A DNA stretch of 45,989 nucleotides from an uncultured Clostridia bacterium (lineage in GTDB: Bacteria; Bacillota; Dehalobacteriia; UBA4068). Numbering within the stretch: the first letter of the stretch is position 1; the number at the start of each line of letters is the position of its first letter. The notes under the pieces were generated by a model. That model was given only the letters and a program-made list of their open reading frames with translations, searched no databases and was not told the DNA's origin. A program made the position numbers and the translations under genes. Below are positions 1 through 45,989 of the stretch, one piece after another. The stretch is from positions 1 to 45,989 of the forward strand of contig CALYAP010000006.1 in assembly GCA_944393575.1 (NCBI GenBank), given 5' to 3'.

Positions 1-415
1 GGCCTTTTGCCCATGAAATACTGGGATAATGTGACTGTAAGCTTTTTTCTGCTTTACTGATGCCACTGCCGCCAGAGGTGGCAAACGGAATCAGCGTTTT
101 GCCAGAGAAATCATAACTATCCAGGAATGTATCAATGATACGCGGCTCTACATACCACCAAATCGGAAATCCGATCATAACAGTATCGTGTTGCTCAATG
201 TTTGGTACCGATTCCGCAATGGCTGGACGACAGTTAGGATCATTCATCTCTAGGGTAGTGCGGCTTTTTTTGTCCATCCAATTCAAATCGGCAGAAGTAT
301 AAGGCTTTTGGGGACGTATCTCGTATAGGTCTGCTCCTGTCGCTTTAGCTATTTCTTTTGCCACATTGGCTGTTACACCACTGGCAGAAAAATAAGCTAT
401 CAATACCTTACTCAT
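1..415 (-). CDS. flavodoxin, partial (C terminus beyond the window)
   Basis: The minus-strand frame from ATG at 415 is open to the window edge, giving about 138 residues. It starts MSKVLIAYFSASGVTANVAK, the FMN-phosphate loop of short-chain flavodoxins, and continues with a GFPIWWYVEPRI segment that forms the second flavin loop and an FATSGGSG segment that forms the third. Flavodoxins carry one or two electrons between cytoplasmic redox enzymes. The start follows an AGGGG ribosome binding site. It lies 20 bases after the DUF362 gene on the same strand, so the two are probably co-transcribed. The redox partner cannot be told from this window. Confidence 0.88.
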   Translation of the reverse strand, partial: MSKVLIAYFSASGVTANVAKEIAKATGADLYEIRPQKPYTSADLNWMDKKSRTTLEMNDPNCRPAIAESVPNIEQHDTVMIGFPIWWYVEPRIIDTFLDSYDFSGKTLIPFATSGGSGISKAEKSLQSHYPSISWAKG

Positions 416-435
416 TATCGTTCACCCCTTTATTT

Positions 436-1326
436 TTATAATTCGATTAGTTCATATTCCCGTGATCCATACCCCAGATCAGCTGCAGCTTCAATAGTAT
501 GGATGCCATTGCGACTATTTACACGCTCCATAAAGTGGTCTTTTCCAGGATCATTGGAATTGATGACAAGATCAATGCAGGCTTGGTCGATAGCCACTGG
601 GTCAATAGATGAAAGAATACCAATGTCTTTCATACAGGGATCCTCGGCTACTGCACAACAGTCGCAGTCTACCGAAAGATTTTTCATTACATTAATAAAG
701 GCAATTCTATTTTTGAAATGCTCCACCACACTAAATGCTGCATCAGCCATGGCCTCAGGGAATTCTACATCGCTGGCATGCTGTTCCCAAGTTTTGAAGC
801 GGTCATCAGTCTTTCCTGCTGAATGAATTAAAGCCTTGCCAGCACGGGAGGCACAGCCTATGGAGAGCTGTTTAAGCGCTCCGCCATAACCGCCCATGGG
901 GTGCCCCTTGAAATGAGCAAGAACAAGCATGGAGTCATAATTGACAATATTTTTACCTAAATGATTCTCTTTGATAATTTTTCCGTTGGGAATTGGCCAA
1001 ATAACGTCGGGGCCTTCTGCATCCATTATGTCTACATTGAAATACTTCGTCCACTCATGTTCTTCCATAAGCTTTAGGTGGGCTTCGGTATGATCGCGTA
1101 CGCCGACTGTGGCATCGCCATAGGCGGTATTGCATTCTACGATGGTGCCGTGAATTTCCTCTACCATAGGCCGCCAAAATTCAGGACACAAAAAATTTTG
1201 ATTACCCTTTTCCCCGGAGTGAACCTTAATAGCAACCTTACCAGGCAACTGTACTTTTAGAGCATGGTATAACTCAACTACTTTTTCAGGGGTGATTGTC
1301 TTGGTGAAATAGACAGTAGATTTCAT
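436..1326 (-). CDS. DUF362 domain-containing protein
   Basis: The 296-residue protein fits the DUF362 family, often found next to or fused with 4Fe-4S ferredoxin modules. Seen in the sequence are an early KVAIKVHSGEKG segment, a KGHPMGGYGGALKQLSIGC segment in the middle, and a late DCDCCAVAEDPCMKDIGIL segment followed by the family-typical DPVAIDQACIDL. The clustered cysteines (DCDCC...PC) could bind metal. No CxxCxxC ferredoxin repeat is visible, so this is the short form. There is no signal peptide or membrane helix. A flavodoxin gene follows 20 bases downstream, which suggests redox work, but no reaction is established for the family. Confidence 0.85.
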   Translation of the reverse strand: MKSTVYFTKTITPEKVVELYHALKVQLPGKVAIKVHSGEKGNQNFLCPEFWRPMVEEIHGTIVECNTAYGDATVGVRDHTEAHLKLMEEHEWTKYFNVDIMDAEGPDVIWPIPNGKIIKENHLGKNIVNYDSMLVLAHFKGHPMGGYGGALKQLSIGCASRAGKALIHSAGKTDDRFKTWEQHASDVEFPEAMADAAFSVVEHFKNRIAFINVMKNLSVDCDCCAVAEDPCMKDIGILSSIDPVAIDQACIDLVINSNDPGKDHFMERVNSRNGIHTIEAAADLGYGSREYELIEL

Positions 1327-1957
1327 GTTAAATCCTCCTCAATCACAATTTGTTTTTATAAATATATTTTTCATATTACAATAAGTAATTGCTGATAACT
1401 ACTTCTTTATTTAGGTATTTGGGTCAAAAATAATATTATATTGAAATCAAGATATTATAGGCAATGCTTTTGTTCATAAATATACTAAAATAGTTTATGG
1501 CCTGTTTGCGAACTTTACTGCTAAATTGTGTTTAAAACAGAATTAGCAAAAGCATATTTTAGCATTCTGACATTGTGTCAATATAAATACTATAATGCGC
1601 TTTCCCAGTAATGTCAATGTGTGTTAAGCAATTATATTAGGATAAATTTTAAAGCAGTTCGTTGTTAGTTTTTTATAAAAAGCCTAATCCAATGTTAAAA
1701 TTGTAGATATAAAATTGGTTATTTCGTATATTTTAAATTTAATACAGGTATATATGTCAATAGGTAAAGAGTAGATTGCCTATTAAAGGGGTTTATAAAT
1801 ATATGCTTAAAAATGATATCGACAGCCATTGTAGTAAATCGTATAATGTAATTGTATAAAATTGTGATTTGTAGATAAGAAAGTATTAGCAGAGCTTTAA
1901 ATAATATTAAAGATTATGTATGCATTCTAGAAAACTCCTTATCATGAAGGGATATCA
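1327..1957. other. AT-rich intergenic region without a gene
   Basis: About 630 bases separate the divergent DUF362 and nfo genes. I find no convincing reading frame and no RNA fold I recognise. It is very AT-rich and must carry promoters for both directions. One plus-strand promoter candidate at 1567-1596 is listed separately. A TGACA-TTG-TGTCA inverted repeat (1568-1580) overlaps it. Confidence 0.6.
1567..1596 (+). promoter_or_regulatory. putative sigma-A promoter, plus strand, upstream of nfo
   Basis: CTGACA (1567-1572), an 18-base spacer and TATAAT (1591-1596) form a good vegetative promoter. It would give a leader of roughly 350 bases before nfo, so it may drive an unrecognised short transcript, or a nearer promoter may serve nfo. 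The -35 overlaps the small inverted repeat TGACA/TGTCA. Confidence 0.4.
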
Positions 1958-2800
1958 ATGTTAATTTTAGGGACCCATATGTCGATTGCCCATGGTTTGG
2001 GCAAGACTGCTGATAATGCACTTAAGATGCAGGCAAATACGATGCAGATTTTTAGCCGTAATCCCCGAGGGTCTAATTTTAGAAAGCCGGAGATAGCGGA
2101 AATTGAGCATTTTCAAACGATACGGGCAGAACATCATTGGGGGCCGCTTTTGGCTCACGCTCCATATACGATGAATCTTGCCAGCCCACAGCAAGCAGTA
2201 TATGAATTTGCCTGTACAGTAATCAGGGAAGATATTGTCCGAATGGATGATCTCGGTATGGAGAATATTGTTTTGCACCCAGGCAGCCATACTGGTTGTG
2301 GTGTGTCAGTAGGCATTAAAAATATTATTGCCGGACTGAACCAGGCTATTAGCGGTAAAGAACAAATCACTGTTCTATTGGAGACGATGAGCGGCAAAGG
2401 CACAGAAATCGGTGCTACCTTTGAGCAGCTTAAAACCATCCGTGATGGTTTATATCACCCAGAACGGGTTGGGATATGTTTAGATACTTGTCATATTTTT
2501 GCTGCAGGCTATGATATTGTCAATGATCTGGATGGAGTGCTTGAACAGTTTGATAGAGTGTTAGGGCTTGAGTTATTGCATGCTATCCATCTCAACGATA
2601 GCATGATGCCTTTTGCTTCTCATAAAGACCGTCATGCCACTATAGGTGATGGGCAGATCGGGCTGGATTGCTTACTTAGGGTTATCCAACATCCAGCATT
2701 AAAGGCTCTGCCGTTTTATTTGGAGACGCCGCTGGATGATGCCGGACATCAGCAAGAGATTGCCATGATTCGCGATCTGCTGGATGATTGGGAATTATAA
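1958..2800 (+). CDS. nfo: deoxyribonuclease IV (endonuclease IV), AP endonuclease
   Basis: The 280-residue protein is a TIM-barrel endonuclease IV, which cuts 5' of abasic sites in base excision repair. All nine expected zinc ligands can be placed by comparison with E. coli Nfo: His67, His107, Glu142, Asp176, His179, His211, Asp224, His226 and Glu256. The signatures [38 protein letters not shown] and KDRH are intact. The length is normal for the family. The ATG is preceded by GAAGGGA at the right distance. The carbonic anhydrase gene follows with only 20 bases between, so they probably share a transcript. Confidence 0.96.
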
Positions 2801-2820
2801 GTGATTTAGGAGGCTATTTG

Positions 2821-3360
2821 ATGAAAGATCTTTTGCAGTATAATAAACAGTTTGTAGAGCAAAGGCAGTATTTGCCATATCAGACCAGTAAGCACCCTGA
2901 TAAGAGCTTGGCCATCTTGACTTGTATGGATACTCGTTTGACAAACTTGCTTCCCGATGCCTTAGGGCTGAAAAACGGCGATGCTGTTTTTATTAAGAAT
3001 GCTGGGGCGTGGGTGATGCATCCTTTCGGCAGCATTATTCGTAGCCTGCTGGTTGCTATTTATGAGCAGGATGTCAATACCATTTGGGTGGTTGGCCATA
3101 CAGATTGCGGAGCGCAGCATCTTTCCGCACCAACAATGATAGAAAAGATGAAAAACCGGGGTATTTCTGCGGAAACCATACAATTATTAAGCACCTATGA
3201 TCCTGATTTTGATACGATGCTGCATGGTATTGTTGATGTGGGTAAATCAGTGCAGGAAACAGTTACTTTTTTGCAAGAACACCCACTAATTCCTCATGAT
3301 GTCACTATTAAGGGGTTTATTGTCGATACCACAACAGGAAAATTAAGCCCTTGTGACTAA
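2821..3360 (+). CDS. beta-class carbonic anhydrase
   Basis: The start is placed at ATG 2821, seven bases after a perfect AGGAGG (2808-2813), giving 179 residues; an in-frame ATG at 2788 would overlap nfo and has no such site. The zinc site of beta-carbonic anhydrases is present: Cys35 and the Asp37/Arg39 pair in CMDTR, and His93 and Cys96 in HTDCG. The enzyme interconverts CO2 and bicarbonate in the cytoplasm, supplying bicarbonate to carboxylases. Length and the compact C terminus match the small clade found in many Bacillota. Confidence 0.93.
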   Translation: MKDLLQYNKQFVEQRQYLPYQTSKHPDKSLAILTCMDTRLTNLLPDALGLKNGDAVFIKNAGAWVMHPFGSIIRSLLVAIYEQDVNTIWVVGHTDCGAQHLSAPTMIEKMKNRGISAETIQLLSTYDPDFDTMLHGIVDVGKSVQETVTFLQEHPLIPHDVTIKGFIVDTTTGKLSPCD

Positions 3361-3427
3361 GTAAATTATGATGTATAGTAAAGATATTGACTTTAAATAC
3401 ATAATTTAGCTAATGGAGAATAAGTAG

Positions 3428-4678
3428 ATGTCGATGAAAAGTATCGTAGCACGGTGGAATAAAATCAGTTTGGTTAAACAGATCTGTATCGGTCTGGTGA
3501 TCGGTATCCTTTTGGCGATATTCTTTCCTCAGGAATTGTCAGGGCTTTCTATCCTGGGAGAATTGTTCACTGGGGCACTCAAGGCAGTTGCTCCCATAGT
3601 GGTCCTCTTTTTGGTTATGGCAGCTATTTCACATCATCAAAAAGGACAAAAGACCAATATCAAGTCGATCATTATCCTTTATCTTATCGGTACTTTTTTA
3701 GCAGCTGTGGTCGCTGTTGTAGCTAGCTTTATTTTTCGTATCGAGCTGGTTTTGACCGTTAGCAGTGAGAATATTGCACCACCAAGCGGCCTGGTAGAAG
3801 TTTTAAAATCATTAGTATTCCAAGTAGTTGATAACCCGGTCAATGCTCTGATGCAAGCTAATTATATCGGTATCCTTACTTGGTCCATTTTATTAGGATT
3901 GGCACTCAAAAATGCTTCAGACCGCACTAAAACCGTGATAAGTGATATTGCAGATGCAGTGGGTAAGATCGTCAAATGGGTGATAAAATTTGCTCCGCTG
4001 GGCGTAATGGGATTAGTTTTTAATGCAGTGGCAACCAGCGGTTTACAAAGCTTGCTGAGTTATGGCAAGCTGATTGCTCTTTTAGTGGGAACAATGGCAT
4101 TTGTTGCTTTAGTGCTTAACCCGCTAATTGTTTACATCAATATTCGACGCAATCCATATCCGCTGGTCTTTAGATGCCTAAAGGATAGTGGAATTACCGC
4201 CTTCTTTACCAGGAGCTCAGCTGCCAATATCCCTGTGAATATGAACTTGTGCGAAAATTTGGGCTTAGATAAAAACACCTATGCTATTTCTATTCCTCTA
4301 GGTGCCACTATTAATATGGCAGGTGCTTCAGTAACTATTGCTACTTTAACTATGGCTGCTACGCATACTTTAGGTATTTCTGTGGACTTACCTACAGCAA
4401 TTCTACTGAGCTTCCTTGCGGCTCTGAGTGCTTGTGGTGCATCAGGGGTTGCTGGGGGATCTTTATTATTAATCCCTCTAGCCTGTAGCTTGTTTGGAAT
4501 TCCTAATGATATCGCTATGGAAGTGGTAGGGGTAGGCTTTATTGTAGGCGTTATTCAGGATTCTTGTGAGACGGCACTTAATTCTTCAACAGATGTTCTA
4601 TTCACTGCTGCAGCTGACATTGCTAATAAAAGAAAACAGCAACAGCGCGCTGTTAAAAATGTAGAAACAGATAATTAA
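3428..4678 (+). CDS. sstT: serine/threonine:sodium symporter
   Basis: The 416-residue protein belongs to the dicarboxylate/amino acid:cation symporter family and resembles SstT throughout. It has about eight hydrophobic membrane segments, the serine-rich hairpin [15 protein letters not shown] around residues 258-272, and the NMAGAS motif of the sodium/substrate site near 297-302. The C terminus is basic and cytoplasmic. SstT imports L-serine and L-threonine with sodium. This fits the serine dehydratase at 9.0 kb and the glycine cleavage operon at 11.5 kb. A GGAG site lies nine bases before the ATG; a second ATG two codons later is possible. Confidence 0.93.
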
Positions 4679-4750
4679 AATAGAGTTGTTGCTAGCTATA
4701 TATTGATGTCAAATGTAGTATAGATATGTTTTACAAGCAGGTGTGATGGA

Positions 4751-5281
4751 ATGAAGAATGAATTTTTGTCAGCATTAACTAAAGAACAGCTATTAGATTT
4801 GATCGAAGTATATGCCAAAAATTGGCTGGCCTTAGACGGTGTCTGGTTTCAGTCGATTGAGGATAAGCTGGGTATGGATGAAGCTATGGAGCATGACGCC
4901 CGTGCTTGGGAAAGGTTTACCGCTATTGAGGCAAGGAGGATTAAACAGTTTCTCAACTTGCCAGAATATGCAGGACTAGCTGGCCTCCGCGATGCATTAC
5001 GCTTGCGTTTTTATGCTAATATTAATGCGAGTGAAATCATTTTAGATGATACTAGCTTGCTCTATAAAATGAAGGAGTGTCGTGTTCAGAAGGCCAGACG
5101 TCGCAAACAAATGTCATACCATCCGTGTAAACCGGTGGGTATTATCGAATATTCCGGCTTTGCTAAGGTAATTGACCCGCGAATCAAATGTGAATGTTTG
5201 AGCTGTTATCCGGATATTGAGGACCAATCTTGTTCTTGTTCCTGGTTGTTTACTATCGATGAAGAGAAAGCCAATCGATAA
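4751..5281 (+). CDS. DUF6125-like conserved protein, function unknown
   Basis: The 176-residue soluble protein resembles a family recalled as DUF6125, common in anaerobic Bacillota; I am not certain of the family name. The N-terminal half is helical and includes LALDGVWFQSIEDKLG. The C-terminal half has CRVQKARRRK, then six clustered cysteines (HPCKPVG, KCECLSCYPD, QSCSCSW) that look able to bind metal. No catalytic motif is recognised. The ATG at 4751 follows AGGTG at 4739-4743. It lies after sstT and before another small conserved gene in the same direction. Confidence 0.7.
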   Translation: MKNEFLSALTKEQLLDLIEVYAKNWLALDGVWFQSIEDKLGMDEAMEHDARAWERFTAIEARRIKQFLNLPEYAGLAGLRDALRLRFYANINASEIILDDTSLLYKMKECRVQKARRRKQMSYHPCKPVGIIEYSGFAKVIDPRIKCECLSCYPDIEDQSCSCSWLFTIDEEKANR

Positions 5282-5342
5282 AATGCCATATTAACATTTA
5301 GAACCAAGTAAATTGATTCTTTATATGAAAGTAGGGATAAGG

Positions 5343-5594
5343 ATGATTACTATATTCAACCGTAAGGAATTATGGACTACTTTTTCTATGGAAGAGCAAG
5401 CGAGTATCAGATCTTTGCTAGCTGATAATGGTATTGATTATTCTATTAAAACAGTCAATCGCAGCTGTGCTGCTTTGATGGGTGATACCCGTTCCGCGGT
5501 AGGTAGCTTTGGACAAAATCTTAATCTGGATTATGAATATATTATTTATGTACGCCGTGCGGATTACCAGCAAGCCTTGTCTTTATTAAAATAA
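5343..5594 (+). CDS. small conserved protein, DUF2007-like
   Basis: The start is placed at ATG 5343, six bases after TAGGG, rather than at the upstream TTG 5313; this gives 83 residues. The sequence begins MITIFNRKELWTTFSMEEQA and ends YEYIIYVRRADYQQALSLLK. That alternation of strand and helix is what I recall of small ferredoxin-fold 'putative signal transducing' DUF2007 proteins, where the C-terminal segment reads YxIYVxxxDYxxA. No active-site residues are evident. It is followed by a strong bidirectional terminator. Confidence 0.65.
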   Translation: MITIFNRKELWTTFSMEEQASIRSLLADNGIDYSIKTVNRSCAALMGDTRSAVGSFGQNLNLDYEYIIYVRRADYQQALSLLK

Positions 5595-5685
5595 CATCTT
5601 ATAAAAATGGCTAGGTCTTTCAATATTGCATTCTTAATATTAAGGTTCTCATAGATGATATGGTAAACCCAATTTGTCGCCAATA

Positions 5686-5722
5686 TGAAAAGGATAGATG
5701 AGTGACTCATCTATCCTTTTCA
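5686..5722. terminator. bidirectional intrinsic terminator between convergent genes
   Basis: A perfect 18-base inverted repeat (5686-5703 and 5705-5722) around a single central G forms a long hairpin with A-rich 5' and T-rich 3' sides. It lies between the convergent ends of the DUF2007-like gene and the AlkD-like gene, so it can serve both strands. Confidence 0.85.
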
Positions 5723-5745
5723 TTATCTTATTTATCACTATAATC

Positions 5746-6438
5746 TTAGTGCCGTTTCAGCTTCTTTAGCTCTTTTTTGGTCTCAGGATCGATTACTCGT
5801 GATTCACATATTTTCTGTAGGGTTTTATTGTGGGTGAATTTATCCAAATGATTGTTTTGCAAAAATGGCATAGTCTGCTCTGGCTGTTTAATAAAGAAAA
5901 TCGATACTGCCCAAGCCACAGCCATTCTCACATAGTAATCATCATTAGTTATCTGCTCTAGCAGAGTCAGATTTTCTGCCAGAAAGTTGTTATCAGTATA
6001 ATAGTTGAGCAACATAACTGCACCAAAACGGATACGGTATGTTGCCGTGCTCTGTAGACAGCTAATAACGAATGAACGCATTTCCTGCGGATATTTAGTA
6101 GTTATTTTCAATCCGCCAACAAAAGTATCACAAATAGCCCAGTTGGTAATGCTATCGATAAAACTATCAATATAGGGCAGGAGGGTGGGGAAGTCTGTTT
6201 TGGCAAATCCTAGTACTAAGCCTTGGAGGATCAACATTTCATGGGAGCTGGCGTCAGCAACGGCCATGAATCCCTGCCAGTCTTCTTTGGCTAATTTTTT
6301 GGCTATAATCCGTAATTGCGGTATTCTGACACCAAGAATATTGTCAGTGCCCGGGACTAATTTGCGGCTGAATTGTTGGTATTGCTCTTCAGCCATTGAC
6401 GATAATTGTTTTTTTACTTCTTCTATATCGACTGCCAT
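5746..6438 (-). CDS. DNA alkylation repair protein, AlkD-like
   Basis: Choosing ATG 6438, preceded by GGAGAG inside the end of the upstream gene, gives 230 residues (MAVDIEEVKKQL...). The longer reading from 6504 would overlap the previous gene by 64 bases. The protein looks like the HEAT-repeat DNA glycosylase family of AlkD, which excises positively charged alkylated bases. Motifs include VRIPQLRIIAKKL near residue 40, WAICDTFVGG near 107, and DDYYVRMAVAWAVS in the last third, where family members keep the Trp and Asp used in DNA binding. It starts two bases after the stop of the SGNH gene, so translation is probably coupled, an unexpected partner for a surface-modification operon. Confidence 0.88.
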   Translation of the reverse strand: MAVDIEEVKKQLSSMAEEQYQQFSRKLVPGTDNILGVRIPQLRIIAKKLAKEDWQGFMAVADASSHEMLILQGLVLGFAKTDFPTLLPYIDSFIDSITNWAICDTFVGGLKITTKYPQEMRSFVISCLQSTATYRIRFGAVMLLNYYTDNNFLAENLTLLEQITNDDYYVRMAVAWAVSIFFIKQPEQTMPFLQNNHLDKFTHNKTLQKICESRVIDPETKKELKKLKRH

Positions 6439-6440
6439 TT

Positions 6441-7463
6441 TTAGCTCTCCTGGGTACTGCTTTGGGCAATAAGTGAACGGTAATGATCGATTCGTTCCTG
6501 CCATAGCTGTGGATCGTTATAAGGATTCTGTGCCTTTATTCCTAATTCATCAATGGTTTCTGCCAGAAAACGGGAAAATTTTTCTGCTCCTCGGTAATTG
6601 AAGTGGAGAATATCATAAAAATCTGTGCTGGCATCAATATCCATCTCGTCGATATTATCCATGAAATTAATAAATTCTACCCCTTCTATATTGGCTAAAT
6701 CAGCCTCTAGCCGCTCCAGATAGCTTTCATTGAAGTAGGCATAGGAGGCTGAGATATAAAAGATCGGGCGGCAGTTATGCTCACGGCACAATTGGGCAAT
6801 TTTCTCTAGCCAGGAGAGGTTATATTGATATCCTTCCTCGGTTTGTTCAAAATCCCGCTCACGCATTTCTGGCTGGGGTTGGTTATCAGAGAGAAAATGA
6901 TATCCTGCCAAAAGATCGATATCATATCCGGTTAAGCCAATTTCATAGTCGTCTTCAGTCAGCTTGTTCCAGCGGTCATGGTAATTATAAAGCGGGAAGA
7001 AGAGGCCTAGCCATTCACTTTTAGGCGCGCCATTGATAATCGCGCCAAAACGGTTGATATTATACGGCATATAGCTGATATTGGCCTTAGTCGCTCCTTC
7101 ACTGGCGTATTGGCCATAGATGATTCCGGATATTTCTACCATAACAGCAGACGGACTCTGATGGCGAAACATTTCTTTGACATAGTAATAGGTGATACTC
7201 AGCGGTTGCTCAGGCCCAGCCATCACATAAGAAGATAGTCCATTGTTTTCCCAGATAACGGCAGGGATAACATTGCAGTATGCCATAGAACTGCCAAAAA
7301 ATACCACATCCATACTATCTTTTTTTTCTTCGGTGAAGGCACCCCAATTAGCGCCTAGCTCGTAACGTTTGGGCGTAGTGATAGCAGAAGCGCAGACAAT
7401 GAAGCTGATCAGCGCGATCAGAAAGATGATTAAAGCAATAATTTCTTTCTTTTTTTTGTTCAA
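6441..7463 (-). CDS. SGNH/DltD-like membrane-anchored partner of the MBOAT acyltransferase
   Basis: The 340-residue protein has a short basic start, one membrane helix at about residues 8-28, then an extracytoplasmic domain. The SGNH nucleophile candidate is in FFGSSMAY (Ser58), and the C-terminal dyad candidate is Asp284/His287 in DILHF. This matches the O-acetyl or O-acyl transfer partners (AlgJ, AlgX, DltD and related) that take acyl groups passed across the membrane by an MBOAT protein and attach them to a surface polymer. It follows the MBOAT gene by 11 bases. The polymer modified cannot be inferred. Confidence 0.8.
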   Translation of the reverse strand: MNKKKKEIIALIIFLIALISFIVCASAITTPKRYELGANWGAFTEEKKDSMDVVFFGSSMAYCNVIPAVIWENNGLSSYVMAGPEQPLSITYYYVKEMFRHQSPSAVMVEISGIIYGQYASEGATKANISYMPYNINRFGAIINGAPKSEWLGLFFPLYNYHDRWNKLTEDDYEIGLTGYDIDLLAGYHFLSDNQPQPEMRERDFEQTEEGYQYNLSWLEKIAQLCREHNCRPIFYISASYAYFNESYLERLEADLANIEGVEFINFMDNIDEMDIDASTDFYDILHFNYRGAEKFSRFLAETIDELGIKAQNPYNDPQLWQERIDHYRSLIAQSSTQES

Positions 7464-7474
7464 GGTAATGCTCC

Positions 7475-8935
7475 TTAAAATTGGAAATAAACAAAGTCTT
7501 GCGGGTCATAACCCACGCCATAAGAACCAAAAATAAGAATAGCAGCAATCAGCAGAAAATAAATCACATATCTGGGTATAATAGTTTTATCGATTTGCTC
7601 GGCTAATTTATGCTTCAGCCCCAGATAATCTACTATCAGCAAGACAACCATTGCCACAATGACCATTATTTTATTGCTTGCATCCAGGCCCATCGACAGG
7701 TGAGCCATGCCTAGATCGCCGGCTGATGGGACTAGTCCTAAAATAACGCTCAGAATGTAGGTGGCGTCACCTAAACTATCAGCACGGAAAAAGACCCAGG
7801 CGATGCAGATCAGCACAAAGGTTATTCCATAGCGGAAAATGGTAAGCAGCGGATTATTATCTCGCAGGTGACAGGCTGTTTGTATTTTTTTGCGTATAGG
7901 CGCTGTCAGCAATGAAATAACCTGATAAATGCCATTGAGCAATCCCCAGATGACAAAAGTCAACGCTGCGCCATGCCAAAGGCCACTGACCGCAAAGACG
8001 ACCAGCAGATTAAAACAATGCCGTGCCTTAGAACAGCGATTACCGCCTAGAGGAAAATACAGATAGTCTCTGAACCAGGTCGAGAGAGAGATATGCCAAC
8101 GCCGCCAGAAGTCTTTAACCGAGGTGGCAAAATAGGGTGAATTGAAATTGCGCATCAGCCTAAAGCCTAGCATAATGGCTGAACCGCGAGCGATATCAGA
8201 ATACGCCGAGAAGTCGCAGTAAATTTGAAAAGCAAATGCGATAGTAGCTGCTACCAGTTGATAGGGAAGGAAATTTTCTGGCGCTGCATAAACAGTATTG
8301 ACAATTACGGCTAATTGATCGGCAATAACGATTTTTTTGAATAGCCCCCACAAAAATGGCAGCATGCCGGCACGGATATTATCAAAACTAAAGCGATGGG
8401 TTTCGCGGAATTGCGGCAAAAGATTGCGGGAACGTTCGATGGGTCCAGCTACTAGCTGGGGGAAAAAGGAAACGAATAAGGCGTAGATATGAAAGCTTTT
8501 TTCCGCCTTAATATCACCCCGGTAAACGTCTATCGTGTAGCCTAAAGCCTGGAAGGTATAAAAAGAAATACCTACCGGTAGCAAAACGTCCAAAGAAGGA
8601 GCGGTGACATTGAGATTGGCAGCGCTTAAAATATCAGTAATCAATGATGCCACAAAATTGAAATATTTAAAGAAGAAGAGGATAGCCAGATTCAAAATCA
8701 GGCTGGTCGCTAACCAGATTTTTTTACGCTCAGGATAGCGCGAGATGCAGATACCACAGAAGTAAGTAATTGCTGTTGAAGTCAACATCAACAGGGCATA
8801 CGCAGGCTGCCAGCACATGTAAAAGAAATAGCTGGCTATCAAAAGCAGAGGATTACGTAATTTGACCGGAAGGATATAATATAATACAATAACTATTGGC
8901 AAGAATAAATAGTATTGTAGTGAATTGAAATTCAA
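7475..8935 (-). CDS. MBOAT family O-acyltransferase (AlgI/DltB type)
   Basis: I place the start at TTG 8935, nine bases after AAGGCGG, giving 486 residues that begin like AlgI (NFNSLQYYLFLPIV). An in-frame ATG at 8986 would add 17 residues atypical of the family. About ten membrane segments are visible. The MBOAT signatures are present: FWRRWHISLSTWFRDYLYFPLGG with His281, and VSGLWHGAALTFVIWG with the presumed catalytic His321. Such proteins move acetyl or acyl groups through the membrane to an extracellular transferase. The SGNH partner directly downstream supports this role. First gene of a three-gene operon. Confidence 0.9.
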   Translation of the reverse strand: MNFNSLQYYLFLPIVIVLYYILPVKLRNPLLLIASYFFYMCWQPAYALLMLTSTAITYFCGICISRYPERKKIWLATSLILNLAILFFFKYFNFVASLITDILSAANLNVTAPSLDVLLPVGISFYTFQALGYTIDVYRGDIKAEKSFHIYALFVSFFPQLVAGPIERSRNLLPQFRETHRFSFDNIRAGMLPFLWGLFKKIVIADQLAVIVNTVYAAPENFLPYQLVAATIAFAFQIYCDFSAYSDIARGSAIMLGFRLMRNFNSPYFATSVKDFWRRWHISLSTWFRDYLYFPLGGNRCSKARHCFNLLVVFAVSGLWHGAALTFVIWGLLNGIYQVISLLTAPIRKKIQTACHLRDNNPLLTIFRYGITFVLICIAWVFFRADSLGDATYILSVILGLVPSAGDLGMAHLSMGLDASNKIMVIVAMVVLLIVDYLGLKHKLAEQIDKTIIPRYVIYFLLIAAILIFGSYGVGYDPQDFVYFQF

Positions 8936-9028
8936 TTTTATAAACCGCCTTAAAAAAATTTGACCCCTACAGTATGACATAATCACTTAAGATATGCAAG
9001 TACAGAGGGGAGAAAATGGAGGAAAGTA

Positions 9029-10234
9029 ATGGAATCACTCAGAGAGCTATACCGCATTGGTAAGGGACCTTCCAGTTCTCATACAATGGGACCGTACCGT
9101 GCTGCTCAAGCTTTTGCTGACGCTAATCCTCATGCAGAAATGTTTGAGGTTTATTTATATGGTTCTTTAGCCAAAACTGGCAAGGGCCATTTAACTGATA
9201 AGGCTATTGAAGAAGGATTTGGCGGTAAAAAAGTAAAAATTTATTTTGATAGAGAAGCAGTAGATTTGCCCCATCCCAACACCATGGATTTTATTGCTTA
9301 TCAGGACAAGCAGGAAGCCAGCCGTTGGCGGGTTATTAGCGTGGGCGGCGGCAAAATTCAAATTGAGGGTAAGAATGATGCTGTCAACCCTCATGTTTAT
9401 CACCTTGATTCCTTTACTGAGATTCGCCGCTATTGTGAGGAACGCCATTGGCAGCTATGGCAGTATGCTGAGGAGGAAGAGGGCCCGGAACTGTGGCCTT
9501 TTTTGCATAAAGTTTGGGATCAGATGAAAAACACTGTTTATGAAGGACTGGAGGCTGAGGGTGAGCTCCCCGGTTCGCTTCATGTACACCGTAAGGCCAA
9601 ATATCTCTATACGCAGCGCCATATGGATGAAAGCGCTAATACCAAATACAACCGCATCGTCTGCTCATACGCTTTTGCCGCTTCTGAGCAAAATGCCTGT
9701 GGCGGCATAGTAGTAACTGCGCCTACTTGCGGCTCTTGCGGGGTGATGCCGGCGGTATTGCTGTATTCTCAAAATAAAATGGGTTTTTCGGATCAGGAGA
9801 TGGCTCGGGCACTAGCCACCGGTGGCATTATGGGGAATTTGATCAAGACGAACGCCTCGATCAGTGGTGCGGAATGCGGTTGTCAGGCAGAGATCGGCAG
9901 CGCTTGTTCTATGGCTTCAGCAGCCTTAGCCCAACTTTATGAAATGGATTTGGATCAAATTGAGTATGCTGCTGAGCTAGCTATGGAGCATCATCTGGGG
10001 CTGACCTGTGATCCGATCGATGGATTGGTACAGATACCTTGTATTGAGCGTAATGCCGTGGCGGCGATGAGAGCCCTGGATTCGTTGTCGCTGGCTAATT
10101 TCCTTACCCATACCCGCAAAATATCTTTTGATATGGTGGTTCGTACCATGTATGAAACCGGCAAAGATCTCTTTAGCAAATATAAAGAAACTAGCGAAGG
10201 CGGATTGGCCAAGTCCTACCGTGACCGACAATAA
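9029..10234 (+). CDS. sdaA: L-serine ammonia-lyase (iron-sulfur serine dehydratase, single chain)
   Basis: The 401-residue enzyme fuses the beta (N-terminal) and alpha (C-terminal) domains of the oxygen-sensitive L-serine dehydratase, which makes pyruvate and ammonia from L-serine. The N-terminal GKGPSSSHTMGP and the alpha-domain PTCGSCGVMP (231-241), SGAECGCQAEIGSACS and CDPIDGLVQIPCIERNA are intact. Cys285, Cys327 and Cys338 have the Cys-x41-Cys-x10-Cys spacing of the 4Fe-4S ligands. The C-terminal tail ends without a cysteine, so the tail-Cys self-occlusion known from the longer Legionella enzyme is not expected. The ATG follows GGAGGAAAG. With SstT this makes a serine-catabolism pair. Confidence 0.95.
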   Translation: MESLRELYRIGKGPSSSHTMGPYRAAQAFADANPHAEMFEVYLYGSLAKTGKGHLTDKAIEEGFGGKKVKIYFDREAVDLPHPNTMDFIAYQDKQEASRWRVISVGGGKIQIEGKNDAVNPHVYHLDSFTEIRRYCEERHWQLWQYAEEEEGPELWPFLHKVWDQMKNTVYEGLEAEGELPGSLHVHRKAKYLYTQRHMDESANTKYNRIVCSYAFAASEQNACGGIVVTAPTCGSCGVMPAVLLYSQNKMGFSDQEMARALATGGIMGNLIKTNASISGAECGCQAEIGSACSMASAALAQLYEMDLDQIEYAAELAMEHHLGLTCDPIDGLVQIPCIERNAVAAMRALDSLSLANFLTHTRKISFDMVVRTMYETGKDLFSKYKETSEGGLAKSYRDRQ

Positions 10235-10240
10235 AAGTGA

Positions 10241-10268
10241 AAAATAAGAGCAAATATGCTATTATTTT
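10241..10268 (+). terminator. weak terminator-like hairpin after sdaA
   Basis: AAAATAAGAGC (10241-10251) can pair with GCTATTATTTT (10258-10268) apart from one internal mismatch, with a six-base loop. The T-rich side lies inside the stem, so efficiency is uncertain. Confidence 0.35.
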
Positions 10269-10333
10269 GGCAATTAATTAGTTCATTAAGATAAATATTA
10301 GTGAAAAATTTAGTTGTGAATGAAAGGAGAGCT

Positions 10334-11476
10334 ATGGTAAAAAGACCGGACCCTAAATTACCCAAAAGAAAAAAAATCATTATTTATGCACTGACGATAA
10401 TCCTTTCAGTCGCCTATATCTATTTCGGCAGGCAAATTGCCTTGCAAGGATATCCTGAATGGGAGGATCCTGCCGAAGAGCCAATGACCGTTAGAGTTAC
10501 TGAGATCGTCTCTGACAGCGTCTCTAACAATGAGCGGGTGATCGTCTTCAATGCCGAAGTTCTTAATGGAGAGCTTGAAGGGGACACTATCACCTCTGAC
10601 CAGACGATTTACGCCAATTATTATCCGCAGCAAGAGCCGGTTTCAGTTGGCGATAAAGTATTGGTTTTCGCTAATACATATACAGAAGGCATGGATTGGA
10701 GCATGCTAGAATACTTCCGCAGTGATAGTATTCTCATTTTAGGCATTGTTTTTGCGGCAATTATTTTGATCTTTGGGCGCTTTAAGGGGGTTAATACCCT
10801 CATTTCCTTAGCTTTTACCGTGTTGGCGGTTTTTGCTGTTTTTGTCCCGTCGGTACTTTCCGGTCAGAATATCTATTTATGGTCGATCATCACATGTATT
10901 TATACTATTGTGATGACGATGCTCTTGATCAATGGTGCAGATAAAAAGAGCTTTGCCGCTGGTATGGGCTGTTTTTTAGGTGTTGCCATTGCCGGCATCT
11001 TAACAGTGATTATGGACAAGGTGCTCCTGTTGACTGGTATGCTTAATGAAGATACCCTTTATTTACAGATGGTGCAAACTCAGAGTCCTATTGATCTGAA
11101 GGGGATAATTTTTGCTGCGATCATCATCGGCGCCATGGGCGCTATTATGGACGTAGCCATGGATATCTCGTCTTCTTTGAACGAGTTAAGGACAAATATC
11201 CCGGATATTAGCAGCGCTCGGTTGATTAAATCAGGTTTTAATATCGGCCGTGATGTAATGGGGACAATGGCCAATACTCTGGTTTTAGCATATATTGGTA
11301 GCAGCCTTAGTACTACTCTTTTGCTGGTTGCCTATAATGTTACTTTTGTCGAGTTGATGAATATGGAATTGATTGTAGTTGAGCTATTGCAGGCTTTAGT
11401 CGGCAGCATTGGCATGTTGATGGCTATCCCGATGACATCGTTTATCTGTGCCGCAATTTATCCCAAACGGTCGTAA
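10334..11476 (+). CDS. YibE/F family membrane protein
   Basis: The start is placed at ATG 10334 after AAGGAGA, giving 380 residues; an in-frame GTG at 10301 lacks a site. One N-terminal membrane helix (about residues 15-35) is followed by a 100-residue extracytoplasmic domain that reads like a small beta barrel (VTEIVSD...VIVFNAEVLNGELEG...VGDKVLVF), then seven or so membrane helices containing GRFKGVNTLISLAFT and IIGAMGAIMDVAMDISSSLNEL. This is the layout of YibE/F proteins, of unknown function. It sits between serine dehydratase and the glycine cleavage operon, but the promoter at 11502 separates it from gcvT. Confidence 0.87.
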   Translation: MVKRPDPKLPKRKKIIIYALTIILSVAYIYFGRQIALQGYPEWEDPAEEPMTVRVTEIVSDSVSNNERVIVFNAEVLNGELEGDTITSDQTIYANYYPQQEPVSVGDKVLVFANTYTEGMDWSMLEYFRSDSILILGIVFAAIILIFGRFKGVNTLISLAFTVLAVFAVFVPSVLSGQNIYLWSIITCIYTIVMTMLLINGADKKSFAAGMGCFLGVAIAGILTVIMDKVLLLTGMLNEDTLYLQMVQTQSPIDLKGIIFAAIIIGAMGAIMDVAMDISSSLNELRTNIPDISSARLIKSGFNIGRDVMGTMANTLVLAYIGSSLSTTLLLVAYNVTFVELMNMELIVVELLQALVGSIGMLMAIPMTSFICAAIYPKRS

Positions 11477-11501
11477 ATGTGAAGAATTGTTGAGAAAATT
11501 C

Positions 11502-11529
11502 TTGCACTTGGTAAAATTTTGAGTATGAT
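11502..11529 (+). promoter_or_regulatory. promoter of the glycine cleavage operon
   Basis: TTGCAC (11502-11507), 16 bases and TATGAT (11524-11529) form a vegetative promoter. An overlapping alternative is TTGGTA (11508-11513), 17 bases, TATAAT (11531-11536). The leader to gcvT is only about 40 bases, with no room for a glycine riboswitch. A small inverted repeat AAGAATT/AATTCTT (11482-11503) ends in the -35 and could be an operator or the end of the previous transcript. Confidence 0.6.
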
Positions 11530-11574
11530 ATATAATGTTAAAGATATATTTTGATGAAGAGAAAGGAGTTCGCT

Positions 11575-12651
11575 ATGGAACGGAAAACCCCATTGTATGA
11601 CTGCCATGTTGCGCTAGGGGGAAAAATAGTTCCTTTTGCTGGATATTTGTTGCCAGTTCAATATCCAGCAGGGGTCATCGCTGAACATATGGCTGTTCGT
11701 ACTAAGTGCGGCCTTTTTGATGTATCGCATATGGGCGAGGTTGTTTATGAAGGTCCGGATGCTTTGGCCAATATCAATAAAATTTTGACCAATGACTATA
11801 CCAAAATGGATATTGGACGTGTTAGATATAGCCTGATGTGTTATGAAAATGGTGGTGTGGTTGATGACCTGCTGGTTTATAAAATGCGCGATGATAAATA
11901 CTTGATAGTAGTCAATGCAGGTAATCATGATAAAGACGTAGAGTGGATGAAAGAGCATCTTTTTGGTGATGTGAGTTTTACTGATATTTCTGATGATGTC
12001 GCTCAGATCGCTTTACAAGGTCCGGCCTCTGATACGATAATTGCTAAGTTGACTCAAGATATCCCACAGAAATATTATAGTTTTATTGATAATGTTTCTA
12101 TTGGTGGTATTAATGCACTGTTATCTCAGACCGGATATACTGGTTCCAAGGGTTATGAGATCTATGTAGCTGCTGCAGATGCACCGGCTATGTGGCAAAA
12201 TCTACTTGATGCGGGGCAGGATGAAGGACTGATTCCTTGCGGATTAGGAGCCCGCGATACGCTGCGTTTGGAAGCGGCGATGCCTCTTTATGGTCATGAA
12301 ATGGACGAGACTGTTTCTCCTTTTGAGGCGGGGCTTGGCTTTGCCGTAAAACTGGACAAAGATTTTATTGGCCGTGATGCTCTGCTAGCTGCTGGAGAGC
12401 CCAAACGGCAGAGAGTTGGGCTGAAGGTTCTTGGTAGAGGTATTGTGCGTGAGCATCAGGATGTCTATTATCAAGGGGAATTGATTGGTCATTCTACCTC
12501 TGGAACGCATTGCCCTTATTTAGGCGGCGCTTATGCTATGGCCTTGATTGCCGCTAATAGCGTTAAGAATGGCGATATAGTAGAAGTAGATGTACGAGGA
12601 AGACGTATTGAGGCTGAAATAGTGCCGCTTCCTTTTTATAAAAGAGCTTAA
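11575..12651 (+). CDS. gcvT: aminomethyltransferase, glycine cleavage T-protein
   Basis: The ATG at 11575 follows AAAGGAG and gives 358 residues, the usual T-protein length. An in-frame ATG at 11551 would use the ribosome binding site as coding sequence. T-protein takes the aminomethyl group from the H-protein lipoyl arm, releases ammonia and makes 5,10-methylene-tetrahydrofolate. Recognisable segments are VPFAGYLLPVQYPAGV, GLFDVSHMGE, QIALQGPAS, SQTGYTGSKGYEIY and GARDTLRLEAAMPLYGHE, lining the folate site. It is first in an operon with gcvH, gcvPA, gcvPB, lplA and lpd. Confidence 0.96.
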   Translation: MERKTPLYDCHVALGGKIVPFAGYLLPVQYPAGVIAEHMAVRTKCGLFDVSHMGEVVYEGPDALANINKILTNDYTKMDIGRVRYSLMCYENGGVVDDLLVYKMRDDKYLIVVNAGNHDKDVEWMKEHLFGDVSFTDISDDVAQIALQGPASDTIIAKLTQDIPQKYYSFIDNVSIGGINALLSQTGYTGSKGYEIYVAAADAPAMWQNLLDAGQDEGLIPCGLGARDTLRLEAAMPLYGHEMDETVSPFEAGLGFAVKLDKDFIGRDALLAAGEPKRQRVGLKVLGRGIVREHQDVYYQGELIGHSTSGTHCPYLGGAYAMALIAANSVKNGDIVEVDVRGRRIEAEIVPLPFYKRA

Positions 12652-12680
12652 GATATCAAATATTTTGAGGAGGTTATCAA

Positions 12681-13061
12681 ATGACTAACCCAAGTGATTA
12701 CAAATATGTACGTTCTCATGAATGGCTTTGCTATGTGGATGATGATAGGGTACGCGTTGGCATTACCGATTTTGCCCAACAGGCGATGGGGGATCTGGTT
12801 TTTGTTAATTTGCCGATAGTAGGTGATATGACCACTGCTGGCGAGCCTCTCTGCGATGTGGAATCAGTGAAATCAGTGGAAGATATTTTCGCCCCGGTGA
12901 GCGGTGAAGTCACTGCTATTAATGAAGAATTGATGGATCATCCAGAGCTGATCAATGCTGCTCCTTATGATGCATGGATTGCTGAGATTAGCCATATTAC
13001 TGATACTGAAGAACTACTGGATGCCGCAGCATATGAAGCTGTTTGTGCAGAGGAGGAGTAA
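12681..13061 (+). CDS. gcvH: glycine cleavage H-protein
   Basis: The 126-residue lipoyl carrier shuttles the aminomethyl group between P-, T- and L-proteins. The N-terminal YKYVRSHEWL, central GITDFAQQAMGDLVFVNLP and the lipoylation motif ESVKSV with Lys64 are intact, as is the APVSGEV segment. A strong GAGGAGG site precedes the ATG. The lipoyl group is likely attached by the ligase encoded five genes into the same operon. gcvPA starts one base after its stop codon. Confidence 0.97.
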   Translation: MTNPSDYKYVRSHEWLCYVDDDRVRVGITDFAQQAMGDLVFVNLPIVGDMTTAGEPLCDVESVKSVEDIFAPVSGEVTAINEELMDHPELINAAPYDAWIAEISHITDTEELLDAAAYEAVCAEEE

Positions 13062-13062
13062 G

Positions 13063-14376
13063 ATGGCATCTTACATCCCGATGAACGAAGATGAACGCCG
13101 CGAAATGATGGATACTATTGGTATCTCTTCATTAGACGAGATGTATGTCAATATCCCGGCGGACATGAGAGTCAAAAAGCTCAATCTCCCTGAAGGCCGT
13201 AGCGAGCTGGAAACACGCCGTCTAATGGAAAAAATTTCTGCTAAAAACAAGCGTTTCTCCACTATTTTTCGCGGAGCAGGCGCTTATTGGCATTACATAC
13301 CAGCTATAGTCGGCGCAGTGGTTAATAAAGAAGAATTCGTTACTGCTTATACCCCATACCAGGCAGAAATATCCCAAGGTGTGTTGCAGGCTATTATTGT
13401 GTTTCAGACCATGATTGCGAATTTGACTGGTATGGATGTAACCAATGCTTCTGTTTATGATGGCGCTTCAGCAGCGGCGGAAGCAACCAATATGTGCCGC
13501 GACCGCAAACGTAATAAGGCTTTGGTCTCTGGAGCAGCTAATCCGATGGTTATTGATACTATCAAAACCTATTGCTTTGGCAATGACAGCGAAGTTGAGC
13601 TTATTCCGCTTAAAGATGGACAGACGGACATTAATGCTTTAGCTGAGATGCTTGACGAAACCGTCTCCTGTGTCTATCTGCAACAGCCTAATTATTACGG
13701 CATTATCGAAGATGCAGAAGCTCTCGCTCAAGCTGCCCATGCTGCGGGTGCTAAATTGATTATGGGTGTCAATCCGATCGCAGCGGCTCTCCTCAAAAGC
13801 GCTGGAGAATGCGGGGCTGATATTGCAGTGGGCGAAGGTCAGCCACTAGGTATGCCCCTATCTTTTGGCGGCCCCTACTTAGGTTTTATGGCTACTACTA
13901 ATGCGCTGATGCGTAAACTCCCCGGGCGTATCGTGGGCGAGACCGTGGATGTTGATGGCAAACGAGCCTTCGTTTTAACACTACAGGCTAGAGAGCAGCA
14001 TATTCGTAGGGAGAAAGCTAGCTCAAATATTTGTTCTAATCAGAACCTCTGTGCTCTGACTGCATCTGTTTATTTAGCTGCGATAGGTACAGAAGGATTA
14101 CAACGCGTAGCACAAAATTGTTATGCTCATGCCCATTATCTTGCTGATAAATTGGCAGAATTGGGCTTTGTTCGTATACACAAAACACCGTTTTTCCATG
14201 AATTCGTCACTAGGCCTCCACTGGCAGCAGATAAGGTAATGGATTTATTAGCCAAACATGATATTTTGGGCGGTCTGCCTTTGGCTAATGGTGATATTTT
14301 GTGGTGCGCCACTGAGATGACCACCAAGGAAGAAATCGATGAAATGATCCGTATTTTAGAGGAGGTGGCGAAATAA
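13063..14376 (+). CDS. gcvPA: glycine decarboxylase P-protein subunit 1
   Basis: Starting at ATG 13063 with GGAGGAG just upstream, the protein has 437 residues, normal for GcvPA. An upstream in-frame start at 12955 lies inside gcvH and adds an unrelated tail, so it is rejected. The protein begins MASYIPMNEDERREMMDTIG and carries FRGAGAYWHYIPAIV, TPYQAEISQGVLQAI, YDGASAAAEA and LQAREQHIRREKASSNICS, all characteristic. GcvPA forms the half of the split PLP decarboxylase that lacks the PLP lysine. Its stop overlaps the start of gcvPB by one base. Confidence 0.96.
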   Translation: MASYIPMNEDERREMMDTIGISSLDEMYVNIPADMRVKKLNLPEGRSELETRRLMEKISAKNKRFSTIFRGAGAYWHYIPAIVGAVVNKEEFVTAYTPYQAEISQGVLQAIIVFQTMIANLTGMDVTNASVYDGASAAAEATNMCRDRKRNKALVSGAANPMVIDTIKTYCFGNDSEVELIPLKDGQTDINALAEMLDETVSCVYLQQPNYYGIIEDAEALAQAAHAAGAKLIMGVNPIAAALLKSAGECGADIAVGEGQPLGMPLSFGGPYLGFMATTNALMRKLPGRIVGETVDVDGKRAFVLTLQAREQHIRREKASSNICSNQNLCALTASVYLAAIGTEGLQRVAQNCYAHAHYLADKLAELGFVRIHKTPFFHEFVTRPPLAADKVMDLLAKHDILGGLPLANGDILWCATEMTTKEEIDEMIRILEEVAK

Positions 14377-15818
14377 TGGAACTGCTTTTTGAACGGAGCC
14401 ATTCCGGACGCAGTCTGGAGAATATCCCAGCAACAACTGTTAGCGAATATCAACTTCCCGAGCAATTCGCCCGCCGAACTCCTCTAGATTTACCTTCTTT
14501 GGCAGAAGTTGATATCAGCCGCCATTATACGGAATTATCTCATCATGTGCATGGTGTTAACTGCGGGTTTTATCCGCTAGGTTCTTGTACGATGAAATAT
14601 AATCCTAAAATCGGTGAGGAAATAGCTGCTTTACCTAATTTTACCCAAATTCACCCATTGCAACCGGCACAGACCACCAAAGGATGCCTAGAGGTTTTAG
14701 GTCTTGCTCAGCAATACCTATGTGAGATTACGGGGATGGATGCTATGAGTTTTCAGCCTGCGGCTGGAGCACATGGCGAATTCACCGGCTTGTTGCTGAT
14801 CAAAGCTTATCATCATTCCCGTGGCGATGGCGCTAAACGGACTAAGGTTATTGTGCCTGATAGCGCTCATGGTACTAATCCTGCATCAGCTACGATGAAT
14901 GGTTATACCACAGTCAATGTCCCCAGTAATGCTGAGGGTGGGGTGGATTTAGATGCCCTACGTGCTGCTGTTGGGCCAGATACTGCGGCGTTGATGTTGA
15001 CGAACCCGAATACATTGGGTATCTTTGATAAAAATATCTTGGAGATCACAAAAATCGTTCATGATGCAGGCGGTTTGGTTTATTATGACGGAGCTAACCT
15101 CAATGCGGTTATGGGCTTAGTCCGCCCTGGCGATATGGGCTTTGATGTTATCCATCTTAATATTCATAAGACCTTTGGCACTCCTCATGGCGGCGGCGGT
15201 CCAGGTTCCGGACCTTGTGGCTGTAAGGCTTTTCTCGCGCCCTTCTTGCCCAAAGATCAAATTAAGGAGAATGCCGAAGGTTATTGCCTCACCCAGCCGG
15301 CCCAAAGCATCGGCAGAGTGCGTTCTTTCTACGGAAACTTCCTGGTAGTGGTTAAAGCTCTTACTTATATCTTAATGTTAGGAGCTAAAGGCATTCCTGA
15401 AGCTGCGCAAGGCTCGGTGTTGAATGCTAACTATATGAAGACTAAGCTGTCTGAGGTCTATGATGTTCCCTATGACGGTTTTTGTATGCATGAATTTGTG
15501 CTTAGCTTGGAAAAGCTGAAACACGAAACCGGAGTTTCTGCTCTGGATGTAGCAAAGGCTTTGATGGATAATGGTATTCATCCGCCTACGATGTATTTCC
15601 CGCTAATTGTTCATGAGGCATTGATGATCGAGCCCACCGAGACGGAGTCCAAAGAGACTTTAGACCGGGCTATCCAGGTGTTTATGGATATTTATCATGC
15701 GGCTACTGCTGATGCCGAATCTTTGCATCAGGCGCCTCGGCATACTACTGTCCGACGTTTGGATGAGACTCGTGCTGCTCGTAATCCTGTCCTCAAATAT
15801 ACGCCAGATAAGGACTAA
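14376..15818 (+). CDS. gcvPB: glycine decarboxylase P-protein subunit 2
   Basis: The 480-residue subunit carries the PLP-binding lysine, Lys265, in LNIHKTFGTPHGGGGPGSGP. Other signatures are NCGFYPLGSCTMKYNPK near residue 62, SFQPAAGAHGEFTG near 125 and PDSAHGTNPASATMNGY near 161. With GcvPA it decarboxylates glycine and loads the aminomethyl group on GcvH. The ATG overlaps the gcvPA stop (TAATG), so the two subunits are translationally coupled and made in equal amounts. The length is typical. Confidence 0.97.
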   Translation: MELLFERSHSGRSLENIPATTVSEYQLPEQFARRTPLDLPSLAEVDISRHYTELSHHVHGVNCGFYPLGSCTMKYNPKIGEEIAALPNFTQIHPLQPAQTTKGCLEVLGLAQQYLCEITGMDAMSFQPAAGAHGEFTGLLLIKAYHHSRGDGAKRTKVIVPDSAHGTNPASATMNGYTTVNVPSNAEGGVDLDALRAAVGPDTAALMLTNPNTLGIFDKNILEITKIVHDAGGLVYYDGANLNAVMGLVRPGDMGFDVIHLNIHKTFGTPHGGGGPGSGPCGCKAFLAPFLPKDQIKENAEGYCLTQPAQSIGRVRSFYGNFLVVVKALTYILMLGAKGIPEAAQGSVLNANYMKTKLSEVYDVPYDGFCMHEFVLSLEKLKHETGVSALDVAKALMDNGIHPPTMYFPLIVHEALMIEPTETESKETLDRAIQVFMDIYHAATADAESLHQAPRHTTVRRLDETRAARNPVLKYTPDKD

Positions 15819-15821
15819 TCT

Positions 15822-16817
15822 GTGATAACTGATTTATATTATTGTGAAGCCACAGGGCTGCTCCCTTATCGCAATCAGGCTCTTGAAGAGTATCTATTGC
15901 GCCGGGTGCAGCCTGGTGAGCTTATTCTTTATTTATGGCAGAACCAGCGTACAGTAGTGATTGGCCGAAATCAGAATAGCTGGCAGGAATGTCGGGTAGA
16001 ATTATTGCAGCAGGATCAAGGGTACCTGGCTCGCCGCTTATCCGGTGGCGGAGCTGTCTTTCATGATTTAGGAAATTTAAATTTCACCTTTATTACTACT
16101 GATGCAGATTATCATTTGCCGCAGCAGCTGGCTGTGATTATCAATGCTCTAGCTGCGATAGGGATCAAGGCCGTTAAGAGTGGCCGCAATGACCTTTTGA
16201 TAGCAGATCGTAAATTTTCTGGCAATGCTTTTTATAAAAGTGGGGCTAACCGCTATCATCATGGAACAATCATGGTTGATGTCGATATGACTGATCTAGG
16301 ACGATATCTGCAACCATCAGCTGATAAATTGGCTGCCAAAGGGGTTAATTCAGTACGTTCACGCGTGGCTAATCTGGCGGAGTTTGTCCCAGAAATTACA
16401 GTTGAACAGCTTAAAAAACTGCTGTTTCACAGCTTGGGCGATACATATGGATTACCGGTACAAGAGTTTTTATTGCCTGCTGATGCCGGACAAAAATTGG
16501 CTTTGCTGACAGAGCGTTATGCAAATTGGCAGTGGATTTATGGCCGTCAGGCAGATTTTGATATCCAGTTGGCTCACCGGTTTTCCTGGGGAGAAATCAG
16601 CCTCAATTTGCAGATAGAGCAGGGTACGATAGCTAATGCAGTGATATATTCTGACGCTATGGATGGTGAGTTCATCGCCAGTCTGGCGCCATTTTTATCC
16701 GGCTGTCGCTATGATACTGCTGCTATGATCGATTCTCTACAACAAGCGGTGATCAATAATAGGCAGCAAGCGGTTATTATTGATGAGCTTAGCACATGGT
16801 TGCAAAAACGCGGCTAG
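15822..16817 (+). CDS. lplA: lipoate-protein ligase
   Basis: The GTG at 15822 lies three bases after the gcvPB stop, with AAGGA inside the end of gcvPB. The 331-residue protein has the lipoate ligase motifs RRLSGGGAVFHDLGNLNFTF (71-90), SGRNDLLI and KFSGNAFY with the catalytic Lys131, and HHGTIMVDVDM. A C-terminal accessory domain follows from about residue 245, so this looks like an adenylating LplA rather than a lone transferase. It activates free lipoate with ATP and attaches it, most likely to GcvH Lys64. Its position suggests that the operon supplies its own cofactor loading from scavenged lipoate. Confidence 0.93.
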   Translation: MITDLYYCEATGLLPYRNQALEEYLLRRVQPGELILYLWQNQRTVVIGRNQNSWQECRVELLQQDQGYLARRLSGGGAVFHDLGNLNFTFITTDADYHLPQQLAVIINALAAIGIKAVKSGRNDLLIADRKFSGNAFYKSGANRYHHGTIMVDVDMTDLGRYLQPSADKLAAKGVNSVRSRVANLAEFVPEITVEQLKKLLFHSLGDTYGLPVQEFLLPADAGQKLALLTERYANWQWIYGRQADFDIQLAHRFSWGEISLNLQIEQGTIANAVIYSDAMDGEFIASLAPFLSGCRYDTAAMIDSLQQAVINNRQQAVIIDELSTWLQKRG

Positions 16818-16864
16818 CGGCTGAGAATAATATTTCAATGAAAGCTAGGAGAGATGATTAGTTA

Positions 16865-18259
16865 ATGACGAAGTATGACCTATTGGTAATTGGCGGCGGC
16901 CCAGGAGGATATGTGGCTGCTATTAAAGCTGCCCAGCTTGGCTTAAATGTCGCTTTGATAGAAAAAGATCACTTAGGTGGAACCTGCCTCAATCGAGGCT
17001 GTATCCCTACTAAGTCCTTGCTTCACGCAGCATCTTTATATAATGAGGTTTGGTCATGGCCGCAACTGGGCTTAGCCTGCGAGCGTCCTTCCTATGATTA
17101 TGCAGTGATGCATCAGCGCAAGGAGCAGGTGATCAACCAGTTGCGTGATGGGGTAGCTGCTTTACTGAAAGCCAATAAGGTTGAAGTGATTACCGGTGAG
17201 GCAAAGATGACCGGTCTTCATACGGTAACTGTCGGAGATATTGATTATGATGCTGATTATATTATTATTGCTACTGGCGGGCGTCCTTATTTGCCATCTC
17301 TTCCCGGTATCGACTTACCTGGGGTAGTTACCAGTGATGATGTATTAGGTAGCGCAATCTTTTTCCAACGGCTGGCAATTATTGGCGCGGGCGTAGTTGG
17401 TTTGGAATTTGCGTCTTTGTACCGTGATCTGGGCTGCGATGTTACAGTTTTGGCTTCTTACGACCGTATTCTTCCCAAAAGCGACCGGGAGATTAGCCAA
17501 AATTTATCTATGCTGATGAAAAAACGCGGCATCAATATCTATACTTCTGCTCAATTGTCGGAGATTGAGCAGGGGGCAGATGGCTTAATTTGCCACTTTG
17601 ACACTAAGGGGAAAGAGGAACAGGTTTGTGTTGACGGTGTGTTGGTTTCAGCAGGGCGAAGATGCTATCCGGAAGAATTCCTCAATGGCGTAGTGAGCCT
17701 TGAAACCACAGAACGGGGACAAATAGTAGTTGATGAGCATTTTTGCACCTCCATTCCGCATCTTTATGCTATCGGCGATATCGCTTTGGGCTGTGAAAGA
17801 TTAGCTCATGCAGCATCTGCAGCTGGTATAAACGCTGTATGCCATATTGCCAACCACCCTCCGGAGATGGATATGCATGTGGTGCCGAACTGTATTTATA
17901 CAAAACCAGAAATCGCTACTGTTGGTTTAAGTGTTGATGAGGCTAAGTCCCAGGGTATTGCTGTTAAAACAGGAAAATATTTGATGGGCGGTAATGGCAA
18001 ATCATTGATCGAGCTGGCAGACAGGGGCTTTATCAAACTGGTTTGTGAACAAGATAGCGGTAGATTATTAGGCGCTCAGTTGATGTGCTGCCGGGCTACT
18101 GATATGATCAATGAGCTCTCCCTCGCTATCTCTAAAGGACTGACCGCGCAAGATATCGCCTCGGTTATTCATCCCCATCCAACCTTCGGAGAGGGGATTA
18201 TGGAAGCAGCTGAAGATGTTGCAGGTGCAAGCATTCATACTATGCCACGGCGTAGATAG
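16865..18259 (+). CDS. lpdA: dihydrolipoyl dehydrogenase (glycine cleavage L-protein)
   Basis: The 464-residue flavoprotein reoxidises the lipoyl arm with NAD+. It has the FAD fold GGGPGGYVAAIKAAQLG, the redox-active cysteines Cys41 and Cys46 in GGTCLNRGCIPTK, the NAD fold IGAGVVGLEFASLYRDLG, the FAD-binding YAIGDIALG, and the catalytic His438/Glu443 pair in HPHPTFGE. The length is normal. It is last in the gcv operon and a strong terminator follows, so it is probably dedicated to glycine cleavage. No pyruvate or oxoglutarate dehydrogenase genes are nearby. Confidence 0.96.
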   Translation: MTKYDLLVIGGGPGGYVAAIKAAQLGLNVALIEKDHLGGTCLNRGCIPTKSLLHAASLYNEVWSWPQLGLACERPSYDYAVMHQRKEQVINQLRDGVAALLKANKVEVITGEAKMTGLHTVTVGDIDYDADYIIIATGGRPYLPSLPGIDLPGVVTSDDVLGSAIFFQRLAIIGAGVVGLEFASLYRDLGCDVTVLASYDRILPKSDREISQNLSMLMKKRGINIYTSAQLSEIEQGADGLICHFDTKGKEEQVCVDGVLVSAGRRCYPEEFLNGVVSLETTERGQIVVDEHFCTSIPHLYAIGDIALGCERLAHAASAAGINAVCHIANHPPEMDMHVVPNCIYTKPEIATVGLSVDEAKSQGIAVKTGKYLMGGNGKSLIELADRGFIKLVCEQDSGRLLGAQLMCCRATDMINELSLAISKGLTAQDIASVIHPHPTFGEGIMEAAEDVAGASIHTMPRRR

Positions 18260-18309
18260 TATGACCTGTATTTTAAGTCATTGTCAGCCAATAAATTTAA
18301 TCTGTGAAG

Positions 18310-18340
18310 AAAAGCGTAGTGATAACTGCGCTTTTTGTTT
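18310..18340 (+). terminator. intrinsic terminator of the glycine cleavage operon
   Basis: AAAAGCGTAGT (18310-18320) pairs with ACTGCGCTTTT (18325-18335), with one G-T pair and a GATA loop, then a T-rich tail. Confidence 0.88.
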
Positions 18341-18369
18341 TATTAGATCTGCATAGGGTTCTCTTAGAC

Positions 18370-18398
18370 TTGTGGCAGTCAGCTTATTATGATATAAT
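18370..18398 (+). promoter_or_regulatory. promoter of the second DUF362 gene
   Basis: TTGTGG (18370-18375), 17 bases and TATAAT (18393-18398), about 36 bases before the start codon. Confidence 0.6.
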
Positions 18399-18434
18399 TA
18401 TTTGCATCATTGATAAATTTTTGAGGATATAGCT

Positions 18435-19292
18435 ATGCCCATGATCTCGCTTCTAAAAGCTGATAAAAAACTTTCTTCTTCTGCCAAGGCTGCTGATTTA
18501 CTGATGCGTCGGTTATTGTTGCCATTAGGGGGAGGGGAGTTTTATTTTGCTCCTGGGGAGAGATTAGCTATTATTGCAGATGTTAGTTTGCCAGCTGATA
18601 ATGAAACTGGTGCTAATTTTGATATTCGCTTGACCTGGGCACTGATCAATATTGCCCGAGATGCCGGGGTGGCTGATATTACTGTCTGCTTGCGGCCCGA
18701 AGCTGGCTTTGATCTGGATACAGTGCTGGAACGCACTAGTTATGGCAAGCTATCCGGTATTGATGGCGTGAAGGTGCTTGGTTTAACCGAGTCTCAGACC
18801 ACGCCGCATCGTACTGATACTCGTTTGGTGCTAGAGGATGCCGAGGTCTACGATGTGTTATCAACGGCTGATGTCATCGTTAGCCTGGCCAAGTTTAAAA
18901 CAGCAGAAAACCAGTTGTTTGGCAGTGCCTTAGCTAATATTGCTTATGCCGCTAAATTGGATGATTCCCTGAACTTTGCTATGAAGCAGCGCGCCTTGGT
19001 GGATATCTATAGTATTGTAGCGCCTGATCTGACTATCGTTGATTGTCTGATAGGTCAAAGCGGTTTTCAGAATAACCAGGTGGATTGTATTATTGCTGGG
19101 TCTGATGCGGTAGCTCTCGATACCGTATTATGTGCGATCGCCGGCATTGATGCTAAAACAGTGGAATCTTTGGTTCTCGCTGCTCAATATGGTGAAGGAG
19201 TAAATAATCCTGGCGATATCGCTATGTTTGGTGATGATCTGCGGGATATTATTGCTATTGATCAGCCAGAAGAGGAGCATCATCACCATTGA
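18435..19292 (+). CDS. DUF362 domain-containing protein with His-rich tail
   Basis: The 285-residue protein shares the DUF362 ending with the gene at 436-1326: SDAVALDTVLCAIAGIDAK followed by LAAQYGEGVNNPGDI. Earlier, it has a VSLAKFKTAENQLFGSALAN segment corresponding to the KGHPMGGYGGALKQL region of the other copy. No cysteine cluster or ferredoxin repeat is present. The C terminus is an acidic stretch followed by four histidines, a likely metal-binding tail. The ATG follows GAGGA at seven bases. It has its own promoter and terminator and so is a single-gene unit. Function unknown. Confidence 0.82.
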   Translation: MPMISLLKADKKLSSSAKAADLLMRRLLLPLGGGEFYFAPGERLAIIADVSLPADNETGANFDIRLTWALINIARDAGVADITVCLRPEAGFDLDTVLERTSYGKLSGIDGVKVLGLTESQTTPHRTDTRLVLEDAEVYDVLSTADVIVSLAKFKTAENQLFGSALANIAYAAKLDDSLNFAMKQRALVDIYSIVAPDLTIVDCLIGQSGFQNNQVDCIIAGSDAVALDTVLCAIAGIDAKTVESLVLAAQYGEGVNNPGDIAMFGDDLRDIIAIDQPEEEHHHH

Positions 19293-19332
19293 CCTTAGTT
19301 TTTGCTAGGGGCGGCTCTGGGGATTAGTCTTG

Positions 19333-19367
19333 AAGAAGCTGCGGACAATTGATCCAGCTTCTTTTTA
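19333..19367 (+). terminator. intrinsic terminator after the second DUF362 gene
   Basis: AAGAAGCTG (19333-19341) pairs with CAGCTTCTT (19355-19363), followed by TTTATTT. Confidence 0.82.
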
Positions 19368-19393
19368 TTTAAGTGGATACATATGGAGATATA

Positions 19394-21943
19394 ATGATAG
19401 TAGATCAGGATTTGTTAGAAAAGTTGATATTGCCTAAAGTGGAACGCCCCGCACAATATGTCGGTGGCGAATATAATATGATTCTCAAAGATTGGGACGC
19501 AGCGCCAGTGAAGATGTGTTTTGCTTTTCCTGATACTTATGAGATCGGTATGAGTCATCTGGGGTTGCGGCTGCTTTATGATACGACTAATAATCATAGT
19601 CCACATTTATGTGAGCGTGCGTTTATGCCACTTGATGATATGGCCGCCTTACTGAAAGCCAATCACATCCCGCTTTTTTCTTGGGAGAGCCATCATAGCC
19701 TAGCGGATTTTGATATAGTAGGTTTTACCCTCCAGTATGAGCTTTCTTATAGCAATATCTTATCAATGCTTGATCTGGCCGGTATTCCTGTGCTGGCGGC
19801 TGACCGCAGCGAAAATGACCCGTTAATTATTGCCGGCGGCCCCTGTGTTTATAACCCTGAGCCCTTGGCCGATTTTATCGATTTTTTCGTTATTGGTGAA
19901 GGCGAAGAAATGAACCTGGAAGTGTATGATCTGGTAGCCAAAATGAAGGCATCTTCCAGTGGCAAAGATGAGATTTTGCTGGCTGTTAAAGATATTCCCG
20001 GGGTCTATGTACCGTCACTATATACTGATAGCTACAAAGCTGATGGCCGTTTTGATAAGCTATCAGCGCATGATAATGCGCCTGAGACAGTCAAAAAACG
20101 GATCCTGACTGACATGGATAGTGCTCCTTTCCCTGATAAACCGTTGTTGCCATCGGTTAAACCAGTGCATGACCGTATTATGTTGGAGCTGATGCGCGGT
20201 TGTACCCATGGTTGCCGTTTCTGCCAGGCCGGGATCATCTACCGTCCGGTGCGGGAGAAGACAACCGCTCAGCTGGTCAAACAAGCAGCCGCTCAGGTTG
20301 ATAATAGCGGGTATGATGATATCTCGTTATTGTCACTTTCATCTGCAGATTATACTGATATCATTCCCTTGATGGAAAATCTTCTCTCCGCTCATAGCGG
20401 CTGTGGAGTCGGCATCAGTCTGCCATCCTTACGAGTAGATGCGATGAGCGTTGGTCTGGCTGCACGTACTCAAGAAGTGCGCAAAAGCGGGATTACCTTG
20501 GCTCCGGAAGCCGGCAGCCAACATCTGCGGGATATTATTAACAAAGGGGTAACTGGAGAAGATATTCTTAAAGCAGCGGCTGCCGCCTTTTCTCAAGGAT
20601 ATACCAGTATTAAATTGTACTTTATGATCGGTCTGCCTTATGAAGAAAATGCAGACATCACTGCCATTGGTGAATTATGCCGCAAGATTTTGCAATTAGC
20701 TAAACAACATAAACCAGCCGAAATAAAAAAACCGATTAAAATAACCTTGGGAGTTTCCTCTTTTGTGCCTAAACCACATACTCCATTTCAGTGGTTTGGA
20801 CAGGATAGCATAGAGAAATTACGTGCTAAACAGCAATTGCTTCGCGAAACGATCCGCCCGATGCGTCAAGTAACAGTGCATTTTCATGATCCGGAAGTCA
20901 GCTTTCTGGAGGCTGCTTTTGCCCGCGGTGATCGCCGTTTGGGCAAAGCGCTTCTGTTGGCTTGGCAAAAAGGATGCCATATGGATGGCTGGAGCGAATG
21001 CTTCCATTTTGACCGCTGGCAAGAGGCTTTTGCTGAGTGTGGACTATCGATGTCAGATTATGCCTGCCGCCAATATGCTTATGGTGAACCGCTTCCTTGG
21101 CAGCATATCGACTGCGGCGTAAGGATGGATTGGTTATGGAACGAATGCATAAAAGCAGGTCGCGCTCAGTTGACACCAGATTGCCGTTATGGTCAATGCA
21201 GTGGTTGCGGAGTTTGCGATAAGCAATGGCATTGTGCTTATGCCCCTAAAACAGAGATAAAAATGGCACCGCGCCGACAAATTAGAGAGTTGCCTCAACA
21301 GCTATATAAATATCGTTTGCGGTTGGCAGTGAGGGGGCGAATGATTTGGCTTTCGCATCTTGATCTGCTGGGCACGGTAGAAAGAGCTTTTCGCCGTAGC
21401 GGTTTGCCAGTTGCTTTTTCCCAAGGTTTCAATCCCCATATGCAGATATCATGGGGGCCTGCTCATCCGGTAGGTCTTGCCAGCGATAGTGAATATCTGG
21501 ATATCATCTTTACCGAACAATTGCCTGCAGATTGGTGTGAGCTTTTGAACCAGCAGCTTCCCGAGGGGGTAAAACTTTTATCTGCCAGGCAGATAGATAT
21601 GAACGCTAAAGCCCTGATGGCTATAATTAACTATATGGACTATCGGCTACAATTCACTGATCCTGATGGTGCCATCTTAGAGCAAAATTTCCATTTGCTT
21701 TGTGGGGCTTCTTCTTGGTTGATTGAACGAATCTCTCCCAAAGGTAAAAAAACAGTCGATATTCGTCCTTCTTTGGTAAAGTTATCACTTGATGGCGATC
21801 AGGTTCATTATTCAGTGCAGCTTGATAAGGGTTCCGTTCCCAAACCATGGGAGATTAGCAAGATTCTTTTACCTGATACTCCCTGCCAGGCATGGCGTAT
21901 TGGTATGTATGTGGCAGATGGCGAAAAATTGCTTGAGCCGTAA
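19394..21943 (+). CDS. B12-binding-like radical SAM protein fused to a DUF2344 domain (TIGR03960/TIGR03936 type)
   Basis: ATG 19394 after GGAG gives 849 residues. The N-terminal 230 residues resemble a B12-binding domain (FPDTYEIGMSHLGLRLLY, AGGPCVYNPEPLADFID). The radical SAM cluster is Cys270, Cys274 and Cys277 in RGCTHGCRFCQAG, followed by a SAM-barrel segment (APEAGSQHLRDIINKG). A cysteine-rich link (CRYGQCSGCGVCDKQWHC) leads to the C-terminal DUF2344 domain (YRLRLAVRGRMIWLSHLDLLGTVERAFRRSGLP). The family is conserved just upstream of rng and rplU in many Bacillota, as here. Its substrate is unknown; association with RNA or ribosome modification is only inferred from position. Confidence 0.92.
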   Translation: MIVDQDLLEKLILPKVERPAQYVGGEYNMILKDWDAAPVKMCFAFPDTYEIGMSHLGLRLLYDTTNNHSPHLCERAFMPLDDMAALLKANHIPLFSWESHHSLADFDIVGFTLQYELSYSNILSMLDLAGIPVLAADRSENDPLIIAGGPCVYNPEPLADFIDFFVIGEGEEMNLEVYDLVAKMKASSSGKDEILLAVKDIPGVYVPSLYTDSYKADGRFDKLSAHDNAPETVKKRILTDMDSAPFPDKPLLPSVKPVHDRIMLELMRGCTHGCRFCQAGIIYRPVREKTTAQLVKQAAAQVDNSGYDDISLLSLSSADYTDIIPLMENLLSAHSGCGVGISLPSLRVDAMSVGLAARTQEVRKSGITLAPEAGSQHLRDIINKGVTGEDILKAAAAAFSQGYTSIKLYFMIGLPYEENADITAIGELCRKILQLAKQHKPAEIKKPIKITLGVSSFVPKPHTPFQWFGQDSIEKLRAKQQLLRETIRPMRQVTVHFHDPEVSFLEAAFARGDRRLGKALLLAWQKGCHMDGWSECFHFDRWQEAFAECGLSMSDYACRQYAYGEPLPWQHIDCGVRMDWLWNECIKAGRAQLTPDCRYGQCSGCGVCDKQWHCAYAPKTEIKMAPRRQIRELPQQLYKYRLRLAVRGRMIWLSHLDLLGTVERAFRRSGLPVAFSQGFNPHMQISWGPAHPVGLASDSEYLDIIFTEQLPADWCELLNQQLPEGVKLLSARQIDMNAKALMAIINYMDYRLQFTDPDGAILEQNFHLLCGASSWLIERISPKGKKTVDIRPSLVKLSLDGDQVHYSVQLDKGSVPKPWEISKILLPDTPCQAWRIGMYVADGEKLLEP

Positions 21944-22023
21944 TCTACTGCTAAGGCTTGATATTTTATCGCTGTTATAAAGCGCTAGCGAATTTAGTTT
22001 CCAGGAAATGGAGTTGACATATA

Positions 22024-23307
22024 ATGCGTGAAATGCTGATTAAAATCAAGAATAAAGAAGCCTTTATCGCTATGACCAACGATAGGCAATTGATCGAGGT
22101 ATTCCTACCACGCCAGGATCATCAGAATCTTTTTGGCAATATTTATCTGGGTAAAGTTGAAAATGTTCTTCCCGGTATGCAGGCTGCCTTTATCAATATC
22201 GGCTTAGAAAAAAATAGTTTTCTTTATGTTGAAGACGCTCTGGCTCCTTCTTCGATAAATGGGCAGGGCAAGCTCCCTTCCGCGGATAGAACTAGACCTA
22301 TTAATGAACTGGTCAAACCAGGTCAGCAGGTGATGGTACAGCTATTTAAAGAGCCGGCTGGGACTAAGGGAGCTAGAGTTACGATGTATCCATCCCTGCC
22401 GGGACGTTTTGTCGTTTTGTTGCCGATGGGTGACTATATTGCTGTTAGCCGGCGTATCGAGGCAGAGGAGCAAAGAGAACAACTTAAAGAATTGGTGCGT
22501 TCTGAACTGCCAGAGCATATGGGTGCTATTATCCGCACAGTTGCTGGCAGTGCGCCGCCGCAGGCTATTTTAGCTGATTTGCACCGACTGATAAAGGAAT
22601 GGCATCGTATCCAAGGAAGAGCAGCTAAAGCAACTTCACCGGCCCTGTTGTACAGTGATTTTGATATGTTAAAAAGGGTAATACGTGATACGAATGCTGA
22701 TGATATCGATAAAATAGTGGTCGCTAATGCTGAAGATTACGAGGAAGTTAGCGATATTTGTGAATCGATCGCTCCTGGACTTCGTGATGCGTTAATTATT
22801 CGTGAAAGCAATGACCTTTTTGGGGACTATGATATTTATTCTCAGATGGAACGGGCTTTGCATCGTAAAATCTGGCTGAAAAGTGGCGGCTATATCATTA
22901 TTGACCAAACTGAGGCCCTGACTGCTATTGATGTCAATACCGGTAAATATATTGGCGAAAATGACTTGGCGTCAACTGTATTTAAAACTAATATGGAGGC
23001 GGTAGTAGAGATTGCCCGCCAGTTACGCCTGCGCAATATTGGCGGTATTGTTATCATTGATTTTATTGATATGGATGATCCCGAAGATAAGCAAAAATTG
23101 TTAGATGAACTAAATGAACGCATGAAAGAAGACCGTGTACGGATAACTGTTATGGGTATGACTCAACTAGGGTTAGTAGAGTTGACCCGTAAAAAAGTTG
23201 GGCATGACTTAAGTTCTGTGATAGAAAAAGAATGCCCTTATTGCGGAGGGAAAGGAAAAACTCCGGTAGATATTATGGAGATGTTACAAAAGTCGAGAGA
23301 TAGTTAG
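22024..23307 (+). CDS. rng: ribonuclease G/E family endoribonuclease
   Basis: The 427-residue protein is an RNase G/E catalytic core: an N-terminal S1-type RNA-binding segment (FGNIYLGKVENVLPGMQAAF), the catalytic aspartates in ALTAIDVNTGKY and GIVIIDFIDM, and the zinc-link motif CPYCGGKGK near the C terminus. It trims rRNA precursors and turns over mRNA by 5'-end-dependent cleavage. It lacks the long C-terminal scaffold of RNase E. A GGAG lies about ten bases upstream. An intrinsic terminator overlaps its stop codon, so the downstream coiled-coil gene is not its operon partner. Confidence 0.95.
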   Translation: MREMLIKIKNKEAFIAMTNDRQLIEVFLPRQDHQNLFGNIYLGKVENVLPGMQAAFINIGLEKNSFLYVEDALAPSSINGQGKLPSADRTRPINELVKPGQQVMVQLFKEPAGTKGARVTMYPSLPGRFVVLLPMGDYIAVSRRIEAEEQREQLKELVRSELPEHMGAIIRTVAGSAPPQAILADLHRLIKEWHRIQGRAAKATSPALLYSDFDMLKRVIRDTNADDIDKIVVANAEDYEEVSDICESIAPGLRDALIIRESNDLFGDYDIYSQMERALHRKIWLKSGGYIIIDQTEALTAIDVNTGKYIGENDLASTVFKTNMEAVVEIARQLRLRNIGGIVIIDFIDMDDPEDKQKLLDELNERMKEDRVRITVMGMTQLGLVELTRKKVGHDLSSVIEKECPYCGGKGKTPVDIMEMLQKSRDS

Positions 23308-23326
23308 TGTTTAGCTATCTCTTTTT
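23296..23326 (+). terminator. intrinsic terminator overlapping the rng stop codon
   Basis: AGAGATAGTTA (23296-23306) pairs with TAGCTATCTCT (23312-23322), allowing one G-T pair, then five T. The rng stop codon (23305-23307) lies in the hairpin. It cuts the radical SAM-rng unit off from the genes that follow. Confidence 0.85.
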
Positions 23327-23343
23327 ATATTATGAGAGATGGG

Positions 23344-23390
23344 AGCAGGAAAGCTGCCAATGCGCTTTCATTGGGGTCTGAAATCCTGCT
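23344..23390 (+). other. nested hairpin between rng terminator and coiled-coil promoter
   Basis: AGCAGGA (23344-23350) pairs with TCCTGCT (23384-23390) and encloses CCAATG/CATTGG (23357-23362 and 23369-23374). An AT-rich tail (AATTTTATTT) follows. It could be a second terminator or a small structured RNA; no known family is recognised. Confidence 0.35.
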
Positions 23391-23430
23391 AATTTTATTT
23401 ATTATAGATAATAATCTAAGACGTAAAGCA

Positions 23431-23459
23431 TTGCATTTTTGTGAAAATTTCGATATAAT
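23431..23459 (+). promoter_or_regulatory. promoter of the 1546-residue coiled-coil gene
   Basis: TTGCAT (23431-23436), exactly 17 bases, TATAAT (23454-23459). It is one of the best vegetative promoters in the window and predicts a leader of about 85 bases. Confidence 0.75.
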
Positions 23460-23552
23460 ATTTCAGAATGGATACATATATTTATTTGAATTTTTTAATT
23501 CCACTTTTTTCATGTAGTAAGCTGTTTTATTTATAGGGAGGGCAAATCTTCG

Positions 23553-26500
23553 ATGGCTAATAATAACCGCGATAACACCAAAGGTAGTTTTTGGAAAAAG
23601 CTTTTCAATAATGCGGCTGCCAGGGAAGGCATAAATGATCATGAGGAAGAACGACAACAAGTAAATCCCGCCCCTTCCAACTATTCATCCTCTGCTAACG
23701 ATATGCTGACCGCCAATAGCAGCTCTGACAATGAATATAATGAACTACAAGCGCAGGATAGCGGTTTTGTTGTCGATGAACAAGGTTCAATAGCCGCTCC
23801 TGTTGATGAAATATCCCAAGAACTAGCTGAAAAAGAATCAGCAATTCGCCAGTTAGAAGATGAGATCGTTCTTTTAGAAGAACGTTCTGCCCTTTTGCAA
23901 CAAAAGGCTGTGGATACTTTATCTGGATTAGCAGAGGCTGAGCGTCAGTATAATGAAGCTAATCAGGCCGTTAATCAGGCAGTTGACAATGAGACAGCTG
24001 TCAGGGAAGCACAAGAACAACTTTTTGCTACAGCTGAGGCAGAAAATGAGGCCCTAATCTCTCAGGCTGAAGGGCAAATTGCAGAGCTAAGAGCAACTTT
24101 GGCTGCAAAGAAGCAGGATTTGGCATCAGCTTTGGCGGAAATCGATAGAGCGGCGATGAATTTAGCTACAGATCAGGTCAATGGACAAGCTAAAGTACAA
24201 GATAAGTTTATCGTCATTGATGAAGAACTAGCTGATTTGCAAAAATTTCAGGTGGAAGCAGAAGCTGCGAAAAGGGATGCTGAGGAAAAAATTAATTCTT
24301 TGCAGTTAGCAGTAAAACGGGCACAAAATGAATATGACCGGGCTGCGAATGAATTGCACACGGCAGAATATCGTTTTAAAGAGAATAAATTTGATGAAAA
24401 ATTGGCTTCCTTAGCTGCTGCAAATAGTCAGAACCAAGAGAGATTGAATAAGGAGCTCAGCCAGACCGAGGAGTCGTTTACGCAGCAGATCGATGCTGCT
24501 GAGACCAAATACGAGCAATTGGCAGCAGAGATTGATGAGAAGAAAAATGAGGTAGCTGTTAATAGTGATAGAATATCCGTTGCGGAAGAGAGCTGTATTG
24601 CGGCCCAGAAAGAATATCAACGTTTACAGGCGGAAAAAGCGACTGTAGTGAAAGAGGCTGATGCTGAAATACAATTAATATCTGGCCGTGTTGAAGCAGC
24701 GCGTAAAGATGTTGAAGATAAAAAAGAAGCTTATGCAGAAGCTCAGAAACAGGTCCAGTTGAGCACTAGTATATCAGTAAAAGCTAATGCTCAGGCTTCG
24801 GCTGCACGGGAAAAAGCTGACAAAGCCGCTATGGAAAAGGCTGATGCTGCTACCGCTGCTCAAATGGCTCAGAAATTGAAATCAGACGCTACAGTAGCGA
24901 GAGTGAACACTGATGAAGCATCGTCTTTGCTTTTATCAAAAGCAGAGATGGTGCTATTAAATACTTCTGAAAAAGCGATTAGATTACTTGAAGAGAAAAC
25001 CTCCTTGGCAGAGATCGCTGAACAAGAGGCTGCACATTTGCGTTCAGAAGCTGATTTAGCTGCTGCAGAAGCTAAGCGGGCAGCTGGAGTTGCTGATAAA
25101 ATGATTGCCTTGTGGTTGGCTGCAGAGGAAAGCTTGGTTAAAATTACAACAGATGCAGAAGAAAATAAACGCCAGATAGAGGAGCGTACTGCTTTAGTCG
25201 TTGAGCAATACGAGCAGAATATTGCCGCTGCTCAGCAGACTATAGAGGAACAGCAGCAAGAGTCGCTGGCAGCAACAGCTGCGTGTGATAAAGCAAAAGA
25301 GGAATTAGCTCATTGTGAAAAAGAGTATGCCGATATAGAAGCACAAATAACAGACCTAAAAGATAACTATGCTATAGAGAAAGCTAGATTAGAGGAAGAA
25401 TTAACTGCTGCTATTGCATCCTCCGAACAGACTATTACCGAGTGCCAGAATGAACAAGCAGCAATGTTAAGAAAGATAGAGGATAAGCGGGCTGCTTTTG
25501 AATATCGAGAAAATCAGCTATCTACACTTGTTGAGGAACTAAATACTGAGCAGGAAAGCTTAGCTGCTTTGCTGAGCCGCACTGACGATAAATTGACCGG
25601 TTATCAAGAAAGAATTATACAGAAACAGGCTGAACATCATTCAGCTTTAGCTGAGATGAATGCCTTGATTAGCGATACTCTTTCATATTTAACGTCTTGC
25701 CGGAGTAAGGCTGAGCGTATATCTGCAAATATTGCTGAACTCGAAAAAGGTCTTAGTGATACTGTTACCAAGGCGGATGAGATTGAGGAAGATTCCGTAG
25801 ATAAATTGGTGCAGATCCGCGCTGATGGCGAGAAAGAAATTGCTTCTGCTGTGAAAATTACCTCTGCTGCCCGCGATACGGCTGGGGAGTATTATGCAAA
25901 ATTACAGTCTGCCCGTACTGATGCTGAGGTTAAGGTCAAGGCAGCAGTAGATGCATCTGTTGCTCGTTTAGAAGCACTTAACCGTTTATCTTGCCAATAT
26001 ATAGAAAAAGATATTTTTGGTTTGGATAATGATATTAAGTCTGCCAATGAGCGTATGCTGGCAACTAAAGAAGTTTTTGAAGAAGCAAAGGCTATTTACT
26101 TCGAATTAGAGGCAGAGTCTGACTCATTGCTTAAAGAAAAAGCTGAATTAACGGATCTCTATGACCATAAATATCAGGAACTAACCGCTGAAAAGGGAAA
26201 GGAGATTGAGCTTTTAGAGCAAGAAATTGCTTTCCTTACGAATATAGAAAAAGAATGCCAGACCGCATTAGCTGATGCTAATTCGGTTATGGATAAGATC
26301 ATAGTGGAATATACATCTGCCCAAGAGCGGTTACATGCCCGTATGGCTGAAAAAGATAAACTTTCTGCGGAGTCTGCTGAGCAATTGGCAACTTTAGATG
26401 AAAATTACCGTATTGCCATGGAAGGTGACGGGGAAGAAATACCCCTGTTGCGCAAAGTGTTTGAAGACTGCAAGCAAAAACGTGAGCAGGCTATTGCTGC

Positions 26501-28193
26501 TTTTGCTGCCGCTGATTCCCAATGGCAGCAGCAAGTGGCTACTACCGCTGATTTACGTAATAATGAGCTTGCTTTTAAACAGGATAGCTCTTCCCAGTTA
26601 GCTCAGTTAAAGGATGAGGATGCTGTTAGATTGCAGGAAATGCAGGATAGCATAGCAGCTTTGGAGAGTGAAAAGAGTGAGCTTGATGCAGCATATGCTA
26701 AAGCCCAGGAATACGCTGCTACTAATGAGACTGCACGGCAAGAGGCAGAAGGATATTTGCAGCGTATTATTGATGAAGAACAGCATCAGCAGGATACCGT
26801 TGATAAAGAACTGCGTAAAATTAATGATCACCTGCAGTTGCTTAAAGATGATGCGGAGGATAAAGAACAAAAGTATCGCACTACCGCTAATATTGTTAAA
26901 AACAGCTTGCAGATGATGAAAGATGCTGAGGATACTTTAACTTTAGCCCAAAATACCTTTAATAGGGCACAGACAGAGTTAAATGCTGCTGAGGCTGCTT
27001 ATAACACTTCCCGTGCTTTAGCAGATCAGGCCGCCCAATCTTATCAAACAGTTGACAATGATACTGCCGCTATTTTGAAGCGTGCTTCGGAAGAATTAGT
27101 TGTAGCAGCAGATAATGCTGCTGTCTTCGTCGAGGAGAAAAAGAAAGAATATTTATTGGCTAAAGAAGACTTTGATTCTGCTAAAAGCAATTTTGAGAGT
27201 GTCAGCCAAACTGTTAATGAGGCGCCCGATTTAGCTGATGAGGAGAAGGCTGTTTGGTTGAAGGCCGATAGTGAATACCAAAAATACAAACAGGAGGCAG
27301 AGCAGCAGATTCCTGCTATCAAAAATGCTTTTGCTGCTTTTTTGGCAGATCGTGCTAATGCTAAGGCTGCTGCCCAATCCACTGTTAATAAATGCGTTAA
27401 AGAGAGCGAAGAAACGAAGCGGAATTTGGAATCCTTATCTGGACGAATAATGGAAACTTTGGCAGAGATCTCTCGTTTGACCTCTGAAAAACAAATGCTG
27501 GAAAATAGCATTATCGAAAATCAAGCCAAAGTAGAGAAGGATATCGAGACTTCTTTATTAGCAAAGCAGGAAGCCCGTGAAAATGCGGAAGAATTAACTA
27601 ACCGTTTGGAAATGGTTATGTTACAGCGCAAAGAAGAACGGGATAATGCTTTGGAGCAGTTTGAAAAAGCAAAGAACCATTATCAGGATGTTTGTAATGC
27701 CGTTGACCGGCAATATTATGATGATAAAGCAGATATTGAAAATAGGTTAGCGAAAATGGTGCGTGCTGCGGATAAGGCCAGTTTTATTTTTAGTTCAACC
27801 GCTGAATTGAGAAAGCAATCAGCAGAGAAATTAGCCGCGGCACAAGAACGCTACCAGACGATAGTTGAGTCAAAAGAGAGAGCTTTGGAAGCCAAAGCTA
27901 AATTAATCGAAAAGAAGGATGAAGAGCTTCATGAATTAGAAGAGGTAAAGCTGAGGGTTTTAGGTAATAATGCAATGGCACGGATAGCTGCCGAAGGAAA
28001 GGCGGCTAAAGCCAATAGTGATTATGTACGGAAAAAAGCTTTGTTTGAAGAAGCTGATAAGACTTTGCAGGATTTATTGCAGCAACGTGACTTGGCATCC
28101 CATAAGCTAGCTACCCTTCAGGAAGATGGTGAACGGGCTATTGCTGCGGCCAAAGAAAATATTTTATATATGATGAAAGATACTGCTGTGTAA
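23553..28193 (+). CDS. giant Ala/Glu-rich coiled-coil protein (1546 residues), function unknown
   Basis: The start follows GGGAGGG at ten bases. The first 22 residues are basic and include GSFWKKLFNNAAA, a possible amphipathic helix. Residues 25-85 are Ser/Asn-rich and acidic, probably disordered. From about residue 85 to the C terminus the chain is nearly unbroken heptad and hendecad sequence rich in Ala, Glu, Lys and Gln, with almost no Pro or Gly. There is no signal peptide, membrane helix, or Walker A or other nucleotide-binding motif, so it is not an SMC or Rad50 ATPase. A 55-residue module at residues 428-482 and 1142-1196 recurs in the next gene. If it is one continuous coiled coil, the length at 0.15 nm per residue would be over 200 nm. 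A cytoskeletal, scaffold or spacer role is inference only. Confidence 0.85.
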   Translation: MANNNRDNTKGSFWKKLFNNAAAREGINDHEEERQQVNPAPSNYSSSANDMLTANSSSDNEYNELQAQDSGFVVDEQGSIAAPVDEISQELAEKESAIRQLEDEIVLLEERSALLQQKAVDTLSGLAEAERQYNEANQAVNQAVDNETAVREAQEQLFATAEAENEALISQAEGQIAELRATLAAKKQDLASALAEIDRAAMNLATDQVNGQAKVQDKFIVIDEELADLQKFQVEAEAAKRDAEEKINSLQLAVKRAQNEYDRAANELHTAEYRFKENKFDEKLASLAAANSQNQERLNKELSQTEESFTQQIDAAETKYEQLAAEIDEKKNEVAVNSDRISVAEESCIAAQKEYQRLQAEKATVVKEADAEIQLISGRVEAARKDVEDKKEAYAEAQKQVQLSTSISVKANAQASAAREKADKAAMEKADAATAAQMAQKLKSDATVARVNTDEASSLLLSKAEMVLLNTSEKAIRLLEEKTSLAEIAEQEAAHLRSEADLAAAEAKRAAGVADKMIALWLAAEESLVKITTDAEENKRQIEERTALVVEQYEQNIAAAQQTIEEQQQESLAATAACDKAKEELAHCEKEYADIEAQITDLKDNYAIEKARLEEELTAAIASSEQTITECQNEQAAMLRKIEDKRAAFEYRENQLSTLVEELNTEQESLAALLSRTDDKLTGYQERIIQKQAEHHSALAEMNALISDTLSYLTSCRSKAERISANIAELEKGLSDTVTKADEIEEDSVDKLVQIRADGEKEIASAVKITSAARDTAGEYYAKLQSARTDAEVKVKAAVDASVARLEALNRLSCQYIEKDIFGLDNDIKSANERMLATKEVFEEAKAIYFELEAESDSLLKEKAELTDLYDHKYQELTAEKGKEIELLEQEIAFLTNIEKECQTALADANSVMDKIIVEYTSAQERLHARMAEKDKLSAESAEQLATLDENYRIAMEGDGEEIPLLRKVFEDCKQKREQAIAAFAAADSQWQQQVATTADLRNNELAFKQDSSSQLAQLKDEDAVRLQEMQDSIAALESEKSELDAAYAKAQEYAATNETARQEAEGYLQRIIDEEQHQQDTVDKELRKINDHLQLLKDDAEDKEQKYRTTANIVKNSLQMMKDAEDTLTLAQNTFNRAQTELNAAEAAYNTSRALADQAAQSYQTVDNDTAAILKRASEELVVAADNAAVFVEEKKKEYLLAKEDFDSAKSNFESVSQTVNEAPDLADEEKAVWLKADSEYQKYKQEAEQQIPAIKNAFAAFLADRANAKAAAQSTVNKCVKESEETKRNLESLSGRIMETLAEISRLTSEKQMLENSIIENQAKVEKDIETSLLAKQEARENAEELTNRLEMVMLQRKEERDNALEQFEKAKNHYQDVCNAVDRQYYDDKADIENRLAKMVRAADKASFIFSSTAELRKQSAEKLAAAQERYQTIVESKERALEAKAKLIEKKDEELHELEEVKLRVLGNNAMARIAAEGKAAKANSDYVRKKALFEEADKTLQDLLQQRDLASHKLATLQEDGERAIAAAKENILYMMKDTAV
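24834..24998 (+). repeat. 55-residue hendecad module, copy 1 (residues 428-482 of the 1546-residue protein)
   Basis: Protein-level repeat that aligns without gaps to three others. Positions constant in all four copies are Ala5, Ala8, Ala19, Leu34, Ala37, Leu41, Ala48 and Lys55. This copy reads DAATAAQMAQKL near its start and SLLLSKAEMVL at positions 31-41. Confidence 0.75.
26976..27140 (+). repeat. 55-residue hendecad module, copy 2 (residues 1142-1196 of the 1546-residue protein)
   Basis: This is the most divergent copy, yet it keeps all eight constant positions. It reads RALADQAAQ at 13-21, AAILKRASEEL at 31-41 and DNAAVFVEEK at 46-55. It lies 714 residues after copy 1. Confidence 0.65.
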
Positions 28194-28249
28194 CCGATAT
28201 ATTAATTGATATTGGAGTGATTTATGAGTAGCTTTACTATAGTGCATTA

Positions 28250-28278
28250 TTGAAACCATCTTGGTTTTATGATATAAA
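28250..28278 (+). promoter_or_regulatory. promoter with palindromic spacer, 1000-residue coiled-coil gene
   Basis: TTGAAA (28250-28255), 17 bases, TATAAA (28273-28278). The palindrome AAACCA-TCT-TGGTTT (28253-28267) fills most of the spacer and may be an operator, or may act as the terminator of the preceding gene. Confidence 0.5.
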
Positions 28279-28311
28279 TTTTGTTTATAACAAGAAAAGG
28301 CGGAAGGTATC

Positions 28312-31300
28312 ATGGAAAAAAATTTTGATAATTTAACGATGATTTTAGATAAATGCAAAGAAGAAATGCATGGAGCTGCCAATGAAGATGAACTGCAGCG
28401 TTTAATTAGTGATGCGCATAACTATATTGATACTTGTAATAGTGAACTGGAACAGGCTAAAAAAACAATTGAGCTAACCAATGAGCAACTTAATGCAGTA
28501 ACTGAGGCTCATAAAGAGAGTGAGCACAGGGCAGACTTGGCTGCTACAGAAGAGAGTGATGCTCATACTGCGTGGGAAATGGCTAAAAAAATGTTAGATG
28601 ATGCTACCATAGCAGATAGTTTAGCCAATAAAGAAGCTGCTATGATCCTACAGAAAGCTGCAACTGTTTTGCAGGATACTGTAGCTAATGCTGAGGAATT
28701 TTATCTTAAGAAAGCACAGGAAAAAGAAGAAATTGATGCTGCTACTATTCGCCTTTTGGCTACTCAAAAAGCCATTGAATATACGGTAGCTCGCGCCTAT
28801 ACCACTGAAGGAATACGCCTAAGAGATGTGGTATTGGCACAATTGATGGCTGATGTGAAGACTGGTGAAAAAGAAGTAGTCGGCTGGCAGAAGAGCATTG
28901 ATGAAATAAATAAAGAAAAAGAGGTAGGCAGATTTAACGAAAAAATATCTGCTCTGCAGGAGTCTTTGCGCGCTGCTGAGGAAAAGATCGATCTGAATAT
29001 CATAGCTGAGGAAGAAGAACATAGCAAACAGCAGTCATATTTAGAAGAGCAGAAAAAATCTTGCCGGGAACGCTTATCTGCTATCGATGAGCAGATGCAG
29101 GATAAAATAGCCCAAAAGACGCTTAAAGATGATGAACTGACAACTGCTAGAAGTCAATACGAGCAACTGTTGGCAGAAAGCAACTCTGCTGATTTAACAT
29201 TAGAGCAGGTTGCTAGAGATATTGATGATGCTATAAATAAAGATAAAGAGGAAAAATTAGCAGCTTTTGACCGCTTAGATGATGGTATTGAACAAATACG
29301 TCAGTCAGTAGCGGTTAAAAAGCAGGATTATATGGCAGCAGAGGAAAAAGTCAGAACAGCAACATCCCATCTGGATGATGTTAAACAGCAATTAGTCTCT
29401 TTACAGCAAAGGGCTGAAGTTGCTAAAGCCGAGGAAGAATCTGCTCATGAGGCGGCAGAGGTTGCTAGACGGCTGGTAGATAATGCGGTTAAAGTACGTT
29501 TATCTATTAGTCAGGAGAGTGCAGATTTATTATTATCTGCCCAAGAAGCATTGACTGAATCGGCTAATGCTGCTGAAGAATTGGAGCAAAAAAAATATCA
29601 ATACCGCATAGATCTGGAACAAAAATGCCAAGAGATGGATCTTAGTGTTGAACAGGCTGAGAAGGATACTGATTCTGCAGAGCATGATGCTGTTTTTGCT
29701 AAGGCTGTTTGGGAAAATGAAGAGGCTGAACTTGTTAAAGAGATAGAAAGAGTTTCAGCACAAAAGAAAGAGCTTGATGAAAATTTTGACCATAAGGTCG
29801 AAGAATATGATATCCGGCTGACTACTGTAAGGGCTGCTGCAGATAAAGTGCGTTCTCAGCTAGCTGCAGCTACAGAGACTGTCGCTGATTTAGAAAGACA
29901 TCTGGCTGATTTAGAACAGGATATCGCTGCTTTTGGACTAGAAAGGTCACGTATTGAGAGCGATACTGACGAGCGCTGTACCACATATTTGTCAGAGAGT
30001 CAAGCGCGGTTGGATGTTATTTTAGCTGATAAGCAAATAGCACAAAATGAAGCTGAGGTATATCGTCGTGAGTTAGATAGCGCCCAGAACGATTTGGCTG
30101 CGCTGGAGGCACGAGCGGCTGAACTATCTGCTAAACTTGCAGAAGCACAAAACAGTGTGGATGAACTGATCGATGCTGGTTCGGAACAGGTTCTAGCAGC
30201 GGAAATAGAGCTGGAGAGTCGTAAAGAAGCCGAAGAAGCAGCCCGGCTGGCAGCTGATGAGATCGCTCAATATATTGAAGATAGCAATGTGCCACCAGTT
30301 GATTATAGTACGATTCCATTGACCAATGAAGTGGATTTGGTAGATGAACCTATTGTTGAGGAAATGGAAGCTGAACTAACAGATGATATAGCTGCTGAAG
30401 AGGCTGAGCTTACTGATGAAGATGCCTTTACTGACACTGATATCGAAACAGAAGAATTATTAGCCGAACAAGATATTGATGAGTCTCTGGAAGATTTAAT
30501 CGAAGAGATTGATGATATTATTGAAAATACCCAGGATCTTGAGCCTATTGCGAAAGATGATCTTGCATCGGACATTGAAGTAGCTGAGGAGAATGAAGAG
30601 CAAGAAGAACTCAGTATAGCAGAAGATAACCAAGAAGCTTCTGAAGAAGAACCGCTTCTTTCCGATGAGGAGATCCTTTCCGAAGCTGTTCCGGAAGAAG
30701 AGGAGATTTCCGATGCCATTTTAGAGCAGCCTGAAGATTCTGAGCTGATTATCGAAGATGCGGTAATTGTTCCTAAAGAAGAAGCGGATGTTGCCATTGC
30801 CGAAACAGATGAAAGCGAAGAAGTGGCTGATGAGACAGTGGCAACTGCCGAGGAAACGGATGCAGCTGCCCAGCTGGAGATTGAAGAAGAAATACCTACT
30901 GAAGAAGATGCCGAGGCTAAGCGTCGTGCCGAGGAAGAGGCTGAAGAAGCAGCTATCTTAGCTGGTTTGACTGGCGGTTTGCCTAAGATAGATACTGATG
31001 ATAGCGATGAGAGCGCAGAGTATACTGCTTGGCTGGATATTATTAGCAGTGATGTCATTGAAAAATTGATGAATGAGGACGATAGTAACAATGCTGCTAA
31101 TGCTCAGACTGATGCCAATGACTGGATCGCTGATTTAGAGCAGACTTTTATCAAGGAAGACTTAGCCCTGAAACATAATGATAATGCCTCTAGCCAAGAT
31201 ACTGACGATAAAGAGACAGCAGCAGAGGAAAGCTCACCTGCTCATAATGGTCATAAGGATAAGCATTCTGCAAAGAAAAATAAGAAAAACAAGAAGTCAT

Positions 31301-31314
31301 TCCGCTTCTTCTAA
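28312..31314 (+). CDS. long coiled-coil protein with acidic C-terminal region (1000 residues), function unknown
   Basis: Residues 1-655 are coiled coil of the same Ala/Glu-rich type as the preceding gene, with two copies of the shared 55-residue module (80-134 and 374-428), so the two proteins are partial paralogues. Residues 660-890 are an extremely acidic, probably disordered stretch of Glu, Asp, Ala and Ile. A short region near 890-960 (ILAGLTGGLPKI, EYTAWLDIISSDVIEKLM, DWIADLEQTFI) looks foldable. The chain ends in a strongly basic aromatic tail, KKNKKNKKSFRFF. No signal peptide, membrane helix or nucleotide site is seen. It has its own promoter; the rplU promoter starts eight bases after its stop. 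Start ATG is preceded by GGAAGG. Confidence 0.85.
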   Translation: MEKNFDNLTMILDKCKEEMHGAANEDELQRLISDAHNYIDTCNSELEQAKKTIELTNEQLNAVTEAHKESEHRADLAATEESDAHTAWEMAKKMLDDATIADSLANKEAAMILQKAATVLQDTVANAEEFYLKKAQEKEEIDAATIRLLATQKAIEYTVARAYTTEGIRLRDVVLAQLMADVKTGEKEVVGWQKSIDEINKEKEVGRFNEKISALQESLRAAEEKIDLNIIAEEEEHSKQQSYLEEQKKSCRERLSAIDEQMQDKIAQKTLKDDELTTARSQYEQLLAESNSADLTLEQVARDIDDAINKDKEEKLAAFDRLDDGIEQIRQSVAVKKQDYMAAEEKVRTATSHLDDVKQQLVSLQQRAEVAKAEEESAHEAAEVARRLVDNAVKVRLSISQESADLLLSAQEALTESANAAEELEQKKYQYRIDLEQKCQEMDLSVEQAEKDTDSAEHDAVFAKAVWENEEAELVKEIERVSAQKKELDENFDHKVEEYDIRLTTVRAAADKVRSQLAAATETVADLERHLADLEQDIAAFGLERSRIESDTDERCTTYLSESQARLDVILADKQIAQNEAEVYRRELDSAQNDLAALEARAAELSAKLAEAQNSVDELIDAGSEQVLAAEIELESRKEAEEAARLAADEIAQYIEDSNVPPVDYSTIPLTNEVDLVDEPIVEEMEAELTDDIAAEEAELTDEDAFTDTDIETEELLAEQDIDESLEDLIEEIDDIIENTQDLEPIAKDDLASDIEVAEENEEQEELSIAEDNQEASEEEPLLSDEEILSEAVPEEEEISDAILEQPEDSELIIEDAVIVPKEEADVAIAETDESEEVADETVATAEETDAAAQLEIEEEIPTEEDAEAKRRAEEEAEEAAILAGLTGGLPKIDTDDSDESAEYTAWLDIISSDVIEKLMNEDDSNNAANAQTDANDWIADLEQTFIKEDLALKHNDNASSQDTDDKETAAEESSPAHNGHKDKHSAKKNKKNKKSFRFF
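28549..28713 (+). repeat. 55-residue hendecad module, copy 3 (residues 80-134 of the 1000-residue protein)
   Basis: It reads DAHTAWEMAKKMLDDAT at 4-20 and AMILQKAATVL at 31-41, and aligns ungapped with copy 1 (DA-TA--MA-K---DAT-A shared) and with copy 4 (AH-A-E-A----D-A shared). Confidence 0.78.
29431..29595 (+). repeat. 55-residue hendecad module, copy 4 (residues 374-428 of the 1000-residue protein)
   Basis: It reads AHEAAEVARRLVDNA at 5-19, ADLLLSAQEAL at 31-41 and NAAEELEQKK at 46-55. It lies 294 residues after copy 3. Confidence 0.78.
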
Positions 31315-31321
31315 AAATACC

Positions 31322-31351
31322 TTGACAGTATTGCTGATGATATGGTAAAAT
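31322..31351 (+). promoter_or_regulatory. promoter of rplU-rpmA
   Basis: TTGACA (31322-31327), 18 bases, TAAAAT (31346-31351), with TG at 31343-31344 making an extended -10. It lies directly after the coiled-coil stop codon. Confidence 0.75.
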
Positions 31352-31357
31352 TCATCT

Positions 31358-31425
31358 GTTGCCAAACCGCACCGAACTGGTTAAAAGTGCGTAAGCCACC
31401 TTTATCGGGCGAGTCTATATAGTAG
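31358..31425 (+). promoter_or_regulatory. ribosomal protein L21 leader (probable autoregulatory RNA)
   Basis: The 80-base leader between promoter and rplU contains CCAAACCGCAC, a loop, GTGCG, then TAAGCCACC and CGGGCGAGTCT. The CGCAC/GTGCG stem (31368-31372 with 31387-31391) and the GUAAGCCACC element match my memory of the Rfam L21 leader found ahead of rplU in Bacillota. Binding of L21 to this leader is the accepted model of feedback control. A covariance search would settle the assignment. Confidence 0.6.
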
Positions 31426-31438
31426 GGGAGGTGCAACG

Positions 31439-31756
31439 ATGTTCGCGATTATCGAATCAGGCGGCAAGCAGTATAAGGTTGCTGAGGGCGATACCATCAG
31501 AGTAGAGCTTCTCGACACTGAGGCTGGTTCTGTTTTTGAGATAGACAAAGTCCTCGCTGTGTATGATGATAATGATTTCAGAGTAGGTAAACCTTATCTG
31601 GAAGATGCTAAAGTCGCTTGTAAGGTAGTAGAGCATGGCAAAGGCAAAAAGGTAGTGGTTTTCCATTATAAACCTAAAAAGAACATTCGTACTAAGAATG
31701 GTCATCGCCAGCCCTATACCAAATTGCAGATAGAAAGCATTAAAGTTGCTGAATAA
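31439..31756 (+). CDS. rplU: 50S ribosomal protein L21
   Basis: The 105-residue protein begins [18 protein letters not shown] and ends with the basic [24 protein letters not shown] typical of L21, which binds 23S rRNA and contacts L20. The length is normal. GGGGAGGTG precedes the ATG. It forms a two-gene unit with rpmA 56 bases downstream, with no prp (ysxB) gene between. Confidence 0.98.
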
Positions 31757-31812
31757 TTGTTGAAAATATAGGGGATTCCCTTTGTTATTTGAATTTAAAG
31801 GAGGCGAGTTAT

Positions 31813-32061
31813 ATGGCTCATAAAAAAGCAGGCGGTAGTTCACGTAACGGACGCGATTCAGCAGCACAACGCCTGGGCCTCAAATGCGGTGATGGTCAGG
31901 CTGTTAGCGCTGGCAGCATTTTAGTACGGCAGCGCGGGACAAAATTCCATCCTGGCAATAATGTTGGTATTGGTAAGGATGATACTCTTTTTGCTAAAAT
32001 CGACGGTCAGGTTCGTTTTGAGAGAAAAGACCGTAACCGCAAACAGGTCAGCGTATATTAA
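31813..32061 (+). CDS. rpmA: 50S ribosomal protein L27
   Basis: The ATG at 31813 follows a strong AAAGGAGG and gives 82 residues starting [16 protein letters not shown]. The conserved N-terminal arm reaches the peptidyl transferase centre. In many Bacillota L27 carries a nine-residue leader removed by the protease Prp; this one has none, like E. coli L27. The upstream in-frame TTG at 31789 would add eight residues made from the ribosome binding site and is not a Prp-type leader. Confidence 0.97.
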
Positions 32062-32072
32062 ACTTAAAACTA

Positions 32073-32107
32073 ACAGCCACTTGATCAAGCAAGTGGCTGT
32101 GTTTTTT
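32073..32107 (+). terminator. intrinsic terminator of rplU-rpmA
   Basis: ACAGCCACTTG (32073-32083) pairs perfectly with CAAGTGGCTGT (32090-32100), followed by GTTTTTT. On the minus strand the same stem is followed by TAGTTTT and may stop the converging coiled-coil transcript. Confidence 0.9.
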
Positions 32108-32120
32108 ATTTGTAACCATG

Positions 32121-32148
32121 CAGCAGCTAAATATTGGCTGCTGTTTTT
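32121..32148 (+). terminator. second plus-strand terminator
   Basis: CAGCAGC (32121-32127) pairs with GCTGCTG (32137-32143), then TTTTT. It backs up the previous hairpin just before the end of the convergent gene. Confidence 0.65.
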
Positions 32149-32149
32149 A

Positions 32150-34354
32150 TTAATCTGCATTTAAATCAGCCAAGATCCGTTTTCTTACCTCTTGTTCAAA
32201 AGCAATGTCCATCTCATTATTGTTGTAATCTAACTTTTTCGTTTTTGTTTCTGTTGGTGAATAATGCAGGTTAGAGTTTTTCTTTTGTGGATATATTGAA
32301 TTACTCTCAGAAGATGGCATAGTGGTGTTATTGCTGTTAGCATTATTAAATGCACTATCACTGAGTATTTTGCTAATGCTCCTTCTTAGCGATTGTTTGA
32401 TATCGGCTGGATTGAATTGTGGTTTGTCAAGGTATATTGGCTCTTCCAGTGCTAATGCATATATCTGGGATATGGTGGTTTTAGGAATAGTAGCTATATA
32501 TGGCGTATCCGGTACGATGGGGATTTTAGGCGTACTGCTAATTAGCTTACGGGCTGTTTGCGCCAAAGAATTTTGCTCATCAGTTATGATGGCTTTCTCC
32601 GCTTGGATATCTATGAGCAAATTATTCGTTGCCTGTTGCTGGCGCTGTTGTTGCATCAATAATTGATCGGTTTCTTCTCTAGCTTGTTGGAGTTTTTGCT
32701 TTGCCTCATCGATAATTTGCTGAAGGTGGTCGATATCACGGTGTACCTGTGCTGTATTGGCCCAGCAATTGCCTAATTCTTCATTAAATGTTTTCCATTG
32801 TGGTGATATTAAGTCCGTAAGCTGTTGATATTGATCCCATAGCTCGCTAAGCTCACGATATTTTTGGTCTATTTGTTTATCCGCTTTTTTGGTGAAGTTC
32901 TCTAATGGATAATCATTATCTTTGCGGTATTTATCTTGTAGTATTTGCTGATAATAATTTGCTATCAGTAATGCAAATCTTAATCTATAAACTTCTTTTT
33001 GGGCATTTTCGCTAGATATCTTAGCTATATTTACTTTTTCTTGTGCTGCAGTTGTATTGGCAGCTGCTTGCTCGATTATTTGCCGATATTTTTTGTTGGC
33101 AAGAGTTTTTTGCTGTTCGATATAGCTGGCAATTTGCTGATAGTTATTGTTGACTGTGATGATGTTCTGATTAATCGCAGGAAGTTCTTTTTGTAGTTGG
33201 GTAATATCTTCGCCTAAAGCCAAAGACTGGCTTAACAGACCTTTGATTTGCATATTTATTTTATCTAAATTCAGATAAGCTTTATTTATTTCAGTATCTA
33301 TTTTTAATAATGTTACCTGTATGGAAATATCTGATTCGGGTGAGTAATGATATTTAGATGATGATTGAATTGCGGTTACTTTTTGTTGAGCTATCTTGGC
33401 TTGTTCAATACGCCGCGAAAACATCTTTCTGCTGCTGGCAGCGTTTTCTAGTTCTTGTTTAATTTTTTGCCTTTTATCAAATATGCTTTGCAGCAATGTT
33501 TTTTTGTGCTCATATAGTTGCTGTAATTGTTGGGATTTTTTTTGGAGCCTTTTTGTGATTTGGTCGCACTTATTAAAGATATCATCGTATCTCAGGGTGG
33601 ACTGCTGATTGATTTGTTTTTCTGTTTGCTGTGCTTGCCGCAATTTTTGTTGTACTTTCTGGTGCTGTTGATGAGTCATCTGGTATTTTGATAATGCTTG
33701 AGCATAATTTTGAGCTATATCACTAGTTTGTCGTTGAGCGGTGGCCAGTTGGCGTTGGTAGTTGTTGATTTGCTGTTCTATTTGGGCTATTTCGCTAGGT
33801 AACTGTTGTTGCAGGTGCTCTAGGAGCTGATTAGCATTACTGCTTTGCTGGATATTTTCCGCTAGCTTTTTTTGTTGTTCTAATAAAGATGATAGTTGCT
33901 GATAATATTTTGTAGCTTTAGCAAATTTTTTTAATATAGCTAATTGTCCACTAATAATATCTTTTTCAGCTTTGGCTATGCTATACTTGTTTTCAGTATC
34001 AACAAGTGATTCGTAGGTCAAGGCACGCATCAGGGAGATTTTATATGCGTTGAGAAATGCCGTTTGGACAGTAAGTTCAAGGCATAGTTTGTCAGTGGTA
34101 TTATTATCAGTAATATGCCCTGGGGGGTCTTTAATATCATCAATAAGCGCTAGTGATTTCTGGCGTAATGCAGTAGCTTTTCGTACCACGGCGTATGATT
34201 GATCCTCTTGTTTGTTAAGCTGCTGCAGCTGGCTGTTGAGAAGCTGATATCGCTGCTGGATAGTATTAAGAGACTGGAGCTTATTATGCAGTTCTTGCTG
34301 GTAAAGAACTATTATTCTCTCCAATGAATTGTCTGGACCATTAGTTGCTGCCAT
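32150..34354 (-). CDS. Gln/Asn-rich long coiled-coil protein (734 residues), function unknown
   Basis: It is the only minus-strand gene between 9 kb and 41 kb. The ATG follows AAGGAG. Residues 1-600 are predicted coiled coil with very frequent Gln (QQL, QQQ and HQQHQ runs), few Ala and many Lys/Arg, unlike the acidic Ala/Glu-rich pair upstream. Around residue 600 the chain changes to a Pro-containing segment (TPKIPIVPDTPYIATIPK), then a Ser/Asn-rich stretch, and ends with a short helix (EMDIAFEQEVRKRILADLNAD). No signal peptide, membrane helix or nucleotide-binding motif is visible, and I did not find the 55-residue module. It lies between rpmA and obgE, where no such gene normally occurs. 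Confidence 0.82.
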   Translation of the reverse strand: MAATNGPDNSLERIIVLYQQELHNKLQSLNTIQQRYQLLNSQLQQLNKQEDQSYAVVRKATALRQKSLALIDDIKDPPGHITDNNTTDKLCLELTVQTAFLNAYKISLMRALTYESLVDTENKYSIAKAEKDIISGQLAILKKFAKATKYYQQLSSLLEQQKKLAENIQQSSNANQLLEHLQQQLPSEIAQIEQQINNYQRQLATAQRQTSDIAQNYAQALSKYQMTHQQHQKVQQKLRQAQQTEKQINQQSTLRYDDIFNKCDQITKRLQKKSQQLQQLYEHKKTLLQSIFDKRQKIKQELENAASSRKMFSRRIEQAKIAQQKVTAIQSSSKYHYSPESDISIQVTLLKIDTEINKAYLNLDKINMQIKGLLSQSLALGEDITQLQKELPAINQNIITVNNNYQQIASYIEQQKTLANKKYRQIIEQAAANTTAAQEKVNIAKISSENAQKEVYRLRFALLIANYYQQILQDKYRKDNDYPLENFTKKADKQIDQKYRELSELWDQYQQLTDLISPQWKTFNEELGNCWANTAQVHRDIDHLQQIIDEAKQKLQQAREETDQLLMQQQRQQQATNNLLIDIQAEKAIITDEQNSLAQTARKLISSTPKIPIVPDTPYIATIPKTTISQIYALALEEPIYLDKPQFNPADIKQSLRRSISKILSDSAFNNANSNNTTMPSSESNSIYPQKKNSNLHYSPTETKTKKLDYNNNEMDIAFEQEVRKRILADLNAD

Positions 34355-34455
34355 ACTAGCGCTCCTTTTATCAATGCGGTTTTGTTTTATCTGCCATTTG
34401 CTGTTTTTCTTTTTATTGTGCTTTTTTGCAGCTACTCCTATACTAATGATATTGT

Positions 34456-34485
34456 TTGACTTATTATGTCAATTTTGTGTATAAT
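34456..34485 (+). promoter_or_regulatory. promoter of obgE-nadD-yqeK
   Basis: TTGACT (34456-34461), 18 bases, TATAAT (34480-34485), about 40 bases before the obgE start. Because the coiled-coil gene diverges from here, obgE no longer depends on the rplU promoter. Confidence 0.75.
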
Positions 34486-34526
34486 AAATATTCTAGGATA
34501 TGAACCATTTTTAGAGGAATAAACTG

Positions 34527-35798
34527 ATGTTTTGTGATTATGTAAAAATTTTTGTCAAAGCTGGCGATGGCGGAGATGGGGCAGTGGCCTTTCGCCGAGA
34601 AAAGTATGTGCCTTTGGGCGGTCCTGCCGGCGGTGATGGCGGTCGGGGCGCATCTATCATTTTAGTCGGTGATAGTGCGCTATCGACCTTGAACGATTTT
34701 AAATATCGGCGGCACTATAAAGCTCCCAGAGGCGCTAATGGAATGTCTAAAAATATGAATGGCGCCTGGGGAGAGGATATGCGTCTATTAGTTCCGTTGG
34801 GAACCATTGTCAAAGATGAAGCAGGCAATTTCTTGGCTGATATCTCTCATGCCGGGCAAGAATTTGTGGCAGCTAAAGGTGGGCGCGGAGGACGCGGTAA
34901 TGTCCGCTTCGCTAACGGCAAGGATAAAGCTCCTGCTTATGCCGAAAAAGGAGAACCTGGACAAGAACGCACCTTGATCTTGGAGTTGAAGCTAATCGCT
35001 GATGTGGGGCTGATTGGTTTGCCAAATGCCGGCAAATCAACGCTACTGTCGAAGATTTCAGCAGCTCAGCCTAAAATAGCTAATTACCCTTTTACAACAT
35101 TGGAGCCAAATTTGGGTATGGTACGTCTGGATGACGAGACTAGCTTTGTAGTTGCTGATCTTCCCGGCCTCATCGAGGGTGCATCTTCTGGTATCGGTCT
35201 AGGTCACCGTTTCCTACGCCATGCAGAGCGTAACCGCATTCTGATCCATGTATTGGATCTAAGCGAATATGCAACACGTTCACCTTATGAAAGTTTTATG
35301 CTTATTAATGAGGAATTGAGCCTTTATAAAGAAGATTTTCTTAGCCGTCCGATGCTTATTGCCGCTAATAAAGCTGATATGCCAGGATTTGGGGAAAATC
35401 TGGCTGAGCTGCAAAATAAGATTGGTGATAAATATGAGATCTTCTCAATCTCTGCTTTAACCGGAGAAGGTATCAAACCTTTGCTGTGGAGAGTTAAGGA
35501 GCTCTTGGACGAGATCCCGATCATGCCCTATATCCCTCAAACCGAGGTAGTTAAAAATACTGTCGTTAGAGCGGAGGAGCCTTTTGTTATTGAAAAGGAT
35601 GCTAATGGCATTTGGCAGGTTACTGGCGAGCGGGTAGAAAAATTAGTCCAGATGACCGATCTCAATAATGATGACGCTGTCTTAAGAATGCAGAGGATTT
35701 TTGTCAAGATGGGGCTGGAAAATGCTTTATGCGAAGCTGGGGTAGAACCTGGCGATACGGTAAGCATTGCCGGCAATGAATTTGAATATGCAGAGTGA
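34527..35798 (+). CDS. obgE: GTPase Obg, ribosome assembly factor
   Basis: The 423-residue protein has the Gly-rich Obg fold (residues 1-158, GDGGDGAVAFRREKYVPLGGPAGG), the G domain with GLPNAGKST (164-172), the switch YPFTTLEPN, DLPGLIEG, and NKAD, and the C-terminal OCT domain seen in many Bacillota (about 345-423). Obg binds 50S precursors and guanine nucleotides, and links ribosome maturation to growth control. The length is normal. nadD starts four bases after its stop. Confidence 0.97.
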   Translation: MFCDYVKIFVKAGDGGDGAVAFRREKYVPLGGPAGGDGGRGASIILVGDSALSTLNDFKYRRHYKAPRGANGMSKNMNGAWGEDMRLLVPLGTIVKDEAGNFLADISHAGQEFVAAKGGRGGRGNVRFANGKDKAPAYAEKGEPGQERTLILELKLIADVGLIGLPNAGKSTLLSKISAAQPKIANYPFTTLEPNLGMVRLDDETSFVVADLPGLIEGASSGIGLGHRFLRHAERNRILIHVLDLSEYATRSPYESFMLINEELSLYKEDFLSRPMLIAANKADMPGFGENLAELQNKIGDKYEIFSISALTGEGIKPLLWRVKELLDEIPIMPYIPQTEVVKNTVVRAEEPFVIEKDANGIWQVTGERVEKLVQMTDLNNDDAVLRMQRIFVKMGLENALCEAGVEPGDTVSIAGNEFEYAE

Positions 35799-35802
35799 TA
35801 AT

Positions 35803-36405
35803 ATGTCGAGAACACGCATCGGTATTATGGGTGGGACGTTTGATCCTATTCATTATGGTCATTTAGTAATAGCTGAGGCAGCTTGGTATACCTTTTCCTT
35901 GGATAAGGTGATTTTTATCCCTGCCGGCTCCCCACCGCATAAAAGAAATAGCCATTCTACAGCAGCACCTGCCCGTGCGGAGATGGTTGCTTTGGCTATA
36001 GCATCTAATCAGCATTTTGATCTTTCGCTAATAGAAGTAGAGCGCAGCGGTTTTTCTTATTCTGTAGATACGGTAGCTGCTATTGCTCAAGAGTATCATA
36101 ATGAAGCAGATATTTATTTTATCACTGGAGCTGATGCGGTATTAGATATAGGGACTTGGCGTCAGCCAGAGCGTCTATTGTCTATGTGCCGTTTTGTGGC
36201 GGCAACCCGCCCGGGATTTGATTTGGCCAAGCTGGAGAAATTGCCTGCCCCGTGGCGGAACAAAATAGATGTGATGGAGATTCCCGGTCTGGATATCAGC
36301 TCTACTGATATTCGTTTTAGAGTACAGGAAGAGCGACCGATCAAATATTTGCTTCCAGAAGCTGTCGAGGAGTATATATATAAATATCGGCTTTACCGGC
36401 AATAA
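35803..36405 (+). CDS. nadD: nicotinate-nucleotide adenylyltransferase
   Basis: ATG 35803 gives 200 residues starting MSRTRIGIMGGTFDPIHYGH. The GGTFDPIHxGH motif binds ATP and the C-terminal ISSTDIR motif completes the nucleotidyltransferase site. NadD makes deamido-NAD from nicotinate mononucleotide. No strong ribosome site precedes it; coupling to obgE four bases upstream is likely. An in-frame ATG at 35788 inside obgE is an alternative start. yqeK follows closely, the standard order. Confidence 0.95.
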   Translation: MSRTRIGIMGGTFDPIHYGHLVIAEAAWYTFSLDKVIFIPAGSPPHKRNSHSTAAPARAEMVALAIASNQHFDLSLIEVERSGFSYSVDTVAAIAQEYHNEADIYFITGADAVLDIGTWRQPERLLSMCRFVAATRPGFDLAKLEKLPAPWRNKIDVMEIPGLDISSTDIRFRVQEERPIKYLLPEAVEEYIYKYRLYRQ

Positions 36406-36409
36406 AATA

Positions 36410-37015
36410 ATGCTTAGAGATGACAGAATAATGGATATAGATATAACGACAATTAAAAAACGCTTATCTCAGACTCTTTCACCGCATCGTTACCAGCATT
36501 CTTTAGGTACTGCTGCCGAGGCAGAAAAGCTAGCCAAACATTGGCAAATTGATTCGCAGAAAGCTTATTTGGCTGGATTGCTGCATGATTGCGCCAAGAA
36601 TAAATCTACTGATGAGATGCTAAGATTAGCATTGTTACATAATATTCCCGTAGACGAGTGGACTAAAGAGCACACTGATATTCTTCATGGTCCAGTGGCT
36701 GCAGCTATGTTGGAAGAAGAATGGGGGATAAATGATAACGAAATAGCTGATGCTATCCGCACACATACAGTCCCTGAGGAGGATATGAGCGATCTGGCTA
36801 AAATCATTTATTTGGCCGATAAAATTGAACCAAATCGTAAACCCTGGCAGGGTATAGAGAAAATTCGGGCGCTGGCTTATCGCAATTTGGATCAGGCAAT
36901 AGAAGCTATGCTGCAAAATACGATGGGGTTTTTAGCTAAGCGATCTGATGAGGTTCATCCTTTCACAGAGGAAATTTGGCAGATATACAGAAATAAGATA
37001 AAAGAACAAGAATAA
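36410..37015 (+). CDS. yqeK: symmetrical diadenosine tetraphosphate hydrolase YqeK, HD domain
   Basis: The HD-domain metal ligands are seen as HRYQHSLG, LLHDCAK, HTDILHG, IRTHT and YLADKIEPNR, in the order and spacing of YqeK. The family hydrolyses Ap4A to two ADP. The reading frame from 36410 gives 201 residues; ATG 36431, seven codons later, has AGAG upstream and is as likely. It follows nadD by four bases, a usual arrangement. The LytR/LCP gene often present between yqeK and rsfS is absent. Confidence 0.92.
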   Translation: MLRDDRIMDIDITTIKKRLSQTLSPHRYQHSLGTAAEAEKLAKHWQIDSQKAYLAGLLHDCAKNKSTDEMLRLALLHNIPVDEWTKEHTDILHGPVAAAMLEEEWGINDNEIADAIRTHTVPEEDMSDLAKIIYLADKIEPNRKPWQGIEKIRALAYRNLDQAIEAMLQNTMGFLAKRSDEVHPFTEEIWQIYRNKIKEQE

Positions 37016-37065
37016 GCTTTTGAGTCAAGTTAAATACTGATAGTGAATAAAATGGAGGTTGCTCA

Positions 37066-37413
37066 ATGACGGAAAACAATGTAGAAACCATGTTGCAAAA
37101 ATGTATTGAATTGGCCCAAGAGAAAAAAGGCCGTGATATCATTAGCCTCAAGCTAAAAGGACTAACGGTCATTTGCGATTATTTTCTATTGGTTTCCGCT
37201 ACTAATACCCGACAAGCACAGTCTATATGCGATAATATCGAAGAAAAGATGAAAGAATGTGGTAATGCCCCTTTGCGGATTGAGGGCTACCGCGAGGGAA
37301 AATGGATTTTGCTTGATTTTGGTTCAATAGTGATTCATATTTTTCTGGAAGAAGAGCGTGAGTATTATAATTTGGAGCGCCTCTGGGGAGATGCGGAGCG
37401 TTTAGAATACTAA
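37066..37413 (+). CDS. rsfS: ribosome silencing factor
   Basis: The 115-residue protein carries the RsfS signatures GRDIISLKLKGLTVICDYFLLVSATNTRQ and GYREGKWILLDFGSIVIHIF, ending EEREYYNLERLWGDAE. It binds L14 and blocks subunit joining when nutrients run short. GGAGG lies nine bases before the ATG. It closes the ribosome-linked block; a strong terminator follows. Confidence 0.96.
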   Translation: MTENNVETMLQKCIELAQEKKGRDIISLKLKGLTVICDYFLLVSATNTRQAQSICDNIEEKMKECGNAPLRIEGYREGKWILLDFGSIVIHIFLEEEREYYNLERLWGDAERLEY

Positions 37414-37456
37414 TATGTTTGCAAAAAATGTCGAAAGAGTATAACTTTAGCAGGTA

Positions 37457-37490
37457 ATATACAGGGGATGTTTATCCCCTGTATATTTAT
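37457..37490 (+). terminator. intrinsic terminator after rsfS
   Basis: A perfect 13-base stem (37457-37469 with 37474-37486) with a GTTT loop contains four G-C pairs in a row and is followed by an AT-rich tail. Confidence 0.88.
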
Positions 37491-38027
37491 TAATAAGAAT
37501 GTATGTTAAGTGTGGATAAGTTGGGGATAAAGAATTTGTCGTTGTTTATTTTATATAATAACCCCAGCTAGATAGGATTTCATTTTTTTGTGACACTTTG
37601 TGGACAAAAATAGTATAAAAGAGTTACTTTAAGCGCTTTTTTACAAAAATTTTACTTAATTTACTGCTAAACGGCATGGGCGGTCGAAGTTCTATTAGTT
37701 GTCGAATTCTGAATATTCTTTATTAATTCCAGGTTAAAGGTGCAATGCTAATATACGACAAATTTCGCTAATAAATATTTACGCTATGCAAAAGGGAGGG
37801 CATAATCTCTCTTAAATCATGCTTTGTGCAATAAAATACTATTTTAGTCCTTTTAATTTATCTGTCGTTAGTGAATTGTATAATTGTCGTATTTTGTGTT
37901 GTCTATTATTTATTTGTAGAAAATTGCACTTAAAAAAAGCTTTTTATTAGCATTATTGATAATTAATTAGTTGACATAAGTAGGTATATATGCGATAAAA
38001 TAAGTTATAGGAGTAAAAGAAATTATT
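37491..38027. other. AT-rich intergenic region with DnaA-box-like sites
   Basis: No gene is seen in about 540 bases. It holds TGTGGATAA (37511-37519, the exact complement of the DnaA box TTATCCACA), TGGGGATAA (37522-37530) and TGTGGACAA (37599-37607), each of the latter with one mismatch, all in the same direction. Five TGTCG-core words are spread through 37536-37892. The promoter of the next gene is at 37971. No recognisable RNA fold was found. Confidence 0.5.
37971..37999 (+). promoter_or_regulatory. promoter of the FAD-dependent oxidoreductase gene
   Basis: TTGACA (37971-37976), 17 bases, GATAAA (37994-37999) with TGC directly before it, an extended -10. Confidence 0.6.
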
Positions 38028-38055
38028 ATGAGAGTTTTAGTAATAGGAGTAGCTT

Positions 38056-39435
38056 ATGAAATTCTATGATATCATTATTGTTGGTGCTGGGGCTGCAGGA
38101 GTCTTCGCTGCTTATGAATTAACCAAAATACCTAATAATGCCACTGTTTTGATGATTGAAAAGGGGCGTCCCTTAGAAGAGCGTATTTGTCCAATTAATG
38201 CAGGCAAAACCAATACCTGTATCAAATGCCGTCCTTGCCAGATCATGAATGGCTATGGTGGGGCTGGTGCTTTGTCTGATGGCAAATATAATATTACGAC
38301 CAAGTTCGGCGGAGATCTGCACACTTATATCGGGGTCAAGGCAGCTATGTCCTTGATGGAATATGTTGATAGTGTAATCTGTTCTATGGGTGGAGCAGAA
38401 GCTAAACTGTATTCTACCAGCGCCCGGCTCAAAAAAGAAGCGCTACGGCATAATCTTTACCTTTTGGATGCTAAGGTTCGCCATTTGGGCACTGACCGTA
38501 ATAAGGGAATTCTTAAAAACATCTATGATTATACTAAAGACCGCGTGCCAACTATTTTTGGCGTCAGCGTTACCTCGATTCAGCGCTTAGCAGACGGCGA
38601 TTTTATTGCCTGCACTGATGATGGAGAAGAATACCGTTGTCATGATATGATCCTTACTGGTGGCCGGAGTGGCTCTCGCTGGATCTCGGAAATTTGTGAT
38701 GAATTTGGTATTGAGACTAAGAGTAACCGCGTTGACATCGGCGTGCGTGTAGAGTTGCCGGCAGAGGTGTTTAGCGATATAACCGATGAGGTTTATGAGA
38801 GTAAAATTGTGTATAAGACAGATAAGTATAATGATATGGTACGCACTTTCTGTATGAATCCCTACGGAGAAGTAGTATCAGAGAATACTAATGGTATCGT
38901 TACTGTTAATGGCCATAGTTATGCGGACCCAGCGCTACACACGGAGAATACTAATTTTGCTCTTTTAGTATCCAATTGTTTTACCGAGCCCTTTACTGAT
39001 AGTAACGGTTATGGTGAGCACATAGCCCGTCTTTCTAATATGCTAGGCGGCGGGGTGTTGCTGCAAAGATTCGGCGATTTGGTTAAAGGACGCCGTAGTT
39101 CTCCCCGTAGGATGGAAAAATGCTTTACTCGGCCAACGCTGAATGCTACCGCAGGTGATCTTTCTTTGGTTATTCCTAAACGGCAATTAGATAGCATTAT
39201 CGAAATGATTTATGCTTTAGATAAGATCGCTCCTGGTACTGCCAATGAGGATACTTTACTCTACGGCGTAGAAGTCAAGTTCTATAATTCTCGCGTAGCG
39301 GTTGATGATAAGCTGATGACATCAGTGGAGAATCTTTATGCTGTAGGCGATGGATCAGGTGTTACCCATTCATTATCCCAGGCGTCTGCCTCTGGAGTGT
39401 TTGTTGCCCGGCATTTAGCTGAAAAATATAGCTGA
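38056..39435 (+). CDS. FAD-dependent oxidoreductase (COG2509 type)
   Basis: The 459-residue protein starts with the dinucleotide fold DIIIVGAGAAGVFAAYEL and ends with the second flavin motif LYAVGDGSGVTHSLSQASASG. Between them is CPINAGKTNTCIKCRPCQIMNGYGGAGALSDGKYN, a cysteine-containing segment I associate with the COG2509 group of uncharacterised FAD-dependent dehydrogenases. The physiological substrate is unknown. TAGGAG precedes the ATG. A 13-codon reading frame starting at 38028 overlaps its start in another frame. ybaK follows after 27 bases and is probably co-transcribed. Confidence 0.87.
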   Translation: MKFYDIIIVGAGAAGVFAAYELTKIPNNATVLMIEKGRPLEERICPINAGKTNTCIKCRPCQIMNGYGGAGALSDGKYNITTKFGGDLHTYIGVKAAMSLMEYVDSVICSMGGAEAKLYSTSARLKKEALRHNLYLLDAKVRHLGTDRNKGILKNIYDYTKDRVPTIFGVSVTSIQRLADGDFIACTDDGEEYRCHDMILTGGRSGSRWISEICDEFGIETKSNRVDIGVRVELPAEVFSDITDEVYESKIVYKTDKYNDMVRTFCMNPYGEVVSENTNGIVTVNGHSYADPALHTENTNFALLVSNCFTEPFTDSNGYGEHIARLSNMLGGGVLLQRFGDLVKGRRSSPRRMEKCFTRPTLNATAGDLSLVIPKRQLDSIIEMIYALDKIAPGTANEDTLLYGVEVKFYNSRVAVDDKLMTSVENLYAVGDGSGVTHSLSQASASGVFVARHLAEKYS

Positions 39436-39462
39436 TTTATCAACTGGAGGAGATATAATAAG

Positions 39463-39957
39463 ATGGCTAAGGCAGTTAATATTGCTAAGACCAATGCAAT
39501 GCGTCTTTTAGATGCTGCAGGAATTGCTTATATAGCCCATGGCTATGATGATAAGGACGGCAAGATCGATGGCGTCTCTGTTGCTCAAAAGATGGGTATG
39601 CCCATAGAAGAAGTCTATAAAACTTTAGTTACGATTGGCGCCTCAGGAGAATTTTTCGTTTTTGTGATCCCAGTAGCAAAAGAATTGGATTTGAAAAAAG
39701 CAGCCAAGGCAGCAGGGGAGAAACATATTGAAATGTGTCCCAGTAAGGATTTATTGAAGCATACGGGATACATTCATGGTGGCTGTTCGCCGATTGGAAT
39801 GAAGAAGCCGTTCCGTACTTTCGTAGACGAGAGCGCTATTCTTCTGGAGAGGATGTTCTTTTCCGCTGGAAAAATAGGCGCTCAGATCGAAACAGCACCG
39901 GATAATCTGATCCAGATCGTTAGTGCTGAATATGCTGACCTGACAAAAGAAAAATGA
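39463..39957 (+). CDS. ybaK: Cys-tRNA(Pro)/Cys-tRNA(Cys) deacylase YbaK
   Basis: The 164-residue protein is a free-standing editing domain of the YbaK/EbsC family: NAMRLLDAAGIAYIAHGYD, the catalytic-region Lys in VYKTLVTIG, a GYIHGGCSPIGMKKPFRTFVDESA segment, and a C-terminal NLIQIVSAEYADLT. It hydrolyses cysteine mischarged on tRNA(Pro). GGAGGAG lies 11 bases upstream. The length is as usual. Confidence 0.95.
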   Translation: MAKAVNIAKTNAMRLLDAAGIAYIAHGYDDKDGKIDGVSVAQKMGMPIEEVYKTLVTIGASGEFFVFVIPVAKELDLKKAAKAAGEKHIEMCPSKDLLKHTGYIHGGCSPIGMKKPFRTFVDESAILLERMFFSAGKIGAQIETAPDNLIQIVSAEYADLTKEK

Positions 39958-39992
39958 TAAATACAAGTAAATACTGTAGAAAATATATTAAA

Positions 39993-40024
39993 AAGCAGGG
40001 TTATCAGTTTTGATAATCCTGCTT
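39993..40024. terminator. hairpin after ybaK, T-run only on the minus strand
   Basis: A 14-base stem (39993-40006 with 40011-40024, one G-T pair, GTTT loop). On the plus strand GCC, not T, follows. Read on the minus strand it ends in TTTTTAAT, although no minus-strand gene leads into it. It may still end the ybaK transcript. Confidence 0.5.
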
Positions 40025-40134
40025 GCCATAATTAAAGATAAAAACAACGCTGATGCTGAATGGATAATGTGGTGAATTTGTTATAGTCCAAGAGAAAGCC
40101 AAATCATAATGAAAAATTTGCCGAGGTGTTTGAA

Positions 40135-40593
40135 ATGAAATTTAAAAACCCTTTATTAATTGTGACCAATATGGATAAGACAGTTGAGTTTTATAAAAAA
40201 GTGCTGGGGCTGCATGTGGTTATGGATTTTGGTGCGAACAAAACCTTAACTGGTGGCTTGGCTCTACAGACCCTGAAAACATGGGAAAACTTCATCGGGA
40301 CAAGTGAAATTTCTTTTGGGACAAACAATAGCGAAGTTTATTTTGAAGAGGATGATTTTGACCGATTTGCCGAAAAACTCAAGAAATTGTCAATAGAATA
40401 TGTGCATCCGGTCAAGACGCATTCCTGGGGTCAGCGGGTGGTTCGTTTCTATGATCCGGATAGACATATAATTGAAGTTGGAGAAAATATGAAAGTAGTT
40501 TGCCAGCGCTTTTTAGATAGTGGGATGACCCCTGACCAAGTGGCTGAACGAATGGGTGTACCGCTTAAATTTGTCAATAGCTGTATGAGATAA
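40135..40593 (+). CDS. VOC (glyoxalase/bleomycin resistance fold) family protein
   Basis: ATG 40135 after GAGGTG gives 152 residues; a GTG at 40126 is inside that site. The sequence shows the paired beta-alpha-beta units of the vicinal oxygen chelate fold: NPLLIVTNMDKTVEFYKKVLGL, VYFEEDDFDRFAEKL, and WGQRVVRFYDPDRHIIEVGE. The usual first metal His is not evident, so metal binding is doubtful. A 30-residue C-terminal extension (GMTPDQVAERMGVPLKFVNSCM) resembles a helix-turn-helix-like coil. The substrate is unknown. A GNAT gene follows 23 bases on. Confidence 0.85.
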   Translation: MKFKNPLLIVTNMDKTVEFYKKVLGLHVVMDFGANKTLTGGLALQTLKTWENFIGTSEISFGTNNSEVYFEEDDFDRFAEKLKKLSIEYVHPVKTHSWGQRVVRFYDPDRHIIEVGENMKVVCQRFLDSGMTPDQVAERMGVPLKFVNSCMR

Positions 40594-40616
40594 TAGGCAG
40601 TTGGAGAGATACAATA

Positions 40617-41006
40617 ATGGAATATAAAGTTGATGACCAAGAACTTAATGCCGCCATATTTATTTCCTTTGTCAACAAAGTATGGCCGGGGGATTATAAT
40701 ATGGATAAAACACAAACTGCTTTATCCAAAACCTTAAATATAACGGCTTATGATGGTGATGAGTTGGTAGGCTGTCTGCGAATTCTTTCAGACGGATATT
40801 ATTTTGGTACCATTACTGAACTGCTTGTGCTTCCCAAATATCAAAAGCAGGGAATTGGCAGCAGGCTTCTTAAGCTGGCTCAAGATAATACACCAACTAT
40901 GCTCTATTTTGGCGCACAGCCAGGCCTGGAAGGGTTTTATGAGAAAAACGGGTGTCATAAAAGCCTGCAATCATATGTTATAAAAAAAGAAAATATAGTT
41001 TTTTAA
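40617..41006 (+). CDS. GNAT family N-acetyltransferase
   Basis: The 129-residue protein has the acetyl-CoA loop YQKQGIGSRLLKLAQ after the strand TITELLVLP, and a C-terminal FYEKNGC motif, the GNAT core. Its acceptor is unknown. TTGGAGAG precedes the ATG, and it is probably co-transcribed with the VOC gene. Confidence 0.9.
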   Translation: MEYKVDDQELNAAIFISFVNKVWPGDYNMDKTQTALSKTLNITAYDGDELVGCLRILSDGYYFGTITELLVLPKYQKQGIGSRLLKLAQDNTPTMLYFGAQPGLEGFYEKNGCHKSLQSYVIKKENIVF

Positions 41007-41058
41007 ATTCTATTTAGAAAAGACATATAAAATTTGCTAGCTGCTTTTATCCGACAAA

Positions 41059-41105
41059 AAGCAGGGGAATAGTTAATATCTCTAAGTAAACACCCTGCTT
41101 GTTTT
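41059..41105 (+). terminator. terminator-like hairpin after the GNAT gene
   Basis: AAGCAGGG (41059-41066) pairs with CCCTGCTT (41093-41100) across a 26-base loop, then GTTTTG. An alternative hairpin CTGCTTTT/AAAAGCAG (41041-41048 with 41057-41064) uses the same left arm, so the two exclude each other. Confidence 0.5.
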
Positions 41106-41139
41106 GTGCGCTATTATAAAATTTTATGGTTGCTAATGC

Positions 41140-41598
41140 TTATTTCTCTTGTTTGGGGTAAATTATTTCAGCGATACAGTAATAAATAGGTATAGTCAGG
41201 AAGATCAACCAACCGGGATGCCACTTATTGAAAATTAATCCTATCGCCAAATAAATGATAGTGACTAAGAGAGGATAGGGGAACTTTTCCATGGCATTTT
41301 CTTTATCTTTTTTTGTGCTTTCTGGATCGGTTGAGAGGCTATCATTATTGCTCGTAGTTGGTTCCTGAGGACAGGGAGAAACTAGCGTCTCTTCATCACT
41401 GGTCCGCAGTAGTTCGTCAATCGAGATGTGATAAAGCTTGGATAAGAGGATAAGATTATCAGTATCAGGAGATGATTCTGCCCGCTCCCATTTAGATACA
41501 GCCTGGCGGCTGATGCCAATTTTTTCAGCCAGCTCTTCTTGGGAGAGATGGTGTTCTTTTCTTAGCTGAACAAGACGGTTGGCGATTTCCAGATTCAT
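41140..41598 (-). CDS. XRE family transcriptional regulator with two C-terminal membrane helices
   Basis: Residues 6-65 form a Cro/C1 helix-turn-helix (LSQEELAEKIGISRQAVSKWERAESSPD) with the DNA-recognition helix ISRQAVSKWE. A Ser/Thr/Asp-rich linker (about 68-105) joins two hydrophobic helices (LLVTIIYLAIGLIF and WLIFLTIPIYYCIAEIIY) separated by a short KWHPG turn. This layout is common in Bacillota and suggests a membrane-tethered regulator, perhaps of its own gene. An inverted repeat GTTGCGC/GCGCAAC lies upstream at 41652-41686. Target genes are unknown. Confidence 0.88.
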   Translation of the reverse strand: MNLEIANRLVQLRKEHHLSQEELAEKIGISRQAVSKWERAESSPDTDNLILLSKLYHISIDELLRTSDEETLVSPCPQEPTTSNNDSLSTDPESTKKDKENAMEKFPYPLLVTIIYLAIGLIFNKWHPGWLIFLTIPIYYCIAEIIYPKQEK

Positions 41599-41651
41599 AG
41601 CAGGCCCTTCTTTCTTTATTTTTGCATACCTATTATCGCAAAATAATGGTG

Positions 41652-41686
41652 GTTGCGCTATCTATTTTAGTAAAAATCTGCGCAAC
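41652..41686. promoter_or_regulatory. inverted repeat upstream of the XRE gene (possible operator)
   Basis: GTTGCGC (41652-41658) and GCGCAAC (41680-41686) are perfect complements separated by 21 bases, two helical turns, about 55-90 bases before the XRE start. Autoregulation is inferred. Confidence 0.35.
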
Positions 41687-41753
41687 TATCGGTTGCTGTA
41701 TACGATTAAAGGATCAATACAGCGATTTTACCCATACTGGTAAAATAAGTAAA

Positions 41754-41793
41754 TCAGGGATAAGCCGTTCTTAACAGACCAACTTATCCCTGA
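41754..41793 (-). terminator. terminator of the dnaG-rpoD operon
   Basis: An 11-base perfect stem (41754-41764 with 41783-41793) with an 18-base loop lies after the rpoD stop. On the minus strand it is followed by TTTACTTATTTTA. Confidence 0.7.
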
Positions 41794-41843
41794 TGCATTA
41801 ATAAAAGTAAATAGATAATAAAGCTTTGACAATCATTGATAGT

Positions 41844-42944
41844 TTAATCAAGATAGTCCTTAAGTTTTTTGCTCCTGCTGGGATGCCGTAGTTTACGCAG
41901 AGCCTTTGCCTCTATTTGTCGGATCCTTTCTCTGGTGACATTAAAAACCTGGCCTACTTCCTCTAGAGTACGGCTTCTTCCATCCTCTAGGCCGAAACGT
42001 AGCTGCAATACTTTTTTCTCACGTGGCGTAAGAGTGCTTAAGACGTCCTCAAGCTGCTCCCTTAGCAGGAAGAAACTGGCAGCTTCCGCTGGAGCCAAGG
42101 CTTCTTCATCCTCGATAAAATCACCTAAATGGCTATCTTCTTCCTCACCGATAGGAGTCTCCAGAGAAACAGGCTCCTGAGATATTTTTAAAATCTCCCG
42201 TACTCTTTCTACCGGGATCTCCATTTCCGCTGCAATCTCTTCGGGAGAAGGATCTCTGCCTAATTCTTGAATTAATTGCCGTTGTATTCTAATCAGTTTA
42301 TTGATTGTTTCCACCATATGCACGGGGATACGAATTGTGCGTGCCTGATCAGCGATAGCTCTAGTAATCGCCTGTCTAATCCACCAAGTAGCATAGGTGC
42401 TGAATTTATAACCTTTATGGTAGTCAAATTTTTCTACAGCTTTAATCAAGCCTAAATTTCCTTCTTGGATCAGGTCTAAAAAGAGCATACCACGACCAAC
42501 ATAGCGTTTGGCTATGCTGACAACTAAGCGAAGATTGGCTTCAGCCAAACGGCGCTTGGCCTCTTCATCTCCGGTTTCCATTCTTTTAGCGTATTCGACT
42601 TCTTCCTCGGCAGTCAGCAGAGGAACACGGCCGATTTCTTTGAGATACATTCTCACCGGATCATCTATAGCTATACCGTCCGGTACAGAGAGGTCTATCT
42701 CCAAAGGTTCTACTACCTGGGTGATATCGCTATCATCAGGATCCGTAATAGCTTCCATCACCACGTCGTTGACGGTTAAACTTATTCCTTCTTTGGCGAA
42801 CTGATCAAAAATCTCTTCCATTTGGGCAGTAGAAAGCTCAAACTCAGCCAAAGCGTCTGAGATTTCATTGGTAGAGATGAACCCTTTACTTTTACCGGAT
42901 TCAAGTAATTTTTTAACAGTTTCATCGAGGTTATGCTGTTCCAC
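41844..42944 (-). CDS. rpoD: RNA polymerase primary sigma factor SigA
   Basis: The GTG at 42944, six bases after AAGGAA, gives 366 residues, the usual SigA length. An upstream ATG at 43031 would add a hydrophobic stretch overlapping dnaG and is rejected. Region 1.2 ([24 protein letters not shown]), region 2 ([56 protein letters not shown]), region 3 and region 4.2 ([28 protein letters not shown]) are intact. It directs housekeeping transcription and is consistent with the TTGACA/TATAAT promoters found in this window. Confidence 0.97.
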
Positions 42945-43020
42945 CTGAATTTCCTTTCTTGCTAAATGGGACTGAATAATAGAGATTATAATGATGACGG
43001 AGCATTGGTAAAAAATGACA

Positions 43021-44835
43021 TTACTGTTCACCTTTTTTTATTAATAGGGTAGACAGACGTAATTTTTCTTTCAATAGCTCACGACAATCTTCATTATTAG
43101 CTTCAGCAGCGGAGATATCGCGGTTGATCTGTGCTATTTTATCTTTTACTAGTTGCTGCTTGATAATACTGATACAACTATCTGCCAAGACATAAGGATC
43201 TTCACCGGTAATATCTGTTTCTAATAATTTCAACATAAATTGCCGTAACCCTTCATTTTCTTCCCTGAGATAGTTGAATAATGAATTAGGGTGGAAGTCA
43301 TATTCTGTTCCAAGAGATTCAATAAGAGTGATTAGCTGGCGTTCTTGGTCGCTGACACCGAAATTGTCAGCTAATTCTGCCTTTGCTTTGTCGAAAATTT
43401 TTTGATTACCAATAGCTAGTGCCAATAGTTGGAGCTGCGCAGGGTGTTGGTGTGTCTCTTTTTTAGGCTGCGGTTTAGTTGCTGGCCGGTGATTTGTCAA
43501 TTTTTTCCCATCTAAAAGGCCGCTTTTTGCTAAATCAGCATAGATAGCAGTGTCGCTCACTTGTAGTTGACGAGCCAGTTTGCGGATGAAGCTTTCCCTT
43601 TCGGTCTGTGTTTTGGTAGATGCTATTGCTGGTAGCAGTTCTGCTACGATATCCCCTTTACCGCTGGCAGTGTTTACGTCATGTCTTTCCATTGTCCTAA
43701 GCAGTAAATAGTCTAGGCGTGAATAACAATATTTATCAAGTAATCTTTGCCAGCCGCGCATCCCATATTGGCGCAAAAATTCATCTGGATCCAGTTTTTG
43801 TGGAAATACCATGACCTGAGGTTCAAGAAAATCATAGGTTGAGAGCTTTGTCAAAGATGCCAGTGCTGCTTTGGCTCCAGCACCATCACCGTCAAAGGCT
43901 AGGATGACAGAAAGCTTTTCTGGCGGCTGTGGAGCCAACCTGTTGAGTAACCGTGCTTGTTGGTCGGTAAATGCTGTCCCCAGAGATGCGACTGCATTGG
44001 TTATCCCGAATTGATGGGCAGCCAATACATCCATATACCCCTCCATGATAAAAATGCGCTTTTCTTTAACAATAGTATTAGCTGCTAAATCTAATGCATA
44101 AAGATGGGCAGATTTATTATAAATAGGGGTATTCATGGAGTTGAGATATTTAGGCTGTTCGTCACCTAAGGCTCTGCCGCCGAAAGCAATCACTATTCCT
44201 CGGTTATCCCTGATGGGGAAAATTAGCCGGCCATGAAACTTATCGAAACATTGGCCATTTTTGGCGCTTCTACTGACCAGCCCTCCTTCAATGAGTAATT
44301 TTTCGCTGTAGCCTTTAGCAGTTAGATGTTTGGTAAGCGCTTGCCAGTCGGTTTCAGGAGCATAGCCTAAGCCAAATTTTTGCGCCATTGCTTGGTCAAT
44401 ACCACGTTTTTTTAGATAAGCTTGGGCGATATTGGATAGCGGTAGCTGGGAGGCATAAAACTCTGCTGTTTCCCGATGCGCAGCGAGGAGATTTTGCCGT
44501 TCCTGCTGGGCCGCTAACTGGGCGGGGGAAAGTTCTTCCTCCGGGATAGTAATACCATATCGTTCTGCCAAACGCCTAGCTGCCTCTGGAAAGGTGAGAT
44601 TCTCTATTTTCATCAGAAAGCCGATGACATTTCCCCCTTCGCCACAGCCGAAACACTTATAAAACTGTTTTTCCGGGTTGACGGAAAAGCTAGGGGTATC
44701 CTCATCATGAAAGGGACAAAGTCCGAAATAATTGCGGCCCTTCCTTTGCAAGGAAACATATTCGCCGACGATATCAAGTATATCGGCGCTTCTCATTATT
44801 TCATCCAAGGTCTCTTGAGGTATCCTTGCAGGCAT
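43021..44835 (-). CDS. dnaG: DNA primase
   Basis: The 604-residue primase has the N-terminal CHC2 zinc site Cys40, His43, Cys61, Cys64 ([12 protein letters not shown]...[10 protein letters not shown]), the RNA polymerase core, the TOPRIM motifs [11 protein letters not shown] and AFDGDGAG, and a C-terminal DnaB-interaction region. It makes RNA primers at the replication fork. The ATG follows GGAGG. rpoD lies 76 bases downstream, the classical macromolecular-synthesis pair of Bacillota. Confidence 0.97.
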
Positions 44836-44954
44836 TTTTCCTCCAAAAGCGTTATTTTATACGCGTAATAAAAAAATAACTTATTTTTGTCTGTGTTTTT
44901 AATTAAATTTCGCACTCAGACGAAGATTTTCCTGCCTATTTGACTGCTAGGAGC

Positions 44955-45989
44955 TTATATTTGGATTGTTACAGTGCTACCGTTAGCTGATTTTTTTACG
45001 ATCAGTTGGCGGTCTATTCGCTCTCGCAGTTCAGTGACATGGGAGATGATTCCTACTAGCCTGTTATTGCCAGATAGTTGGTTGAGAATAGTGATAGCTT
45101 TTTCCAAGGAATCGCTATCAAGAGAGCCAAAGCCTTCGTCTATAAACATGGTGTCAAGCTGTACTCCACCGGAATACCTTTGAATGATATCAGATAAGCC
45201 TAATGCCATGGACAATGCTGCTTGGAAAGATTCTCCGCCAGAGAGGGTTCGTACATCTCTTTTTTTACCTGTTAAGTGATCGAGAATATCTAAATCCAAA
45301 CCCATTTGACTATTGCCATACCCTTCTTCTCTGCGCAATAGCTGATATTGGCCTTCTGTCATTAGCAGTAGCCGTTTATTAGCCTCACTAATAATTTGCT
45401 GGAAATACACTGCCTGTACATAGCGTTCAAATGACAATTTGCGCTTGCCTGTGAGTTGCCCATTTGCTGTTTTAGCTAGGTCTAGCATTTGAGCTAATTC
45501 CTGACTGGCGGCGGCATACTTTTTTTGGTATGTTTGGATATTAAGCAGACAATTTTTATTATTGCTGAGGCGGGAATATACTTCCTTATCTTCTGCCTCA
45601 AGTTGTTGCTTGGTGGTCAAAAGTTGTTGACGCTGATTGTTTAGATTTGCGGTATCAGCAAGTGATTTGCCTTGAAGATTGTGTTCTAATCCTTCAATAA
45701 GCGCGGTTGTTTTAGCTAACTCTGTTTGATGATCATTGATTTCTTTTCGCAAGGTCTTGATCTCTTCTGCAGATAGAATAGCTTGATGATATTGGTCTTC
45801 ATTGGTGAATCCACTTTCTTGGAGCGCTAAGCAGTATGAAGCATAAGACTGTTGCTGATCTAGTATAGTTTTATTTAACGTTGCTTGCCTCTCCTGGAGC
45901 CGGGCGTTTTGTTCAACCTTTTTGCTGTTAGCAGCTTCATATTTTTCTTTTGCCATAGCTAGCTGCTGCTCTTCAGCAGAAATCTTTTC
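44955..45989 (-). CDS. sbcC: exonuclease subunit SbcC, C-terminal part
   Basis: The frame is open through the window end, so only about 344 C-terminal residues are seen. There is a coiled-coil arm to about residue 180, then the SMC/Rad50-type ATPase lobe: GQLTGKRKLSFERYVQAVYFQQII, the signature LSGGESFQAALSMALGLS, the Walker B region LDTMFIDEGFGSLD, and the final IISHVTELRERIDRQLIV. SbcC with SbcD cuts hairpins and processes double-strand breaks. It differs from the coiled-coil genes at 23-34 kb, which have no such ATPase lobe. Confidence 0.94.
   Translation of the reverse strand, partial: EKISAEEQQLAMAKEKYEAANSKKVEQNARLQERQATLNKTILDQQQSYASYCLALQESGFTNEDQYHQAILSAEEIKTLRKEINDHQTELAKTTALIEGLEHNLQGKSLADTANLNNQRQQLLTTKQQLEAEDKEVYSRLSNNKNCLLNIQTYQKKYAAASQELAQMLDLAKTANGQLTGKRKLSFERYVQAVYFQQIISEANKRLLLMTEGQYQLLRREEGYGNSQMGLDLDILDHLTGKKRDVRTLSGGESFQAALSMALGLSDIIQRYSGGVQLDTMFIDEGFGSLDSDSLEKAITILNQLSGNNRLVGIISHVTELRERIDRQLIVKKSANGSTVTIQI

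Follow-up and report, generated by a model that had tools for sequence, protein, structure and literature searches.

The two long coiled-coil proteins encoded between rng and rplU, CC1 and CC2, belong to a protein family that has not been described before and whose spacer signature is unusually clear. The original prediction, made for the window (the whole 45,989-nucleotide stretch analysed here), described two genes for coiled-coil proteins. That description is incomplete: the proteins are not featureless coiled coils but contain a helical-hairpin block repeated at fixed spacing as well as conserved terminal peptides, and two is an undercount, as CC1 and CC2 belong to a paralogous family that flanks rplU-rpmA/obgE on both sides. 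The reading that we favour, and consider somewhat probable, is that of one paralogous family of cytoplasmic multi-hairpin rods acting as a structural scaffold.

Both genes are present as ORFs between the rng stop (23307) and rplU (31439; Table 1), and the assumption that rng and rplU are normally adjacent is genuine, since they are direct neighbours in G004, G007, G008, G009, G013, G014 and G017, seven relatives that belong to the same family. Comparing this interval across relatives places CC1 and CC2 in g1, g11 and partly g2. An independent locus, as proposed, is supported, and it is lineage-specific. The terminator expected to overlap the rng stop is also there. Separate promoters had been proposed for each gene; a candidate was spotted by eye for CC1 (TTGCAT-17-TATAAT, near 23431–23459), but nothing convincing precedes CC2. 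Promoter-like sites between 22 and 35 kb number 39, compared to 29.9 ± 5.0 expected. As 118 nt separate the stop of CC1 from the start of CC2, and this gap contains neither a listed terminator nor a convincing promoter, the two may share a single transcript. Neither is a chance ORF, given the purifying selection seen between two congeners (dN/dS 0.16 for CC1, in g11, and 0.20 for CC2).

Table 1. Coordinates of the coiled-coil genes, their parts and their neighbours in the window
Feature	Position	Strand	Basis
rng (RNase G), 5′ flank	22024..23307	+	ORF; orthologues in same order in relatives
Intrinsic terminator across rng stop	23295..23323	+	13-bp stem, then T run
CC1, 1546-aa coiled-coil protein	23553..28193	+	ORF; homologues in G001, G002, G012, G018, G015
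CC1 N-terminal basic-aromatic peptide TKGSFWKKLF	23577..23606	+	SFW[KR]K-like in 5/6 homologues
CC1 block a, residues 421–491, helical hairpin	24813..25025	+	AF2 turn 451–454; 0 matches in shuffled controls
CC1 spacer, 643 residues	25026..26954	+	Gap-free alignment among five homologues
CC1 block b, residues 1135–1205, helical hairpin	26955..27167	+	Block HMM; AF2 turn 1167–1168
CC2, 1000-aa coiled-coil protein	28312..31314	+	ORF; homologues in g1, g2, g11
CC2 block a, residues 73–143	28528..28740	+	Block HMM; AF2 turn 105–106
CC2 block b, residues 368–438	29413..29625	+	Block HMM; AF2 turn 398–403
CC2 acidic disordered linker, residues 662–865	30295..30906	+	pLDDT < 50
CC2 basic-aromatic C-terminal tail ...KKNKKNKKSFRFF	31264..31311	+	F-x-F-F after K/R run
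rplU promoter TTGACA-18-TAAAAT with TG	31322..31351	+	11 of 12
L21 leader RNA (RF00559)	31353..31426	+	36 bits = Rfam gathering score
rplU	31439..31756	+	ORF; same order in relatives
rpmA	31812..32061	+	Pfam L27 E 9.7e-38; start taken from ATG
CC3, 734-aa coiled-coil protein beside obgE, between rpmA and obgE	32150..34354	-	ORF
CC3 C-terminal motif EVRKRILADLNAD	32153..32206	-	E-[LV]-R-[RK]-x-I-[LF]
obgE, divergent from CC3	34527..35798	+	ORF; compared in relatives

CC1 and CC2 each contain two copies of the block, a helix-turn-helix of about 70 residues. An HMM built from any single copy recovers the remaining copies, with no further match in these proteins, and it gave no matches in the controls (each sequence reversed, and 20 shuffles of it that kept the heptads). 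On these sequence grounds CC1 and CC2 are paralogues; the block HMM with its shuffled controls replaces whole-protein profile comparisons of the two, which were set aside because coiled-coil composition inflates their scores. Sequence analysis had placed the blocks before any AlphaFold2 (AF2) model was collected, and AF2 puts a turn in all four; the models are based on six sequences and have a pTM of 0.29–0.36, with the middle of CC1 at low confidence. The helical period of 3.54–3.55, constant in all CC1 and CC2 proteins, and the AF2 helices are those of an extended coiled-coil rod, the arms of which, as modelled, may either fold intramolecularly or pair between molecules. The architecture is well supported.

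In CC1 the block starts lie 714 residues apart in five of the six homologues, and 712 in G015. The intervening 643 residues align among those five homologues with no gap at an identity of 19–27% between genera (59% and 72% within the two congener pairs), compared to roughly 10% at offsets other than register 0, and the hydrophobic pattern correlates (0.39–0.47) at offset 0 only. Since length is kept without a gap over this distance while the sequence diverges, CC1 shows the signature of a molecular spacer, which is a way of working and not a family. Length-conserved, sequence-divergent coiled coils are a described mark of such spacers, for instance in the golgin giantin and in Ndc80 (PMC5082667), though the present family differs from these in being bacterial, in its multi-member locus and repeated helical-hairpin blocks, and no homology to them was found. 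Full family members have one or two blocks each at fixed residue spacing (293–295 residues in CC2, about 289–292 in CC3), and the coiled coil between blocks conserves length and hydrophobic register with little sequence.

Further members adjoin obgE in five genera, past rplU-rpmA. The CC3 of the window would be one of them by its position and C-terminal motif only, the motif being found in all six CC3 C-termini; the block HMM detected no block in this CC3 or in that of G001. No single member is indispensable everywhere, as CC1 is missing from the interval between rng and CC2 in G019, and G002 is without CC3. The terminal peptides are conserved: F-x-F-F behind a K/R run occurs in the tail of all five CC2 homologues with a known C-terminus, and the CC1 N-terminal peptide reads LWTK in G001. 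The acidic linker of CC2 varies in length among homologues.

Profile searches, which the original prediction had called for, assign CC1 and CC2 to no Pfam, PHROG or PADLOC family, and the PDB gave the same result; the sequence matches there with keratin and with a spike mimic, at an E of 0.001 or more, were put down to coiled-coil composition. Pfam yielded no family for CC3 either, and among the families sought without a match were the described CCRPs and the DivIVA domain (PF05103); PHROG gave no tape-measure or virion match, and PADLOC no anti-phage defence match. The highest 19-residue Kyte-Doolittle mean is 0.98 in both CC1 and CC2, and the Walker A motif G....GK[ST] was not found. The proteins are thus, as foreseen, without membrane helix, signal or nucleotide-binding motif, and are not SMC/Rad50 ATPases, surface or phage proteins by any library searched.

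An alternative that we regard as unlikely, but worth weighing, is that these are intermediate-filament-like coiled-coil-rich proteins which polymerise into cytoplasmic filaments in the manner of crescentin, FilP or ZicK/ZacK. CCRPs are tied to cell shape and one pair copolymerises (PMC7766704; PMC7002697), and CC1 and CC2 are a paralogous pair that is coiled-coil-rich and cytoplasmic, as are crescentin, FilP, Scy, HmpF and ZicK/ZacK, which at times form interdependent pairs. However, CC1 and CC2 differ from all of these in their size (1000–1546 residues), their hairpin blocks at fixed spacing and their lineage-specific family, for which Pfam holds no match, and a simple filament would not need strict tip-to-tip spacing. 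Intermediate filament proteins have a continuous rod, whereas the rods of CC1 and CC2 are broken at conserved predicted hairpin turns.

It is improbable that the proteins organise the nucleoid as relatives of the SMC/Rad50/MukB arms, or mimics of them, that have no head, even though the best Foldseek matches of the CC2 model are arms of JetC, MukB, condensin and Rad50. Like these, the CC proteins have long arms of constrained length, also a property of SMC arms (PMC5344682), and a chain that is predicted to turn back at a conserved tip, and NCBIfam gives a weak match to SMC_prok_B. The scores are nevertheless generic: TM is at most 0.17 among significant Foldseek matches, and membership was rejected at 33.5 bits against a cutoff of 567.35, with no ABC head domain. 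The motif scan and Pfam found no Walker A, head or hinge domain, and the CC proteins, with two tips per chain, have neither an ATPase head nor a zinc hook. Foldseek with the CC1 model returned nothing below E 0.001, and viral matches for CC2 were dismissed as generic. Weak Foldseek matches to MCP structures (2ch7, 3zx6) recall the cytoplasmic hairpins of those receptors, in which a conserved tip is the interaction site (a candidate role in the CC proteins) and the arms a spacer; unlike MCPs, the CC proteins have two tips per chain, no membrane segment and, by Pfam, no MCP signalling domain.

More improbable still is a service to the neighbouring genes rplU, rpmA, obgE and rng, for instance by scaffolding the maturation of ribosomes or the decay of RNA. 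In several genera these genes are flanked by all members, and CC3/CC4 adjoin obgE also in G004 and G012, where a different contig carries rplU-rpmA. But vertical descent and local duplication account for the synteny, a promoter and a leader of its own precede rplU, and in most relatives these neighbours occur without CC genes. That they are structural proteins (adhesin, tape measure) which were secreted, sat on the surface or came from a phage, and whose recognisable signals have been lost, is hardly to be expected, since the great length, the repetitive helices and a weak structural match to one tape-measure protein are set against the lack of a signal or TM segment, of a PHROG match and of phage genes among the ORFs compared around the locus, and against stable vertical synteny within one clade.

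A scaffold is still the natural interpretation, as originally suggested, and a cytoplasmic location is supported. CC1 to CC3, together with the CC4 of other genera, would be one paralogous family of multi-hairpin coiled-coil rods. The chain is predicted to reverse at each block, so that the blocks would be hairpin tips and candidate protein-interaction sites, and the arms spacers that set the tip-to-tip distance; 714 residues would span about 106 nm extended, or about half if both arms fold back. The basic-aromatic peptides at the CC1 N-terminus and the CC2 C-terminus, the latter following a flexible acidic linker, would attach the rods either to the membrane or to a single partner, and the rods together could provide an ATP-independent scaffold or tether. 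Its inferred role would most plausibly lie in the shaping or division of the cell or in organising the envelope, the lineage having lost MreB/MreC. What was a long coiled coil with no assigned function could then be tested as a machine that has defined tips, anchors at its termini and a ruler of fixed length.

The system is limited to five related genera of uncultured gut and digester bacteria, and the genomes with CC1/CC2 form one clade (support 1.000). MreB, which usually serves cell shape and with MreC belongs to the elongation machinery, is missing in all carrier genera, as is MreC in all five once a contig of G002 is set aside; this 3-kb contig has 28% G+C compared to 48–52% in other G002 contigs, and its MreC has about 30% identity to that of the family, which marks it as a contaminant. 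A bolder proposal, and rather a long shot, is that after the loss of MreB/MreC the lineage evolved a nucleotide-free cytoskeleton of one to four paralogous double-hairpin rods working as a molecular ruler, whose exactly fixed lengths would set a distance, for instance from membrane to nucleoid or between components of the division site, for shape or division. The association carries no statistical weight, as MreB was lost once and the genes were gained once, and MreB is likewise missing from g4/g5, which have no blocks. The clade offers a natural case for asking if bacteria replace the actin-like cytoskeleton by nucleotide-free scaffolds.

Scanning genome contigs with CC1 alone gave no match, and with the CC1 alignment returned only the already known carriers (Clostridia/Bacillota MAGs); a profile including CC3/CC4 blocks added no genome in the phylum sample but for one chance-level match. 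G000 has no DivIVA, the distribution of which among the genomes is uninformative. In G006, a 622-aa ORF that lies between rng and rplU turned out to run antisense to a genuine gene of 517 aa, which has no coiled coil.

The original prediction placed two giant coiled-coil genes between rng and rplU, and reading frames for both are found there (CC1 and CC2; see table). As had been read, both proteins lack a Walker A motif and any hydrophobic segment long enough to span a membrane, and a 13-bp terminator does lie over the rng stop. The claim that each gene has a promoter of its own is only partly supported, the promoter-like matches being hardly above the shuffled expectation (39 versus 29.9 +/- 5.0). 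The gap between CC1 and CC2 is 118 nt, without a listed terminator. Since rplU has a near-consensus promoter of its own and an L21 leader RNA, its regulation is independent of CC2.

Features of the window and positions of the repeated block in CC1 and CC2
Feature	Position	Strand	Description or basis
rng (end), flank	23307	+	reading frame
CC1	23553-28193	+	reading frame, 1546 aa, coiled coil
CC2	28312-31314	+	reading frame, 1000 aa, coiled coil
rplU (start), flank	31439	+	reading frame
CC3 (assigned)	32150-34354	-	734-aa coiled coil; site and orientation as other CC3; CC3 C-terminal motif
Block copies, CC1	residues 421-491, 1135-1205		conserved windows and profile HMM
Block copies, CC2	residues 73-143, 368-438		conserved windows and profile HMM

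Though long coiled-coil scaffolds are already known as a general kind, and the role here is putative, the family itself is new, and the finding is both real and richer than originally predicted: a lineage-specific coiled-coil family with ruler-like spacing. Conservation along CC1 and CC2 is uneven, with a pairwise identity of about 0.15-0.2 that rises to 0.45-0.63 in a few windows, which are copies of one repeated block of about 70 residues. A profile HMM from any single copy retrieves the other copies in homologues and nothing besides, with no matches in reversed or heptad-preserving shuffled sequences (20 shuffles per sequence). As the block is common to both, CC1 and CC2 are paralogues. The block starts in CC1 are 714 residues apart in five genomes (G000, that of the window, G001, G002, G012 and G018) and 712 apart in G015. 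Among the five, the 643-residue spacer aligns without gaps, though only 19-27% of its residues are identical between genera (the two congener pairs share 59% and 72%), against about 10% at other offsets. The G015 spacer, of 642 residues, has compensating gaps, with 21 gap columns for a net difference of one residue. The register is also conserved, as the hydrophobic pattern of CC1 correlates (0.39-0.47) at offset 0 and at no other. The CC2 blocks are spaced by 293-295 residues, and the helical period is 3.54-3.55 in every CC1 and CC2 sequence, between the heptad and hendecad lattices. Conserved length without conserved sequence is the described signature of molecular-spacer coiled coils (PMC5082667), which the CC1 spacer resembles in keeping its length while its sequence diverges; SMC arms show a related constraint on length (PMC5344682). 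Judged from these alignments, the spacing in the CC1/CC2 family is unusually strict.

Each block has an N-cap-like stretch in its middle, so a chain reversal per block was expected before any model was seen, and the chain is indeed predicted to turn within the blocks. The AlphaFold2 model of CC2, made with a 6-sequence alignment, has helices at residues 25-104, 107-205, 208-397 and 404-657, with predicted turns at 105-106 and 398-403, within both blocks (pTM 0.36; pLDDT mostly 80-91 in the coil and <50 in the linker 662-865). For CC1 331-1300 the predicted turns, at 451-454 and 1167-1168, also lie within blocks, the middle being of low confidence. The termini are conserved as well. CC1 begins with a basic-aromatic peptide (KGSFWKK in the window, SFWRK in the genera g2 and g11), and CC2 ends in a K/R run and then F-x-F-F in 5/5 proteins with a known C-terminus, a tail that closes a long, acidic and variable linker. 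Their composition suggests that these peptides may dock to the membrane or a partner.

The reading that the proteins are neither SMC nor surface proteins still stands: by the tests made, CC1 and CC2 belong to no SMC, IF-like, DivIVA, adhesin or phage family. No family in Pfam, PHROGs or PADLOC matches either, NCBIfam gives for CC1 the SMC model alone (33.5 bits; cutoff 567), and no relative of the block was found in Pfam or PDB. Foldseek finds for CC2 generic antiparallel arms only (JetC, MukB, condensin, PrgA, Rad50, chemoreceptor; TM <=0.17) and for CC1 no match at E <0.001. Most likely, CC1 and CC2 are cytoplasmic rods that would keep conserved hairpin tips at fixed distances, be anchored through their terminal peptides and together form a spacer-type scaffold, a likeness to molecular spacers in way of working. 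We infer that the tips are interaction sites, and that the role lies in shape, division or envelope organisation.

Across 20 genomes from the window's own family, only three genera (g1, g2 and g11) carry CC1 and CC2. The order is rng-CC1-CC2-rplU in g1 and g11, with contig breaks within CC2 in G002 and G018. Within g2, the G015 contig stops after rng-CC1-CC2 and rplU lies on a different one, and G019 has CC2 directly after rng and a separate contig with a CC2 C-terminus ahead of rplU. Comparison of the interval in relatives agrees with an insertion, rplU directly following rng in G004, G007, G008, G009, G013, G014 and G017. A tree of five neighbouring proteins (FastTree, midpoint root) places all CC1/CC2 genomes in one group (support 1.000), nearest to G008 (g7) and G004 (g3), and the simplest reading is one gain followed by vertical descent. 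Values of dN/dS between two g11 genomes (CC1 0.16, CC2 0.20, and 0.15 and 0.12 for the further members CC3 and CC4; rng 0.05) indicate functional yet fast-evolving genes under selection. Separately, G015 (L030, L031) has a biotin-ligase-like gene upstream of rplU, away from the CC2 contig, which reflects either a rearrangement or faulty binning. In G006 (L035:7417-8970) the gene between rng and rplU is an unrelated one of 517 aa that has a probable signal segment, so the junction has accepted other insertions.

Searching for the block across the order gives more copies at a second site, beside obgE. There, a pair of coiled-coil genes, CC3 and CC4 (about 1090-1310 aa), is divergent from obgE in g11 (G012, G018), g7 (G008, CC3 being cut by the contig end) and g2 (G019), while g3 (G004) has one such gene. 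The two blocks of CC3 lie about 289-292 residues apart at the N-terminal offset seen in CC2, and its C-terminus reads E-[LV]-R-[RK]-x-I-[LF]; in CC4 a single block is detectable, and the C-terminus is basic in all four sequences seen. The window's 734-aa gene is assigned to CC3 by position and motif only, no block being detected in it or its G001 counterpart; G002 lacks this gene. Genes on the obgE side occur without CC1/CC2 in g3 and g7, so this locus is probably the older of the two. In phylum samples (398 genomes) the block occurs in G000 and G004 only, plus one chance-level match. CC2 of G019 (L058, L041) has a long EEAPAEE repeat array as its linker, and its C-terminus combines a CC3-type ELRRxIL motif with a CC2-type FFSFF tail. 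The rpmA-CC3 gap of the window (32073-32144) holds two strong terminator hairpins, the first able to act bidirectionally.

True MreB (E <1e-100) is present in g6, g8, g9, g10, g12 and g13, but none of the 13 genomes in g1-g5, g7 and g11 has it, their weak matches (about 1e-22 or poorer) being mostly Hsp70-like frames of 500-665 aa. MreC has the same distribution, except that it was not found in G014 and that G002 has a copy (L108, G002:C101), rejected as a bin contaminant, on a 3-kb contig of 28% G+C (others 48-52%) that also bears a PBP2-like gene. Both are missing in the window's genome, every genus with the coiled-coil family and two sister genera, and a single loss preceding the family would fit the tree. 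Loss of mreB is widely tied to coccoid shape (PMC7766704). Since each side of this comparison is a single event, and MreB is also missing from g4 and g5, where no block was detected, the association counts as a lead rather than as evidence of replacement. The main text of the paper reporting glycine cleavage as a trait of UBA4068 (PMC10327494) mentions neither MreB nor coiled coils; the window contains a glycine cleavage gene set, which fits a probable placement in order UBA4068 of class Dehalobacteriia. The TIGR03960 radical SAM gene (window 19373-21943; compared loci L033, L034, L035, L039, L040 and L059) is a single fused ORF in the window, g2, g3, g4 and g7 (truncated in g11, where the contig stops) and two adjacent genes in g5, g6, g8, g9 and g12.
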